This document shows, one piece after another, positions 1 through 55,511 of a DNA stretch of 55,511 nucleotides (the stretch's first letter is position 1; each line of letters begins with the position of its first letter). The stretch is from the IMG/VR virus record IMGVR_UViG_3300031673_016559, positions 1-55,511 of that record, one strand, 5' to 3'. The notes under the pieces were generated by a model. It saw only the letters and a program-made list of their open reading frames with translations. It had not been told where the DNA came from and did not search any database. This DNA comes from a virus. A program made the position numbers and the translations under genes.

Positions 1-83
1 GATCTAGCCTCGCCTAGCGTTACTCGGAGGAGGCGGTTTGCTTTTTTGGAGCAAGGGGAATGCTGCGGACGGCCCCAAACGCC

Positions 84-123
84 AAAAAACGCCCCGATCC
101 GGCCAGATTGGCCGAATCGGGGC
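84..123 (-). terminator. Rho-independent terminator after the lysis genes
   Basis: Read on the minus strand, a GCCCCGAT/ATCGGGGC stem (91-98 with 116-123), extended by an inner GGCC/GGCC pairing, is followed by a run of six T. It lies just downstream of the o-spanin stop codon at 142. It is therefore the natural end of the leftward late transcript. Confidence 0.85.
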
Positions 124-141
124 AGTTCGTTTGGTGTCAGC

Positions 142-429
142 TCATTCGCACTTTTTGGCCGCTGCCTTGAGCTGGTTTTCGTAATCGCGCCTCTGCTCGA
201 CCTCTGCCAGTATCGCCTTCGATTTATCGAAAGCTGATGCATCTGACGCGACCTCATCGACTGCCCACCGCGGTTCCGGCACGGCCTCAACATGGCATTC
301 CTCCCTGACAGGTATGGAAACCGGAGTGGCAACGAAGATTGGATCGACCGGCTTTTGATTTACGGGAGCGGACGTCGCGCAGGCTGCAAGCGTGCAGGTA
401 AAACAAAGCGCCGTTGAGCTCTTTTTCAT
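142..429 (-). CDS. o-spanin (Rz1-like outer-membrane lipoprotein)
   Basis: A 95-residue protein whose start was placed at the MKKSS codon because that ATG overlaps the stop of the i-spanin gene by 4 bp (ATGA). A short hydrophobic signal ends in the lipobox L-A-A-C17, so the mature protein should be a lipoprotein. The body is proline-rich near the N-terminus and charged and helical near the C-terminus. In the family, the o-spanin bridges the outer membrane to the i-spanin and fuses the two membranes at the end of lysis. The terminator just downstream makes this the last late gene. Function is inferred from lipobox, size and pairing, since spanin sequences diverge quickly. Confidence 0.75.
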   Translation of the reverse strand: MKKSSTALCFTCTLAACATSAPVNQKPVDPIFVATPVSIPVREECHVEAVPEPRWAVDEVASDASAFDKSKAILAEVEQRRDYENQLKAAAKKCE

Positions 430-857
430 TTTGCGTGCCTCATCACGGTGTAGTCCGTCACCATCGCGCCCCAGGTCTTGCACCAGTCGACTCCCGCGAC
501 CTTCGCGAGAATCGCCGCCGTGCGCCCCTTGAACACGAGGCTTTGCGTCGCCGCGTCCCGCTTCGCCTGCTGCGCCTCGGCGGCCCTGCGATCGCGCTCG
601 GCCACCAGGGCGGCCACCGCTCTGTTCTGCGCTCCAACCTGCTCGGCGAAATGGGCGTTAGCGGCCGATAGCCCGGTGTTGGCCTCCATGCAAGTCGCTT
701 TCTCCTGCCCCATCGCGGTGATGGTCTTGGCCTTGGCGACGTTATCGGCGGTGAGCGCACTCATCTGGGTATGGTAATAGGCCCACAGCCCGCAGAATGA
801 CGCGGTGACCACCGCCAGCGCGAACAATTCCAGAATGATGCCTTGTTGCTTTTTCAT
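426..857 (-). CDS. i-spanin (Rz-like inner-membrane protein)
   Basis: A 143-residue protein with one N-terminal transmembrane helix (about residues 8-28) and no cleavage site. A long Ala/Glu/Arg-rich segment predicted to form a coiled coil follows (about 30-110). This is the usual i-spanin layout: anchored in the inner membrane with a periplasmic coiled coil that contacts the o-spanin. The ATG has an AAGGA ribosome site at good distance. The gene is immediately followed by a lipoprotein gene overlapping by 4 bp, which supports the assignment more than sequence similarity does. The two genes overlap only at their ends, unlike lambda Rz/Rz1 where one is embedded in the other. Confidence 0.75.
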   Translation of the reverse strand: MKKQQGIILELFALAVVTASFCGLWAYYHTQMSALTADNVAKAKTITAMGQEKATCMEANTGLSAANAHFAEQVGAQNRAVAALVAERDRRAAEAQQAKRDAATQSLVFKGRTAAILAKVAGVDWCKTWGAMVTDYTVMRHAK

Positions 858-869
858 GGTCGTGTCCTT

Positions 870-893
870 TGCGCCCGGCGCTAACCGGGCGCA
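870..893. other. Strong hairpin without T-run
   Basis: A 9-bp perfect inverted repeat (TGCGCCCGG and CCGGGCGCA, 6-base loop) fills the gap between the Ala/Val-rich gene (stop at 899) and the i-spanin ribosome site. There is no T-run on either strand. It is more likely an mRNA structure or weak attenuator than a full terminator. Confidence 0.5.
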
Positions 894-898
894 CTTGG

Positions 899-1345
899 CT
901 AGGCCGCTACCGGCGGCGATGCTGCGGCGGTTGTCAGCGCGGCCGTTACCGTGGCAACAGTTGCGTCGGGAGCGGCTGCCGCCGCGACGACCGCAGGTTG
1001 GGTCACCACCGCAACCGTCGCGGCCGCCGCTGGCGCGGCTGCAACCGCAGCGACCGCGGGCGACGCGGCGACCGCCGAGACAGTCGCGGGCGTCGCCGCT
1101 ACCTGCACGGCAACGACCACCGCTGCGGCCGGCACGGTGGGTTTCAGACCGAGCAGCTTCTTGATCAAGGCGAGCGCGTTGTGCAGCTCGGTGGCAAGCT
1201 GCTGCTCGAAGCCGACAGTCTTAGCTTCGGCTGCGGCGAAGGAAACCGTCGCGCCAGCGAACATCGAGTGCGCTTTGGCAAGCAGCAACTGCACTTCGGT
1301 TTCGGTGTTGCCCGCGAGAGCTACGTTTTTGACAATGATGTCCAT
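899..1345 (-). CDS. Ala/Val-rich hypothetical phage protein
   Basis: About 148 residues. The start was taken at the ATG of MDIIVKN because it has a GGAGAG ribosome site; upstream in-frame sequence overlaps the lytic transglycosylase. Residues 1-65 look like an ordinary amphipathic helical domain ending in a Leu/Lys-rich stretch. Residues 70-148 are almost entirely Ala, Val, Pro and Thr, a low-complexity tail that could be disordered or surface exposed. The family is not recognised. Its place between the muralytic enzyme and the spanins suggests a late or lysis-time role, but the sequence does not show which. Confidence 0.6.
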   Translation of the reverse strand: MDIIVKNVALAGNTETEVQLLLAKAHSMFAGATVSFAAAEAKTVGFEQQLATELHNALALIKKLLGLKPTVPAAAVVVAVQVAATPATVSAVAASPAVAAVAAAPAAAATVAVVTQPAVVAAAAAPDATVATVTAALTTAAASPPVAA

Positions 1346-1362
1346 GATATTCTCTCCAAAAA

Positions 1363-1962
1363 TTATGAGGTTTGCCGCCCGTTGCAGTCGATTGACGCTC
1401 CCCATTGGGCGAATCGAGGGGAGTGCTTGAAAATGATCAGCCTCGGGTATTGCCGGCTGTATTCGAAGTTCTTGGCGTTCTGGCCAGCGTTGATTTTCTC
1501 GGTCGCACCGAACCATTGGCCCGGCGTCCTCGAGCGTTTCTGCGCGCGCAGCACGTACCCGAGGCCCGCGTTGTAGCCTTTGAGCGCGGCACCCCATCCG
1601 TCACAAGGCGTCGCCGCCGCGACGTGCGCGAGGTTGTACGCATCCAGGCGCGTCATGGCGCGGATCGCCCAAAGCGGGTTGTACGGCTGCGGCTTGCCGA
1701 GATCCTTGAACTGCTGCGAGGCCCAGGTCGCCGTCGGGTCCATGAATTGCGCGAGGCCGCGCCCGTTGTCCCAGGCGGTGATGCCAGGACGCCAGGCCGA
1801 CTCCTGCTGGATCTGCCCGGCGAGGTAATCGATCGGCGCGGCGAGCCCGAAAACGAAATGGGCCTCGCGCGTCAGATCGGCCCGGTACTTGAGCGCGGCC
1901 GGTGGAACCTGGGCCAACGTAGACGGTGAGAACGCCAGCAGCACCAGGAGCGCAAGTCTCAC
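1363..1962 (-). CDS. Secreted lytic transglycosylase (phage endolysin, SLT-like)
   Basis: The start was chosen as GTG at 1962 because it overlaps the holin stop (GTGA) and gives a clean signal sequence (hydrophobic residues 3-18). The 199-residue product contains the lysozyme-like SLT pattern: Q-Q-E54-S with the probable catalytic Glu, then G-L-A-Q-F around 69-73, then Y-N-A-G further on. The enzyme would cleave the MurNAc-GlcNAc bond of peptidoglycan to give 1,6-anhydro ends. The N-terminal hydrophobic segment suggests export by the host Sec system, so the holin may trigger rather than transport it. It is encoded directly after the holin gene. Confidence 0.85.
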   Translation of the reverse strand: MRLALLVLLAFSPSTLAQVPPAALKYRADLTREAHFVFGLAAPIDYLAGQIQQESAWRPGITAWDNGRGLAQFMDPTATWASQQFKDLGKPQPYNPLWAIRAMTRLDAYNLAHVAAATPCDGWGAALKGYNAGLGYVLRAQKRSRTPGQWFGATEKINAGQNAKNFEYSRQYPRLIIFKHSPRFAQWGASIDCNGRQTS

Positions 1963-2258
1963 AGCCCCGTTGCGACGGCGAGCATGGCCGCGGCCATCAC
2001 GATCGCCCGCCGAATGTGATAGATCGGACTGGTTAACGCGTCCGGCCTGGTGTCGTAGAACACGGTGCGGTCGAGCCAATAGCCCATGAAGCTCGCGACG
2101 GTGAGGTTGCCGAGCTTCCAGCACAGGGTTTGCAGTTGCGGCTGGCCCCCGAACACGTAGAGCGCTAGCACGTAGAAAACGATCGCAAGCGCCAGCCACT
2201 CGATCATGCGAAAGCGGTCGCCGACCGCAGCGACGATGACGGGCGGGATTGGAGTCAT
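1959..2258 (-). CDS. Holin-like small membrane protein
   Basis: A 99-residue protein. The ATG at 2258 overlaps the stop of the preceding small gene by a few bases. Hydrophobic segments lie around residues 19-37, 46-60 and 82-99. The middle contains a G-Y-W-L-D-R pattern typical of the two-to-three-transmembrane holin families found in proteobacterial prophages. Holins accumulate in the inner membrane and time lysis. The assignment rests on size, topology and the adjacent lytic transglycosylase with which it is translationally coupled. Confidence 0.7.
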   Translation of the reverse strand: MTPIPPVIVAAVGDRFRMIEWLALAIVFYVLALYVFGGQPQLQTLCWKLGNLTVASFMGYWLDRTVFYDTRPDALTSPIYHIRRAIVMAAAMLAVATGL

Positions 2259-2416
2259 AGTCGCCCCGTCAACTGCAGCACCACCAGGATGATAACCACG
2301 ATGCCCATGCCGCCGCTCGGATAGTAGCCGTAGCCGTGTTGCCAGGGGCCGACGCCGGGCGCGCCGACCAGCGCGCAAATGACCAGGATGATGACGATGA
2401 GCCAGGCGAGATTCAT
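2255..2416 (-). CDS. DUF3309-like small membrane protein
   Basis: A 53-residue protein. It starts at ATG 2416 with a strong AGGAGAA site and ends in a 4-base overlap with the holin start. It has two short hydrophobic stretches (about 4-18 and 37-47) flanking a G-Y-G-Y-Y-P-S-G-G-M-G loop, which is the pattern of DUF3309 proteins. These tiny membrane proteins have no proven function. Being coupled upstream of a holin suggests a possible holin modulator or antiholin, but that is inference. Confidence 0.7.
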   Translation of the reverse strand: MNLAWLIVIILVICALVGAPGVGPWQHGYGYYPSGGMGIVVIILVVLQLTGRL

Positions 2417-2619
2417 GGTGGTGTTTCTCCTATTAAAACGATCGGCGCGTCATGTGCAGCGGCGCGTACGGCTTGGATCGCGGCCAGGCAATCCTCTTTT
2501 CGGTGCAGCACTTTCAGGCATCGCGCGATGATCTTGCCGTCCGGGCCGCGTATCCACCAATGCCATTTGCCGAAGGCTTGGAAATACTCGAACTGCGTGC
2601 GAGCGCCCTCGCTCCCCAC
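2413..2619 (-). CDS. Small YegP/DUF1508-like protein
   Basis: A 68-residue protein starting with GTG, with a weak ribosome site, and overlapping the next gene by 4 bp (ATGA). The central part (W-H-W-W-I-R-G-P-D-G-K-I-I-A) and the following Cys-Leu-Ala-Ala-Ile helix resemble the single DUF1508/YegP fold, in which a beta hairpin is followed by a helix. No enzymatic residues are evident. Similar one-repeat proteins occur in many phages without a known job. Confidence 0.55.
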   Translation of the reverse strand: MGSEGARTQFEYFQAFGKWHWWIRGPDGKIIARCLKVLHRKEDCLAAIQAVRAAAHDAPIVLIGETPP

Positions 2620-2622
2620 AGC

Positions 2623-3363
2623 CTACGGTTTCGTGACGACGGTGGTGGTCGAAGTCGGTGCAGCCTGCGCCTGCGTCGGAACGTACACCACCTGGGGCTG
2701 CGGTTGCGATTGCCTGCCCATGCCGGCGAACACCGCGATGATGACTGCCACCACCAGGCCGGCGCCCCCGAGCAGAACGCCCCAGGAGGCATTTATCCCC
2801 TCGGTCTTGCCGCTGCTGCTCGACTGTTGGCGCAGCAGGGATTTCATGTCGGCCATGAATTCGGCCATCATCGGGTCGGCCACGCGGCCCTTGCCGATGC
2901 CCTCGTAGGACGATTTTTCCAGCGCGGCGATGCGCTCGGTGATCCCGGCCACGGTCCCTGCCTGTTGCGCGGCCATCGTCGCCGCGACGTCCGCGGTTTG
3001 CTTGGCCATCGTCGCCGCCGTCGCCTGCAGGTCAGTGCGCAATTTTTCAGCGTTGGCTGCGGTGGTCGCCGCCAGCACTCGAATGGCGTCCGCCGCCGAA
3101 GCTGCCGCGAGCGCGCCGTTTTGCACGTCCACCTGTCGAATGGCATCGAGGCGGCTCGACTCCATCCGGTTTAGCTCAACCGCGTGCTCCGCGCGCAGCG
3201 ACTCGGTAAGACGGACGTGCATCAGCTCCGCCTCCAAGAAACGGTCCTGGGCCAATCGCAGGTCGTCCTGCCGTTTTACCGCGGCCTCGACCAGAGCCAG
3301 CACGTTTTCAGTCGGGTCGATGTTCGCGTCCACGGTGCGCCTGTCACGACGTGCTGGTGTCAT
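2623..3363 (-). CDS. Coiled-coil protein with C-terminal membrane anchor
   Basis: About 246 residues. The ATG at 3363 was preferred over longer reading because GGAGG lies 5 bases upstream. Residues 15-150 are rich in Ala, Glu, Arg and Leu with heptad spacing, so they probably form a long coiled coil. A Gly/Ala/Val/Ile transmembrane segment lies around 195-215, followed by a Gln/Pro/Thr tail. The topology suggests an inner-membrane protein with a large cytoplasmic rod. The family is not recognised. Its position between the tail fibres and the holin cassette fits a lysis-timing, superinfection-exclusion or assembly role, none of which the sequence proves. Confidence 0.65.
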   Translation of the reverse strand: MTPARRDRRTVDANIDPTENVLALVEAAVKRQDDLRLAQDRFLEAELMHVRLTESLRAEHAVELNRMESSRLDAIRQVDVQNGALAAASAADAIRVLAATTAANAEKLRTDLQATAATMAKQTADVAATMAAQQAGTVAGITERIAALEKSSYEGIGKGRVADPMMAEFMADMKSLLRQQSSSSGKTEGINASWGVLLGGAGLVVAVIIAVFAGMGRQSQPQPQVVYVPTQAQAAPTSTTTVVTKP

Positions 3364-3395
3364 ATTGCCCTCCAAAGGTGACCCGGCGCGCGCCA

Positions 3396-6300
3396 TTACG
3401 CGTTCCAGGGCAAATAGCCGGATGGCGGGGCGTAGGTGAACGCCGAGCTGCCGGAATTGATGCCAACCGACGTGGTGCCGCTGGACGACCACACCGCAGC
3501 GGCAGGGCAATAACTTCCCGCGGCGATCGCATAGGGCGACCCCTGCAACACGTTGTTGATCGCGAACTGAATCGTGAGCGCGCCGAAATCCACCATCATG
3601 CCTACCACGGCACCGGCGCTGAAATACGCCCCTTCGCTGGTGGCCGCTCCGCCGTGTAGGATCAGGCCGCCGCCGCCGCCCGTTCCCATGTAGCCATAGC
3701 CATTTGCATCGACGCCAATATAATTTCCGTCGCCCAACGGCTGCGCCGACTGCGCCATGCCGACGATAAGGTGGTATTTCGCGCCGTCGATGGCAGCAAA
3801 TTCGCAATATCGTTTGCCCGTCGACGCGAACGCCGTTGACAGCACCGGATCCCACATACTGCCGCTCAGCGTTGCATCTATCGTCGCGATCGAATTGCCG
3901 CTGCTCAATGCAACGTGAGTATTTTTTGCCGCTGGATCGAAGGTCACCGGCGCAATGGGTGTTGGGGTGCCAAGATAGCGGACCACGACGATGCCAGAGC
4001 CACCGGCCCCGCCGGTCGCGGTGTGCGAACCACCACCACCGCCGCCGGTGTTCGCGGTGCCGTCGGTGCCGTTGATGTTGTAATAGCTGCCACCCGCACC
4101 GCCGCCGCCAATGCCGCCCACCGCTGCGGTTCCGCTCGCGTTGACGTGTCCGCCGCCGCCGCCGCCTGCGTAATAAACAGCGGTTCCGGTGATGCTGTTC
4201 GATACTCCTGCACCGCCCGCGCCGGAAACATTCGCCATGGCGTTAAAGCCGACTGCTCCCGCGCCGCCGCCACCGCTCGCGGACACATTCACGCCGTCCC
4301 AATAGCCGCTGCCGCCCGCGTTTCCTTGCCCCGCGATGCCAGCGGTGCCCGCCGGCGAATAGTGCGGCGTCGTGTGGTCGCCGTTGTCCCAACCGCCCGC
4401 ACCTGAACCACCGACGGTGGGGTCAACCCACGCCCCGCTAACATAGTCCGATGCGTGGCCGCCGCCCGTGGCCGTCACGATTCCGAAGGACGAATCACCG
4501 CCCGATGAATGGGTCGCGCCAGTGCCGACCGTCACGGCGTAAGCTCCGGCGGTGACCGGATACGCGGAATTTGTCAGGATGCCACCGCCGCCGCCACCAC
4601 CACCAGGTGCGCCGCCGCCGCCACCCGCTCCGCCCGCGGCGACGATCAGATATTCCACGTTGCCGGCGCCGCTTAACACTGTGAACATGTCTGCCGCCGC
4701 GAACGTGTGAACGGTGTACGCACCAGACCTCGTGATCGTGCCGCCCGTGGCAACGATCGGTGCTGTCGAATAGCGAACCACGACAATGCCAGAACCGCCC
4801 GAACCGCCGTTGCCGGTATGCGAAGCACCACCGCCGCCGCCCGTGTTCGCGACGCCATCGGAACCATTCGCGATAGATGGATTCGCGCCGTTGCCGCCAC
4901 CGCCAGCTCCACCGGCCCCGGCGGCTGCCCCTTGAACCGTCGCAGTACCACCCCCACCGCCCGCGTACATTGTCGGGGTGCCGGTGATGCTGCTCGATAA
5001 CCCGGCGCCACCCGCGCCGGAATTCCAAGCGACGGCCGACGCGCCGGCTGCACCAGCACCGCCGCCGCCGGCCGACGGGTAACCAACACCACCGCCGCTA
5101 GTCGCACCGGAACCGGTGCCGCCCGCGTTCCCTTGGCCAGCCGTGCCCGCCGCGCCGGTCGATCCGCTCGGGTATCCCGCACCATAACCGCCACCGCCGC
5201 CAGACCCGCCGACCGATGGCAAAAGCAATGGCGAATAGTTGTCGCCGTGGCCTCCGCCGATGGCCCTGAGCGTGTCGAAAACCGAATCCCCGCCGTTGGT
5301 GTACGGCGCTCCACCAGCCCCGACGGTCACGGCGTAACTGCCGACGCTTACCTGCTCGGTCGCGGCTAAAAATCCTCCACCACCACCCCCGCCGCCCGGC
5401 GCCCCGTTGCCGCCCGCCCCGCCGCCGCCGCCGACGACGAGACATTCAACGTAGCCCCTGCCGCCGATGACCTCGAACGTGCCGCCCGCCGTAAACGTGT
5501 GAACGGTGTACGCACCTGACGTCGTGATCGTGCCACCGACCGCAACGATGGGCGGGGCCAGATAGCGGAGAATAACCACGCCACTTCCGCCAGCGCCGCC
5601 GTTGCCGGACGTCCCGGAAATCCAACCGCCGCCGCCACCACCGCCCCCGGTATTCGCTGCGCCATTCGCGCCGGCAGTACCGGAAACGCCGCCCGTGCCG
5701 CCGCCGCCTGATCCGCCCGCGCCACCGTTGCCGCCGCCACCACCGCCCGCGTAATATGTCGCCGCGCCGCTAATGGTGTAACTGCGCCCGATGCCGCCGT
5801 CGCCGCCGATTGACGTCGTGCCATCAGCGCCCACAGCGCCAGCACCGCCGCCCCCGCCGCCGCCGATCACGCCAGCAAACGCGCTTTGATGCCCGCCGGC
5901 GTTGCCGTAGCCCAAACCTCCGCCGGAATTTCCTTGTGTCGACGCGCCCGGCGTCCCGGTGTAATTATTGGCGCCGCCAGAACCGCCCGAACCGCCGTCG
6001 CCGCCGACGCCGCCCGAATAATTGCCGCCACCACCGCCGCCAACGGCGGTGATCGTGTCGAACGTGGAATCGCCACCAGACGGGGCGGCCGTTGACCCCG
6101 TGCCGGTCGAACCGGCACCGCCGGCACCGACCGTCACCGTGTACGCGCCAGCGGTCATTGCACGCGCCGCTTGATAAACAAGGCCGCCGGCACCGCCGCC
6201 CGGCCCGCCGCCATTTCCCCAACCGCCGCCGCCGCCGGCGGCGACCACCAGGCACTCCACGTTGCCGCTGCCGCTGGTAATGTTGAACGTGCCGCCAGCG

Positions 6301-7217
6301 GTGAACGTGTGAACGAGATAGGCGCCGTCAACGGTGACGGTGCCGCCGGTCGCCATAATTCCGGTGCTTGGGCCACCAACGCCCGTCAGGTAGCGGATAA
6401 CAACAACGCCAGAACCGCCGACGAACCCCACGCCGCCCGAGCCACCACCGCCCAGGCCATTCGTGCCGTTGGCGCCTGAACCGCCTCCGCCTGTGGCCGT
6501 GCCATAGAGGTCGCCACCCGCCGCGGTGAGCCCGGCGCCCGCACCACCGCCGGCATAGGTGACCGAAGCCCCTGAGATCGAGTTGGCGATTCCGTTCCCG
6601 CCATTGCCCGGCGTCTGTTGGGTGCTAGCGGCATTGGTGCCGGTGGCGTCTGTCCCGTTCCCGCCCGCTCCACCGCCGCCGCCGCCCGCAACCCACCCGC
6701 CCGTTCCTGCTCCGTAGATGGATTTGCCGCCGTTGCTGCCTTGCGTGCCAGCCCCGCCGAGTCCTGCCGCCCCGCCGGTCGTGCCGTCCGTGGCGCCCCC
6801 GCCGCCGCAACCCCCACTAGCACCATTCGCAACAGGAGGCGCGTTATATTGACCTCCGTGGCCGCCGCCATAGGCGGTAATCGCGTCGAAACTGGAATTG
6901 CCGCCGTTCGTGTTGATCGCACCGCCGGCTCCGACAACCACGGTGTAGGCACCAGCGGTAAGGGGCACGCCTGCTGTAAATTGATAACCGCCGCCGCCGC
7001 CACCACCATCACGAAGCGCACCACCGCCGCCGCCACCGCCCCCAACCACCAACACGTCGGCGGAGCCGCTCCCGCTTATGACGGTGAACGTGCCACCCGC
7101 GGTGAACGTGTGCACCGTGTAGAGGCCGTCCGTCGTGACGGTGCCGCCGGCAGCCACAAAGCTAATCGGCGCCGCACCCCTGAACAGCGCGGCGATGAGC
7201 TGTTGCAAAATGCCCAT
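3396..7217 (-). CDS. Glycine-rich repetitive tail fibre protein with C-terminal SPRY-like domain
   Basis: A 1,273-residue protein starting two bases after the stop of the upstream collagen-like fibre gene. After about 20 residues it carries four tandem units of about 265-270 residues (starting near 22, 286, 556 and 820). Each unit opens with G-G-T-(V/I)-T, then Y-x-V-H-T-F, then a poly-Gly segment, and ends in a V-V-(V/I)-(L/V)-R-Y strand. From about residue 1080 a beta-sandwich region resembles SPRY/concanavalin-like domains (K-R-Y-C-E-F and Y-I-G-V-D). Glycine-rich units of this kind occur in phage adhesins that pack polyglycine-II helices. The most likely role is receptor or surface binding at the tail tip. 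Confidence 0.75.
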   Translation of the reverse strand: MGILQQLIAALFRGAAPISFVAAGGTVTTDGLYTVHTFTAGGTFTVISGSGSADVLVVGGGGGGGGALRDGGGGGGGYQFTAGVPLTAGAYTVVVGAGGAINTNGGNSSFDAITAYGGGHGGQYNAPPVANGASGGCGGGGATDGTTGGAAGLGGAGTQGSNGGKSIYGAGTGGWVAGGGGGGAGGNGTDATGTNAASTQQTPGNGGNGIANSISGASVTYAGGGAGAGLTAAGGDLYGTATGGGGSGANGTNGLGGGGSGGVGFVGGSGVVVIRYLTGVGGPSTGIMATGGTVTVDGAYLVHTFTAGGTFNITSGSGNVECLVVAAGGGGGWGNGGGPGGGAGGLVYQAARAMTAGAYTVTVGAGGAGSTGTGSTAAPSGGDSTFDTITAVGGGGGGNYSGGVGGDGGSGGSGGANNYTGTPGASTQGNSGGGLGYGNAGGHQSAFAGVIGGGGGGGAGAVGADGTTSIGGDGGIGRSYTISGAATYYAGGGGGGNGGAGGSGGGGTGGVSGTAGANGAANTGGGGGGGGWISGTSGNGGAGGSGVVILRYLAPPIVAVGGTITTSGAYTVHTFTAGGTFEVIGGRGYVECLVVGGGGGAGGNGAPGGGGGGGGFLAATEQVSVGSYAVTVGAGGAPYTNGGDSVFDTLRAIGGGHGDNYSPLLLPSVGGSGGGGGYGAGYPSGSTGAAGTAGQGNAGGTGSGATSGGGVGYPSAGGGGAGAAGASAVAWNSGAGGAGLSSSITGTPTMYAGGGGGTATVQGAAAGAGGAGGGGNGANPSIANGSDGVANTGGGGGASHTGNGGSGGSGIVVVRYSTAPIVATGGTITRSGAYTVHTFAAADMFTVLSGAGNVEYLIVAAGGAGGGGGAPGGGGGGGGILTNSAYPVTAGAYAVTVGTGATHSSGGDSSFGIVTATGGGHASDYVSGAWVDPTVGGSGAGGWDNGDHTTPHYSPAGTAGIAGQGNAGGSGYWDGVNVSASGGGGAGAVGFNAMANVSGAGGAGVSNSITGTAVYYAGGGGGGHVNASGTAAVGGIGGGGAGGSYYNINGTDGTANTGGGGGGSHTATGGAGGSGIVVVRYLGTPTPIAPVTFDPAAKNTHVALSSGNSIATIDATLSGSMWDPVLSTAFASTGKRYCEFAAIDGAKYHLIVGMAQSAQPLGDGNYIGVDANGYGYMGTGGGGGLILHGGAATSEGAYFSAGAVVGMMVDFGALTIQFAINNVLQGSPYAIAAGSYCPAAAVWSSSGTTSVGINSGSSAFTYAPPSGYLPWNA
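3950..7160 (-). repeat. Four tandem ~800-bp coding repeats
   Basis: The motif encoding V-H-T-F recurs near 7105, 6300, 5492 and 4699, a spacing of about 800 bp. Each repeat unit spans a complete glycine-rich adhesin module. The units are similar enough at DNA level (for example gtgaacgtgtg in several copies) to allow unequal recombination and copy-number change. Confidence 0.75.
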
Positions 7218-7218
7218 A

Positions 7219-8151
7219 TCAGGTCAGCCCGGTTCCCGAAATAAGCCACTCTGTCGCCGCCACTTTCAAGGCCGTTGCGATCCCGTTGGCCGCGAGCGTT
7301 CTGCTTCCGGTGGTGCCTGGGCCCGCCAGTCGCATCGTGTCGGCGTTTATCGCAATGGTTATGACGCCGCCGCCGTCCTGGTTCACGAACGAGATCGCCG
7401 TGCCAATCGGGTACGGGACCGTGGCGTTGGCGTCAATGGTGAAAATGCGCGCCGTGGTATCCGCCGAGGGGTGCAAAAGGTGCTTGCCCGAGTCCGCCAG
7501 GACGGTGGTGTAATTCGCGCTCTGCGAATTTTGCGGAGCGTTCAGGTAGCCGACGTTATTTGAGCCGGCCAGCGCGCTCAGCGCGACGCCGCTGTCCTTG
7601 ATGATCGTGCCCGTCGTGCCGTCGAACAATGCGATCGCGGCATCCACCGCGATCGACGGACCCGTGACATTCCCCGTACCGGTGCCCGAGGCGCCGGTTG
7701 CTCCCGTTGCCCCGGTCGCGCCGGTTGCACCGGTTGCGCCCGTCGGCCCTGTTGGGCCAGTCGGCCCCGCCGGCCCGGTCGGCCCCGCTGGACCCGCCAG
7801 GGTGTTGATGCCGAGGGTGGTGCGGTAATCGGTGTACGCGGTGACCACACCGCCTGCGGTGACCACCGTGTAGAGCGGCCAACGACCGCCAGTGAACGCG
7901 CTGGTGTTCTGGTAAAGAACGCCCGCATTGTCGCACTCGATGTAGCTGGTGGAGTTGTCGGGGAGCGTCAGCGTGCCGTCGGCAATGTTGGCGTAGGTCT
8001 GCGGAAAGATGCCGCCGTAGTAGCCCCAGGTGAGGCCCGCTGTCGTCGGCGCTTTGCGCGCGAACAGGGAGTTCGGCGCCACCGCGTCGAAATTCTCGTT
8101 GATCTGCACCTCGGGCGAGGCCGAGGCGTTGATGGTTTGGAGTCTTGACAT
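7219..8151 (-). CDS. Tail fibre-like protein with collagen-type Gly-X-Y stretch
   Basis: A 310-residue protein with an AGGA ribosome site. Residues 1-115 form an N-terminal domain (V-Q-I-N-E-N-F, W-G-Y-Y-G-G) of the sort that attaches short fibres to the tail tip. Residues about 119-155 are Gly-Pro-Thr/Ala triplets typical of collagen-like phage rods. The C-terminal 150 residues form a beta-rich head (T-T-V-L-A-D-S-G-K-H) as in trimeric fibre tips. The gene lies between the tail-tip protein and the glycine-rich fibre gene. A host-binding or scaffold role is inferred from this architecture. Confidence 0.75.
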   Translation of the reverse strand: MSRLQTINASASPEVQINENFDAVAPNSLFARKAPTTAGLTWGYYGGIFPQTYANIADGTLTLPDNSTSYIECDNAGVLYQNTSAFTGGRWPLYTVVTAGGVVTAYTDYRTTLGINTLAGPAGPTGPAGPTGPTGPTGATGATGATGATGATGASGTGTGNVTGPSIAVDAAIALFDGTTGTIIKDSGVALSALAGSNNVGYLNAPQNSQSANYTTVLADSGKHLLHPSADTTARIFTIDANATVPYPIGTAISFVNQDGGGVITIAINADTMRLAGPGTTGSRTLAANGIATALKVAATEWLISGTGLT

Positions 8152-8160
8152 TTCGGTGTC

Positions 8161-11139
8161 CTATGCGGCCTGCTGCAGCGGGTAGCCCCTGCCGACGGTG
8201 GTAGAGCGTTGGTAGACTCTGGCGTAAATGATGTTGCCCGGCGTCAGGCCGTCCGCGGTTTGCTGCGCCGCGGTGTACGAAGCCGTCGGCGTCGAGCAAG
8301 CGATGGTGCGCACCACGGTCGAATAGCTGCTGCTGCTGAAAATATCAATCTCGTAGGATTCGGTGTCCTCGCCGAGCGGCACATTGATGCCCAGGGGGCC
8401 GATCATGCGAACCGCCAGGCGCGTGCGCCGCTGCCATTCGAATACGACGTTGTTCGCAGCGTCGCGCCCCGCCTTGAAAAGAATCGGCGAAAACGGTTTC
8501 AAGCCAATCGCGGTGTCGGTGAAGCTGACCGCAGCCGCGCTGCTCAAAGGCTCACCGAGGGTGACCCCTTTGTAATATCGAGAGAGTCCGAGGTCGGTGT
8601 TGAGCATGGGCACCCGGCGCAGACCGGCGGCGCGCAACAGCACGCACCGTTCGCTTGCGACGTGGCCGGTCATGGCCCACTCCGTTCCACGGCCGCCGCG
8701 CAGCAGACCGCTCAAGACGTAGACCCCGGGCGCCGTGATGGTCGCCGTGCGAAACTGGATCATTTCAGATCCGACCAGCATGGCGTTGATCGCGAGGTCA
8801 TGCAGTACGTTGTCGCGCGTGTCGCTCGCCAGCGATCCCAGGCCCACATCGACCGTGACGGTGCTCATTTCGTCGAACATCCGCCCGCGCGTCCAATCTC
8901 CGAGCGTGGTGGTGCACACGCCGAACACCGCGCTTTCCATCACGGTCGCTTTGCGCACGTAGGTCACATCGTCGACGCTGTTGAAAACCGCCGAGCCCGG
9001 ATACAAGGCGGAATCGCCCTTGGTCGCGACGTAAAATCCGGCGTCGTTGTCCGAGTCCTGCAGGATCGGAACGTCCATCAGCGCCATCAGCGTGCCCGCG
9101 ACTGGGACGACCACCGTGCTGGAAGCGTAGTCGGCGCTGGTGATGCCCGTTTCGACAAGCGCCGATGCGTCGTCGAGCACCGCGTCGAAGGTGAGCAGCG
9201 GATAGGCGTCGGTCTTTTTGACCAGGCGCGCTCGGAACATCGCGCCATCCTTGCCCGTGAGCGTCACCACGTCCGTCGGCTCGAGCCGGCAATAATCCCC
9301 GAGTACCTGGATGGTGCTGCTCAATACGCTCGTGGCCGTGTCGAGCAGGATGGTGTCGGCAATGGCCTTGGCCTCGCCTGGCGACATTCCGAGGGCCATC
9401 GAAAGCGCGTTGAGCGTTCCGTCCGCCGCGCTAATCAGGCGGTCGCTGTATTGCGTGTCGGGCTGGTAGTCGTTGTCGATGTTGATGTAGGTGAGCGCCA
9501 CCTGGGCGGGAACCTCAAGCTCATTCGCCTGCAGCAGCGCGAGCGGTTCTGGCGAGTCCGTTCCCTTGGTCGCGCCAAGATCGAGATACGGAATGGCGGC
9601 GACGGAAGCGCCGCCGCGCGGACGGAAATAAATCTTGTCGCTCACCGTCATTTCGAAAAAATACGCGGACTCAAGCAGCTCGATGACGGAGCGCATATTG
9701 ACGATCTGCGATACCGCCATGCACCGCACCGGGCGCGTGATCGACGCAAGCGCGCTCGCGTCGAAATGCGAAGTGTCAAGGCCCGCGCGCTTGCAAAGGT
9801 CGGTCACGACGGACTGCACAGAGGGCGGCCCCTTGACCACCGTGGCGCCGCCCCGCATCCATGGACCATATCCAGCCGGCGGCGTGTAATTGAAGTGCGC
9901 CGGATCTGTTATCAGCACGCACCCCGAGCCGTATTTCCAATTCTGAACCATGCCCGCGGGGCCCCACTCGCCAGCAGGGATGCCGGTGTAGGCGATGCCC
10001 TGGTCAACGCCATTTATCCAGATGCCGAGCGTTCTCGCATCGAGGTCGAGCAGCAGGCTAACCCTGCACCCTTGGAAATAGGTGTAGGCAGACCAATACT
10101 CGGCCACGTTGTTGTGGAGCTTGTATGCGCCCCCGTAATAGCCGCCGCCCCAGGTGGGGTAAAAACCATATGAATCGGCGGTCTTTCCGAGTACCCCGTT
10201 CCCCGCATAATCGTGCGGGTTCCAGTTTGGGTTGCAGATGCCCATGCCGCCCGGGTTGTCGAACAGCGCAAATTCGCAATAGTATTTCCCGGACGATTTG
10301 AAAAGGTTGGGCGCTGCCGAAAACCACTCGTAGGTGACCCACGCCTCGGTGATGTATAGGCAGTCATTCGCTTCTGCCCAAGCCGGTTGAGGTCCTTCCA
10401 ATCCGCCCGGCCAATAAAAATAGCCCTGAGTGGGATCGAGCTTCGTAGGATCGAAGGTGGCGAACCCGCTGCCGTAGACGCTGCCATCGGTAACCACTTC
10501 GAACGTGAGGTTCGGAACCTGGCCGCTTTGTCCGAGCTGCAGTCCCTCGATGAATACGTACCCGCGTCCGCGATATGCCGGCGCCGCGCCGATGCCGACA
10601 GCGGCCTCATAGGTCGGATCTGGAAGCTGATCGTCTGCGCCGGTGTAGACGGTCAAGCGAGCCCATTGCGAAGTCGCGATGCTCGCCGCCAGGCTGCCGT
10701 CCGAGGCAGCAGCGTCCGCCGTGTAAATCAGCGCGCCGTTCAGCCAGATGCGGGCCACCCCGATAATCGGGTTGTCCGCGAGGCCGATCAGCATATCCAT
10801 GTTGTAGGTAATAGTGGACGAGGTCGTGTCCACTCCACCCCCGCCACCCTTGCCGCCAGAGTGCGTCGTCGTCGTGGTGGTGACGGGCCTGCGGTCGGTG
10901 TTCCACCACACTTGCCCGGCGACCGTCGCCGCGCCGCGAATATACGGAATGGCTTGACCATAGGCCGTGCCGGTGACGGTCAAGTCCATCAGCGACTGCT
11001 GCGAACCGTTGACTTTTGTAGCCGGCGCCATGGAGCCGCCCAGGGCCGAGCCAAGCGACCATCCGATTAGCGCGCCCTGCGGCCCGCCGATCCAAAACCC
11101 GAGCGCAGCACCCGCAGCAGATATGACGAGCTGTGCCAT
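8161..11139 (-). CDS. Tail tip attachment / hub protein (TipJ / GTA ORF15-like) with inserted SPRY-like domain
   Basis: A 992-residue protein. The N-terminus has a Gly-rich hydrophobic helix (about 1-35), then the conserved hub start (L-T-V-T-G-T-A-Y-G-Q-A-I-P). Typical features follow: V-A-R-I-W-L-N-G and A-Y-R-G-R-G-Y-V-F-I-E. Residues about 230-425 are a beta-rich insert resembling SPRY/lectin domains (K-Y-Y-C-E-F, S-Y-G-F-Y). The Phage-tail_3-like core and fibronectin-like C-terminal region come after. The order DUF2460, DUF2163, NlpC/P60 then this gene matches gene transfer agents and lambda-like tails, where the protein forms the central tip and contacts the host. The start codon directly abuts the upstream stop (TAA-ATG). 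Confidence 0.85.
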   Translation of the reverse strand: MAQLVISAAGAALGFWIGGPQGALIGWSLGSALGGSMAPATKVNGSQQSLMDLTVTGTAYGQAIPYIRGAATVAGQVWWNTDRRPVTTTTTTHSGGKGGGGGVDTTSSTITYNMDMLIGLADNPIIGVARIWLNGALIYTADAAASDGSLAASIATSQWARLTVYTGADDQLPDPTYEAAVGIGAAPAYRGRGYVFIEGLQLGQSGQVPNLTFEVVTDGSVYGSGFATFDPTKLDPTQGYFYWPGGLEGPQPAWAEANDCLYITEAWVTYEWFSAAPNLFKSSGKYYCEFALFDNPGGMGICNPNWNPHDYAGNGVLGKTADSYGFYPTWGGGYYGGAYKLHNNVAEYWSAYTYFQGCRVSLLLDLDARTLGIWINGVDQGIAYTGIPAGEWGPAGMVQNWKYGSGCVLITDPAHFNYTPPAGYGPWMRGGATVVKGPPSVQSVVTDLCKRAGLDTSHFDASALASITRPVRCMAVSQIVNMRSVIELLESAYFFEMTVSDKIYFRPRGGASVAAIPYLDLGATKGTDSPEPLALLQANELEVPAQVALTYINIDNDYQPDTQYSDRLISAADGTLNALSMALGMSPGEAKAIADTILLDTATSVLSSTIQVLGDYCRLEPTDVVTLTGKDGAMFRARLVKKTDAYPLLTFDAVLDDASALVETGITSADYASSTVVVPVAGTLMALMDVPILQDSDNDAGFYVATKGDSALYPGSAVFNSVDDVTYVRKATVMESAVFGVCTTTLGDWTRGRMFDEMSTVTVDVGLGSLASDTRDNVLHDLAINAMLVGSEMIQFRTATITAPGVYVLSGLLRGGRGTEWAMTGHVASERCVLLRAAGLRRVPMLNTDLGLSRYYKGVTLGEPLSSAAAVSFTDTAIGLKPFSPILFKAGRDAANNVVFEWQRRTRLAVRMIGPLGINVPLGEDTESYEIDIFSSSSYSTVVRTIACSTPTASYTAAQQTADGLTPGNIIYARVYQRSTTVGRGYPLQQAA

Positions 11140-11586
11140 TTAGGGGGAAATTCCACGGAGAGAAAAGGCTGCGGAAAAACGCATCACTCGGCTGAACATC
11201 AGCCGCGTTTCGATCACGCGCGGCGGGCGTGCGGTGGCGGCTGCATGGATGATCGAGAGCGCGCCCGCATACGGGTAGTCACCCAGGAGTGCAAGATGCT
11301 GCGGGTCCTCGTCCGTTATGAGCAGCACCACATCGCCCGGCACCATCTTGTCTCGCGGGATTGGGTTCATGTATTGGGCGCACCACGCCATCATGCTTTT
11401 GCCGTCCGGCAACTGCGAGTAGGCCACCGTGTCGAAATCAGGCGCGACCAGGTGAAGTGCGCGGGCAACGCACACCAGCACGCCGGCGCAATCCAAGCCG
11501 ACGCCTGGGAGTCGCCCCATGTGCTGAAACGGGGTGCCGATGTACGTGCGCGCCACGTTCACGGCATCGACTCGGTTGGCGCTCAT
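11140..11586 (-). CDS. NlpC/P60-family tail assembly peptidase
   Basis: A 148-residue single-domain protein. The probable catalytic Cys33 lies in G-L-D-C-A-G and the probable His97 in P-Q-H-L-A-L, the usual NlpC/P60 order. Homologues (lambda gpK C-domain, gene-transfer-agent ORF14) sit at the tail tip and hydrolyse cell-wall peptides during assembly or DNA entry. The gene overlaps the DUF2163-like gene by 4 bp and abuts the hub gene, as in related tails. Confidence 0.85.
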   Translation of the reverse strand: MSANRVDAVNVARTYIGTPFQHMGRLPGVGLDCAGVLVCVARALHLVAPDFDTVAYSQLPDGKSMMAWCAQYMNPIPRDKMVPGDVVLLITDEDPQHLALLGDYPYAGALSIIHAAATARPPRVIETRLMFSRVMRFSAAFSLRGISP

Positions 11587-12437
11587 GCGACCACCGCGAT
11601 GCTTGGCGGCGCAGTCAGGTCATTCATGCCTTTGCGGTGCGGCTCGCCGACGAAGTTCACGACGTTGCTGAATTTTGTGTGGCAATCCTCGTCAACCCGC
11701 TTCATGCAGCCGGCGACCGCGCGATAGGTGTCGCCCGGCAGAACAGGCAATATAAGCGGGATAGAGAGGGTGAACACTCCACCAGCGAAGGATTTGATTT
11801 TGGCGGACAGGCCGCTGTTATTGCCGCTGGTGAAAGTAACCTGCCCCTCGTTGAACCATTGCGGGGCCTCGGTTCTCGCGGTGTCGGTGAACACCTGCTC
11901 GTTGGTAACGCCCGTGATCGCGCTGGTGTAGGTGAACGCCGTGAGGTCTTTTCTGCAACGAACATCGCCGAGCCGGGCGCGGCAGGTTTTGCTGCTCGCG
12001 TCGCCCACCGACTGCTGCAGGTATTGGCGAAAGTCGCGCAGCTCCGCGGTGACGGAATTGCGCAGCATCGTGAATTCGCCCAAGGTGCCCGAGAGCAGCG
12101 TGTCGATGCCGTCGGTGATGCTCGCCCAGTTATAGCGGAAAATAGTGAAGGCGGCGTTGCGCCACTTGCCGCCGAGAATGTCAGCGGTGGTGAATACCGA
12201 TCCGTCGTGCAAGGTGGTGAGCTGCAAATTTCCCACCGCTCCGTTGGCCGCGATCACGATGTCGCTCGCGGCGAGGCCCGGCTTCGCGAGATAGGTCACT
12301 CCACCCACCAGGTCGTCGATGTCGTGCGTCGTGAACGCGAACACCGCGCCGTCCGCGCGGGTGATTTTCAGGGCGGTTGCGAGGGTGGTGTCGCGCGTCG
12401 CGATGTGCGCTGCGAGCGCGCTTGGCAGCGTTTTCAT
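11583..12437 (-). CDS. DUF2163/BR0599-like minor tail protein (gpL / GTA ORF13-like)
   Basis: A 284-residue protein. It has an N-terminal DUF2163-like region (F-T-T-H-D, D-D-L) and a C-terminal BR0599-like region (C-M-K-R-V-D-E-D-C-H-T-K-F). Four cysteines occur as C152-x8-C161 and C244-x7-C252. In lambda gpL, four cysteines with nearly the same spacing bind a [4Fe-4S] cluster, so a cluster is likely here. It is a tail-tip component between the DUF2460 protein and the NlpC/P60 peptidase, with 4-bp overlaps on both sides. Confidence 0.85.
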   Translation of the reverse strand: MKTLPSALAAHIATRDTTLATALKITRADGAVFAFTTHDIDDLVGGVTYLAKPGLAASDIVIAANGAVGNLQLTTLHDGSVFTTADILGGKWRNAAFTIFRYNWASITDGIDTLLSGTLGEFTMLRNSVTAELRDFRQYLQQSVGDASSKTCRARLGDVRCRKDLTAFTYTSAITGVTNEQVFTDTARTEAPQWFNEGQVTFTSGNNSGLSAKIKSFAGGVFTLSIPLILPVLPGDTYRAVAGCMKRVDEDCHTKFSNVVNFVGEPHRKGMNDLTAPPSIAVVA

Positions 12438-13009
12438 AGCCGCAGCTCGGTGATGGCGATGGAAGTCCAGTCATACAGCTCGAAGCTGATCCATTGCGGC
12501 ATCATCTGGTCGATGTCGAAGCGAACGGGAAAATCGAATTCACCCGTCCAGCTCGTCGGAGCGCCGCCAGACCCCGTCACAATGCCGGTGGTGTAGTCCA
12601 GCGAGTAAGTCCCGCCGCCGGCCAGGACCACGGTGCCGACAACCGGCTTGGAGATTTTGCGAAAGGTGTTGAGCGCGGCGAAGGTGTATTTTTTGTAGAG
12701 CTGCCAGTGGGTGCCGTCGATGGCAACAATCGAGCCCTCGCCCTCGCCAGCCTGGTAGTCGTTGAAATTTTTGAACCGGAATCCGTTGTGCATCCCGGCG
12801 ACGCCGTGAAAGAAAGCCAGCAGGTCGTCCAGCTCGGCCTGGTTGCGCACGCCCTGAATCACGTTGCCCTGGTAGAGCGGCATCGACCAGTTCTGGTTAT
12901 TGACTTCGAACCCGCCAGCGTTGCGCGCGATGCTGGTGGAATAACCCGGGCCGAATTGCGACCCGGCTCCGATGGACTCCGGGAAGCGCGGCGTTTCGAT
13001 AAAGGCCAT
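12434..13009 (-). CDS. DUF2460-family distal tail protein (GTA ORF12-like)
   Basis: A 191-residue protein with the family's hallmarks: F-P-E-x-I-G-A-G-S-Q-F-G-P near the start, then G-M-H-N-G-F-R-F-K-N-F-N-D-Y, and a C-terminal S-I-A-I-T-E-L-R-L strand. DUF2460 proteins form the distal tail or hub ring between the tape measure tube and the tip in gene-transfer-agent-type tails. The ATG overlaps the tape measure stop codon (TGATG). Confidence 0.9.
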   Translation of the reverse strand: MAFIETPRFPESIGAGSQFGPGYSTSIARNAGGFEVNNQNWSMPLYQGNVIQGVRNQAELDDLLAFFHGVAGMHNGFRFKNFNDYQAGEGEGSIVAIDGTHWQLYKKYTFAALNTFRKISKPVVGTVVLAGGGTYSLDYTTGIVTGSGGAPTSWTGEFDFPVRFDIDQMMPQWISFELYDWTSIAITELRL

Positions 13010-15597
13010 CAGTTGTTCCTCGCCATTGCGCGCTGCACGCCGAGGCCCGCAGCCGCCGCGATCTGCGCCTGCGAGCGCGTATCGGTCTGGCCGCTAATGG
13101 TGAACACGTTGGTCACGGTCACCGCGCCGCCCATGGAGCTGTTGGGAATGATGTTGCCGGAGGTCGAGGGCACGAACATTTCCGGCCCCTGCTCGCCGAC
13201 CACGTAGGGACTGCCCGCGGACACCGGGCCGCCGCCCGCGGCAAAGGCCAGCTCCGCAACCGGCGCCGCCGCCTGGGTGCTCGGCCCGAGAATGTTGCCG
13301 AGCCAGGACATTGCGCCGCCGAGGTTGCTTGCCATCGGGCCGGTAATTTGCTGGCGGATCTGGATGCGAACGATGTCCGCGATCAACGAGTCGGCGAACG
13401 TCTTGAAATTGAGCTTGCCGGTCGTGACGAAGGTGACGAGCGCATCCTCCATGTTCTTGAAGGCGTCGGTGAAAGCGGTTTTCGCCATTGCCGCGGCGTT
13501 GGTGGCGGAGTCGAGGTAGTCGCCGATGGCGTTTTTTGCGCCGTATTCGAACGTCCTATTCACCGTCGAGGCCGACGTCGCTATGTCGTCGAGGCTTTGC
13601 CTGAGAGCTACCGCGCGCTGCCTCTGAGCGTCGGTCATTGCCGACTTGTCGATCAAGTTCAGCGCGTCCAGTTCAACCTGCATCTGCGGCAGGAAACTCT
13701 GGCGCAGCAGCAATATCCGCTGCCTGCTCTCGTACTCGCTGATGAGTCCCTGGTTCGCTTGGAGGGTGATCGCCTTTTCCTGATTGCCGAGATCGGTCTG
13801 CGACCGGCCGAACGCGGTGGTGATATCCGTGAGCTTCGCGGTGATGAGGCCGGTTCGGATGAGGTCGTTGGCGATCGCCAGGCCCGCCGCGTCGGCGTTG
13901 ACCGTCATGCTTTTGAGCTTGTCGGTCCATTGCTTGTCCAGGCCGATCACGTAGGCTTCGGTCGCCCTGCCTTGTAAAGTGAGGAGCTGCTCCTCATCCG
14001 ATTTGCGTTCGAGCGTGTATTTGCGCCAGGCGTCGGTGTAATCCAGAACGGTCTTGGCGCCGATGCGGCCCTCATCCTCTTGCGCCTTGTTCAGCTCACC
14101 CTGCAGGGTGACGAGCTTCGCCATCGCGGTGTATCTGGCCGCGGGGTTGGCGGCTGAGCTGACCGCTTTTTGCTCCGCGGTTATCGAGGCTTGGATGCCG
14201 GCGATTTTCAGGTCGGCGTCCTTGCGTTCCAGCACTTCGCGCTGCGCGTAAAAGTCCTGATAGCTGATCAAGTTGTGCGCTAGCGCCTGGTCGAGCAAAA
14301 GCGTCTGGCTCGCGATGGCCTCCGACTGCACCTTGGCAAGCGCGTCCTGCTGCGCCTTGACCAATGCCGCTAGAGCGGAGGCGTTCTTTCCCGCCTGCGC
14401 GCCACCGGTTGCGTCGAAGTTCAGTTGCGGCTTGACGATGGGCTGGCCGAATTGGTCGACCGGGCCTGACCACGGGCCGGTCGCGTTCCCCTGCTCTGCC
14501 TTGCGCGCGGCGATCTGCTTTTGCATCGCGAGCTCAAACGAGTTGCCCTGCGCGTTCCAGAGCTTGTCGTACTTGACCCCGGCGTCCTCGAGGATCGCGT
14601 TGCGCTCGGCGAGCGCCGTCTTGAATTCTGTGAGCGGGTTCCGGCCGCCGATCACCGCACCGGCGAGCGCGCCCGGATTTGATAACTGTGCCGCTTTAGA
14701 GGCGACGGTGATGTCCGCCCAAACCACCTTGAAGCTGCTGGTGACTGCGGAGATCAGGTTCGGGATGGTCTTGAGCACGTCGATCAGGCGCGCGAGGCCC
14801 ATCATACCGGCGTCTGCCCAATCCTCGATTGAGTGGTCGGCGGCGAGGCCCTTCACGTGATTGCCGAGCGAGTCGGTTTCCGTCGCCCCGGCGATCAGCG
14901 CCTTCACGAACGACTCCATGCTCGGGAGCAGCGCCGTGACCACGGTGTTCCACAGGATCGTTTCCTGCTGTCCGAGCAAAGCCACTTGCAGCGCGTATTC
15001 CTTGGCCGCTGCTGCCTGTGCCGCGGTTGCCGTCGCTTGGACAGGGCCGAGCTCCACCATCGCGTTCATGGCCGGGAGCTGTTCGGCGCCCGCCTTGCCC
15101 ATCAACGCGACCGCGATGGCGGTCTTGCCAGCGCCATCGGCATAGCCGTATAGCTTCTGCGCGATCTCGCCGTAGAGCACCGCTGGTTCTTTGAGGTTGC
15201 CCTCCGCATCCTTGGCCGAGAGTCCGAGTTTTAAGAGTGCCTGCGACGCGGGTGCCGCGACGTTGCCCGCAGCGGCTTCCGCCTTGCTCAATTTCACGAG
15301 CGCGCCGGTTACGCTGTCGAGATTGCCGCCGGATACTCCGGCGTAGAATTGCAACTGCGAAATCGCCTCGACGCTGGCGCCGGTTTTCTCCGAGGACATC
15401 CGCAGCTTGTCCATGCCGTCGGCGACCGAGTTGATCTTGTCGAGCAGCATCGTCGCGGAAAAACCGACACCGATCGCGCCGAGCATGGACTCGATGCTTT
15501 TCACGGTGTCGCCGACGATGCCCTTCGCCTTGCCCATATCGGTCGTGAGCTGCGCCATGTTGGCGAGCATCTGGATTTCGAGCGTGCCAGCGATCAT
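13009..15597 (-). CDS. Phage tail tape measure protein
   Basis: An 862-residue protein with an AAGGGG site and a 4-bp overlap with the chaperone extension. Residues 1-250 resemble prophage tail-length domains (G-V-S-G-G-N-L-D, alternating helices). A long helical region of Ala/Gln/Glu coiled coils follows (about 380-680). The last 150 residues match the lambda-type tape measure C-terminus (G-E-Q-G-P-E-M-F-V-P). Length sets the tail: 862 residues at about 1.5 angstrom per residue would give roughly 120-130 nm. It is encoded immediately after the frameshifted tail assembly chaperone, the usual order. Confidence 0.93.
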   Translation of the reverse strand: MIAGTLEIQMLANMAQLTTDMGKAKGIVGDTVKSIESMLGAIGVGFSATMLLDKINSVADGMDKLRMSSEKTGASVEAISQLQFYAGVSGGNLDSVTGALVKLSKAEAAAGNVAAPASQALLKLGLSAKDAEGNLKEPAVLYGEIAQKLYGYADGAGKTAIAVALMGKAGAEQLPAMNAMVELGPVQATATAAQAAAAKEYALQVALLGQQETILWNTVVTALLPSMESFVKALIAGATETDSLGNHVKGLAADHSIEDWADAGMMGLARLIDVLKTIPNLISAVTSSFKVVWADITVASKAAQLSNPGALAGAVIGGRNPLTEFKTALAERNAILEDAGVKYDKLWNAQGNSFELAMQKQIAARKAEQGNATGPWSGPVDQFGQPIVKPQLNFDATGGAQAGKNASALAALVKAQQDALAKVQSEAIASQTLLLDQALAHNLISYQDFYAQREVLERKDADLKIAGIQASITAEQKAVSSAANPAARYTAMAKLVTLQGELNKAQEDEGRIGAKTVLDYTDAWRKYTLERKSDEEQLLTLQGRATEAYVIGLDKQWTDKLKSMTVNADAAGLAIANDLIRTGLITAKLTDITTAFGRSQTDLGNQEKAITLQANQGLISEYESRQRILLLRQSFLPQMQVELDALNLIDKSAMTDAQRQRAVALRQSLDDIATSASTVNRTFEYGAKNAIGDYLDSATNAAAMAKTAFTDAFKNMEDALVTFVTTGKLNFKTFADSLIADIVRIQIRQQITGPMASNLGGAMSWLGNILGPSTQAAAPVAELAFAAGGGPVSAGSPYVVGEQGPEMFVPSTSGNIIPNSSMGGAVTVTNVFTISGQTDTRSQAQIAAAAGLGVQRAMARNN

Positions 15598-16079
15598 TTT
15601 TTACCCCTTGCGGCCATTGCACGAATCGACTGAAGCATCCTGTCTGCGACCGAGGAAAGATCGGCCACGCTTGGGGCGGAGTTCCATGGAGGCGCGCAAC
15701 TTGGCTTTTCCGCGTCGCGCATTTCGACGATGTAGTCCATGGACAGTTGCCTTAAAATCCGCGTTTCCCACGGTTGCAGCCAGACGCCGGTGTTGCTCTG
15801 CCATGCGCGGATTTCCTCATGCGTGAGCGGGCCGAGGCCCATGCCTGCCACCATCGTCGGCCCGATGTCCCACAGGTAGGCCACGAGATAAGCGGCACCG
15901 TCCACGCGGGGCAGCTCGGGCACGTACCCCTCGTCCTTGCGGTCGGCGCGCATCTGTTCGAGGCGCGAACGGCGCGGGGCGGTCGAGCGGTCATTCTTTT
16001 CACGTTCAGGCGAAGTGTTCAGCCAGGCTCGTTGACGCACATGGACGGCTAGCTCGTCGTAGAGCCCGACGTAAAATTT
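15594..16079 (-). CDS. Tail assembly chaperone, -1 frameshift extension (T-like)
   Basis: This reading frame has no convincing start of its own: the first usable codon is a GTG near 16040 without a ribosome site. It stays open upstream through the end of the upstream chaperone gene. Slipping back one base at AAATTTT (16073-16079) joins it in frame and continues as K-F-Y-V-G-L-Y-D. The extension then contains P-L-T-H-E-E-I-R-A-W and L-Q-P-W-E-T-R-I-L-R, typical of the C-terminal half of tail assembly chaperones. By analogy with lambda gpG/gpGT the long form would recruit tail tube subunits to the tape measure. It ends in a 4-bp overlap with the tape measure start. Confidence 0.85.
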   Translation of the reverse strand, partial: KFYVGLYDELAVHVRQRAWLNTSPEREKNDRSTAPRRSRLEQMRADRKDEGYVPELPRVDGAAYLVAYLWDIGPTMVAGMGLGPLTHEEIRAWQSNTGVWLQPWETRILRQLSMDYIVEMRDAEKPSCAPPWNSAPSVADLSSVADRMLQSIRAMAARGKK

Positions 16080-16480
16080 GCCGTTTCGTTCATGTAGGTC
16101 ATGACCTGGGTGGCGATGAACGAGAGCCTGGTGTTGGAATAGACCTCATTGAAAAACGCCGCGCCGGTCGCCCCGGTGTCGCTTTCCGCGTTCTCAATTT
16201 CCTTGGTGCACGCCACCAGGAACTCGGTTTGATCCAGCGCCTTTTCCTCTGCGGTCTGATCGGCCTTGCCCTTGCGCTCGCGATGTTTCAACCAGCGCGC
16301 GGCCTTGGCCGACATGGCGTTCGCGTACTGCTTGGACCCCGGCCCGTAGACGTGGACCCGAATGGGCTTCGATAGGTCGGGGGTGCCATCTGCGCCAACC
16401 GCGTACATGGGCTCGTCCGAGGCGTCGCGCAGGTGAACAATTCCGATCTCCTGCATTTCGTATTGTTTGAGGGTTGACAT
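16049..16480 (-). CDS. Tail assembly chaperone (G-like, zero-frame product)
   Basis: A 143-residue protein immediately after the major tail gene and before the tape measure gene. The conserved run (S-A-K-A-A-R-W-L-K-H, then T-E-F-L-V-A-C-T-K-E-I-E) resembles G-like chaperones of the TAC families. The zero-frame product ends about nine codons after the slippery site, so most ribosomes would make this short form. It should coat the tape measure during tail assembly and be absent from the virion. Confidence 0.85.
   Translation of the reverse strand: MSTLKQYEMQEIGIVHLRDASDEPMYAVGADGTPDLSKPIRVHVYGPGSKQYANAMSAKAARWLKHRERKGKADQTAEEKALDQTEFLVACTKEIENAESDTGATGAAFFNEVYSNTRLSFIATQVMTYMNETANFTSGSTTS
16073..16079 (-). 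promoter_or_regulatory. -1 programmed ribosomal frameshift site A AAT TTT
   Basis: On the minus strand the zero-frame codons read AAT TTT preceded by A, a perfect X XXY YYZ heptamer. Slippage gives AAA TTT in the frame of the extension. The extension frame is open on both sides of the site. Confidence 0.85.
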
Positions 16481-16509
16481 TGACGGTTCTCCAAAGGGGT
16501 GAAAGTAAA

Positions 16510-16530
16510 AGCCCGGTACGTGGCCGGGCT
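16510..16530 (-). terminator. Terminator-like hairpin after the major tail gene
   Basis: AGCCCGG and CCGGGCT form a 7-bp stem with a 7-base loop. On the minus strand it is followed by TTTTACTTTC. It sits between the major tail gene and the chaperone gene. Partial read-through here would make abundant tail tube mRNA and less chaperone mRNA. Confidence 0.7.
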
Positions 16531-16538
16531 ATCTTGTT

Positions 16539-17003
16539 TTAGGCCGCCACGACCACCACGGGCTCGCGGTCTAGATCGAGCACGCAGGTCACGCGCTGAA
16601 TGTTGTCCACCGTGCCATCGACGTGGACGAAACTCGTGACCAGCGCCGAGATGTAGTGAACCTCGCCGCTCGGGTAGGTCAGCTTGAAGGCGAGCGGATT
16701 GTTCGTTTCCACCGCCGCGCGCAGCAACGCCTGGCCTGCGTCGCTCGGCACGTTGCCGATCTTGAGCGACATAGTTCCGTAGTCCTTGGAGCCTGGACGC
16801 TTGACCACCACGGCGGTGTCCACCGGAATAAATTTGGTGACCGCCCGCGTCAAGCCGTGGTCGCCGTAATCCTCGACCTCGCCGATGGGGGTGTAGATCA
16901 TGCTGCTCGCGGCGAAGCCCGCAGAGTCGAAGGTCGCGGGAAGAACAGCGGAAACAGCCAGCGTTGCGCCGGCCAATGATTGAACTGTGGTTGGTGCAGT
17001 CAT
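16539..17003 (-). CDS. Major tail (tube) protein
   Basis: A 154-residue protein. The ATG at 17003 has an AAGGA site; the longer open frame upstream overlaps a terminator and is rejected. The sequence is beta-rich (I-Y-T-P-I-G-E-V-E-D-Y-G, then F-K-L-T-Y-P-S-G-E-V-H-Y), as in siphovirus tube proteins that stack as hexamers. It is flanked by terminator-like hairpins on both sides, consistent with a separately controlled, highly expressed structural gene. The order (completion protein, tube, chaperone, tape measure) is diagnostic. Confidence 0.85.
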   Translation of the reverse strand: MTAPTTVQSLAGATLAVSAVLPATFDSAGFAASSMIYTPIGEVEDYGDHGLTRAVTKFIPVDTAVVVKRPGSKDYGTMSLKIGNVPSDAGQALLRAAVETNNPLAFKLTYPSGEVHYISALVTSFVHVDGTVDNIQRVTCVLDLDREPVVVVAA

Positions 17004-17025
17004 GGCATTTCCTTTCAGGTGACGT

Positions 17026-17064
17026 AAAAAAACCCGCCGGCAACATTTGCGGGGCGGGCGGGTT
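17026..17064 (-). terminator. Rho-independent terminator upstream of the tube gene
   Basis: On the minus strand an AACCCGCC/GGCGGGTT stem is followed by seven T. It lies between the tail completion gene stop (17098) and the tube start (17003). It should reduce read-through into the tube gene unless an antiterminator or a separate promoter acts. Confidence 0.8.
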
Positions 17065-17097
17065 GGAGAAACAGGCGTGGCCTGTTCCAGCAATTCG

Positions 17098-17505
17098 CTA
17101 AGTTGACTCGATGAATTTGACGATGAAGTCGCGGCTCTGCACGAAAATCAGGAGGTCGTCGTCGCGCAGGTCCGGCCCGACGATCTCCGGCAGGATGCTG
17201 TCTACCGCGATTCCGTTGACGGTGCCGTGGGTGTTGGGGCAGGCTTTACGCACGAGCTCAAGGATGGACTTCTGATCGGCGTAGCTTTTGGCCTGCACCG
17301 TCACCTGCACGCGCTCAGTCGCCATGACCTGCGCCGCATCCATGGCCACGGTGTTGCGCTCGACCGTGCTGATATGGCTGATCCCGATGGCGGGCAGCAC
17401 CGTGTCGATCGGGATGACGCCGGCCATGATCTTGCTCGCCGGCACGACCGCAAGCACCGCGGCGTTGTTCGCGAGAAGAGATCGGATCGCTATGACGCCG
17501 CTCAT
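17098..17505 (-). CDS. DUF3168-like tail completion protein
   Basis: About 135 residues from the ATG at 17505. Upstream in-frame codons overlap the previous gene and were not preferred, although the ribosome site is weak either way. The sequence follows the DUF3168 pattern: an N-terminal helix ending in L-A-V-V-P, P-A-I-G-I-S-H, then V-Q-V-T-V-Q-A and a closing beta strand. Such proteins, related to lambda gpU and SPP1 gp17, cap the tail tube at the head end. Neighbours (gp10-like upstream, tube downstream) agree. Confidence 0.8.
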   Translation of the reverse strand: MSGVIAIRSLLANNAAVLAVVPASKIMAGVIPIDTVLPAIGISHISTVERNTVAMDAAQVMATERVQVTVQAKSYADQKSILELVRKACPNTHGTVNGIAVDSILPEIVGPDLRDDDLLIFVQSRDFIVKFIEST

Positions 17506-17518
17506 GCTGGAGTGTCCA

Positions 17519-18079
17519 TTATTCGTCCTCACCCGCAATGAGTATCTCAGCGGTGTCGAGCCCTTCCTTTTTGGCGAGACGCGTTTTCATGTACTCGGCC
17601 GAGGCGATCACCGCTGCCTGCCCCTGGCTGTCCAGGGCCGGGCGCAGGAACGGGTGCGCTTTCATCCCAGGGTGGTGCACAGACTGAAAGAGCAACCCGC
17701 CGATCGAGAGCGCGGCCTTGCCTTTGGCCGAAATGGTGTGCGGCACCGCGCCGGTAAATTCGATGATGTGCGCGTACCAGACATCGGCGCCGGTTTTTGT
17801 CTTACCGCCGACGACCACCCGCGCCATGACATAGGGCCGGCTGATTTTCGTTCCGAGGTGGATGCTGTCGCGCAGAGCGCCGGCGTACTCCCCATACTTC
17901 TCGGCACCGCTAGAGCTGGGCGGGCCCACCGGCACGTTTGCCTGCGCCTCCACCATGATGAGCTTGGCGCCGGCGCGCAGTGCGCCGCGCATCACATTCA
18001 ATTCCAGCTTGGGCGGCAGGGTGTCGAGGAGCGCCTGCAACTGCGCGAGGCCAGTGACTTTAATCGTCCGGTCGGCCAT
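17519..18079 (-). CDS. HK97 gp10-like minor tail / neck protein
   Basis: A 186-residue protein. The N-terminus (I-K-V-T-G-L-A-Q-L-Q-A-L-L), G-A-L-R-D-S-I-H, W-Y-A-H-I-I-E-F-T-G and H-P-F-L-R-P-A are the conserved positions of the HK97 gp10 family. These proteins are needed to join heads and tails. The gene follows head closure and precedes tail completion, as in HK97. Confidence 0.9.
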   Translation of the reverse strand: MADRTIKVTGLAQLQALLDTLPPKLELNVMRGALRAGAKLIMVEAQANVPVGPPSSSGAEKYGEYAGALRDSIHLGTKISRPYVMARVVVGGKTKTGADVWYAHIIEFTGAVPHTISAKGKAALSIGGLLFQSVHHPGMKAHPFLRPALDSQGQAAVIASAEYMKTRLAKKEGLDTAEILIAGEDE

Positions 18080-18080
18080 G

Positions 18081-18479
18081 TCAGCTCGAGTATTTCTCGC
18101 ACATCATTTCGAGCATCCTGCGCCTGCCTCGGATCTCGGCGGGGCCGCCGATGATCTGATAGACGACATCGGTGTCGCCGTGCACGGTAATGCGCATCGA
18201 CGAGTCGATGTCGTTGCGCCAGCGGATCCTGACACGGGTCTGGTTTCGCGCTACGGCGAGCCCCTGCATCACCGACTCAGAGCGACTTGGCAGCGCGTCC
18301 TGCACTTCGGCCCAAAACCGCTCAGCCACCGGCGGGCTTCCGGGCAGCACGGCCAGAGGCACCCAGGTGATAACTTGGGTGCCGTATTGGGTGTCCTGGG
18401 TCGCCTGTTTTTGTTCAATGGTAATAAGACGGGTCAGGGTTCCAGCGGAAACCCTTACGGCCCCGGCGGACATAATCAT
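18081..18479 (-). CDS. Head closure / head-tail adaptor protein (SPP1 gp16-like)
   Basis: About 132 residues. The ATG at 18479 overlaps the methyltransferase gene stop by 4 bp. The pattern T-L-T-R-L-I-T-I-E, W-A-E-V, then V-R-I-R-W-R-N-D-I and Y-Q-I-I-G is that of the phage head-tail joining family (beta barrel). It would seal the connector after DNA packaging and receive the tail. Its separation from the connector gene by three non-structural genes is unusual. Confidence 0.85.
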   Translation of the reverse strand: MIMSAGAVRVSAGTLTRLITIEQKQATQDTQYGTQVITWVPLAVLPGSPPVAERFWAEVQDALPSRSESVMQGLAVARNQTRVRIRWRNDIDSSMRITVHGDTDVVYQIIGGPAEIRGRRRMLEMMCEKYSS

Positions 18480-19009
18480 GGCGCGATCCAGTAGCATTGC
18501 ATTGTATCGGCGCAATCGACGACGTGAAGGCCAGCCGCCTCGATGGCCTTCGCCACGCCTGGGCAGTTTTTCCAGTGATAGTCGTCGAACACGGCGATGC
18601 CGCCCGAGGTCATGCGCGCGCGCAGCCAGACGATCGCGTCGGCGGTACTCTTTTCCAGATCCATGTCAACGTGCGCGAAGCTGATGTGCTTGTCGAACGC
18701 CTCTGCGGAGCGCGGAAACAGCCCGGCGATCAGCGTGACGTTCGCTGGCATCGCGGCCTTGACTGCATCGAGCGACGTGTTGCTGAACTCGCCGGGCTTG
18801 TGGAAGTCGATCTCGCGCCATGACTCTTTCGGCATCCCCTCGAAGGTGTCGAAGCCATAGCACCGCTTTTCCGAGAACTCACCCGCGAGTGCTTTCAGCG
18901 CGCCGCCCTGATAGACCCCAAGCTCGACGATGCAGCCGGCGACGGTGCGCGCGGTTTCAGCCACGCGCAACAGCGTCGAGAGCTTTTTCGGGGTGAGCAG
19001 AATTTCCAT
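18476..19009 (-). CDS. TylF/MycF-like SAM-dependent O-methyltransferase
   Basis: A 177-residue protein with a GGAG ribosome site. It has the class I fold motifs: V-E-L-G-V-Y-Q-G-G in the SAM-binding loop, C-Y-G-F-D-T-F-E-G-M, F-A-H-V-D-M-D-L and F-D-D-Y-H-W. This matches macrocin-type sugar O-methyltransferases, including the metal-binding D-D pair. It is the third gene of a cassette with a glycosyltransferase-like and an MptE-like gene, embedded in the head-tail joining block and translationally coupled to both sides. The likely target is a glycan on the host surface or on virions. Confidence 0.8.
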   Translation of the reverse strand: MEILLTPKKLSTLLRVAETARTVAGCIVELGVYQGGALKALAGEFSEKRCYGFDTFEGMPKESWREIDFHKPGEFSNTSLDAVKAAMPANVTLIAGLFPRSAEAFDKHISFAHVDMDLEKSTADAIVWLRARMTSGGIAVFDDYHWKNCPGVAKAIEAAGLHVVDCADTMQCYWIAP

Positions 19010-19937
19010 TGTGATGCTCCACTATGAATTCGGCGATCCGCGCGTGCGCGAGAGGAATGTCGATGGTCTTGTCGTGATTGCAGGCCGGCGACCAGCAGGC
19101 GCACGGACTGATCGGCTCGATTGGAAGCCACGGCGAATAGCGCGCGCCCGCCGAAAACGATTCCTTACCCTCGAAGCCGCCGAAGATGCAGATGAGCGGC
19201 GCGCTGACCGCCTGCGCGAGCACGGTCATGAAGCACGGCGATGTAAAAACCAGCTCGGCCCTTGCCGTGAGCGCCGCCATCGTCTCAAGATCGAGCTCGC
19301 CCTTGTGATAGACGGCATCGGGCTCGATTTGCGACTCCGACTCGATGATCGACTCCACGCCATCCACGAGATCGGCGACACTGATCACGAAAAACTGCTG
19401 CCGGATTCTCGAAGCAAGCGCGTGATAGGCTTCGCAATCCGGGTTGCGCGCGAGCTTTGCGCGCGCCGATTCCCGGTTTTGCCCATGCAGCGCGATCAGC
19501 GGCCGGTAGATCATCAACGGCCTGTCGTCGGCCAGTTCCATTAGCACGGCGTCGGCCTTCGCGTTCCACGCTGGCGCTATCGGCAGACGAAAATCACCGG
19601 CCCCAAGCGGCACGCCGCACACGTCGGCCATGGTCTGCAGTACCGAGACGCGATTGCCTGGGCGCATCCGGCTGAGATAGCCGTTGCTCACCACCTTCGA
19701 ACCTGGTGGGGCCGCCGTGCGTCCGTAGAGGGCCGCGGTACGAATTTCGTTCTTCGCCATCCACGGGATCGGTGACTTGAGCGGCACCAGATGCAGCTCG
19801 GGCAGATCCCAAAAGAGTTGCGGCCAGGACGTTTTCAGCCAGAGGTCGTGCCCGCGCATCAGCTCGCGCACGATGGCGCGCTCGTGCAGGTTGTCACCCA
19901 GGCCATGCATCCCGTTAAGCGTATAGGCGCAGCGCAT
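18957..19937 (-). CDS. GT9-like glycosyltransferase (heptosyltransferase-related)
   Basis: A 326-residue protein. The N-terminus (G-L-G-D-N-L-H-E-R) matches the G-x-G-D start of the ADP-heptose:LPS heptosyltransferase family. The second half has F-T-S-P-C-F-M-T-V-L-A-Q-A and a nucleotide-sugar-binding region I-C-I-F-G-G-F-E-G. It overlaps the methyltransferase gene by 53 bp and the upstream gene by 23 bp, which shows that the trio is expressed together. The acceptor is not visible. An LPS core, capsule or virion protein is possible. Confidence 0.7.
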   Translation of the reverse strand: MRCAYTLNGMHGLGDNLHERAIVRELMRGHDLWLKTSWPQLFWDLPELHLVPLKSPIPWMAKNEIRTAALYGRTAAPPGSKVVSNGYLSRMRPGNRVSVLQTMADVCGVPLGAGDFRLPIAPAWNAKADAVLMELADDRPLMIYRPLIALHGQNRESARAKLARNPDCEAYHALASRIRQQFFVISVADLVDGVESIIESESQIEPDAVYHKGELDLETMAALTARAELVFTSPCFMTVLAQAVSAPLICIFGGFEGKESFSAGARYSPWLPIEPISPCACWSPACNHDKTIDIPLAHARIAEFIVEHHNGNSAHPEKALDAVARG

Positions 19938-20586
19938 CTTCGAGGTCCATTTTCGGAAAGCTGTCGATGGCAGAGTCCGGCGAGCAATTCACCACCTTGA
20001 CCCCGGCGGCCAAGATTGCGCGCTCGCCCGCCGAGAACGCTTTGCGATATTCGGCATAGGCGGCGATGGGCTCGCGCTTCGGGTGGTCGCCGAACCAATG
20101 CGTCTTGCCCGTTGGTTCGCGCGCGTCAAACCCGAGGAGCAGAATCGTTTTCGCTCCCGCCAAGACGGCGATGTTGAGCGCCTGGTAGCCCGAGTTGCTT
20201 CCGGTAACGATCTGCTTCGGGTCGAGCGACAATCCGAAGCTATGGCCCCGGCCATTGGCGTTGCGCAAAATGTGCACCGCCGGATCCTTGATGTTCCCGC
20301 CGCTGTCGGAGATCGAGCATTTTTGCCCGGCGAACGCCTGAAAGTCCGGGCGGTCCTTGTGCCAGCCCCACCATTCCGAATCTGCGAAGTAGCAAATATC
20401 GGCGAACGGCGCGAGCCGGTAGGCGTCATTGACTGCTATCACGCGAAGGGCGCGCCGCGCGCTCACCAGCTCGACCTGCTGCGGCGTGAGGCTCGGGCCA
20501 CCGCCGATCAGCACCGCAATGGCCTCGCGCCATTCGAGCGCGACCTGGCTGAACGCGCCCTCGGCCTCCCGGCGCAGGACGCTCAC
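19915..20586 (-). CDS. MptE/DUF115-like Rossmann protein (possible sugar transferase)
   Basis: A 223-residue protein. The N-terminal I-G-G-G-P-S-L loop, A-V-N-D-A-Y, Y-F-A-D-S-E-W-W and the C-terminal G-x-D-A-R-E-P-T-G-K-T-H-W-F-G-D-H resemble 6-hydroxymethylpterin pyrophosphokinase MptE-like / DUF115 proteins. These have a sialyltransferase-like fold. In bacteria, related proteins act in flagellin glycosylation and surface-sugar transfer. Here it starts the three-gene cassette and overlaps the connector gene by 4 bp. A pterin role is unlikely in a phage operon; sugar transfer is the better guess. Confidence 0.65.
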   Translation of the reverse strand: MSVLRREAEGAFSQVALEWREAIAVLIGGGPSLTPQQVELVSARRALRVIAVNDAYRLAPFADICYFADSEWWGWHKDRPDFQAFAGQKCSISDSGGNIKDPAVHILRNANGRGHSFGLSLDPKQIVTGSNSGYQALNIAVLAGAKTILLLGFDAREPTGKTHWFGDHPKREPIAAYAEYRKAFSAGERAILAAGVKVVNCSPDSAIDSFPKMDLEDALRLYA

Positions 20587-21272
20587 GCGATCGACAGATC
20601 AGCGCGCTCGGGCTTGAGGAGCTGCTCCGCCACCTGCAGGAGCAGCGGCATCATGACCGGGTCGCGGTCATAGTTCGCCTCGGCCCACAGCTTCATGGCC
20701 TGCCGGAAGCGAACGGGCACGACGCTGCCATCCTGCGAAGGGCTGCCAGTGCGGTTGGCAAAGCCAGCCCGGAACGTGATGCGAAAGCCCGCGAAAACGC
20801 CAGCCGTCGGCCAGGTGATACCGTTCAGGGGAACGATACGCGGCCACTTTGATTCGGCCTCGCGTAGCTGGTAGCTCAGCGGGTCAACGGCAGTCTCGAC
20901 GCCGGCCTGGTCGACCGATACGAACTCGGTCAGCGCGAGGACCGGAGATTTGCGCAGCATTATTTCGCCGCTGCGCATCCAGTGGTCCCAATCGCGCTGG
21001 CCCCACCAGCCGCGAAGCCCCGGCGTGTAGCCCGAGACGCGATCACCGCCGACGGAGTAGCCGCTGCGGTTCACGATGGACAGCCGCCAGGTCTGATCGA
21101 CCAACGCGCGGCCGGTGTAGTCCTCGGCCCACTCGCGCGCCGCGGCGATCAGATTCGTGATGTCGGCGTCCTCATCCGTGATGGACGTGTAGGAGCGCAG
21201 GTGGCGCTTCATTTCATCGAGCAGCACGGGCTCGATGTCGGGTTGGGTGATGTGCTCAAAGAGGAAGTTCAT
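20583..21272 (-). CDS. Head-tail connector protein (gp6-like)
   Basis: A 229-residue protein. The N-terminal part (L-D-E-M-K-R-H-L-R, then L-I-A-A-A-R-E-W-A-E-D-Y-T-G-R) is the conserved helical core of the phage gp6-like connector family. The rest is longer than usual and ends in an A-M-K-L-W-A-E-A-N-Y helix. It would form the dodecameric ring under the portal. ATGA overlaps link it to the collagen-like gene before it and the MptE-like gene after it. Confidence 0.85.
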   Translation of the reverse strand: MNFLFEHITQPDIEPVLLDEMKRHLRSYTSITDEDADITNLIAAAREWAEDYTGRALVDQTWRLSIVNRSGYSVGGDRVSGYTPGLRGWWGQRDWDHWMRSGEIMLRKSPVLALTEFVSVDQAGVETAVDPLSYQLREAESKWPRIVPLNGITWPTAGVFAGFRITFRAGFANRTGSPSQDGSVVPVRFRQAMKLWAEANYDRDPVMMPLLLQVAEQLLKPERADLSIA

Positions 21273-22867
21273 TGGATATGCACCGTCGGTTTTGTCGTGG
21301 CAGGACCATCAGGCTTGCCGTCCTTGCCGCGCGCGCCCTCTTTCACCATCAGTCGCCAATCCGATGAATCGCCCGGCTTGGCCGTCGTCTTTTCAACTTC
21401 GCAATGCCATGCCGAGCCGCCCCAGGTGACCACGTCGCCGCCCTCGTATTCACCTTCGCGCCAGACTTTGCGGTACAGGATCACGCGGGTCTTGATCTCG
21501 CAAACCAGCTCGCGCCCGCTCGTGTAGCGCGTGGTGCGTCGAATAGTGCGCCCTTCGTGTAGCGTTTCCTCGACCTGGGTGTCGATGCCGTTCATGCAGA
21601 CGGACCAGCCGGCGGCTGCGAGGCCGACCGGGCCGTCAGACCCGAGCGGATCGGTGTTGCGGATCGAGCGGATCATGCCGCCTCGGTGCTCGGCGAAGGT
21701 GCCGCGCGGATAGCTCTTAGCCTCGTCGATGGCCGGGAGGATGTCGATGGCGAGCGCGTCGCGTCCCGCGTCGCCGTCCTTCCCGTCCCGGCCGTCGCGC
21801 CCATCCTTGCCCTCGCGGCCGTCTTTACCGTGCTCGCCGGCTACGCCGCGCAGCGATTCGACCCACGCCAACTGATTGCCGACAAATCCCGCGGCTTGCG
21901 CGAGTTCATAGGCGCTTTTTCCGTTCGCGCCGTCGCGCCCAGGACTGCCGTCGTTGCCGAGTCCGCCATCGGCGCCCGGTGCGCCAGGATGGCCTTTTTC
22001 TCCACGCTCACCCGCCGGGCCTGGATCGCCCTTTTCGCCGCGTTCGCCGACTGCGCCGGGTTCACCTCTTGTGCCCGGCTGACCTTGTTCTCCCGGCTCG
22101 CCTTTCTCGCCACGCTCACCGGGCGTGCCAGGGTCGCCTTTTTCTCCGCGCTCACCGGGCGTGCCGGGCTCGCCCATTTCACCGGCCTCGCCGCGCTTGC
22201 CCTGCGGCCCTTGTTCGCCCTTGATCGATTCGCCGGGCGGGCCAGCCTCGCCGCGCGCCCCGGGCTCACCCGGTGAGCCCGTTTCCCCGCGCGCGCCGAT
22301 CGCACCGGGGTCGCCTTTTACGCCCGGTGGGCTCTGCTCGCCCGGTTCGCCCTTATCCCCACGCTCGCCCGGCGCGCCAGAATCGCCCTTTTCTCCACGC
22401 TCGCCCGCCGGGCCTGGCTCACCTTTTGCACCGACTTCGCCCGCCGGGCCTGGCTCACCCTTTGCACCGGCTTCGCCGCGCTCGCCCTGTGGCCCCGGAT
22501 CGCCTTTGACCGATTCACCGGGTGCACCGCTGTCGCCCTTTTCGCCGCGTTTGCCGCGTTCGCCGATTGCGCCCGGCAGACCCTGTACTCCCGGCTCACC
22601 CTTCTCGCCGCGCTCACCGGGCGTGCCAGGATCGCCTTTTTCCCCGCGCTCACCTGGTGTGCCGGGCGCGCCCTTTTCTCCGGCCTCGCCGCGCTCGCCC
22701 GGCGCGCCCTGATCGCCAGGGTCACCCTTGGGGCCCGCAGGAATGGCACCGATCTTGGTGACAAGCTCGTCGATCCGCTTACCGAGTGGATATATGGCGC
22801 GGGCGACATAGCCCCTGACCGCCTCGAGCATCTTGTGTGCGAGCAATTCAGCGTCAAGCAGGTTCAA
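21269..22867 (-). CDS. Collagen-like repeat protein in the head gene cluster
   Basis: A 532-residue protein. Residues 1-42 are a helical N-terminal domain. Roughly residues 43-345 are nearly unbroken Gly-X-Y triplets (G-E-R, G-E-K, G-D-P, G-A-P), with a further short set around 350-370. The C-terminal part (about 375-515) is globular, with W-R-E-G-E-Y-E-G-G-D-V-V-T-W-G resembling small carbohydrate-binding-type modules seen in phage fibres. It overlaps the portal gene by 14 bp and the connector gene by 4 bp. A collagen rod encoded between portal and connector suggests a head or neck decoration fibre. The family is not recognised beyond the repeats. Confidence 0.8.
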   Translation of the reverse strand: MNLLDAELLAHKMLEAVRGYVARAIYPLGKRIDELVTKIGAIPAGPKGDPGDQGAPGERGEAGEKGAPGTPGERGEKGDPGTPGERGEKGEPGVQGLPGAIGERGKRGEKGDSGAPGESVKGDPGPQGERGEAGAKGEPGPAGEVGAKGEPGPAGERGEKGDSGAPGERGDKGEPGEQSPPGVKGDPGAIGARGETGSPGEPGARGEAGPPGESIKGEQGPQGKRGEAGEMGEPGTPGERGEKGDPGTPGERGEKGEPGEQGQPGTRGEPGAVGERGEKGDPGPAGERGEKGHPGAPGADGGLGNDGSPGRDGANGKSAYELAQAAGFVGNQLAWVESLRGVAGEHGKDGREGKDGRDGRDGKDGDAGRDALAIDILPAIDEAKSYPRGTFAEHRGGMIRSIRNTDPLGSDGPVGLAAAGWSVCMNGIDTQVEETLHEGRTIRRTTRYTSGRELVCEIKTRVILYRKVWREGEYEGGDVVTWGGSAWHCEVEKTTAKPGDSSDWRLMVKEGARGKDGKPDGPATTKPTVHIQ

Positions 22868-24251
22868 GCTCGAGCCCCTTGACGAATAGCTCGGCGAGCA
22901 CGGCCGCGTCGACCGAATCCGCTTTGTCGTTTGCCGCCGCCGGAGCAGGCACCGGCATGGGCGGCGCCCCCGGCGCTGGCGTCAGTTCAGGCTTTGGCGC
23001 GGCGCCTGCGAACGGGTCGGCCTTCGCGTCGCGCTTGGCAAGGGCCGCGAGCGAATAGTTCTGCTGCTGCAGGTAGGGCGACTCGCCACCGGCAACCGGC
23101 GGCATATTTTCCGTAGCGCGCGCTTCGTTCGGCGACATCCAGCCGCCCTGGATTGCCTTGCTCTTCGTGTCGTAGCGCGTCGCCGTATCCATGCGCATGA
23201 GCCCCTCCAGGTCGAGCTCGGTGTGATAACCCCCTGGCAGGGCTAGACCATCGTCGAGGCACGCTTCCACAGATTCGATCAGGGTTTGCAAGCAGTCGGA
23301 GTAATACGTCTGGTTGAGCGATTCGACGCTGACGCGCACCGGCTCCGGGCCGCCGAGCTTGAACAGCGGAACGTGGAAGCAGCGCGCGACGTCCTCCACC
23401 GTCCATTTCAATTGCTCGATCAACTGCGCTTCGCCGGCGGGGATCGTCATCGCCTCGTACTTGAGGCCGTCGCCCAGGACGGCGAGGCGGCCGAAGTTGG
23501 CACCGCCATAATTTTCTTCCCAGGCTTTTTTGATGCGTTCCGCTGTCTGGTCGCTGATCGTGCCGGGCGCCGAGAGCGCCCCGGACGGGCGGCTCATGTT
23601 GTCAAAAAACTTGGTGCTGTTGCCCTGGATCCGATTGCCCATCGTCGCGGACATCCCGCAAGCGTAGATCGGCGACACGCCGACGAGCGGGTGCCACAGG
23701 CAGACCATGCGGTCGTGGATAATCTCCGAAGCGGGAACGGTGATCGCCTCGGGGAGCTGAGCAAGGTGATCCGCGGCGATCCTGTAATAGACGCTCCCAT
23801 CGTCGGCCACAAGCGGCGTGACGCGCTGCGCGTCGAGGATATAAAGGGCCGTGACGAGCCCGCGGCCATCCCGCTGCTTAAGCGCGAAGGTATTGCCGTA
23901 GAGCAGCTTGGAGGTGACCCAACACTCGATGAACTTGATGCGCGTCTGGTAGCGGTTCGGCTTTGCCAATACTGGCAGAAAGGGCGAGCTGGTCTTGACC
24001 TCCGTCGCGATGCCGTTGTCGTCCTCGTCGACGAGCTTGATTCTCAGCTTGCCGATGTCGGCCGCGATAATGGTGACGCAGGCAAACACCGCCGAAAAAG
24101 CCAGCACCTCGCGCGGCGCATCGACTTCGATATTGCGCTGCCAGGCGCCGGCGAAGGACTCCCGGATCAGGCCGAACCAGCCCCCGCTTGAATTGATAGC
24201 GGAAAGGGTCTGCGCCTTTTTGCGCACAACCTCGAAGCCGAAGATGCGCAT
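22854..24251 (-). CDS. Portal protein (HK97 family)
   Basis: About 465 residues from the ATG at 24251, which lies one base after the preceding stop; longer in-frame sequence runs through another gene. Typical HK97 portal segments are present: V-F-A-C-V-T-I-I-A-A-D-I, L-L-Y-G-N-T-F, W-H-P-L-V-G-V-S-P-I and a C-terminal region with T-R-Y-D-T-K-S-K-A-I-Q-G-G-W-M-S-P-N-E-A-R. The tail is Pro/Ala-rich. It forms the dodecameric channel for DNA packaging. The position after protease-capsid and before the connector agrees. Confidence 0.93.
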   Translation of the reverse strand: MRIFGFEVVRKKAQTLSAINSSGGWFGLIRESFAGAWQRNIEVDAPREVLAFSAVFACVTIIAADIGKLRIKLVDEDDNGIATEVKTSSPFLPVLAKPNRYQTRIKFIECWVTSKLLYGNTFALKQRDGRGLVTALYILDAQRVTPLVADDGSVYYRIAADHLAQLPEAITVPASEIIHDRMVCLWHPLVGVSPIYACGMSATMGNRIQGNSTKFFDNMSRPSGALSAPGTISDQTAERIKKAWEENYGGANFGRLAVLGDGLKYEAMTIPAGEAQLIEQLKWTVEDVARCFHVPLFKLGGPEPVRVSVESLNQTYYSDCLQTLIESVEACLDDGLALPGGYHTELDLEGLMRMDTATRYDTKSKAIQGGWMSPNEARATENMPPVAGGESPYLQQQNYSLAALAKRDAKADPFAGAAPKPELTPAPGAPPMPVPAPAAANDKADSVDAAVLAELFVKGLELEPA

Positions 24252-24252
24252 A

Positions 24253-24495
24253 TCAGGCAGTTTTGTGTTTGGTGTTGTACCTGCGTTTCTGGCGCACTGC
24301 GACAGCGGCCGGCGCTGGGTCAGCCGCCACCATTTGGCGCGTACGGTATTGCTGGCCGTCCTGCGCCGGTGCAAGCTCGGCGCGCCCAAGCAGCTCCAGG
24401 GCGTGGACATACTCCTCGTGCGCCTCGAACGGCTCGCCAGCTGCGAGCTCGCGCCCGTCGTAAGTGTGGCCCATCTTGGAGATCATTTTTGGCAT
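24253..24495 (-). CDS. Small hypothetical protein between capsid and portal
   Basis: An 80-residue protein with an AAAGGAAA ribosome site. It has a G-H-T-Y-D-G-R-E-L-A-A-G-E-P-F beta-strand start, an acidic helix (E-A-H-E-E-Y-V-H-A-L-E) and a basic tail ending K-R-R-Y-N-T-K-H-K. Short genes of this kind are common between capsid and portal in P27-terminase phages. No function is known. A minor capsid or portal-binding role is possible. Confidence 0.6.
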   Translation of the reverse strand: MPKMISKMGHTYDGRELAAGEPFEAHEEYVHALELLGRAELAPAQDGQQYRTRQMVAADPAPAAVAVRQKRRYNTKHKTA

Positions 24496-24512
24496 AAGAT
24501 TTCCTTTGGAAT

Positions 24513-24547
24513 CGGGCGCACCATCCGAACGCGGACAGGTGCGCCCG
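24513..24547 (-). other. Perfect 10-bp intergenic hairpin downstream of the capsid gene
   Basis: CGGGCGCACC and GGTGCGCCCG form a perfect 10-bp stem with a 15-base loop in the only gap between the capsid stop and the next ribosome site. There is no T-run, so it is better explained as an mRNA-stabilising or processing element, or a weak attenuator, than as a terminator. Confidence 0.55.
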
Positions 24548-24555
24548 CCGGCCTA

Positions 24556-26535
24556 TTACGAGCCAGAGACGTACGCGGCGTTCTGGATGAACTGCGCCGC
24601 GGTCGCACGCGCCTTGGCCCAGTTAATGTAGCGAACGGCCTTGATTGCCAGGCTGTTCGTCTGGAACATCGAAACCACCGTCGTCGGGTTGGTGGGGCCG
24701 GTCGACTCGTTCACCGCGGAGGTGTCCATCATCTGCAGCGACGCCTCCGAGCTGGTGCTGATCGTCACCTCGCCGTCATCGGCCAGCAGAATTGCCGGCG
24801 CGTTGATCAGCGCGATGATTGAGCCATACGCCGGACTGCCGACGAGCTTTGCCGACATCGAGGTGATGACTGGCAGGCCGAACAGCGTGCCGCCAAGCAT
24901 GTTGATCTCGGGGTAGAGAGGCTGACCCAACGGGTTCAGCATCATCGAGAGCGAGAGCGCCTGCGTCGGCGCCATGATCCACACGCCGAGCGACGGGTCC
25001 ATATTCGCAGCGAGCCACGCGTCGATCAACGTCTGCACGTCGGCGCGCAGCGCGTTCGACGTCGTCCCGCTCGGCGTGATTGGGGTCACGCCGTTGAGGA
25101 TGGACGCCGGCGACACGTTCGCCACGGCCGCAAAATCCGGATTGAGGAACTGCGTATCCAGAAATTGCGCGATCGACTTCCCGAGATCGTTTCGCACCAG
25201 CATTTCTGCCGATGGGGACGAGCTGCGGACCAACTCGTCATCTACCGCGACCAGGCCGGCCGCTTTCGCGATGCCGAGCGTGATAGCGAAGGTGCCGAGC
25301 TTGCTCATCGGAACCGGCTGGCCCTGCCCGACCCAAAACGCAGAAGATGCCGCGTTCTGGCCGGCGATACGCACGTTGAACGGGATTTTTGTCAGGCCAG
25401 GGATCTTGCCGATGATCGTCTGCGGACGCAGGAACTCGATGAACTCGCTGGCGAGGTTCTGCGCATACACCAGCTCGGACGCCCACGTCGAGGTGGTCGT
25501 GTCGCCGGCCGCCACAGCAGCCTTCAACACCTGGGCAAGCTCGGGCGAGCTGTCCATCCACGCCTTGTTGTTCTGAACGAGAGAAAGCGCATCGTTCAGG
25601 TTGCCCTTGGCGCGCAGGAGCGCCATCGCGTAGCGGGCCATCTTGATGCCTGGCTCGAGGCGCGGCGGCTTCACGCTGATGATGGTGCCGGTGCCGCGCA
25701 GCTTTGCCGACGCCTCCGGGCCGTCCACCTTGGCGGGGATGACCTCGACGGCGCCCGCGACCATCTGCGCCTCATGCTCTTTCAGGCGCACCAGGTGCTC
25801 ATCGACCGCTTTGACTTCGCCCTTGAGGGTGTCATATTCCTGCGTCTCGGCTTCGTTCAGCGTGCGACCTTCCTCGGCCGCTTTCGCCATGATTTCAGTC
25901 ATGCGCGCCACGCTGGCCTGGCGCTTCGCCTCGAAGGAGGCGATTTGTTCAGCTATCGTTTTCATTTCAGAGTTTCCTTTCGGGAGTTTGTGTTGCGGTC
26001 CCGAAGCGCCGGGAGAGGAGGACAAGCGCACAACTTGGCGCGGCCGATCGCCTAACGCGGCGAGCAACGCTTCATCTGCGGACTTGATACTGGTAATGCT
26101 TGCGTCCACGTTCGCGGGGATCGTGACGCAGGAGAGTTCGAGCCACTCCCATTTGAGGAAGTGTTCGGCCCAGGTGTCCTTAATTTGCGAGGACTCGATA
26201 GGGTTGAACCCGATCGACATGCCCTTGACGAGCTTGTACTTGATCGACTGCCAGGCATTGTCGATCCGGTCCTTCAGCGTGCCCGCCTCGGGGATCTTGG
26301 CAAACTGTGCCTGGAAGGTAATGCCCTCGGGCGTGGCCTTGGCCGCGACGACTTCTCCGACCGGCTCGCGGGCGTTGTGCTGCCAGAGTAGGGGGATCGG
26401 CAATTTGAACTGCGCGCCCTCGGGCTCGACGATGTCGCCCATGCGATCCGTGCTCGGTGTCGTCGCGATGCCTTCGATGATGCGTTGCTCTTCATCGACG
26501 CTCTTGATCGTGAACAGGCTGTAGGCGCGATTCAT
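24556..26535 (-). CDS. Prohead protease-major capsid protein fusion (HK97 type)
   Basis: A 659-residue polyprotein from ATG 26535, with GGAG upstream. Residues 1-150 are the HK97 prohead protease: W-Q-H53-N, K-G-M-S107-I-G-F and W-E-W-L-E-L-S supply the probable His, Ser and acidic catalytic positions. After a Ser/Gly/Pro linker (about 170-188), residue Met191 opens a Glu/Ala coiled-coil scaffold (delta-like, about 191-275). The HK97-fold capsid domain follows (about 320-659, with S-A-F-W-V-G-Q-G-Q-P-V and the C-terminal R-Y-I-N-W-A-K). The protease must release the capsid by cleaving itself and the scaffold. An internal start at 25965 could also make the capsid alone. Confidence 0.9.
   Translation of the reverse strand: MNRAYSLFTIKSVDEEQRIIEGIATTPSTDRMGDIVEPEGAQFKLPIPLLWQHNAREPVGEVVAAKATPEGITFQAQFAKIPEAGTLKDRIDNAWQSIKYKLVKGMSIGFNPIESSQIKDTWAEHFLKWEWLELSCVTIPANVDASITSIKSADEALLAALGDRPRQVVRLSSSPGASGPQHKLPKGNSEMKTIAEQIASFEAKRQASVARMTEIMAKAAEEGRTLNEAETQEYDTLKGEVKAVDEHLVRLKEHEAQMVAGAVEVIPAKVDGPEASAKLRGTGTIISVKPPRLEPGIKMARYAMALLRAKGNLNDALSLVQNNKAWMDSSPELAQVLKAAVAAGDTTTSTWASELVYAQNLASEFIEFLRPQTIIGKIPGLTKIPFNVRIAGQNAASSAFWVGQGQPVPMSKLGTFAITLGIAKAAGLVAVDDELVRSSSPSAEMLVRNDLGKSIAQFLDTQFLNPDFAAVANVSPASILNGVTPITPSGTTSNALRADVQTLIDAWLAANMDPSLGVWIMAPTQALSLSMMLNPLGQPLYPEINMLGGTLFGLPVITSMSAKLVGSPAYGSIIALINAPAILLADDGEVTISTSSEASLQMMDTSAVNESTGPTNPTTVVSMFQTNSLAIKAVRYINWAKARATAAQFIQNAAYVSGS
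25963..25982 (-). promoter_or_regulatory. Internal ribosome binding site and start for the capsid part
   Basis: Within the fusion gene an AAAGGAAA sequence (25973-25980) lies about 7 bases upstream of an in-frame ATG at 25965. It begins exactly where a separate capsid gene begins in unfused relatives (M-K-T-I-A-E-Q-I). It probably directs extra synthesis of the 469-residue scaffold-capsid protein. Confidence 0.65.
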
Positions 26536-26554
26536 AGGTGGCACTCCAGAATTG

Positions 26555-26576
26555 AAAAAGCCGCCCGGGGGCGGCT
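26555..26576 (-). terminator. Rho-independent terminator after the large terminase gene
   Basis: A compact AGCCGCCC/GGGCGGCT stem (26559-26576) is followed on the minus strand by five T. It lies between the large terminase stop at 26603 and the protease-capsid start at 26535. It separates packaging genes from head genes. Confidence 0.8.
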
Positions 26577-26602
26577 GGTGATTCGATTGCGAAGCGGTAC
26601 GG

Positions 26603-28411
26603 CTAGACGAAAAGCAGTTGATAGGCCTTGGGTGGTTCCTGGGCCACAATCGCGCGGCCCCAGGCCATGAGCAGCGCGCTCATGTCATCGATCTTGTCCG
26701 CGCTCTTGCCTTTGTCCGGCGCCATGTTCAGATTGGCATCGAGCCGCGGGACCAGGTTGCTCGCGCACCAACTGAGCACCTGGTCATTGCCGTGGCGGAG
26801 CTTCCCCGCGATGTAGGTGCGCTCCAAGTCTTGCATCGCCGGGTGGTAGCTCTTGCTGCCCTGACGAAACTCAACCATCGGAAGGCCTGCGGCCTGGAGC
26901 CTATTGACGAGGTCGGTCGAATTCCAGCGATCGAACGCAATTTCCTTCGGCGTGAAGCGATGCCACAAGTCGATCACGTCGCGCTCAACCACTTCGTAAT
27001 CGGTCACGTCCCCGTCGGTCTGCGTGATATACCCGGCGGTAACCCAGTGGTCATAGCGCACGGTCCCGCGCTCGGTGCGCTGCGACACCGCCCAGGCCGG
27101 CACCCAACGCCGCCCCCAGGTGTAGTAAATGCCGTCGTGTCTCCAGAGCAACCGGAACGCGCACAAGTCGCGGGTGCTCGCGAGATCCAGCCCGGCCCAA
27201 CAAGGCTTCCCCTTCAGAAACTCCAGGTCCACCGGACCCCCGCACCGTTTCCATCGTTCCAGGTCGATCCAGGTGTTCGCCGCGGCTGCTTGCCGGTTGA
27301 GGCGCTTGATCTTGAACTCGGCATGCCGGCCGGGCATTTGCTTGGCGTCGATCGCAGCCTTCCGAATCTCGCGCGCGAGGATCGGGTTGACCTCCATGAG
27401 CGGATTCGCCTTGGGCCATTTGGAATCGTCGAAGTCCCCGTCCGCCGGCCGGTAGTTCGCCTCACCGGGCTGCCCGATCTGTTCGTCCAGGGCGAAGATT
27501 AGGGCGAAGAAGTGATCGGCCTCGAATATCGAGTTCAGCACCTGATGCGCAAAGTGCCGCATTTCCGGCCACGGCCCCGGCGTCTCGTAGCCCTCGGTCG
27601 TGGTGTAGAGCCACAGCGCATTCAACCGCGCGCCGGCCGCCGATTGCAGCACGTTCAAGAGGTCGTGCGTCTTGTGCGCGTGGATCTCGTCCAGAGCCAC
27701 GTGGGATGGGTTCAGCCCGTCCTGCGTACTCGCTTTCGCGTTGATCGGCCGGAAGTTGCTGCCGGTCTGCCAGTTGGCGATCGCGTTGGCAAAGGGCTCC
27801 AACGAGAACGCTTCCCGCAGATCGGCCGTCTGCTCGACCATCGTCTTCGCGGCCTTGAAGATCACCCGCGCCTGGCTGCCGGTGGTCGCCGCCGAGATCA
27901 CCTGCGCGCCGGGTTCGTCCTCGCAGCACAGGCAATAGAGCAGGATCGCCGCGGCCAACAGGCTCTTGCCGTTCTTGCGGCCAATCGAGAGCAGCGCCGT
28001 GGTGAAGCGCCGCGTGCCGTCGTGATTCCTGAATCCGAACGTGTTGACTAGAAAAAACACGTGTGAGGCATGCAGCACGATCGTCGGCGTTTCCCATCGC
28101 CCCTCGACGTGCGGCAGCTTCTCGATGAAGTCGCATACGTCGTTGGCCTGGACAAGGCTGAACTTGAACGGGCCGCCCTTGGTCGCTGCGCGCTTTCTGT
28201 CCTTTACATAGCGGCTCGCCGCAAGCCTTATCCATTTGCCGTGGCGCGCACCGTCGGCGTCCTTGAGGGCATCCTCGGCGAAGCGATCGGCGATGGCGAC
28301 ATAGTCACGCGCGCTTCGGGGCGGCGTTGTTCGAGAACCGGTTCGCCTCTTTCGCGCTGGCGCCGGCAAGCGTGATCCGGCTCCGACTCGTTGGGCTGAA
28401 TCCAAGCTCAC
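26603..28411 (-). CDS. terL: Terminase large subunit (Terminase_1 / HK97 gp2-like)
   Basis: A 602-residue packaging motor. The Walker A-like loop is S-I-G-R-K-N-G-K-S (about 142-150), Walker B is V-A-L-D-E (238-242), and the nuclease domain begins with the acidic W-A-G-L-D409. GTG at 28411 was kept as the start because GAAGG precedes it; it overlaps the small subunit gene by 107 bp. Codons nearer the small-subunit stop lack ATG, GTG or a ribosome site. With the portal it packages DNA and makes the end cuts. A P27 small subunit and HNH neighbour suggest cos-type packaging. Confidence 0.93.
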   Translation of the reverse strand: MSLDSAQRVGAGSRLPAPARKRRTGSRTTPPRSARDYVAIADRFAEDALKDADGARHGKWIRLAASRYVKDRKRAATKGGPFKFSLVQANDVCDFIEKLPHVEGRWETPTIVLHASHVFFLVNTFGFRNHDGTRRFTTALLSIGRKNGKSLLAAAILLYCLCCEDEPGAQVISAATTGSQARVIFKAAKTMVEQTADLREAFSLEPFANAIANWQTGSNFRPINAKASTQDGLNPSHVALDEIHAHKTHDLLNVLQSAAGARLNALWLYTTTEGYETPGPWPEMRHFAHQVLNSIFEADHFFALIFALDEQIGQPGEANYRPADGDFDDSKWPKANPLMEVNPILAREIRKAAIDAKQMPGRHAEFKIKRLNRQAAAANTWIDLERWKRCGGPVDLEFLKGKPCWAGLDLASTRDLCAFRLLWRHDGIYYTWGRRWVPAWAVSQRTERGTVRYDHWVTAGYITQTDGDVTDYEVVERDVIDLWHRFTPKEIAFDRWNSTDLVNRLQAAGLPMVEFRQGSKSYHPAMQDLERTYIAGKLRHGNDQVLSWCASNLVPRLDANLNMAPDKGKSADKIDDMSALLMAWGRAIVAQEPPKAYQLLFV

Positions 28412-28826
28412 TGGTTGCCTTCACCATGCGTTGAAATGCCTCGTTCCTGATCCGGGTCCAGGGCGATGGAACCATGGTTGCCGAGCGCACCGTCTTGACC
28501 TGCGTGCCATCCGGGTTGATCGTGATCCGCTGATCGCCCCCCTTTTTCACGACGGGTCCCTCGAGCGCCAGGGACGCCTCGGCAAGATTGATCTCGGCCA
28601 CCGCCATGACCCAGCTTGCAAATAGGTCGCGGTCGAGGAAGCGCAGCAGTCCCTTCGGAGCGTTCCCGATTGCGTAGCGCCAGATTTCCTTCTGCGCGTC
28701 AGTCATTGGCTCAGGCGGCGCGAGGAGCTCGCCCACCGGCTGCGGCTCCGCCGGGTTAGCCCTGTGCTTTCGCTGGGTCCCGGACACCAGCTTGAGGAGC
28801 GTCGGTATGGGCTTGCGTCCTCTCAC
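28305..28826 (-). CDS. terS: Terminase small subunit (P27 family)
   Basis: A 173-residue protein with the P27-family start (M-R-G-R-K-P-I-P-T) and the helix D-A-Q-K-E-I-W-R-Y-A-I. The domain continues through the D-R-D-L-F-A-S-W segment and the C-terminal L-G-F-S-P-T-S-R-S-R. It recognises the packaging site and loads the large subunit. It overlaps the end of the ParB-N/methyltransferase gene by 71 bp and the large subunit by 107 bp. Confidence 0.9.
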   Translation of the reverse strand: MRGRKPIPTLLKLVSGTQRKHRANPAEPQPVGELLAPPEPMTDAQKEIWRYAIGNAPKGLLRFLDRDLFASWVMAVAEINLAEASLALEGPVVKKGGDQRITINPDGTQVKTVRSATMVPSPWTRIRNEAFQRMVKATSELGFSPTSRSRITLAGASAKEANRFSNNAAPKRA

Positions 28827-30081
28827 GGGTTATTTCCTCAAAGGTTCGGCCATCCCCATCGAGCGTGGCGCCCTGGCCGGTGAATTGCTGCCAGCGACGA
28901 ATGATCACGTCGCAATACTTCGGATCCAACTCCAACAGCCGGGCGTGGCGCCCGTGCTTTTCACAGGCGAGAATGGTGGTTCCGCTGCCGCCAAACGGAT
29001 CCAGGACAACGTCGGCGCCTTTGGTATTGTTCAGCATCTGATATTCAAACAGCGCCACCGGTTTCATCGTGGGGTGTTCGAGGCTGCGTGAGGGTCGGTC
29101 AAACTCCAGCACCGTAGTTTGCTTCCGGTCTGTGGCCCACAGATGCGCGGCACCGTCCTTCCACCCATATAAGCACGGCTCGTGCTTCCATTGGTAGTCT
29201 TGCCGGCCCATCACGAGCGAGGACTTCTTCCAAATCAAGCACTGGCGGACGCTCAGTCCGGCATCCCTGCACGCCCCGCGGAAGTTGTAGCTTTCGGTGT
29301 CCGAGTGCCAGATATAGAACACCGCCCCGGGTTTCATCACCGTGGCCGCTGCAGCAAATGCCGCCGTAAGAAATGTCCGAAACGCCGTATCCGATAGGTC
29401 GTCGTTCAAGAGCGTCTGGGTGTTTCGGTTTGCGCCGTCCACTTTGTTCTTATTGGCGGCGTTACCCTTGGCGCCGCCGTAGGCCACGTTGTAGGGTGGG
29501 TCGGTGAGAAGCAAGTCCACGCCCACCTGGGCGCACAAACGCTCCAGCGCGCCGGCCTGGGTAGCGTCCCCGCACATCAGCCGATGCTTACCAAGCAGCC
29601 AAACCTCGCCAGGGTTCGTGATCGGATCCGGCTGAACATCTGGAACGGCGTCCTCGTCTGTCAGCCCGGTCTGGACTAGGGGCGTCAACGCGGCAATCTC
29701 CTCGGCGCTAAAGCCGATCGCCGCCATGTCGAAATTGAGGTTTTGCAGTTCCTCCAGGTCGAGCGCGAGGAGCTCATCGTCCCACAGGGCTAGATCCGCG
29801 ATCTTGTTCACGCTCAAGCGAAACGCCTTCAGCTGCGCTTCTGTCATGTCGTCGGCCAGCAGCACCGGTACCGTCGCTAGGCCCAGCTGCCGCGCCGCTT
29901 TCAGGCGCAGATGCCCGTCTACGATTAGGCCGTCAGATTTCGCCAGGATCGGCACGCGAAAGCCGAATTGCTTGATCGCAGCCGCCGTTTGGGCCACAGC
30001 GTGATCGTTCTTGCGCGGGTTGCGCTCGTATTCGATCAGCCGGTCAAGCGGCCAATGTTGCAGTGCGACGGATTTGCTCAA
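28756..30081 (-). CDS. ParB-N/DNA methyltransferase (beta-class amino-methyltransferase)
   Basis: About 441 residues. TTG at 30081 was preferred because it has GGGGA upstream and gives the usual short leader before Y-E-R-N-P-R-K-N-D; a longer frame begins with TTG at 30138. The N-terminal 90 residues are a ParB/Srx-like domain (N-P-R-K-N-D, I-V-D-G-H-L-R). The methyltransferase follows: T-D-P-P-Y-N-V (motif IV, about 194) precedes D-P-F-G-G-S-G-T-T (motif I, about 361), the beta-class order. It probably methylates adenine N6 or cytosine N4. Such genes occur beside terminases in many prophages and may protect phage DNA or mark the packaging region. Confidence 0.88.
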   Translation of the reverse strand: MSKSVALQHWPLDRLIEYERNPRKNDHAVAQTAAAIKQFGFRVPILAKSDGLIVDGHLRLKAARQLGLATVPVLLADDMTEAQLKAFRLSVNKIADLALWDDELLALDLEELQNLNFDMAAIGFSAEEIAALTPLVQTGLTDEDAVPDVQPDPITNPGEVWLLGKHRLMCGDATQAGALERLCAQVGVDLLLTDPPYNVAYGGAKGNAANKNKVDGANRNTQTLLNDDLSDTAFRTFLTAAFAAAATVMKPGAVFYIWHSDTESYNFRGACRDAGLSVRQCLIWKKSSLVMGRQDYQWKHEPCLYGWKDGAAHLWATDRKQTTVLEFDRPSRSLEHPTMKPVALFEYQMLNNTKGADVVLDPFGGSGTTILACEKHGRHARLLELDPKYCDVIIRRWQQFTGQGATLDGDGRTFEEITRERTQAHTDAPQAGVRDPAKAQG

Positions 30082-30179
30082 AATAGCGTTTCCCCAATTT
30101 TGGCCGTGCGATTTTTTGGCTCTGGCCGGGGTCCACAAATTTAAAGGAAGAAACCATTACAGCCCCCCCGGGGTGCATT

Positions 30180-30575
30180 TCAGGCGCGACGACTGGGCGG
30201 GCACTTGGCGTCGCCTCCGATCGTCTCCCTCCAGGTCTTGCGATCGTGACAGCGCTTGGCCATCGCCTGCCAGTTCTGCGGATCCCAGAACAGCGCCATA
30301 TCGCCGCGATGCGGGATCACATGGTCCACCACGGTCGCCGCGGTCACCTGTTTGCGCCCTTCGTCGCAATCGGGGCATTGGCACAGCGGATGTGCGCGCA
30401 GGAATCCCTTGCTTGTTGCCTGCCACCGGCGCCCATAGCCGCGCTCACTGGCACTGCCCTTGTATTGGTCGTGCAGTCGTTGCTTTGCTTGGGCATGTTC
30501 CGGGCACCTGCTGGCGTTGGTGACCAGGGCGGCGCAACCGACCTCGGCGCAAGGGTGGGGTGCAGCGCTTGGCAT
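30180..30575 (-). CDS. HNH endonuclease
   Basis: A 131-residue protein; the start is ATG 30575 or the in-frame GTG at 30590. It carries an N-terminal C-x4-C...C-x2-H cluster, then C-Q-C-P-D-C before the HNH core (V-V-D-H-V-I-P-H-R-G-D, then N-W-Q-A-M-A-K-R-C-H-D-R-K-T). HNH proteins next to terminase genes are needed for specific cos cleavage in HK97-like phages. The placement upstream of terminase, separated by the methyltransferase, fits that role. Confidence 0.88.
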   Translation of the reverse strand: MPSAAPHPCAEVGCAALVTNASRCPEHAQAKQRLHDQYKGSASERGYGRRWQATSKGFLRAHPLCQCPDCDEGRKQVTAATVVDHVIPHRGDMALFWDPQNWQAMAKRCHDRKTWRETIGGDAKCPPSRRA

Positions 30576-30685
30576 AGTCAGGTGCGCCACTCCGATTTAG
30601 TCTCAATCATTCCCCGATTACCGCTTGCTTTCGTTGCGAATTGAAGCGTTCATACGGACACCATCAACGCGAGCGGAGCAAACGC

Positions 30686-30883
30686 ATGAGCTACACCAGC
30701 AACGAATTCACGGTCGACGAGATCGGCTTCATCCAGATCGCCATGACGAAGGTGCTTGCCGCGGTCGCACGCGGCGAACTCGATCTCAACCGACTGGCCC
30801 ACGAGGAACTTGCCGCGCGAGGTCTTGATGTCAATGGCACCTGGGTCGGCTTCGATCGCGCCAAACAGATTCACAACGTTTGA
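30686..30883 (+). CDS. Small conserved hypothetical protein
   Basis: A 65-residue protein from ATG 30686 with a CGGAG site. The sequence T-V-D-E-I-G-F-I-Q-I-A, then L-D-L-N-R-L-A-H-E-E-L-A-A-R-G, then G-T-W-V-G-F is compact and helical with no catalytic residues visible. It precedes the DUF3489-like gene by 27 bp on the same strand, and this pair is often seen together in proteobacterial mobile regions. Function unknown. Confidence 0.7.
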   Translation: MSYTSNEFTVDEIGFIQIAMTKVLAAVARGELDLNRLAHEELAARGLDVNGTWVGFDRAKQIHNV

Positions 30884-30910
30884 TTCACTCAACCTGAAAG
30901 GAGATCCACC

Positions 30911-31390
30911 ATGACTACCGTAATGAAACTCACCGACACCCAGCGTCAGATCCTCAAGCGTGCCGCCAAGACCGCCGACGGCAAACTCGGATGGTTTCCC
31001 GACAACGTGAAAGGCGGCGCGCGCAAGAAAGTGATTGACGCACTCTTTAACCGCGCGCTCATCACTGGCGACGGTGCCGACTGGACCATGACTGCCGAAG
31101 GCTACGACGCCTTAGGCGTCCCGCGTCCTGTTCCCAGCAACAATGGGGACGCGAAAGTTGCGCCAGCTACCACCAAGCCGCGCACCCGCGAGAACAGCAA
31201 GCAGGCGCAGGTGATCGCGATGTTGAAACGCCCCGAGGGCGCAACCATCCAGCAGATTTGTACAACCACTGGATGGCAGCAGCACACGGTGCGGGGCACC
31301 TTCGCTGGCGCATTCAAGAAGAAGCTCGGGCTCGACATCACGTCCACCAAGGATGACGGTGCTGAACGCGTCTATCGAATCGGCGCGTAA
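30911..31390 (+). CDS. DUF3489-like protein (winged-helix type)
   Basis: A 159-residue protein with an AAAGGAG site. The N-terminal 65 residues form one small helical domain. After a Pro/Ala/Lys linker, residues about 95-159 match DUF3489: S-K-Q-A-Q-V-I-A-M-L, then G-A-T-I-Q-Q-I-C, W-Q-x-H-T-V-R-G, and F-K-K-K-L-G-L. The domain looks like a winged helix that could bind DNA. In many genomes it accompanies DUF2924 and serine recombinase genes, which here lie 14 kb away. Confidence 0.85.
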   Translation: MTTVMKLTDTQRQILKRAAKTADGKLGWFPDNVKGGARKKVIDALFNRALITGDGADWTMTAEGYDALGVPRPVPSNNGDAKVAPATTKPRTRENSKQAQVIAMLKRPEGATIQQICTTTGWQQHTVRGTFAGAFKKKLGLDITSTKDDGAERVYRIGA

Positions 31391-31402
31391 TTGGGGCCGT
31401 GC

Positions 31403-31726
31403 ATGGAATTCACCGATTCCGTCTGCGCCAGGATGCGCTACCCCGCGAGCACGCCGATGCTTTTCTCCGGTGCACAACGGTTCGTCGAGCAGCACGGCGT
31501 TGCGGTTTGGTCGGAGCTGTGCGACACCGTCATGCCCGACGAATGGTTCAACGTGACTGAGACTGCCCGCAGGCTCAATTGCCTGCGGCAGTATCGAGGC
31601 CCGGAGCGATACCTTCGCGCGGTCCTCAAAGCGATCATGGCCGACTACACTGAGCGACCCGACGCCTACGAACACCGGTCACCCGTCAAACTACGCGGGA
31701 CGCGCATGGATTACGCCAGCATCTGA
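31403..31726 (+). CDS. Hypothetical protein
   Basis: A 107-residue protein starting 12 bp after the DUF3489-like gene. The ATG at 31403 has GGGG upstream. The visible sequence includes F-V-E-Q-H-G-V-A-V-W-S-E-L, W-F-N-V-T-E-T-A-R-R-L-N and a basic C-terminus. The middle could be a small helix-turn-helix. The family is not recognised. It is the last gene of a three-gene plus-strand unit. Confidence 0.55.
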   Translation: MEFTDSVCARMRYPASTPMLFSGAQRFVEQHGVAVWSELCDTVMPDEWFNVTETARRLNCLRQYRGPERYLRAVLKAIMADYTERPDAYEHRSPVKLRGTRMDYASI

Positions 31727-31791
31727 TTGCGTATAGGAGTATCGCTAGGAAGGACCCATAAAAATCGCCGTGCGAAGTGCAAGAACAACAA

Positions 31792-31813
31792 AGCCACGGT
31801 GAATGCCGTGGCT
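31792..31813 (+). terminator. Hairpin between convergent genes
   Basis: AGCCACGG and CCGTGGCT form an 8-bp stem with a 6-base loop. T-rich sequence follows at some distance on both strands. It lies between the plus-strand hypothetical gene and the convergent DUF6362-like gene, so it probably ends one or both transcripts. The rest of 31,727-31,960 shows nothing else. Confidence 0.55.
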
Positions 31814-31960
31814 CTTGGACATTTTTCTCTCGCGAGAGTAGACGGAATCTTACACAAAACTCGCGAAAGTGTTGCATCCGTTTTCGCGCATCACCTTTGC
31901 TCTGTTTCGCTCCTGCATGCAGCATTACGCACGATTGCGTTACGTCATGTTATGTAATGT

Positions 31961-32353
31961 TCAGGTACCACGCAGGTCACTCAAACGCACGACGACTGCC
32001 TCGAGTGCCATCCTCCAGCGCCGCCACGCCGTAGCCCGGTTGCAGCCGAAGCGGCGGGCCACACGACTCCACGCCACGTCCTTGGCGCGCATCCACACGA
32101 GGTGCCGGTCATCCACCTCCAGCCATTGCACCCAACGCATGGCTTCCTCCATACGCTCGATGGCCTCAGGCGATGGCGAGATCGGCCGCATCGGGATTGG
32201 TTCATGCGAAAGCGTTTCCCACTGCTGGCGGATGATCGCAGGCCACACATTGAAGTAGCCCTGCACGTGTACGGGTGGCAGGCGCCGTGCGGTCTGGGCG
32301 GCTTGCGCAAAACGCGCCGCCACTTCGTCGATCGTCCAGTCACGCCTTGCCAT
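31961..32353 (-). CDS. DUF6362-like HTH protein
   Basis: A 130-residue protein. The N-terminus (W-T-I-D-E-V-A-A-R-F) and the C-terminal C-N-R-A-T-A-W-R-R-W-R-M-A-L helix-turn-helix match the DUF6362 pattern seen in prophage early operons. It is likely a DNA-binding late-gene regulator or packaging helper, inferred from the HTH only. It overlaps the preceding small gene by 14 bp and is the last gene of the replication operon. Confidence 0.75.
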   Translation of the reverse strand: MARRDWTIDEVAARFAQAAQTARRLPPVHVQGYFNVWPAIIRQQWETLSHEPIPMRPISPSPEAIERMEEAMRWVQWLEVDDRHLVWMRAKDVAWSRVARRFGCNRATAWRRWRMALEAVVVRLSDLRGT

Positions 32354-32552
32354 CGCTCGGCCTCCCGTAGAGTCGTTGGCCGATTCGTCGAATCAGTTCA
32401 CGCTCGGTCCAGTCCAGGCGCCCGTCCTCGATCGACACCACGAGGATCTGCTGCGCCTGCCAGCCATCGCGCTTGACCGCTTCGGGGTCGGTGGTGTTGA
32501 TCAAAAGCCTGCCAAGCGGGCAGTGGTAACGAGGAGTGGATATTTTCATCAT
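32340..32552 (-). CDS. Small hypothetical protein
   Basis: A 70-residue protein with two consecutive ATG codons after an AGGAG site. The start overlaps the resolvase stop (TGATG). The sequence (P-L-G-R-L-L-I-N-T-T-D, W-Q-A-Q-Q-I-L-V-V, L-D-W-T-E-R-E-L-I) suggests a small alpha/beta fold. It is not recognised. Confidence 0.6.
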   Translation of the reverse strand: MMKISTPRYHCPLGRLLINTTDPEAVKRDGWQAQQILVVSIEDGRLDWTERELIRRIGQRLYGRPSDGKA

Positions 32553-33019
32553 CAGATCTCCTGTGTCTCAATTACCCAGAGAAGAAGCGCCAGGGCGTCG
32601 GCCTCGTTGTCATCAATGGGATCGAACCCGCGGGCGCGGACTGCGGCGATCATTTCGTCCTTGGAGGCGTTGCCTTTGCCGGCAACGTGGCGCTTGATCA
32701 TGCCCACGGGCACGCCCTGGTAGGGGATGTTGTGGTGCTCGCACCACGCGGTGAGATGCGCCATGAAACCGCCATAGGCGTGCGCAGCGTCGACGCCTGC
32801 GTGCCGGCGCACCTCTTCGAAGTAGACGGAATGGATGTCGTCCGTGATGGACTTCAGTTCGGCGAGCCAGTGCTTGAATCGCAGGTAGCGCATGCCGCCG
32901 CCTTCGAAGCGCTGCGGTTTGAAGTTGATCGAGCCGTGAGTAATTTGTCGATCGCGCGGTCGCACGGCCCACCCGGTTGTGGTTCCGAGGTCGAGGGTGA
33001 GAATCGTGAGTGATGTCAT
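32552..33019 (-). CDS. RuvC-like Holliday junction resolvase
   Basis: A 155-residue protein from ATG 33019 with an AAGGA site. The N-terminal L-T-L-D-L-G-T-T-T-G-W-A strand carries the first acidic residue of the RNase H-like fold. Y-F-E-E-V-R-R-H follows, and D-D-N-E-A-D-A-L-A-L supplies the C-terminal acidic cluster. The protein would cut branched DNA before packaging. It follows the primase-helicase gene in the same operon. Confidence 0.85.
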   Translation of the reverse strand: MTSLTILTLDLGTTTGWAVRPRDRQITHGSINFKPQRFEGGGMRYLRFKHWLAELKSITDDIHSVYFEEVRRHAGVDAAHAYGGFMAHLTAWCEHHNIPYQGVPVGMIKRHVAGKGNASKDEMIAAVRARGFDPIDDNEADALALLLWVIETQEI

Positions 33020-33156
33020 GGTTCGTCCTTGTGGAGGAGGCCGGCCCGACGGGTTTGACGGTTCACTACAAACCTTCTCTCTACCTGCGCGCGCGCACGC
33101 GCGTAGAGGAACTATGTAGAGCACCGTCAAATCCGTCAGGCGGCCATCGTTCATGG

Positions 33157-35457
33157 TCAGTTGTTGTCCGAATAAGGGTAGTTGCGGGGTTCTGCGGGCG
33201 TCTTTAGACCGATACCTTGTAGTCCGCGCAATCCAACGGTGTTTCTCCACTTTTCAATGCCGCGCGATTGCAAAAGTTCTGAGAGCCGCTTCTGTGTGCC
33301 GACAAATTCACCAGCTGTTTCAGCCCATTGCTTCCAGTCGGCAAATAGCTCATTAGTCAGTGCCCGCGCATTGGTGGCTCTGAGGCACCGTTCTTCGATC
33401 CACCGTCCGACCGAATCCTCGGCCTCGAAGTACTCGTCGGTGGCTTGCCGGACGCTCTGCGGGGGGCACAATCCGTCGCGCTGCCATGCGAGACAGCCCT
33501 GGAGCGCCCATTCAAAGATTCCGTCTCGCTCTACCAGCAGCTTTTGTTGGAGGTTCTTATCTCGCTTATCGGGCGGAACGGTGATCGTGAATGGAATTAG
33601 GTGCAGTCGCCGCCGAATCGCTTCATCGATGTTGCGAAGCGCTGGTTTATGGTTTCCGGTGAGGATCGGCTTGAATTGCGGCGCGTAGGTAAAAAACGCC
33701 TGGTAAAGATTGCGTGCGGTGATCAGATCGCCGCCAGTCAGTTCCTTGATTCTGGATTCATTCCAGCTGCGGCCCTGCTCGGTTTCTACCGCAACAACCA
33801 GGCGCGCACCGCGCAGCATCGCCAGCTCCGTGGGGTGGCGGTCGTTACGCGAGGCCATGAAGGTTTCCATCGGCGCGTTGATGCCGTAGTCGCCAAGCAC
33901 CGCGAGCAGGGTGTTAACGAACACGCTTTTGCCGTTCGCCCCGGTGCCATACAAGAAGAATAAAGCGTGCTCGCGGGTGGATCCGGTCAAGCAATAACCG
34001 AACATGCGCTGCAGGTAGGCCACAAGGGTATCGTCCTGCCCCGCGATCTCTTCAATGAAGCGAAGCCAGACGTCGCATCGTGCGTGCGGTACCAATGCAC
34101 CGGCGGTCATCTTGATCATCAGGTCGCTGCGCTTGTGCGGCCGCATTGCGCCGGTGCGTAGATCCACAACGCCGTTGGGTGTGTTGAGCAGCCACAAGTC
34201 GGCATCCCATTCGTCCGTGGTCGCGGCGTGACGCCGGTCCACGCGAGCGAGCCGCTCAACACTTGAGACAGTCCCGGCACTGGCGAGTTTGGAGGCTATG
34301 CGGTGCGAGTCCGCCTTGAGCGCTGTTTCTCGCCCGATGGACCGGACGAGATGACCGACCATCAGCGTGTCGTCGGTCTTCCAGTGCTTGCCGGTCCACA
34401 TCAGCCACTGACTCCAGGTCGCGCAGTAGCGCCAGTCCTCCCCGTAGCGGCTGGTGAACTCCAGCGCCAGCGCATCATCGGTTGCCCAGACCGAGGATTC
34501 CTTTCCCGAGACGCCCTTGGTGGACTTGATGGCCATGCGCGGTCCGCTGGCAATGAACCCCGCCACATCGAAGTCCTCGGCAATCGCATCGGCGGCATCC
34601 CAGCCCTCGGGCTTGTCATCTGGGAGTAAAAGCGCATGACAGTCGGTCGCTCCCGCCGCAAGCACAGCCTGTGCCGCTTGCATGGCGTACTCGCACCCCG
34701 GTTTGTCCTTGTCCGGCCAGATCAGGACGGACTTGCCAGTCAGCGGCGACCAATCGGTCTTCTCAACCGGCGCATTCGCACCGTGCATGGCGGTGGTTGC
34801 GCAGATCCCAGCATCGATCAGGTACTGCGCGCATTTCTCGCCTTCGACCAAAACGACGTCATGGCTCGCGGCCATGCCCGGCTGGTTGTAGAGCGGGCGC
34901 GGATCCGGCGGCGCCTTCTTGCGACGCTTCGCGTCCCAGGGCCGAAACTCCTTGCCGCCAGGTGGGTCGTAGCGATAGACGCAAGCAATCAGCGTTCCGT
35001 CGGGCGCGAGGTAGTCCCACTTCGCGCTCGCCGGCCCCAGTTCATCGACCGGGACCTTCTTCTTGGAACCACGAACCGGCGCGCCAACCCGAGTTGCAGG
35101 CGCGCGCCCAACTAGGTCCCTGGCATACGCGAGCACTTGCGGAAACCCGCTTTGAACGTTTAGCGCCAAATGTCCGGCGATGAGGTCGAAAATATCGCCT
35201 CCCTGTCCGGACGCACGGTCGGTCCACAGTCCGGCCTTCTCGTCTGTGAGCACCACCTCGAGACTGCGCCCGGGACTGCCCAGCAAATCGCCCACGTAGA
35301 ACTTGCCATTGCGGATTCGCCCTGCTGGCAACAGCGCAAAAAGGACACCCTCCAGGTTTGTAAGTAGCGCTTGCCGCAGTTCTTCGCGCTCAGCCGCGCC
35401 ATCTGGCGGCGCGGCGGGCGCTGGCGCATCGTTAAAATCCTGCCAGTCGTTACGCAT
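33157..35457 (-). CDS. Phage primase-helicase (TOPRIM-like plus D5/P4-type SF3 helicase)
   Basis: A 766-residue protein from ATG 35457; an upstream frame overlaps the AlpA-like gene. The N-terminal 110 residues include R-I-R-N-G-K-F-Y-V-G-D. The TOPRIM-like region has V-L-V-E-G-E-K-C and W-P-D-K-D-K-P-G. A D5_N-type region precedes the SF3 motor with L-Y-G-T-G-A-N-G-K-S (Walker A) and V-V-A-V-E-T-E. It should prime and unwind phage replication. The first residues (D-W-Q-D-F-N-D-A) match the ssDNA-binding-like protein of the same operon. Confidence 0.9.
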   Translation of the reverse strand: MRNDWQDFNDAPAPAAPPDGAAEREELRQALLTNLEGVLFALLPAGRIRNGKFYVGDLLGSPGRSLEVVLTDEKAGLWTDRASGQGGDIFDLIAGHLALNVQSGFPQVLAYARDLVGRAPATRVGAPVRGSKKKVPVDELGPASAKWDYLAPDGTLIACVYRYDPPGGKEFRPWDAKRRKKAPPDPRPLYNQPGMAASHDVVLVEGEKCAQYLIDAGICATTAMHGANAPVEKTDWSPLTGKSVLIWPDKDKPGCEYAMQAAQAVLAAGATDCHALLLPDDKPEGWDAADAIAEDFDVAGFIASGPRMAIKSTKGVSGKESSVWATDDALALEFTSRYGEDWRYCATWSQWLMWTGKHWKTDDTLMVGHLVRSIGRETALKADSHRIASKLASAGTVSSVERLARVDRRHAATTDEWDADLWLLNTPNGVVDLRTGAMRPHKRSDLMIKMTAGALVPHARCDVWLRFIEEIAGQDDTLVAYLQRMFGYCLTGSTREHALFFLYGTGANGKSVFVNTLLAVLGDYGINAPMETFMASRNDRHPTELAMLRGARLVVAVETEQGRSWNESRIKELTGGDLITARNLYQAFFTYAPQFKPILTGNHKPALRNIDEAIRRRLHLIPFTITVPPDKRDKNLQQKLLVERDGIFEWALQGCLAWQRDGLCPPQSVRQATDEYFEAEDSVGRWIEERCLRATNARALTNELFADWKQWAETAGEFVGTQKRLSELLQSRGIEKWRNTVGLRGLQGIGLKTPAEPRNYPYSDNN

Positions 35458-35683
35458 CGGCCTCCACTCCCCGACCGGGGTAGCGCGAAGCGTTGTCGGC
35501 AAGCCAGGCGTCAAGCTCCGAGCGCTTGAAGCGCAGAAGCCGTCCGATGCGGTAGTGCGGAATGCCGAGCGCACGACGCTTGGCCGCACTGGTCAGGTAG
35601 TAGACCGGCACGTTCATGTGCTGGCTTGCCGAGCGTGCATCGACAAAGGGTTCGGCGGCCGATTCAGTATTCGTCGTGTTCAT
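35450..35683 (-). CDS. AlpA/excisionase-like HTH protein
   Basis: A 77-residue protein from ATG 35683. The sequence V-P-V-Y-Y-L-T-S-A-A-K, then I-P-H-Y-R-I-G-R-L-L-R-F-K-R-S-E-L-D-A-W-L is the MerR-like winged-helix pattern of phage excisionases and AlpA regulators. It overlaps the nuclease gene upstream by 4 bp and the primase gene by 8 bp. It may control replication, or excision together with the distant serine recombinase. Confidence 0.8.
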   Translation of the reverse strand: MNTTNTESAAEPFVDARSASQHMNVPVYYLTSAAKRRALGIPHYRIGRLLRFKRSELDAWLADNASRYPGRGVEADA

Positions 35684-36417
35684 GGTGTAGTTCTCCAGCA
35701 GCGGTCCGACCAGGCGCAGAACTTGCATTCGAAATGCGTCTGGTCGGCAAATGAGCGCGGCAGCAACTCGCCAACCTCGGTAGCCTGAATCACCCGAGCT
35801 GCACGGTCGGACATGCGCTGGGCCAGTGACGCGTCGAAGGGAATCAGCTCGGCATAGATTTCCATCGTGTCGGCATTGACTGCTGTAAACAGTGCCGGGT
35901 GTTCATATAGGGTTAGGTAGCTCTGGTACAGGGCGATCTGTGCGGCATAGATCGGCTTGGAGACCGCGAGTTTGTGTTTCTCGACGTCACGCCAGGACTT
36001 GGCACCGAGGCACTTGTTTTCCCAGAGCGCGGGGTACGCAAATCCATCGGGGCCGCCAATTAGCACCCCGTCGACATGACCACGCATGCGACCGCCGGCC
36101 ACCGAGAAGCCGAACTGATGGCCATCGGCGTCCTCGGTCTTGAGTGTGAAGCCGGTCATGCGTAACCAGCGGATCACCATGTCCTCGGTCCGATGCCCAC
36201 GCTCGAAGATGCGCAGGAGCCGGCCCGAGAATCCCTTCCCGTGATCTACCGAGGCTTTGGCGTACTCGTATTGCAGTTGGCGCTCGCAGGCGGCACCAAG
36301 ACGCGACGCTCCGAGGTACTCACGCGCAGGTGTGGCATCCCGCTCGGCCTCCAGCGCCCGATCCATCAGCGCTTCGATCTGTCCGGAGAGACTGGCGGAG
36401 GAGTTGAAGTCCAACAT
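35680..36417 (-). CDS. Cas4-like PD-(D/E)XK exonuclease
   Basis: A 245-residue protein from ATG 36417, overlapping the DUF6511-like stop (TGATG). A conserved Cys in A-A-C-E-R-Q-L (about 44) and a C-terminal C-x2-C-x5-C (C-K-F-C-A-W-S-D-R-C) match the four-cysteine [4Fe-4S] arrangement of Cas4/AddB nucleases. The core has G-H-V-D-G-V and W-E-N-K for the D and E-x-K residues. It should be a 5'-3' exonuclease for phage recombination, acting with the ssDNA-binding-like and RecA-like proteins of the same operon. Confidence 0.88.
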   Translation of the reverse strand: MLDFNSSASLSGQIEALMDRALEAERDATPAREYLGASRLGAACERQLQYEYAKASVDHGKGFSGRLLRIFERGHRTEDMVIRWLRMTGFTLKTEDADGHQFGFSVAGGRMRGHVDGVLIGGPDGFAYPALWENKCLGAKSWRDVEKHKLAVSKPIYAAQIALYQSYLTLYEHPALFTAVNADTMEIYAELIPFDASLAQRMSDRAARVIQATEVGELLPRSFADQTHFECKFCAWSDRCWRTTP

Positions 36418-36908
36418 CACTTCGCCTCCCATGGCAGGTCATCTTTCAAATCGGAGAACGGGTTGTCAGCGCGTGCCGGCAGCGAGTCGCGGATCGGATC
36501 GTGGACCGGGATTTCCCCCGGCATACGTACAGGCGGGTATTTGCTGTGCGCGTGCTGCGCAGCCATTTCGTCGACGTAGGCGGTCACGATGGCCTCGATG
36601 ACCATCAACGCCTCAGCTTCTGAATAAGCGCCAAGTGGCTTGTCGAACCCGATCGTGCCGGCCGCCTCGCCAAAAAAGCGCAGGCACATGCGCATGGCGG
36701 CTTGTTCCAATGGCGTGGAATCAACCATTGCCGCTACCCCATCGTCCTGAGCGGTCTTCCATCCACCATAGAATTTGTGGAAGGCATCCTGGCAGCGACG
36801 TGAGCAGAACACCCAATCGATGGGGTAGCGCCGGGGGTCGGCGATCTTGCGACGTGCGTCCGTGTGTCCGTACCCACGGGCCTCGCGTGAACAGACCCAA
36901 CATTTCAT
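36417..36908 (-). CDS. DUF6511-like zinc-binding protein
   Basis: A 163-residue protein with an N-terminal zinc-finger-like pair (C-W-V-C, then C-S-R-R-C-Q-D). Helices with D-S-T-P-L-E-Q-A-A and Y-V-D-E-M-A-A follow, as in the phage DUF6511 family. It is coupled to the nuclease gene downstream. The zinc finger suggests DNA or protein binding in recombination. No enzyme activity is visible. Confidence 0.75.
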   Translation of the reverse strand: MKCWVCSREARGYGHTDARRKIADPRRYPIDWVFCSRRCQDAFHKFYGGWKTAQDDGVAAMVDSTPLEQAAMRMCLRFFGEAAGTIGFDKPLGAYSEAEALMVIEAIVTAYVDEMAAQHAHSKYPPVRMPGEIPVHDPIRDSLPARADNPFSDLKDDLPWEAK

Positions 36909-36920
36909 CGCCGCTCCGCA

Positions 36921-37562
36921 TCACTGCGCCCAGGAGGGCTTCCCGGTAGCGACAGGCGCTGCGGCGGAACGCTGAGGGGCGGCGTAGGCCGGAGCCGCTT
37001 GTGCCGGCGCACCGGAGTTACCCCCGCCTGCCGGACCTTTTGACACCGTGCCCATCGCGGCGGCGTAGTCCTTGTGGCCAGGCTCCACTGCCACCTTGAC
37101 CACGTTGCGGTCCTCGCCCTTGGCGTCTTTCTCCACATCCACGCGCGCCAGAAATTCGATGCCGTCGAGATCGGCGAAGCTCGCGATGCGACGTGCTGCA
37201 GCAGCCTGCGGTGTGTTGTCCTGGGGATGAACGTTGCGCGCACTGTTGAGCGCGGCACGAATGAAGCTGCGCCCCATCTGGCCCCAGGTCGGGCCCTTCT
37301 TGGAATGCAGGCCGACGTTCGACCACATCTTGCGTTTGACGAACGGTCCGCCCGTCACCACAAATTCGCAGGCGAGATACACCGCACCGGTATCAAACGA
37401 TTCGGTGGCGTAACCACCCGTCCAGCCCTGCGCGTTGTCATCATGGCCACCGGGTTTGATGCTCATGCGCACCGGCACGATTGAGCCCTTGGGGATCAGA
37501 TCAAAACCGCCTTGTTGGGCGTCGGCGTCGTTGAAGTCATTCCAGTTGTTGGTTGTGTTCAT
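36921..37562 (-). CDS. DUF669-like / single-stranded DNA-binding-like protein
   Basis: A 213-residue protein with an AAGGAAA site. It starts N-W-N-D-F-N-D-A, continues with F-D-L-I-P-K-G-S-I-V-P-V-R-M and ends in a Pro/Ala/Gln-rich tail (about 165-213) finishing W-A-Q. This is the shape of phage ssDNA-binding proteins: a globular OB-like domain and a disordered tail. It lies between a RecA-like ATPase and a Cas4-like nuclease, which fits a recombination or replication ssDNA coat. Confidence 0.7.
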   Translation of the reverse strand: MNTTNNWNDFNDADAQQGGFDLIPKGSIVPVRMSIKPGGHDDNAQGWTGGYATESFDTGAVYLACEFVVTGGPFVKRKMWSNVGLHSKKGPTWGQMGRSFIRAALNSARNVHPQDNTPQAAAARRIASFADLDGIEFLARVDVEKDAKGEDRNVVKVAVEPGHKDYAAAMGTVSKGPAGGGNSGAPAQAAPAYAAPQRSAAAPVATGKPSWAQ

Positions 37563-37583
37563 TTGAATTTCCTTAGAAGTGGG

Positions 37584-38399
37584 TTAAACGTTCTTCGCGT
37601 CGGCGCTCTGGCCGAGGCATTTGGCGATGAGTTTTCCGAGGTGGGGTTCCTCGATGGGGTCGAGCCGGCCACTGCGGTCCTTGCTCGGGTAGCCGAAGGC
37701 GTTATCGGCACGAGTGACAAATCCACGGTAAGGCGTACCGTCATCCGCCTTGAGCACAGCTAGCGTTACCACCTCGTCGAGCACACCCGGCAACTCCAGC
37801 GCGGTTTTGCTGCCCTCCAGTTGCAACTGGTAGTAGCGCCGGTTGAAGTCATCCATTTTTTCTTCGAGGATGGCGACGTAGATCACGTGCTTGTCGCGCG
37901 CATGCTGCAAGTGCGTGAGCGCCGTGATCATTTCCTGGCCCAGAAGGCCATAGGCCCCTCGGTTGTCGGGCTTGCCAGTTTTCTCGCTGAATGCCTGCGG
38001 CTGCGTCTTGCACCACGCGAAGCACAAGCGCGAAAGCACCGTCAGGCTGTCGACAAAGTAGGTGTCGTACTTGGCCAATTGCGCCGGGTCACCAAATTTG
38101 GTGCCGACATGCTCGAAATGCGCCTGCGAGAATGCCTGATCCGCGGTGGCGGTCGGCATGGGGCCAGCGAGGAACACGACGAGATCGCGAAATTCGGGCC
38201 ACGTGCGCGGACGCACCGTGTCGCCGGGCCAGTCGCGCACCGCGAGATCACCAGCCTCGAGATCGACGAACAGCGTGCTCTCCGGTGGCAAGGTCTTGAG
38301 TTGGGTCGTCTTGCCCACGCCGGGGAAGCCCACCAGCCCGACCTTGGCGCTGTGACGTTCCTTGAGCCGATCTTCGGCCGAGATGATGGGAAGGCCCAT
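37584..38399 (-). CDS. RecA/Sak4-like phage ATPase (AAA_24)
   Basis: A 271-residue protein with Walker A G-F-P-G-V-G-K-T-T (about 24-32). Next come L-F-V-D-L-E-A-G-D, a Walker B-like strand Y-F-V-D-S-L-T-V-L, and V-I-Y-V-A-I-L-E-E. Phage proteins of this AAA_24/Sak4 type promote single-strand annealing or recombination together with a partner ssDNA-binding protein, which is the next gene. Start and stop overlap by one base with the preceding gene (TAATG). Confidence 0.85.
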   Translation of the reverse strand: MGLPIISAEDRLKERHSAKVGLVGFPGVGKTTQLKTLPPESTLFVDLEAGDLAVRDWPGDTVRPRTWPEFRDLVVFLAGPMPTATADQAFSQAHFEHVGTKFGDPAQLAKYDTYFVDSLTVLSRLCFAWCKTQPQAFSEKTGKPDNRGAYGLLGQEMITALTHLQHARDKHVIYVAILEEKMDDFNRRYYQLQLEGSKTALELPGVLDEVVTLAVLKADDGTPYRGFVTRADNAFGYPSKDRSGRLDPIEEPHLGKLIAKCLGQSADAKNV

Positions 38400-38881
38400 T
38401 ACGCCGCCTCATCCATCAGTGCCAGACGAAAACTTGCTTTTCCTGGCTTGACGGTGCGCGCGGCCTCGAACTGCTCGCGCAGCGCCGCCGGCCAGTTCGT
38501 GTATTTGGATTCGGCAACTGCGAACTCGACGTCGAGATAGTCCTCGACCTGGTCACCGGTTTCAGCGATGCGCCGGGCGATTTCCTTCAGTTTCGGCTGG
38601 TCCCAGCTCACGATCTTCCGCAGGTCTTGGGTGATGCGTAGGGCGCCGTCCTCGAGATGAACGACACCGAAGTCCTTGCCCGCGGAAATGCGCGCCTGCC
38701 GGGCGGCCTCACCGAAACGCTGTTCCAGAGCGGCATTCATCTTGTCGCGCGTCGCCTTGGCCCACGCCATCAGCTCGTTCAGCGCGACGTCGAGTTCCTG
38801 TAGCCGTGCCTGGGGCAGGTTGACGATCTGCGCGACCGAGAGCTCCGGCAGGTCGGCGGTGCAAATCACGAGATCGCTCAT
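38399..38881 (-). CDS. Hypothetical recombination-operon protein
   Basis: A 160-residue acidic, helical protein. It has A-W-A-K-A-T-R-D-K-M-N-A-A-L, then Y-L-D-V-E-F-A-V-A-E-S-K-Y and a closing R-T-V-K-P-G-K. Homologues are usual upstream of Sak4/AAA_24-type phage ATPases. No catalytic motif is visible. It is the second gene of the operon and overlaps both neighbours. Confidence 0.65.
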   Translation of the reverse strand: MSDLVICTADLPELSVAQIVNLPQARLQELDVALNELMAWAKATRDKMNAALEQRFGEAARQARISAGKDFGVVHLEDGALRITQDLRKIVSWDQPKLKEIARRIAETGDQVEDYLDVEFAVAESKYTNWPAALREQFEAARTVKPGKASFRLALMDEAA

Positions 38882-39126
38882 GCCACGCCTCCGGCATGCG
38901 CCGATTCGGAAGTGCTGATCCGCAGGGAGTGTTGCTCGTACTCCTCTACGTCCTCGATGCGGTAACTGACTTTGCCGCCGAGCTTGAGGAACTTGGGGCC
39001 CAGACCCATCACGCGCCAGCGCTGCAGGGTCTTGTGACTCATCCCCCAGCGGTCGGCGAGTGCAAGTTCGTTTAGAACCCGGCGCTCATACTGGTTTTGC
39101 CCGATCAGGGCGTTTCGATTGCTCAC
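38878..39126 (-). CDS. HTH protein, first gene of the early leftward operon
   Basis: An 82-residue protein starting with GTG 39126 after a strong AAAGGAG site. The sequence L-A-D-R-W-G-M-S-H-K-T-L-Q-R-W-R, then L-G-G-K-V-S-Y-R-I-E-D-V is the MerR/AlpA-type HTH. As the first gene it probably regulates the operon or other early promoters. Its stop overlaps the next start by 4 bp. Confidence 0.75.
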   Translation of the reverse strand: MSNRNALIGQNQYERRVLNELALADRWGMSHKTLQRWRVMGLGPKFLKLGGKVSYRIEDVEEYEQHSLRISTSESAHAGGVA

Positions 39127-39182
39127 CTTTTGTCTCCTTTCAAAAGATCAGGAAGGTGAGCGAACTTTAATTACCGACCTCT

Positions 39183-39212
39183 GGGAAACCTTTCGGGAAA
39201 TCGTCCGGGAAA
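39183..39212. repeat. Three GGGAAA direct repeats at exact 12-bp spacing
   Basis: GGGAAA occurs at 39183, 39195 and 39207, the last two inside the longer shared core CGGGAAAT. TTTC before the second copy also makes TTTCGGGAAA, a small inverted repeat. The array lies in the control region upstream of the early leftward operon and could be an operator or iteron cluster. No convincing sigma-70 hexamers were seen nearby on the minus strand. Confidence 0.5.
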
Positions 39213-39244
39213 TTCGGAAAAACGCGCCCTAGCCCAAAAGCACA

Positions 39245-39268
39245 AAGCCCCGCGCACGGGCGGGGCTT
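39245..39268 (-). terminator. Terminator-like hairpin after the zinc-ribbon gene
   Basis: AAGCCCCGC and GCGGGGCTT form a 9-bp stem with a 6-base loop. On the minus strand it is followed by TTTGTGCTTTT. It lies downstream of the gene ending at 39299 and insulates the early operon from it. Confidence 0.7.
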
Positions 39269-39298
39269 CAGGATGGGGAGAATCAGTCGAGAGCAGGT

Positions 39299-40228
39299 CT
39301 AGCGCAGCCAGAAGAAGCCCTTGCCGTCACTATCGACCAGCCGGTTGAAACCGTCCAGCTGGCCGGGATTCTTACGGAATAGCTCGCGCGGTTCCTCCTG
39401 CCGGGTATCGATGTTGGCCATGATGTCCTGCTTGTGGCGTTTGCCGCCCGCCGTGTCGAGATATTCAAGAAACTGCGCCTGCGTGTCGCTGAAGGTGAAT
39501 TCGCGGCCGCCTACGTAGGCACCTCGGTAGCCAGAGTGAAAGACGCCGCCGCTGCTGCGCTGGCGCAGGTGGGCGGGCTTGAGGCACCAATCGAACATCG
39601 CCTCGTCGAGCACGAGACCGCTGCCGCGTAGGTTGAAGGCAAAGGGCAAATGCACGTAGCCTTCATCGGGCCAGGATAGTTTCGAGCGGGCGCGGGGCGT
39701 ACTAGTGACGAGGATCGCCTGATCGCGCTCGGCGACGGGATCGAGCGCGCGCCGCACGTTCTCTGCGATGTCGAGCTCGCCCAGCCGACGTGCGAAGATC
39801 ACCTTGCGCGCGTTCTTGTTGGCGCTACCCCAGTCACCGATTTTCCAACAGAGGCCTTCGAGCACCGTCTGCGGCAGATTGCGGGTGTCGATTTTGAGCG
39901 CTTGCGCGATGCGCCTGGCGACCCATTCCGGCTTGAGGCGAACGACATCGACCTGATCGGCGGATACCGTGACACATCCGCACTCGGGACAAAGGGCCTG
40001 TAATCCGCCCGACCTTGGCCATGTGACGGCCACCTCGTGCAGGCCACAGGAAGGACAGAGAATGGCCGAGGTTTTGCCTGCGCCGTTGTCGATCGCTTCG
40101 ATCTGCAGAAGATGCCGCACCGCCTTGAGTTCGTCATCGGACTCAAGAAGGGCGCCTGCCAGCGTCTCGTTCGGCCCCTCTAGCAGATCACACAACAAGC
40201 GATAGGAGAGCGCTATGACTGCGCTCAC
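39299..40228 (-). CDS. Uncharacterised zinc-ribbon protein (partner of the next gene)
   Basis: A 309-residue protein. A C58-x2-C61...C80-x2-C83 zinc ribbon occupies residues 55-90. Before it is a helical region (residues 8-45). The middle contains N-K-N-A-R-K-V-I-F-A-R-R and A-I-L-V-T-S-T-P. The last 60 residues (F-T-F-S-D-T-Q-A-Q-F-L-E-Y-L) look like a winged helix. No known family was recognised. It overlaps the upstream gene by 4 bp, so the two are made together. The pair faces an XRE/ImmA repressor-peptidase pair. Confidence 0.7.
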   Translation of the reverse strand: MSAVIALSYRLLCDLLEGPNETLAGALLESDDELKAVRHLLQIEAIDNGAGKTSAILCPSCGLHEVAVTWPRSGGLQALCPECGCVTVSADQVDVVRLKPEWVARRIAQALKIDTRNLPQTVLEGLCWKIGDWGSANKNARKVIFARRLGELDIAENVRRALDPVAERDQAILVTSTPRARSKLSWPDEGYVHLPFAFNLRGSGLVLDEAMFDWCLKPAHLRQRSSGGVFHSGYRGAYVGGREFTFSDTQAQFLEYLDTAGGKRHKQDIMANIDTRQEEPRELFRKNPGQLDGFNRLVDSDGKGFFWLR

Positions 40229-41475
40229 GCGGCCGCCTTGAATTGCCCATCATTTTGCGACGGTCTTGGACCGGAGGGCTCGGGATGGCCGGCGACAGGG
40301 TGAGCGATCAAACCCCACTCCACCATAAAACCGTAGAGCATTTTGCGGTCAGCCTCGGCGAAACACTGCAGATTGGACATCCCGCGCTTGGTGAACTTGA
40401 GGATCAGACTGCGGCGGCGCTTCTTGCCGGGCTCGAGGAAGAAGTGCACCCCGATCGCCGCCTGCACAATGGCGAACGGGCGTTTGAGGGGATTATCGTG
40501 TGGCAGGTGTTTCGCGGCCCAGTCATCGGCGGTGGCGTGGATATCCTTGCCCGGCGCTTCGATGGTGAGAAAGCCGCCGTCCCCATCAAGCGGCATGAAG
40601 GTAAGATTCTTCATCCGCAGGGACTCGATGCCGAGGGTGGCTTGTTCGAAAACACACAGGCCGTTCTTGAGGTTGCCGAGCTTGTACGTCTCGGGCTTCA
40701 CCGCATCGGGTTTGAGCGTCAGGCCCAGCATGTGCTTTGCAAACAATGTGGCAAGCTTGTCGTGGTAATCCTTCCCGCCCGATACGACCGTCTCGGCAAA
40801 GCCAGTCTTATAAAAGTAGACCAACGCCAGTTCCTTTGCGGGATGCGAGCGGCGGCGGCGAAATGTTCCGTTATCATCGAATTCAGGCCGGTTGTTGGCG
40901 AGATCTTCGACATAGATCGTCACCTGAATCGAATCCTCGAGCCAACGGTCCAGGAATTCCACCTCGACGCTTTTGCCGCAACCCTCGCGTTTGAGAAAGA
41001 ATGCGGAGATGTCTGCGGCCAGTGCTTTTCGCACCACGTCTCCCCGAGCCACCTCGCCGATGTGCTTCAGATCGAAACACTTGGCCGAGGCCCTCATGAC
41101 GCGGTCATCAAAATAACGCGCTTCCAGCCCGTCCTCGAATTTGTCGGGGTGGGCCAAGAATAGCCAAAGCGCGCGTTCGGTCGGGTTCTCGAGGCCAGAT
41201 AAATGCTCGACTGCCTTGGGGTCGTTCTGGCAAACGTTGCGGATCGCCCGGTCCCCGATCGCATCGGCGAGTTGCACCGCCTCGTGCATATCGCTGATCA
41301 AGCGATTGCGATCCTCGGCGCTGGCCGCGTCGATCAAAGCGATGACCACCCGGGCCAAGTCGGGCTCCTCCAGCGCCCAGTCAACCGTTGAGGTGGAAGG
41401 GAATTGGCGCGATTCGAGAAACTGCCTCATGGTTTGCGCTGGAACCGATCGGACAATCTGCTTATAGTTGGACAT
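40225..41475 (-). CDS. Uncharacterised 416-residue protein controlled by the XRE/ImmA switch
   Basis: The start was placed at ATG 41475 (M-S-N-Y-K-Q), preceded by GGAA-type purines and downstream of a near-consensus promoter. Residues 1-150 are helical (A-L-W-L-F-L-A-H-P-D-K-F). Residues 150-330 contain a beta-rich region (I-Q-V-T-I-Y-V-E-D, L-A-L-V-Y-F-Y-K-T-G). The C-terminal 80 residues include a basic run (K-K-R-R-R-S-L-I-L). No catalytic signature is obvious. Coupling to the zinc-ribbon gene and divergence from XRE/ImmA suggest an inducible two-gene unit, either a lysogeny function or a defence or toxin-like cargo. Confidence 0.7.
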   Translation of the reverse strand: MSNYKQIVRSVPAQTMRQFLESRQFPSTSTVDWALEEPDLARVVIALIDAASAEDRNRLISDMHEAVQLADAIGDRAIRNVCQNDPKAVEHLSGLENPTERALWLFLAHPDKFEDGLEARYFDDRVMRASAKCFDLKHIGEVARGDVVRKALAADISAFFLKREGCGKSVEVEFLDRWLEDSIQVTIYVEDLANNRPEFDDNGTFRRRRSHPAKELALVYFYKTGFAETVVSGGKDYHDKLATLFAKHMLGLTLKPDAVKPETYKLGNLKNGLCVFEQATLGIESLRMKNLTFMPLDGDGGFLTIEAPGKDIHATADDWAAKHLPHDNPLKRPFAIVQAAIGVHFFLEPGKKRRRSLILKFTKRGMSNLQCFAEADRKMLYGFMVEWGLIAHPVAGHPEPSGPRPSQNDGQFKAAA

Positions 41476-41621
41476 CGCCTGTTCCTTTCTTGGATTTCGG
41501 TGGAGACACCGGTCTTCCAGCCTCCCTGAGGCGGAACTGGCGGCAGCGCCGATTACATATGGAAGCCTCATATCCCGACCGATAGCGGAAGGCCCGTTCG
41601 GTAGTGTGATACTTAGAAGCG

Positions 41622-41651
41622 ATTTTATCCGCCCACGTTCTTCCTTGTCAA
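41622..41651 (-). promoter_or_regulatory. Near-consensus sigma-70 promoter for the leftward unknown pair
   Basis: On the minus strand TTGACA (41646-41651) and TAAAAT (41622-41627) are separated by 18 bp. The predicted transcript starts about 140 bp upstream of the ATG at 41475. The -35 box overlaps the region from which the divergent XRE gene must be transcribed. Confidence 0.75.
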
Positions 41652-41668
41652 TGCTCTTGTTCGCTTTC

Positions 41669-41701
41669 GTGATATATGCAAAAATCCGCATGCTACATCA
41701 C
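41669..41701. promoter_or_regulatory. Imperfect inverted repeat, possible repressor operator
   Basis: GTGATATATGC (41669) and GCATGCTACATCAC (ending 41701) form an imperfect dyad around an A-rich centre, immediately upstream of the XRE ribosome site. The element GTGTGAT also occurs near 41603. This is the expected place for autoregulation of a divergent switch. Confidence 0.45.
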
Positions 41702-41714
41702 ACAGGAGCACACT

Positions 41715-42059
41715 ATGGCTACCCCTTTAGGAGAGCGATTGCGCAGGCTCCGAACCGAGAAAAAGCTGACGCTTGAGAAGTTGGCTGAACTTGCGCTGTG
41801 CAGCAAAAGCTACATCTGGGAGTTGGAGAACCGCCCGGCGTCGCGTCCGGCCGCCGAGAAAATTATCGCCATCGCCAAGGTGCTCGACGTCACCGCCGAG
41901 TACCTGCTGGGCGATAAGGATGCATCAATGCCGCCCACGAAGAAGGAATCTGCGCCTGAGGACGTGGCATTCTTTCGGCGCTACATGGGCATGAAGCCGG
42001 GCGAACGGCAACAGCTGCGCGACATGAGCGCTGTCATGTTCAAGAAGAAAGATGGCTGA
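41715..42059 (+). CDS. XRE-family (Cro/CI-like) transcriptional repressor
   Basis: A 114-residue protein from ATG 41715 with an AGGAG site. Residues 5-65 form the HTH domain (G-E-R-L-R-R-L-R, L-T-L-E-K-L-A-E-L-A, then S-K-S-Y-I-W-E-L-E-N). The C-terminal half is short (F-F-R-R-Y-M-G-M-K-P-G). The next gene, an ImmA/IrrE peptidase, overlaps by 8 bp; such peptidases cleave XRE repressors under inducing conditions. It probably represses the divergent unit and controls lysogeny. Confidence 0.9.
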   Translation: MATPLGERLRRLRTEKKLTLEKLAELALCSKSYIWELENRPASRPAAEKIIAIAKVLDVTAEYLLGDKDASMPPTKKESAPEDVAFFRRYMGMKPGERQQLRDMSAVMFKKKDG

Positions 42060-43005
42060 ACCGCCCCCACTGTTAAAGCGCGGATCCTCTGAGCGCGAGG
42101 CAAACCGGATTTCGAAGCTGTGGAAGCTGCGCCCCGGGCCGCGCTTTCCGGTTGACGTCAGGGAGATCGCGCTCACCTACTCTCAGACGTTCAGTTGCGT
42201 TGACAAGATCATCGACGTTAAAGGTGGGGCGTTCAGTCGTTTCGATGGCGCGCTGCTATTCAACGCCGACAAGCCAACCAAGAAGGAATGGGGCATTGTT
42301 TTCAACGAAAACGCGACCCACGGGCGTCAGCGCTTCACCATCTCACACGAACTGGGCCATTTTGTCCTGCATCGGCAGATGCAAAAGGTTTTCGAGTGCG
42401 GGCAAGACGAGGTTTGCACATCTGCCGGCGAGGAAACCGACATCGAGACGGAGGCCGACAAGTTTGCCTCCTACCTCCTGATGCCAGCCGATGACGTGCG
42501 GGCGCAAATCGATCCACGCGATCCCGCGGTCACCGTCGATCAGCTGAGCGCCCTTGCCGATCGGTACGGGGTGTCGCTCCAGGCCGTTATGCTTAAGTGG
42601 CTTGAACTCACCGAACGTCGCGCCCTGGTCGTGGTGCACATCGACGACCATATGCTCTGGGCAAGATCAAGCCATAACGCCTTCAAGAGCGGACTGTGGT
42701 TCCGTACGCGTAACGGGCCACCCGTTCCGATCCCTCCCGGATCGCTCGCGGCAAACACCGCGGTGGCCCGAGAAGATGTCGGGAAAACCATCGATGCGAG
42801 GATCTGGTTCCCGCAGGAACCGGCCGGGACGAGCCTTCGGGAGATGAAGATATCGGCCGACAACCATCGCCAGATCATGTCCCTGCTGGTGTTGCCAGAT
42901 GGCGAGCCGCGCTATGCGCAACAACAGGAGCAGGAGCCGAGAGACTATGACACCCTCGATCGCTTTGAGCAAAACGGGCAACCCCTGATCCGCTATCCGC
43001 GCTAA
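42052..43005 (+). CDS. ImmA/IrrE-family metallopeptidase
   Basis: A 317-residue protein. Zinc ligands are in S-H99-E100-L-G-H103, and the third is expected in the E-T-E-A-D-K-F-A-S helix (about 132-140), as in COG2856 proteins. The remainder contains an HTH-like stretch (V-D-Q-L-S-A-L-A-D-R-Y-G-V-S) and a C-terminal beta region of about 120 residues, longer than in ImmA. It is translated in overlap with the repressor gene. It likely inactivates that repressor after DNA damage or a cell-cell signal. Confidence 0.9.
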   Translation: MAEPPPLLKRGSSEREANRISKLWKLRPGPRFPVDVREIALTYSQTFSCVDKIIDVKGGAFSRFDGALLFNADKPTKKEWGIVFNENATHGRQRFTISHELGHFVLHRQMQKVFECGQDEVCTSAGEETDIETEADKFASYLLMPADDVRAQIDPRDPAVTVDQLSALADRYGVSLQAVMLKWLELTERRALVVVHIDDHMLWARSSHNAFKSGLWFRTRNGPPVPIPPGSLAANTAVAREDVGKTIDARIWFPQEPAGTSLREMKISADNHRQIMSLLVLPDGEPRYAQQQEQEPRDYDTLDRFEQNGQPLIRYPR

Positions 43006-43098
43006 CCTGGTTTTTTAAACGCCCACCGGGAATTAGTTTCCACAGCCACATAGCTCAAGGAATGCCATCCGGGCGCAATCAACAACCGGGGCGACCAC

Positions 43099-44040
43099 AT
43101 GACGAAACTCACGCCACAAGAAGCGCAGGCCGTACAAGCGAATTTATTCCCTGAGGCTTGGAAGGTAGTCCGCGAGATAGAGGACTTTCCTTGGCATCGG
43201 GATCGTTCTGGCGCTGTGACCGCAGCCGTGCCGGAGTCATCACAGGCACTTGCGATCGATGTGTTCGGCACCCTGAAGACCTTGGCCGCGCCATCTCGCC
43301 TAGTTGATGCGTGGATATCACAGTGGGGCCTCACATTCTCGGGTCCGTGGCGATTCTGCCTTGAATACCTCGTGCCGAGGGCAATTCTAGGAGAACCACA
43401 CTCGACACAAGTCGATGCGGTAGCCCAAAGCGATAAGAATCTCATTTTCTTCGAATGTAAGTTCACAGAGCCAGATGGGGGAGCGTGCTCTCAGCCGCAA
43501 CCATTGGGGGGGAAATCGCCCAACCGTGGAAAGGTGCAGTGCACAGGTGACTACACATTGCAGACCAATCCTGTCAATGGGAGGACCTCCCGTTGCGCCC
43601 TCAACGGCAAAGGGGTCCGCTACTGGGAAATTGTGCCTCGCGTTCTTTCAATAGCTAACGACGTAGATCATCGCCCCTGCCCGTTCAAAGGTGGCTGGTA
43701 TCAGTGGATGCGAAATCTGGTTGCCTGCAGCGCTGTATCGGAATCATCTAATAAGCGGGGAGCGTTCGTTGTTTTGTATGCGGACGGCCCCTTCCCCATG
43801 GCAGAGAAGATTCAGTCGACGGAATGGAAGGAAATTCGCAATCTCACTTCTGGAAGGGAAGTGCCGCTTATCGACGTGTCCTATCAGAAGCTACTAACGA
43901 TTGGAGCAGCAGCCGCAGATCCGGTCGATTTAAGTGTGATGCAACGGCTCGTCGCCTGGGTGAATCAGAAGGTGGCGACCGTAGCCGCCCTACCGAACAG
44001 CCGCATCTTCGAAGCGGCCCACGATCGCGAGCTGATGTAA
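43099..44040 (+). CDS. PD-(D/E)XK nuclease-like protein
   Basis: A 313-residue protein. E89 in F-C-L-E-Y, D106 in T-Q-V-D-A, and E119-C-K121 in F-F-E-C-K-F fit the E, D and E-x-K active site of restriction-like nucleases. Four cysteines in or after the core (120, 130, 148, 166) could bind metal. The region G-D-Y-T-L-Q-T-N and G-V-R-Y-W-E-I follows. Base use is less GC-rich than in the phage genes, hinting at separate acquisition. No methyltransferase partner is adjacent. It may be a solitary restriction-type or defence nuclease. Confidence 0.7.
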   Translation: MTKLTPQEAQAVQANLFPEAWKVVREIEDFPWHRDRSGAVTAAVPESSQALAIDVFGTLKTLAAPSRLVDAWISQWGLTFSGPWRFCLEYLVPRAILGEPHSTQVDAVAQSDKNLIFFECKFTEPDGGACSQPQPLGGKSPNRGKVQCTGDYTLQTNPVNGRTSRCALNGKGVRYWEIVPRVLSIANDVDHRPCPFKGGWYQWMRNLVACSAVSESSNKRGAFVVLYADGPFPMAEKIQSTEWKEIRNLTSGREVPLIDVSYQKLLTIGAAAADPVDLSVMQRLVAWVNQKVATVAALPNSRIFEAAHDRELM

Positions 44041-44053
44041 GTAACGCGAAGTA

Positions 44054-44563
44054 TCAATTCGACGGCGCATGGTCGTGCGCCGCTGTTCGTTTCCTACGAA
44101 AATCCCATGGCGGCACCGGGCTCGGATCACGCCACAGTCCAAGGTGATCCGCCCTGGCTCGATCCTCAGCGGTGGCGTAGCTTCGTCGATCTTCGACTGA
44201 CTGTTCTTTCGCATACTGCTTGTAGTGCCAGGCAAGCCCTGCTTCGACTTGCTTGATATTCACATCAGCACCATCCAAGAGGATTTTTCCCAGGACCCGC
44301 CCGTACCGGTCCCTATGCTCGTATTCGACGGTGATGGCCCGCCCGAAGATTAGATGCGAGAGATTTTGCTTTGAGCGTGTGCCAAATGCCTGTTTGCTCT
44401 CTGGCGCATCGATTCCGGTCAGTCGCACCTTGTGCAACGTGTGCTGCGCATCCAGAACTCTAACCGTGTCCCCGTCGGTGATACCGACAACCTTCCCGGT
44501 GATTGTGTGGGCCCATGCGATGGTAAAGGCCATCGAAAGGATACAGGCGACGAAAACTTTCAT
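44054..44563 (-). CDS. Secreted thermonuclease (SNase family)
   Basis: A 169-residue protein with a signal peptide (residues 1-18, cleavage near W-A-H). The SNase core has D-G-D-T-V-R, V-R-L-T-G-I-D-A-P-E and Y-G-R-V-L-G-K, which give the catalytic Asp/Arg/Glu/Arg set. It would degrade DNA or RNA in the periplasm or outside the cell. It is convergent with the nuclease-like gene with only 13 bp between stops. SNase genes are frequent cargo on integrative elements. Confidence 0.92.
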   Translation of the reverse strand: MKVFVACILSMAFTIAWAHTITGKVVGITDGDTVRVLDAQHTLHKVRLTGIDAPESKQAFGTRSKQNLSHLIFGRAITVEYEHRDRYGRVLGKILLDGADVNIKQVEAGLAWHYKQYAKEQSVEDRRSYATAEDRARADHLGLWRDPSPVPPWDFRRKRTAAHDHAPSN

Positions 44564-44668
44564 ACGGATTCTTTCTAGTTTTTGCTCAAACTTGTTCCTT
44601 CGGGATTACGGCCGCGGTGACCGAGCGCCACAATCTCAGCATGGGTTTTTCGTCGCTTGAGCCACCCA

Positions 44669-44875
44669 ATGAATACGATCAATTCCCGCCCTCCCGAAAC
44701 AATGTCCCCGTCGCAGCGATTGACCGAAATCGCTGAACTCCTCGCGCGTGGCGTCACACGCTGTGCAGCACGCTATCACGAGCAATGTGCAGCGCGCCAG
44801 TTTTGCCTTGACTCTTCTGGCACCCAGAGCGTTCATGCGAACCCGTCGCAACTAATGAAGGGAGTCGTCGCATGA
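44669..44875 (+). CDS. Small protein of the recombinase cassette
   Basis: A 68-residue protein from ATG 44669. The pattern S-P-S-Q-R-L-T-E-I-A-E-L-L-A-R-G-V-T-R is the recurrent helical protein found directly upstream of DUF2924 and large serine recombinase genes. Its stop overlaps the DUF2924 start by 4 bp. Function unknown. Confidence 0.7.
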   Translation: MNTINSRPPETMSPSQRLTEIAELLARGVTRCAARYHEQCAARQFCLDSSGTQSVHANPSQLMKGVVA

Positions 44876-45318
44876 ACCATCAACCCTCCGTCGCCGCGCT
44901 GCTTGCGCGCCTGCCCGACATGGAGATGGACGAGCTTTGGGCACTGTGGGACAAGCATTTTCATGCGCGGCCAAAGAACCATCATCGTGGATTCGTCCAA
45001 TCGCGCCTGGCCTACAAGATTCAGGAGCTGGCATACGGCGGTCTCAACCCGACCACCCGCCGGCAGTTGGAACGTATCGGCGAATCGGGTGACCTCCCCC
45101 GCAGGTTTAAGAAGGGTGGACAGCGGCTCGTGGCCCCGGGGACGGTCCTCGTGCGCGAATACGACGGCCGCGAGGTGCGCGTGACGGTGACGCCGGATGG
45201 CCGTTTCGAGTTCGACGGCACAATCTTCCGCAGCCTTACCGCCATTACCCGACACCTGACCGGCGCCAATTGGTCGGGCCCCGCGTTTTTCGGCCTGGTC
45301 GGAAGGCCGCAGCCATGA
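44872..45318 (+). CDS. DUF2924-family protein
   Basis: A 148-residue protein. The pattern L-W-A-L-W-D-K-H-F, then R-L-A-Y-K-I-Q-E-L-A-Y-G-G-L, then L-V-R-E-Y-D-G-R-E-V-R-V-T-V, and S-L-T-A-I-T-R-H-L-T-G is the DUF2924 signature. It is always seen next to serine recombinases of this type and probably assists them in DNA binding or directionality. It overlaps both neighbours by 4 bp. Confidence 0.92.
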   Translation: MNHQPSVAALLARLPDMEMDELWALWDKHFHARPKNHHRGFVQSRLAYKIQELAYGGLNPTTRRQLERIGESGDLPRRFKKGGQRLVAPGTVLVREYDGREVRVTVTPDGRFEFDGTIFRSLTAITRHLTGANWSGPAFFGLVGRPQP

Positions 45319-46691
45319 GCGAAGTCATTACCCGAAAGCGCTGCGCGGTCTATGCGCGTGTCTCCACCGACGAACGGCTCAACCAGGAATTCAATTCGAT
45401 CGATGCACAGCGCGAAGCTGGCCGGGCCTTTATCGCGTCGCAACGCCATGAGGGTTGGCTGCCAGTAGCCGACGACTACGATGACGGGGGCTTTTCGGGT
45501 GGATCAATGGAACGCCCGGCGCTTAAACAGTTGCTGCGTGACATCGAGGATGGGCGCATTGATGTCGTCGTAGTCTACAAGATCGACCGGCTAACGAGGA
45601 GCCTCGCCGACTTCGCCAAAATGGTCGAGGTCTTTGATCAGCGCGGCGTTTCCTTCGTATCGGTCACGCAGCAGTTCAATACCACGACCTCCATGGGTCG
45701 GCTCACGCTCAACATCCTGCTCTCGTTTGCGCAGTTCGAGCGCGAGGTCACAGGTGAGCGCATCCGGGATAAATTCGCAGCCAGCAAGGCCAAAGGCATG
45801 TGGATGGGCGGCATCCCGGCGTTGGGGTACGACGTCGCCCAGCGCCGGTTGGTGACCAATCCGACAGAGGCTAAGCTCGTGCACCACATCTATACCCGGT
45901 TTAGCGAGTTGGGCGATTACTCCCGGCTTGTACGCGAGTTGGCCCTCGACGGCTACCACACCAAGGCATGGGTCACGCAAGACGGACGCTCGCGTGTTGG
46001 CAAGAAATTCTGCAAGCAGTTTCTCTACAAATTGCTGAGGAACCGAACCTACCTGGGTGAGATTACCCACAAGGGCAAGTCCTACCCTGGACAACATGAC
46101 CCGATCATTTCGGCGGATCTCTGGAGCAAGGTCCAGGCCGTATTTGCGACCAATCCCGGCGCCCGGGGGCAGGACACGAAATTCGACCTTCAGGGAAAAA
46201 CCCCGGCGCTGTTGCGCGGGCTGCTGGTGGGCGAGTTCGGCGAGCGCATGCTGCCGACCTATACCAACAAGAAAGGCGGGCGCCGCTACACGTATTACGT
46301 CTCTGCCCTCGAGAAGCAATACGGTGTCGGAACTTCCCATACGCCACGCCTGCCGGCCGCGGAGATTGACAAACTAGTGTTGGATCAGGTCCGGGCAACG
46401 CTCGACGCCCCCGAAATCGTGGTCACGGTACTCAAGGAAGTACGCAAGACGCACCCGCGGCTCGACGAGGCGCGTGTTTGCATCGCCCTAAAGCGTCTCG
46501 GCGCGGTTTGGGACCAACTCTATCCGATCGAGCAGAACCGCCTGTTACGACTGCTGATTGAGCGCGTGCAACTGAAGACAGGTGGTATCGAGATTGCCTG
46601 GCGCGAGTTCGGGATCTATGACGTCGCGGCCGAAATCGCCGAGGCACCCCTCGTCAAGGAGGCCCGCGAAAAAGAGGAGGTTGCAGCATGA
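45315..46691 (+). CDS. Large serine recombinase (probable integrase)
   Basis: A 458-residue protein from ATG 45315. The resolvase domain has Y-A-R-V-S17-T-D with the nucleophilic Ser and the D-R-L-T-R motif. A recombinase domain follows from about residue 165 (G-I-P-A-L-G-Y-D-V). Where the zinc ribbon usually sits (about 295-345), the Cys residues are absent (L-L-V-G-E-F-G-E-R-M), a feature of the DUF2924-linked subfamily. It is the only integrase seen in the window and probably integrates the prophage or its host element. Confidence 0.92.
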   Translation: MSEVITRKRCAVYARVSTDERLNQEFNSIDAQREAGRAFIASQRHEGWLPVADDYDDGGFSGGSMERPALKQLLRDIEDGRIDVVVVYKIDRLTRSLADFAKMVEVFDQRGVSFVSVTQQFNTTTSMGRLTLNILLSFAQFEREVTGERIRDKFAASKAKGMWMGGIPALGYDVAQRRLVTNPTEAKLVHHIYTRFSELGDYSRLVRELALDGYHTKAWVTQDGRSRVGKKFCKQFLYKLLRNRTYLGEITHKGKSYPGQHDPIISADLWSKVQAVFATNPGARGQDTKFDLQGKTPALLRGLLVGEFGERMLPTYTNKKGGRRYTYYVSALEKQYGVGTSHTPRLPAAEIDKLVLDQVRATLDAPEIVVTVLKEVRKTHPRLDEARVCIALKRLGAVWDQLYPIEQNRLLRLLIERVQLKTGGIEIAWREFGIYDVAAEIAEAPLVKEAREKEEVAA

Positions 46692-47137
46692 CGGCAAATC
46701 GTAGGATCGAAATCGTGATGCTCGGCGAGCCGGAAAAGCGACGGCAAGGCGATCGGCTTGTTACCTTCGTGCCGATGCGCGTTAAGAGGCGCGGGTTCAA
46801 AAAGCTGCTGATCGGCCCCAAAGCTGCGGGGGCAGTGGCGCAGGCTGAGGCCCAGTCGGATTTCCCGCTGGTTAAGGCCGTGGCCAAGGCGTTTCATTGG
46901 CAAAAACTACTGGATGAGGGCCGCATTGCGGATAGCACGGAACTGGCAAAGCGGGAAAAGCTCGACAAGACCTTCGTCAACGAGACCCTGCGGTTTGCGT
47001 TGCTGGCCCCGGAGATCGTCGAGGCGATCCTTGTCGGTCGCCAACCCCGAACCCTGACCCTTCAGGATCTGCGGCGCAGAGTCCCGGACGACTGGGCCGA
47101 ACAACTGCAGGCCTTCGGGTTCGGCTCCGATGTCTGA
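46688..47137 (+). CDS. Recombinase-associated HTH protein
   Basis: A 149-residue protein that overlaps the recombinase stop by 4 bp. The helix K-A-F-H-W-Q-K-L-L, then S-T-E-L-A-K-R-E-K-L-D-K-T-F-V-N-E-T-L-R-F looks like a ParB/KorB-type HTH. A-P-E-I-V-E-A-I-L-V-G-R-Q-P follows. It recurs downstream of this recombinase class and could be its directionality factor. Its end marks the likely right edge of the phage or element genes. Confidence 0.8.
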   Translation: MTANRRIEIVMLGEPEKRRQGDRLVTFVPMRVKRRGFKKLLIGPKAAGAVAQAEAQSDFPLVKAVAKAFHWQKLLDEGRIADSTELAKREKLDKTFVNETLRFALLAPEIVEAILVGRQPRTLTLQDLRRRVPDDWAEQLQAFGFGSDV

Positions 47138-47142
47138 AACTC

Positions 47143-47204
47143 TTCACCGGTGAACGGCACCATTTCGTTGGCGACCAACACCGATTGAAAAGGTCTATTT
47201 CAAT
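47143..47204. repeat. Cluster of short inverted repeats at the element/island junction
   Basis: TTCACCGGTGAA (47143-47154) is a perfect 12-bp palindrome. GTTGG/CCAAC flank three bases near 47168. ATTGAAA and TTTCAAT (47184-47190 and 47198-47204) flank seven bases. They may be operators for the methyltransferase, or sites of the neighbouring recombinase. Confidence 0.45.
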
Positions 47205-47215
47205 TTACTGGAGTG

Positions 47216-47251
47216 TTAATTCAATGCAGAATAAGATGTATACTTAATATG
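47216..47251 (+). promoter_or_regulatory. Promoter giving a leaderless methyltransferase transcript
   Basis: TATACT at 47239-47244 ends five bases before the ATG at 47249. A weak -35 (TTAATT, 47216-47221) is 17 bp upstream. Transcription would begin at or next to the ATG, and no Shine-Dalgarno sequence is visible. The mRNA is therefore probably leaderless. Confidence 0.5.
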
Positions 47252-48370
47252 AATATTCAGCACTCACTCAATACGGTGTGCCCGTATTACACGATGTTCC
47301 CGCTCGCGTTTCCTGAGCGGGTATTGCGGGCTGCGGGCGCTAGGGAATTGGTGGCGGATCCGTACTGCGGCCGGGGCACTACGATCTATGCCGCGCGGTT
47401 GCGCGGGCTGCGAAGCTACGGGATTGACACCTCTCCAGTTGCAGTCGCGGTTTCGCGCGCGAAGGTCACTTCAACGTCACTCAGTGCCGTGATGCGAGCC
47501 TATGACCGGTTGCTCAATGCGGTGCCCTGGGCTGAAACACCGACCGGGCGATTCTGGCGGCTCGCGTACCACGCAGAGACACTGTCTGTGCTTTGCCGCC
47601 TACGCGTCGCGCTCCGTCGTTCTTTGAAAAGGAACGCCGCAGCCGAGTCGGACGCAGTGACAATGCTGCGCGCTGTGGCGCTTGGGGCCCTGCACGGGCC
47701 ACTCAACGCAGTAGGGTTGCCAGGAAGTTACTTTGGCAACCAGATGCCTCGCACCTTTGCGCCCAAACCTGACTACGCTGTGCGCTTCTGGACCGAGCGA
47801 AGCTTGAGACCGCAAGTGGCCAGCGTGCGGGACATCATCCGCAAACGCGCCAAGAAGATATTGGATGGGTTCGTGCCAAGCAGCGGCATGGGGTGGATCG
47901 TCGCGGGCGACAGCCGTAAGCAGGCTGCGTGGGAGAGATTGCCTGGAAGAATCAGTCGGGTAATCACGTCGCCGCCCTACTACGGTATGAACACCTACGA
48001 GGAGGACCAATGGCTCCGGATCTGGTTCCTCGGAGGTCCCAGCATCGTGCAATACGGAAACAAGAACCAGCTGTCACACCACAGCCCCGAGGAGTTCGCG
48101 AAGTCAATGGCCAAGGTATGGGACCAAATCGGCGATCACGCAAGGCCGGAACTTGCCATGGCGGTGCGCTTCGGAGGGATCGGCTCGCACAAGAGCGACT
48201 ACCAGCAGATCATGGTCGAATCACTGGAATATTCCAAACACCGCTGGCGAATGGTTTCGACGCGCAATGCTGGTGATGCCACGAATGGCCGGCGTCAAGC
48301 CGAAACCATGGGGAAACGCGCCAAGTCGAGCAGCATCGAGGAGCGCGACTTCTACGTTCGCTTGTCGTAG
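47249..48370 (+). CDS. DNA amino-methyltransferase (accessory island)
   Basis: A 373-residue protein from ATG 47249. The SAM-binding motif V-A-D37-P-Y-C-G-R-G-T-T is N-terminal. The catalytic T-S-P-P-Y-Y-G-M (about 240) comes about 200 residues later, leaving room for a target-recognition region, unlike the beta-class enzyme at 28,756. The pattern W-L-R-I-W-F-L-G-G-P follows. S-P-P-Y favours N4-cytosine or N6-adenine methylation. Its last 19 bp overlap, tail to tail, the nuclease-helicase gene. The pair may be a modification and attack unit. Confidence 0.85.
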   Translation: MNIQHSLNTVCPYYTMFPLAFPERVLRAAGARELVADPYCGRGTTIYAARLRGLRSYGIDTSPVAVAVSRAKVTSTSLSAVMRAYDRLLNAVPWAETPTGRFWRLAYHAETLSVLCRLRVALRRSLKRNAAAESDAVTMLRAVALGALHGPLNAVGLPGSYFGNQMPRTFAPKPDYAVRFWTERSLRPQVASVRDIIRKRAKKILDGFVPSSGMGWIVAGDSRKQAAWERLPGRISRVITSPPYYGMNTYEEDQWLRIWFLGGPSIVQYGNKNQLSHHSPEEFAKSMAKVWDQIGDHARPELAMAVRFGGIGSHKSDYQQIMVESLEYSKHRWRMVSTRNAGDATNGRRQAETMGKRAKSSSIEERDFYVRLS

Positions 48371-51300
48371 AGCGCGTATCGGATCTCGACTTCGCGTTCT
48401 TCCCCGCAGTAGTCCAGCTTGATGCGAGGATCACGGTCATGGGCAAGCTGAAATGCAAACCCTTTGATTGCCCGCGAGTCCATGACTACGTCCTTGTCGT
48501 CCGGCAGATGAAACAACAAATCGCGAGAGATAAACAGCACCGCCTTGGCGCGGGCGCGGGATATTGCGACATTGATTCGTTGCCGCTGGAACAGGAAGCT
48601 CTCCTCGCTGCGGATCAAATCCGGGTCGCCGATGCCGAACGACACCAAAATGAGGTCACGTTCACCACCTTGGAACCGTTCGACGGTATCCACTGCGTCG
48701 TCGATCATGTCCGCCGGTACGGATTCGGCGGCAAGCGCAACCCGGAGCAGCTCAACCACAGCTGAACGCTGCGCGCGGTGCGGGGTGACGATCCCGACTG
48801 AATCTGCCCAAAAGGTGGACTCGCTGAACGCTCCGCCTGCGCGGAGCTTTTCTGCTGCGCGGTAGGCCAGCACGGTCCCGGCGACCAGCGTTGCTTCGAA
48901 AACGTTGGCCTGGCCGGACGTGCCATCGTCATAGGTAACCGCAACGCACGGAAGCGCCGGGTCCAGGATGCGGTCATAGACCGCCCACCACGGAATGCCG
49001 CTCGGCCATGCGACCGGCGCCGCGCCGTGCGCAACGTAGGTAAGGGCCCGGCTCGGCACTTCCGAAGTGAATTCCTGCTTGTAGCCAATCATCCGCGCGT
49101 ACCGCACTATGGGCTCGCATGAGCGGTAGTTGTATTTCAGAAAGCACTCCTCAGCCTTCACGGTCGCGAAACGCGTAGTCAGGTAGGTATGTAAGCTACC
49201 GACCATATGCTCGGCACCCAGCGGGGGCTCGACGGACTGAATCGGCGGCATCTGCATGGGATCCCCAAACAGGCTGAGTCTCCCGCCGGTCGTCAGCAGC
49301 CCCAGGGTCGTGAGCGAATCGGCAACCGACACCTGGGAACTTTCGTCGATGAAAATTCTGTCGAACAGCCCAACCACCGCCGCGATGCCGTCATCGTCCT
49401 TATTGGCGCGACCGCCTTTCCCGATCCAATAGGACTGCTTCGTCACGCTGAAGACTAGTTCAACCCGATTTTCGTCCCCCGCCAGCCGTTCACGTAGCGC
49501 GTCCAAATTGCTGTCGGCGCTTTGAACCCCGTTCAGATAGTAGTCCTTCCCGAGGTAGAGCTCGGTGTTCAATCCGCAGTACTGCGGGCCAGCGTTCAGG
49601 AGTGCTTCCCAGGCATCGCGACTGCTCGCGCTGGCGACAAACGACGCCGTGACGTGCTTTTGCAGGTAATCGCGCACTTCAGTCGACAGGTACGGCAGGA
49701 TGCGCGCCAGTCGCCCGGCAACTTCGATCACGGCTCGGTAGGTCGGTCCAGTGACGTAGATCCGCTGGCGAGCGTGCCTCGACTTTAGACGCAGCAGGAT
49801 TTCCAAGATAATAGTCGCCGACAGCGTCTGCGTTTTCCCCGTGCCAGGGCCTCCCCATACCGGCATCAACTGCCGTGCAATTACCTTGTGGATAGCCTCG
49901 CGCTGCGACGAGTTGATCTGAATTTTGTCTTCGGCCGCCTCCGACAGCGCGAGCACCTTGTTGTCAAGGAAATCGTCAAAGTGGGTGAGGTCAGTGTCGG
50001 TCGGTGCCGACGCGAGTTTGTCAGCGCCCCACAGCACAGTCGCGGCCGGCTTCTCGGGATCGCGACCGGGCTTACGCTTCACCTCGACCAGGGCTGTGTT
50101 AGTTTCCGGCGCCGCGACAGCGATGGGCGGATTACCGATAAGCTCCGCGACATCCTTCAACGATTCGAAATCTGAATACGAGCCGCTTTCCATCAATATC
50201 ATTGGCGCATTCAGGTCGAGGACCCCGGATTGCACCAGCACTGTGAACTTGTCGAAGAACGGCTTGAAGTCAAACGCCACTAGCGCTCGCAAGTTCTCGC
50301 GGTCGAAGTGGACCAGCCTCGCGCCAAGCAGCTTTGCCACCGGTCTGTAGTTGTCGTTCGGACCCCACCCTACGTAAATTGCCGGGTCGGGTGTATTGGT
50401 GCCGAGGACACGGCACAGGCCGGCCACGTTCATCAGTCCCGCGCCCAGCGGATCCTCTGGCATTAGCGCCAAGAATCCCGCGTCGTTTCGGAACTTGACG
50501 TGTCTCGACGTATTGCGCACGCGAAACAGAAGATGGTGGTCGCTCAGCGCAGCAGGGACATGCTCAAGCCCCTGGCTGCGCCAGTCGTCAACGACGGCCT
50601 TGCGATTGGCACCGAGGATCAACCCTTCGACCCTGAGCGCCTGGTACCGGGCTTCGAGTTCATGAGGATCACTTGTATATGCGCGAGTTCGTTCGAGCTC
50701 GGCTACGCCGTCGCTCACCTTCTGGTGGGTGAGCCAAAGCATGGAATCGGCGGCCACTTTGTTGAACCGCGTGGGCGGCAAATCCTTGATCCGCGGGGCG
50801 TCCCCCTTAAGCTGCTTGCTGTGGTCACGCTGAACGCTGAACGTGATTTGCCGCATTCCGTGTATGATCGTCCGCAGCATTCCGCGGTATTGATCGATGC
50901 ACTGACTGATCGACATCGGCGGATTCTTCGGGGGCATGCTCTGCGAAATTTCGAGGCTCCGCTCCTTGGGGATCACGCCAGCAACACGATCCCACATGTA
51001 GGGAGTCGAGCCATCCTTGAAGTCGGCAATGTGGTTCGCGACGCTCAAAATGTCGTCGTTGATGATTGTCGGCAGCGCGACCAGCCGGGTCACCACGTCA
51101 TGCAAGTGGCACACGGCTGGCGTCGTAGCGATACTGTCGGATTGTTCCATCTCGCGCGGCGGAAACAACCATAGCAACGCGTTGGCGACGTCTTTGCTGT
51201 GCGTTATCTGGTGCAGGTGCCGCCCGATAGCTTCACGGAATGCCTCATCCTGCCGGGCGTCCCAGAACACCACCTGAATGCGGGCGTTCGCTTTGCTGTA

Positions 51301-52875
51301 TGCGGCCCAGGCCACCTTGTCGGGCACTTCATCCGGCGCAGCGCTCGCGCTTAGAACGTAATCGATGAATTGCGACAGGAACCGAAGGCAATCCAACAGG
51401 TGCTTGGCTTCGCACTCCGCCGTGGCTTCTTCGATGACCCACATCATCTGCTGCTTGCGGTCGATTCTCGGCGTAGCAGGAACGCGCGCAGGTTGACCTT
51501 CCTTGTTTAGACCGTTTATCCATTCTGTCGGCGACTTGTAGTCGACGCCCATTGCGATCGAGGTCAGTAGGCCAGTCGCCGCATCGAAAAAACAAGCCAC
51601 AGTTACAAGCAGATCCGCATAGCGTGCCATTTCCCCGGATATAGAGAGTGGATGGTCGGCTTTCAGGACGTCGACTACGGCGCCTGCTTTCCGCGGGAGG
51701 CGGAGAGATTCAATGCGGAGGCCGTTGTGCTGGACGAACACAGAATCGCTATTGGATCGCCCGCGCAAGTCCGCCAGTCCATTGACCTTGCCGCGCTGAA
51801 GAGTGCGGAGCATACCCCGCGTCATATTCGGCAGATGATTGAGGCGATTATTCCGCCTCGCGTCTTCGTGGCAGTAGTCGTCAAGTGTCGGTGCTGAGGC
51901 TTTCCTGTGCAGCTTGACCCACTTGGACTGCACCTCAGGGATACCACGCTTCGACCAGCCGGGGTATCCCAGGTAATCGCAGAACGCGCATGTCGGGGTG
52001 ACATGCCATTCCAGGCTGCGCCAGATGGACATGCTGGCGATCACCCGCTTGAGATCGTCGCGAAAGAACCGCACAACTGGCGGCGCGTAGAGGTCTGCTT
52101 CCGCGGCATCGATTTGTTTTTCAAACCATGCGGTGCGCTCCTCCAGGGAGGCCGAGGGTGCAGGCATCCCGGTCATCCTATCGCTGTGCCGAACGAGGAC
52201 GCCGGGTGTGGAGCTAACGTAATAGCGATCGGCAAGCGCAATCTCAGGATGCTCCAGCCAGGCGGCAAGAACCATGGAATACAGGCAAACCTCGCCGGCA
52301 TACGCGATGTTGAGTTGCTCGGCAAATTTCAGGTCGGCAACACGCAGTGCAATGCGGGTGTCGCTCGGTTCTATCCTTCTCACCGAGCCGTCAGGTCTGA
52401 TTTCACTTCCGGTGATGGCAGTGTTGTCGGCGGTTCTGCGCATTGCAACGACGAGGTCCGGGCGCAGATCAGTCATGTCCGGATATCCGGCGACATCGAC
52501 GCCGAGCGCCGTCAGGAGGATCGCGCGGTAGCGTTCCTCAACCAGGGTTGGCTCATTGAAAATGCGAGGCAGCGAGAGGCCTCCGCTTATGAGCTCCTCG
52601 AGCTTTCCTTTGAATACTATGTCGCGCGGGAGCTTGCCCGAGGCAGCTTTCGGGACGTCGACGAATTCGCCGGGGTAGAGAGTGGAGAGCTCGGCGAGAA
52701 ACTCCTTCTCGAACTCCATGCCCCGTGCCCGAAATCCAGCCAAGCCGGGGCGCGCAGGGAGCGCCAGCAATGTATCGGAGGAACCGTTGGTTTCGCTGAT
52801 CGAACAGGCAAGCATGCGGTCGCAGCGAGTACGCAAATACTGCGACAGCGCTGCCTTGGGCAGGCGCGTGGTCAT
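48352..52875 (-). CDS. Cas4-like nuclease fused to SF1 (Dna2/UPF1-type) helicase
   Basis: A 1,507-residue protein from ATG 52875 with AGGAG 7 bases upstream. The N-terminal nuclease has D140 in R-P-D-L-V-V and D181-L-K183. E195 stands where a Gln-containing motif is usual. Cysteines C18, C296, C299 and C335 could hold a [4Fe-4S] cluster. About 550 residues without a recognised domain follow. The helicase has G-G-P-G-T-G-K-T (near 1005), F-I-D-E-S-S-Q (near 1173), G-D-P-M-Q-M-P-P and S-R-A-R-A-K (near 1440). Architecture resembles Dna2 or TM0106-type nuclease-helicases. Role unproven; defence is the likeliest given the neighbours. Confidence 0.88.
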   Translation of the reverse strand: MTTRLPKAALSQYLRTRCDRMLACSISETNGSSDTLLALPARPGLAGFRARGMEFEKEFLAELSTLYPGEFVDVPKAASGKLPRDIVFKGKLEELISGGLSLPRIFNEPTLVEERYRAILLTALGVDVAGYPDMTDLRPDLVVAMRRTADNTAITGSEIRPDGSVRRIEPSDTRIALRVADLKFAEQLNIAYAGEVCLYSMVLAAWLEHPEIALADRYYVSSTPGVLVRHSDRMTGMPAPSASLEERTAWFEKQIDAAEADLYAPPVVRFFRDDLKRVIASMSIWRSLEWHVTPTCAFCDYLGYPGWSKRGIPEVQSKWVKLHRKASAPTLDDYCHEDARRNNRLNHLPNMTRGMLRTLQRGKVNGLADLRGRSNSDSVFVQHNGLRIESLRLPRKAGAVVDVLKADHPLSISGEMARYADLLVTVACFFDAATGLLTSIAMGVDYKSPTEWINGLNKEGQPARVPATPRIDRKQQMMWVIEEATAECEAKHLLDCLRFLSQFIDYVLSASAAPDEVPDKVAWAAYSKANARIQVVFWDARQDEAFREAIGRHLHQITHSKDVANALLWLFPPREMEQSDSIATTPAVCHLHDVVTRLVALPTIINDDILSVANHIADFKDGSTPYMWDRVAGVIPKERSLEISQSMPPKNPPMSISQCIDQYRGMLRTIIHGMRQITFSVQRDHSKQLKGDAPRIKDLPPTRFNKVAADSMLWLTHQKVSDGVAELERTRAYTSDPHELEARYQALRVEGLILGANRKAVVDDWRSQGLEHVPAALSDHHLLFRVRNTSRHVKFRNDAGFLALMPEDPLGAGLMNVAGLCRVLGTNTPDPAIYVGWGPNDNYRPVAKLLGARLVHFDRENLRALVAFDFKPFFDKFTVLVQSGVLDLNAPMILMESGSYSDFESLKDVAELIGNPPIAVAAPETNTALVEVKRKPGRDPEKPAATVLWGADKLASAPTDTDLTHFDDFLDNKVLALSEAAEDKIQINSSQREAIHKVIARQLMPVWGGPGTGKTQTLSATIILEILLRLKSRHARQRIYVTGPTYRAVIEVAGRLARILPYLSTEVRDYLQKHVTASFVASASSRDAWEALLNAGPQYCGLNTELYLGKDYYLNGVQSADSNLDALRERLAGDENRVELVFSVTKQSYWIGKGGRANKDDDGIAAVVGLFDRIFIDESSQVSVADSLTTLGLLTTGGRLSLFGDPMQMPPIQSVEPPLGAEHMVGSLHTYLTTRFATVKAEECFLKYNYRSCEPIVRYARMIGYKQEFTSEVPSRALTYVAHGAAPVAWPSGIPWWAVYDRILDPALPCVAVTYDDGTSGQANVFEATLVAGTVLAYRAAEKLRAGGAFSESTFWADSVGIVTPHRAQRSAVVELLRVALAAESVPADMIDDAVDTVERFQGGERDLILVSFGIGDPDLIRSEESFLFQRQRINVAISRARAKAVLFISRDLLFHLPDDKDVVMDSRAIKGFAFQLAHDRDPRIKLDYCGEEREVEIRYALYDKRT

Positions 52876-53193
52876 TAACAACTCCTCGTTCCGAGGTTAA
52901 ACACGCGAGCGTTCCGCCCACGTGTGTACCGGGAAATCCCAGTAATCGTAACTTTACTCCAACCAAAACTTTTCGGGAAGACCCGTGTTTTCCGTCGTAG
53001 CAGTCCTCGACCGGCAGGTCCTGACCGACACCTGCTTGCAGAAGTCGCAACCTACTGATCTTCTGAAAAACGGCAGCTTTTCAAGACTCCGAAAGCGTAC
53101 TCCATACCCACTGCGGCCGCACTACCTGGTGGAGATCGAGCGACCGCTCCCGGCAACAGAGGTCATTGCTCGTTAGCGTTCGACCTTATCGAA
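52876..53193. other. 318-bp intergenic region, no gene supported
   Basis: This lies between the start of the nuclease-helicase gene and the end of the HEPN-type gene. It holds the AGGAG site at 52882-52890 (minus strand). A 63-codon plus-strand frame at 52985 has no ribosome site or recognisable sequence. No good sigma-70 promoter, tRNA or repeat was seen. Confidence 0.6.
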
Positions 53194-54438
53194 TCATGGC
53201 TTAACGTCGCCGATGATCTCTCGAAAGAAATCCTGCCATTTCCCAATCTCGCCGCGTTTCAATGCGTCCAGTATCCGCACCCTGTCTGTCGAAAGCACGG
53301 CGGCTATCACCTGTTCACCGTGTATTTCTGCTCTCGCACATATGCGGCGGCACATCTCCTGATGATCGCCATTTTCGTAGCTAAGGCGTACGAGCCGCTG
53401 GTGCTGCTCCAGTGTCATGACCATAAGCGTGGGCCTCGCGCTTTGAGGAGGAGCGTCAGAGGTCATTTCTATTTTCATGCCTGAGAAGCTCAGATCAAAC
53501 TCGCCATCTGCCTCCACTGGAACAACGGTTTGAATGTGTGCAACGCCCGATAGGGTTCGATGGACATAGGTCGATGGATTGCCGAAGATGACTTTGTCGC
53601 TAAATGTTTCTGGCGGGAATTGGTTGACTAGCGCCTTAAATACAATTTTTCCTAAGACGTCAACGATTTCCTCTCGCGGTTCCGGAAGGTTCTTCTCAAT
53701 CTCCCTCAACGTTCCTCCATGCATGAGCGCGTTCCTTGCCTTTTCCAACATCTCCAAGGTTGCGTCATCGCAGTCCTTGTCTACAGCCTTCATCATCGCG
53801 CGAATGGCTTGTTTTTCGTACGGCTTATGGACCGGATGCGTCTTGCAAGTCTCACAGTACAGGGGCGACCTGCAGTGAGGGCACGCGTCCGGCACTTTCT
53901 CCGATGATTTCTGAGAAATAGCAAGAAGCTCCAGAGCAAACCAGAAGTACTGAAACTGGTCGTCCGGAATCGCAGAGCTAACCCCGATTCGATACCACCG
54001 CATCGCTCGGCGCATTTCAGGCGGCATATCGAATGTCAGCAAGCGGTCTATCGATTTTGTGATTCGCTCATCGAGAAAAGGGGTCGGGTCTTCATGCCCT
54101 ATTGTGTCTCCCCAAATTCGGCAAGAGCGCATCTGCACGCCAGGCGTGCAGTCAACAATTTGCCTAATCCGATGCCGCACAAAGCTGGACCCAGTTGTGA
54201 GCGCAAGCATGTTCAGGCAATCAGCCAGCTTTTCCTCGGCTACGTCCGTAGCCTCATCGAGATTTGGCGCATCAAAGGTGAGGAGCAAGGACAGGAGAAA
54301 GGGCGTCAAAAAGTCCTTGCGCTCTATGTTGCGTATACGCGCCCGAAACAATCCTTTCGGATGTTGAAATTTCAGCCATCGGGCATCTTCGAAAACGGAC
54401 AACTCCGACGAAATCTCAAAGTTGGCTACGCATTGCAT
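53194..54438 (-). CDS. HEPN-type protein with zinc ribbon (putative RNase)
   Basis: A 414-residue protein from ATG 54438 with an AAGGGGG site. A helical region holds F-W-F-A-L-E-L-L-A-I (about 164-175), a zinc ribbon C186-x2-C189...C195-x2-C198, and R235-N-A-L-M-H240, the R-x4-H motif typical of HEPN ribonucleases. The C-terminal part (about 290-414) is beta-rich. Composition is clearly more AT-rich than in the phage genes, pointing to recent transfer. HEPN proteins often cut RNA in abortive-infection systems. No classic antitoxin partner is adjacent, so this remains a candidate. Confidence 0.65.
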   Translation of the reverse strand: MQCVANFEISSELSVFEDARWLKFQHPKGLFRARIRNIERKDFLTPFLLSLLLTFDAPNLDEATDVAEEKLADCLNMLALTTGSSFVRHRIRQIVDCTPGVQMRSCRIWGDTIGHEDPTPFLDERITKSIDRLLTFDMPPEMRRAMRWYRIGVSSAIPDDQFQYFWFALELLAISQKSSEKVPDACPHCRSPLYCETCKTHPVHKPYEKQAIRAMMKAVDKDCDDATLEMLEKARNALMHGGTLREIEKNLPEPREEIVDVLGKIVFKALVNQFPPETFSDKVIFGNPSTYVHRTLSGVAHIQTVVPVEADGEFDLSFSGMKIEMTSDAPPQSARPTLMVMTLEQHQRLVRLSYENGDHQEMCRRICARAEIHGEQVIAAVLSTDRVRILDALKRGEIGKWQDFFREIIGDVKP

Positions 54439-54791
54439 TGGGCCCCCTTGGGCATTCGAACGACAGGGGCACTTTACGCCGGTTCAGAGTCGAGCGGTGC
54501 GAAGAGCTGCGGTAGCGGCGCGCATAGCTTCCTTCAGTCAGCCGCCGTCAAGCGAGGCTCTCGCGAGCGTTAAACCAGTCCGACTTTGATCAGCCAATGG
54601 TGCCTAGTTTTGCCCTGGTCGGCGAGCCATCTAGGTGCAAAACTGTGCACCAATACAGCGTTGGATTGACATGTTCGACGCACCGCGCCATTTGCTCCCA
54701 GCTTGCAGCGAGAGTAACGTTGCATCCGTAGGCCCCGTGTTACTAAGGGGCCAAGTAAGTCATTAGCCAAACTGACTTAGTTGCCGCGTTT
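54439..54791. other. 353-bp divergent control region
   Basis: This separates the HEPN-type gene (minus) and the last hypothetical gene (plus). It contains the two adjacent inverted repeats at 54,731-54,782 and otherwise no recognisable gene, tRNA or strong promoter hexamers. Confidence 0.6.
54731..54782. repeat. Two back-to-back inverted repeats
   Basis: GGCCCC and GGGGCC (54731-54752, 10-base loop) are followed directly by AAGTAAGTCA and TGACTTAGTT (54753-54782, 10-base loop, one mismatch). They end 9 bp before the GTG start at 54792. They could be an operator pair, or an mRNA structure covering the start of the next gene. Confidence 0.65.
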
Positions 54792-55511
54792 GTGTCCGCT
54801 AATACGAGTACGTTCCTCAACCGGTCTAGTCAGGAGCAGCAGGTGGGTTTCCTCAATAATCTTTTCGGACCGTCAACCTTAGTCGAACCATTGCGCCTCG
54901 ACATTCTGATGGACTACTCAATCCGTTTTGGCGAGGGAACTGCCGCAATTCAGTGGATATCTCCTGGCACGGACAGCACGCCAATTCGAGAGACATTGGT
55001 CGCGCTGCTCTATGGGCGCATTCTTTGCATCCATAAAGAGACTCGGGAGGAACTTTTTAATCGCGTTGGTGCATTGGCAATTCAGAGCGTGCGAAGCGAG
55101 GGTGCAACCGACTTTGAGTTGGAGCCGTGGACTTTGCACGTCGGAATGGGCGGTGGTGATCACCAATTGTGGCCATGGCAGATCGTGTCGCCGTCGCAGG
55201 TCCCCGACGCCAAGACGTATTCAGCCTTCTTGAGATTGAACAAACCAAGTTCGGTCGCGCCCTCGGGCCGCTCTATCCGACTGGAAATGAAAATGGGGCT
55301 GGAGAAGATTTTGGCGCCGTCATCCGCGCTAATTGCTATTGCAGCGTTCTCCCGGAACAGCGACAGAGAAGCTCGATACCTCTTGGCGCTTAGACTCTGG
55401 CAGATGAATGTCCATTGGGGCGCTGCCGCAAAGATAACGGCTGGCAGCGAGGCGGTAGCATACGCGGCAGCGGATGCCGCAATTCGTTCAGGACAGCTTC
55501 GCATCCCGTAG
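54792..55511 (+). CDS. Hypothetical protein
   Basis: A 239-residue protein from GTG 54792 without a clear ribosome site; an internal ATG at 54909 is an alternative. The sequence has L-R-L-D-I-L-M-D-Y-S-I-R-F-G, then L-E-P-W-T-L-H-V-G-M-G-G-G-D-H and a helical end with A-L-R-L-W-Q-M-N-V. The last codon coincides with the end of the window, and the gene is complete. No family was recognised. Composition resembles that of the HEPN-type gene, so both may belong to the same island. Confidence 0.6.
   Translation: MSANTSTFLNRSSQEQQVGFLNNLFGPSTLVEPLRLDILMDYSIRFGEGTAAIQWISPGTDSTPIRETLVALLYGRILCIHKETREELFNRVGALAIQSVRSEGATDFELEPWTLHVGMGGGDHQLWPWQIVSPSQVPDAKTYSAFLRLNKPSSVAPSGRSIRLEMKMGLEKILAPSSALIAIAAFSRNSDREARYLLALRLWQMNVHWGAAAKITAGSEAVAYAAADAAIRSGQLRIP

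What the first reader, a model, noticed from the sequence alone, without database searches (positions are those of the whole stretch)
47249..52875. Methyltransferase convergent and overlapping with a giant Cas4-like nuclease-helicase: candidate defence unit
The sequence shows a DNA methyltransferase and a 1,507-residue protein combining a PD-(D/E)XK nuclease with four Fe-S-type cysteines, about 550 unassigned residues, and an SF1 helicase. Their stop codons overlap by 19 bp tail to tail. Pairing a modification enzyme with a processive nuclease-helicase is the logic of several anti-phage systems, but this domain order and convergent layout does not match restriction types I-III, BREX, DISARM or Mokosh as I know them. 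Antisense overlap would also couple their expression.
Basis: partly seen in the sequence, partly recalled or inferred. Interest (0 to 1): 0.75.

Follow-up and report, generated by a model that had tools for sequence, protein, structure and literature searches.

The report
Methylase paired with DNA2-like nuclease-helicase
A prophage carries, next to its integrase, a DNA methylase gene and a giant DNA-unwinding nuclease that always travel together across distant bacteria, most likely a restriction-type immune system built on a DNA2-like motor instead of the usual motors.

Summary
In detail: an intact 373-aa DNA methyltransferase (47249-48370, +) and an intact 1,507/1,509-aa protein (48352-52881, -) end tail to tail with a 19-bp overlap. 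The giant protein is a bacterial DNA2-like ("Bad"-type) enzyme: iron-staple nuclease, central domain, SF1B helicase. Bad from Geobacillus was characterised in 2020 (PMC7430649); its authors noticed a neighbouring methyltransferase and proposed a novel restriction class. This finding extends that idea. In 19 loci with a readable flank the helicase has a methyltransferase beside it, 13 convergent (-19 to +20 bp); the one exception is frameshifted. 0 of 30 other SF1-helicase loci have one. The partners come from at least three methyltransferase families, and two partner exchanges are visible. Methyltransferases occur alone; intact helicases do not. In this phage family the site after integrase + orf149 carries different defence systems (Thoeris, DarT1/NADAR, Lit-like). 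Best reading: a prophage-borne restriction-modification-like system with an SF1/DNA2-type motor-nuclease. Methylation, its sequence and phage restriction are inferred, not shown. The 19-bp overlap is not conserved, so antisense coupling is unsupported. New variant of a known kind.

The parts
47249..48370 (+). DNA methyltransferase, 373 aa; motif I DPYCGRGTT (residues 37-45) about 200 residues before motif IV TSPPY (240-244)
   Evidence: AlphaFold2 pLDDT 84, pTM 0.86 with a SAM-methyltransferase fold
48352..52881 (-). DNA2/Bad-like nuclease-helicase, 1509 aa (TTG) or 1507 aa (ATG at 52875)
51847..52881 (-). Fe-S (iron-staple, Cas4/RecB-type) nuclease domain, residues 1-345; C20, C298, C301, C337; D142, D183-x-K185, E197, Y201
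   Evidence: invariant or nearly invariant in 15 homologues; hhalign to Bad nuclease Prob 98.6, E 1e-15
49942..51834 (-). central region, residues 350-980; residues about 372-675 homologous to the central domain of Bad, the rest unassigned
   Evidence: hhalign Prob 83-84, E 8e-6 to Bad and Prob 93, E 4e-7 to a second Bad-like protein; shuffled controls E 0.15-0.54; no confident Foldseek hit in PDB
48514..49929 (-). SF1B (UPF1/DNA2-like) helicase domain, residues 985-1456
   Evidence: Pfam AAA_11/AAA_12; PDB profile hits SMUBP-2, UPF1, DNA2
48352..48370 (.). 19-bp tail-to-tail overlap of the two stop regions
   Evidence: overlap length not conserved in relatives
45315..46691 (+). large serine recombinase (integrase) of the prophage; the TTG at 45270 gives 473 aa
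   Evidence: Pfam Resolvase/Recombinase; 80 phage relatives in the same gene order
46688..47137 (+). orf149, constant companion of the recombinase (78 of 80 relatives); the cargo starts after it
44872..45318 (+). DUF2924 protein preceding the recombinase (74 of 80 relatives)

Best explanation
The two genes form a compact restriction-modification-like anti-invader system carried as cargo by a temperate phage. The methyltransferase marks a sequence in resident DNA (m4C or m6A; inferred from the SPPY motif). The DNA2/Bad-like protein is the restriction effector: an SF1B motor that would translocate 5' to 3' along, unwind and cut unmarked incoming DNA with its Fe-S nuclease. Recognition probably comes from the methyltransferase or from the central domain reading its mark, because a nuclease-helicase allele only 39% identical can sit beside a methyltransferase 92% identical. 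SHOWN: intact conserved catalytic residues, near-obligate genomic pairing, purifying selection, partner exchange, location in a prophage defence-cargo site. INFERRED: methylation activity and target, physical or functional coupling, restriction of phage. The 5'-3' polarity is carried over from Bad (PMC7430649).
For: Convergent pair in Rhizobium and Bradyrhizobium plasmids, gamma MAGs and viral contigs: 19 loci with an MTase beside the helicase. Five more-diverged helicases have MTases of other families within about 0-220 bp. Control: 0 of 30 other SF1-helicase loci have both MTase motifs in their flanks, against 16-18 of 20 family loci with the same scan. The only MTase-less member, M. extorquens AM1, is frameshifted. 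Asymmetry typical of R-M: MTase relatives occur alone, intact helicases do not. Twelve convergent MTases form one clade (99/98) apart from solitary ones; L046 kept its helicase and took a solitary-type MTase in tandem; L050 kept its MTase and replaced its helicase. omega 0.05-0.16. The site after integrase + orf149 in relatives holds Thoeris, DarT1/NADAR, Lit-like or PIN-TPR genes. Bad, a homologue over all three domains, also neighbours a methyltransferase.
Against: No phenotype or methylome data. Nuclease and MTase activity rest on conserved motifs only. Some wider DNA2-like relatives have no MTase nearby (L086 Bacillus, L007 Caulobacter), so the superfamily does not need one. The window helicase is on a long branch (2.41). 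No target-recognition domain was identified in the giant protein.
Confidence: 0.62

Rival explanations
1. The nuclease-helicase is a stand-alone DNA-damage or replication-intermediate sensor and effector (Hachiman- or Mokosh-like); the methyltransferase protects host DNA or regulates, without setting a sequence-specific restriction signal.
For: All 15 members share helicase-domain similarity with Mokosh MkoA and MkoC models. Bad prefers 5'-flaps and free 5' ends (PMC7430649). MTase partners of different families are tolerated, as expected if the nuclease does not read their sequence.
Against: Does not by itself explain why every intact helicase keeps an MTase within about 220 bp while 0 of 30 other SF1-helicase loci do.
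Confidence: 0.2
2. Two independent defence or anti-restriction genes that are only co-inherited: the MTase shields phage DNA from host restriction, the helicase does something else.
For: MTases of this family occur alone in phage contigs, where protecting phage DNA is plausible; the site is a cargo hotspot.
Against: Recurrent pairing on plasmids and chromosomes at 29-48% identity, and replacement of one MTase by another (L046; other families in L009, L010, L012, L047, L048), are not expected of passengers.
Confidence: 0.1
3. Housekeeping or phage replication/recombination helicase-nuclease (AddAB/DNA2-like) with a fortuitous MTase neighbour.
For: The fold class is that of DNA2 and AddB; the phage carries its own Sak4 and primase.
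Against: Rare and patchy: 1 further hit in 397 sampled Pseudomonadota genomes apart from the centre genome; absent from near relatives of the phage, which carry other cargo there.
Confidence: 0.05

Closest known systems
Bad, bacterial DNA2-like helicase-nuclease of Geobacillus stearothermophilus (PMC7430649)
   Same: Same three-part order (Fe-S nuclease, central domain, SF1B helicase), homologous over nuclease, part of the central domain and helicase; gene beside a DNA methyltransferase. The Geobacillus-type copy found here has K815 and D150 exactly as published and a mod-like MTase 269 bp away.
   Different: Window protein about 250 aa longer, about 20% identical; fourth Fe-S cysteine lies 36 residues after the third instead of 6; different MTase family; convergent instead of co-directional; carried by a prophage. 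The paper left the physiological role open.
Type III restriction-modification (Mod + Res)
   Same: Two-gene logic: methyltransferase plus ATP-dependent nuclease-motor.
   Different: Res is SF2 with a C-terminal nuclease; here SF1B with an N-terminal Fe-S nuclease; the MTase lacks Mod architecture.
Type I and Type ISP restriction enzymes
   Same: Nuclease, motor and methyltransferase functions combined.
   Different: SF2 motors; fused or complexed with HsdM/HsdS; no HsdS was found here.
Mokosh (MkoA/MkoC), Dpd (DpdJ), PLuB, CoCoNuT CnuH
   Same: Helicase-domain similarity only; UPF1-like SF1 helicases occur in other defence systems (PMC11090510).
   Different: No full-length match; their characteristic partners are absent from the window flanks.
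BREX / BREX-related / ARMADA
   Same: Modification plus helicase defence logic; two relatives lie next to BrxL and a PglZ-like gene (L011, L054).
   Different: No PglZ, BrxC, BrxL or YprA-like gene next to the window pair; in L011/L054 BREX is a neighbour in the island.

Membership tests
Bad / bacterial DNA2-like helicase-nuclease | N-terminal iron-staple nuclease with four Cys and RecB-family motifs | tested here: met
   C20, C298, C301, C337, D142, K185, E197, Y201 invariant in 15 homologues; hhalign nuclease vs Bad Prob 98.6; spacing of the fourth Cys differs
Bad / bacterial DNA2-like helicase-nuclease | Central domain absent from eukaryotic DNA2 | tested here: met
   Residues about 372-675 vs Bad central domain Prob 83-84, E 8e-6, against shuffled controls with E 0.15-0.54; second half not matched
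Bad / bacterial DNA2-like helicase-nuclease | C-terminal SF1B helicase | tested here: met
   (Prob 100, E 3e-53)
Bad / bacterial DNA2-like helicase-nuclease | Fe-S cluster, 5'-3' helicase, ssDNA endonuclease activity | not testable with these tools
   needs purified protein
Restriction-modification system (any type) | Cognate modification enzyme encoded with the restriction enzyme | tested here: met
   19 loci with an adjacent MTase; exception frameshifted
Restriction-modification system (any type) | Unmodified DNA is cut, modified DNA is spared | not testable with these tools
   no methylome or restriction data
Type III R-M | SF2 Res with C-terminal PD-(D/E)XK, and Mod | tested here: not met
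   SF1 motor and N-terminal nuclease; Type III-like Mod/Res are separate neighbours in some relatives only
Mokosh | Full-length match to an MkoA or MkoC model | tested here: not met
   only the helicase domain matches
BREX | PglZ and BrxC/PglY with PglX | tested here: not met
   no such genes in the window flanks 43-55.5 kb
DISARM / Dpd / ARMADA (YprA-like) | YprA-like SF2 helicase | tested here: not met
   the DpdJ model matches only residues 1151-1484 within the SF1 region; no other helicase in the flanks

The most novel reading that the evidence does not exclude
A distinct type of restriction-modification in which an SF1B/DNA2-type processive nuclease-helicase is the effector and the sequence-specific methyltransferase is an exchangeable module: the effector does not carry its own sequence specificity but takes it from, or reads the mark of, whichever methyltransferase is encoded beside it.
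Probability: 0.35. Interest if true: 0.85.

Novelty: new variant of a known kind. Interest (0 to 1): 0.6.

Why it matters
Known ATP-dependent restriction enzymes move with SF2 motors (established knowledge; also discussed in PMC7430649). A restriction system driven by an SF1B unwinding motor with an Fe-S nuclease would be a new enzymatic route to self/non-self discrimination, and would give bacterial DNA2-like proteins, biochemically known since 2020, a physiological role. The recurrent pairing, the partner-swapped natural alleles (L046, L050) and the co-directional versions make the open question of Bad's function directly testable with natural variants.

Tried and rejected
Single-sequence scan of viral contigs with the helicase found nothing; alignments were needed. 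A single-sequence scan with the window MTase also found none. Foldseek of the AlphaFold2 model of residues 3-983 gave no hit better than E 0.5; AddB and IGHMBP2 appear only at noise level. Foldseek of the MTase gives a generic SAM-methyltransferase fold only. RNA fold of the junction is no better than shuffles (z -1.25); no promoter or terminator signal above chance. Considered and rejected: membership in Mokosh, Dpd, PLuB, BREX, DISARM (helicase-domain similarity only); obligatory antisense coupling (overlap not conserved); truncated MTase (start and length match relatives). Considered: the Type III-like Mod/Res operon upstream of the helicase in L008, L050, L051, L056, L058, L061 as part of the system. 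It is missing in the window, L002, L003, L046 and most co-directional members, so it is treated as a frequent neighbour, possibly cooperating. Literature searches found no paper describing this pair other than the Bad paper; only open-licence papers were searchable.

Full report
OBSERVATION. The window is an IMG/VR virus record, linear, 55,511 bp. It holds a prophage: terminase, major head protein, tape measure, tail proteins, primase, Sak4, repressor and a large serine recombinase. Right of the recombinase lie an intact methyltransferase (MTase), 47249-48370 (+), and an intact 1509-aa ORF, 48352-52881 (-). Their stop codons overlap by 19 bp.

WHAT THE PROTEINS ARE. The MTase is a PF01555-related DNA methyltransferase; PADLOC's type II MTase model PDLC03325 covers residues 13-322. 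Motif I (DPYCGRGTT) precedes motif IV (TSPPY) by about 200 residues; AlphaFold2 gives a confident fold (pLDDT 84, pTM 0.86). The big protein ends in an SF1 helicase of the UPF1/DNA2 group. In 15 homologues C20, C298, C301 and C337, nuclease residues D142, K185, E197 and Y201, and the helicase motifs are invariant. No library has a full-length family for it: PADLOC and NCBIfam match only the helicase domain.

CLOSEST KNOWN PROTEIN. The literature gave Bad, the bacterial DNA2-like helicase-nuclease of Geobacillus stearothermophilus (PMC7430649): an Fe-S nuclease, an unknown central domain, an SF1B helicase, and a neighbouring DNA methyltransferase. I recovered a Geobacillus-type Bad from a Bacilli genome (L085). 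Counted from its internal methionine 15, Walker A lysine is 815 and the nuclease aspartate 150, the published mutant positions. A mod-like MTase lies 269 bp downstream in the same direction. Profile alignment with the window family runs end to end (Prob 100, E 1.4e-64). Domain by domain: nuclease Prob 98.6; central domain first half Prob 83-84 (E 8e-6; shuffled controls 0.15-0.54); helicase Prob 100. So the 'Cas4-like nuclease-helicase' is a DNA2/Bad-like protein, and about half of the 'unassigned' middle is Bad's central domain.

CO-OCCURRENCE. Homologous convergent pairs lie on plasmids of Rhizobium leguminosarum and Bradyrhizobium, in gammaproteobacterial MAGs and in several viral contigs, plus one genome found by random sampling (G127). 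Junctions are -19, -9, -4 (three times) and +11 to +20 bp. Five more diverged helicases (L009, L010, L012, L047, L048) have a co-directional MTase of another kind: about 700-aa MTases in three, 359- and 410-aa MTases in two. In all, 19 loci have an MTase directly beside the helicase. A motif scan finds an MTase within 5 kb in 16 of 20 family loci (18 with a looser motif; the rest by Pfam or by eye) and in 0 of 30 loci of other SF1 helicases. The one family member without an MTase, in Methylorubrum extorquens AM1, is frameshifted between its nuclease and helicase parts. In contrast MTases of this family do occur alone. Such asymmetry is expected of restriction-modification. The helicase searches alone recovered these loci, so the pairing is not an artefact of searching with the MTase. 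The sampled prevalence is low: one further Pseudomonadota genome in 397 besides the centre genome.

EVOLUTION. The twelve convergent MTases, including the window's, form one clade (99/98) without the solitary ones. Two exchanges are visible. L046 has a helicase 62% identical to that of L008 but an MTase of the solitary clade, and there the genes are in tandem. L050 has an MTase 92% identical to that of L056 but a helicase only 39% identical; DNA similarity of 83-90% covers the MTase, the helicase 3' end and the gene beyond, but not the helicase body, so the helicase was replaced in place. Both genes are under purifying selection where dS is not saturated (omega 0.05-0.16). The exchange of MTases suggests that a methyltransferase is needed; the exchange of helicases suggests that sequence specificity does not reside in the nuclease-helicase. 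Both are inference.

LOCATION. Eighty phage relatives of the recombinase share the order repressor, M78 protease, DUF2924, recombinase, orf149. In relatives with the window's arrangement, what follows orf149 is variable: Thoeris ThsA + ThsB (L125), DarT1 with its NADAR antitoxin (L140), a Lit-like protease (L114), a PIN-TPR protein (L119), a PADLOC candidate PDC-M48B (L112), an SDH-type protease (L118). The window pair occupies this site. Whether the site lies just inside the prophage or just across its att site in the host was not resolved. Some relatives of the pair border BREX (BrxL confirmed by Pfam; a PglZ-like neighbour assigned by eye) or Type III-like genes.

MECHANISM. Best supported: the MTase marks resident DNA and the DNA2-like motor-nuclease degrades unmarked incoming DNA. 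Bad's published activities (5'-3' motor, ssDNA endonuclease, flap and free-end preference) make unwinding coupled to cutting plausible. How the enzyme is loaded and how the mark is read is unknown; candidates are a complex with the MTase or the central domain. Rivals are a damage-sensing effector with a protective MTase, and passenger genes.

VERDICT. The claim of an unprecedented architecture needs correction: Bad and its methyltransferase neighbour were described in 2020, with the same hypothesis. What is added here is a divergent prophage- and plasmid-borne branch, a convergent layout with a different MTase family, near-obligate pairing against a control, partner exchange, and a defence-cargo location. 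Novelty: new variant of a known kind.

Noticed in passing
L125, L140, L114, L112, L119, L118, downstream of the recombinase and orf149: The site after integrase + orf149 in this phage family is a cargo hotspot: Thoeris, DarT1/NADAR, Lit-like peptidase, MBL candidate, PIN-TPR, SDH-type protease.
   Followed up: partly
window 43099-44040 (+): A second likely conflict gene between the M78 protease and DUF2924: PF22558 'REase-ARP' nuclease (40.6 bits, above cut-off).
   Followed up: no
window 53194-54438 (-): MauJ-domain protein (PF17419), 313 bp upstream of the helicase in the same direction; possibly part of the cargo.
   Followed up: no
L051, L056, L058, L061, L008, L050 upstream of the helicase: A co-directional Type III-like Mod + Res pair (Res with a TnsA-like nuclease domain in L051) recurs beside three deep helicase lineages; possible cooperation or co-transfer.
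   Followed up: partly
L050 2874-6867 compared with L056: In-place replacement of the nuclease-helicase body between a conserved MTase and a conserved downstream gene.
   Followed up: yes
L007 (Caulobacter sp. S6 plasmid) 5004-13597; similar on Methylobacterium, Azospirillum and Skermanella plasmids: A related DNA2-like system split into two proteins (762 + 2102 aa in L007), with no methyltransferase found near L007; looks like another uncharacterised relative.
   Followed up: no
L086 5421-10124 (-): A 1567-aa Bad-like protein in Bacillus with an extra N-terminal stretch of about 260 residues and no methyltransferase nearby.
   Followed up: no
L005 and L065: Distant MTases of the same family sit in another conserved set: a ParB-like gene, a 335-366-aa gene, then the MTase.
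   Followed up: no
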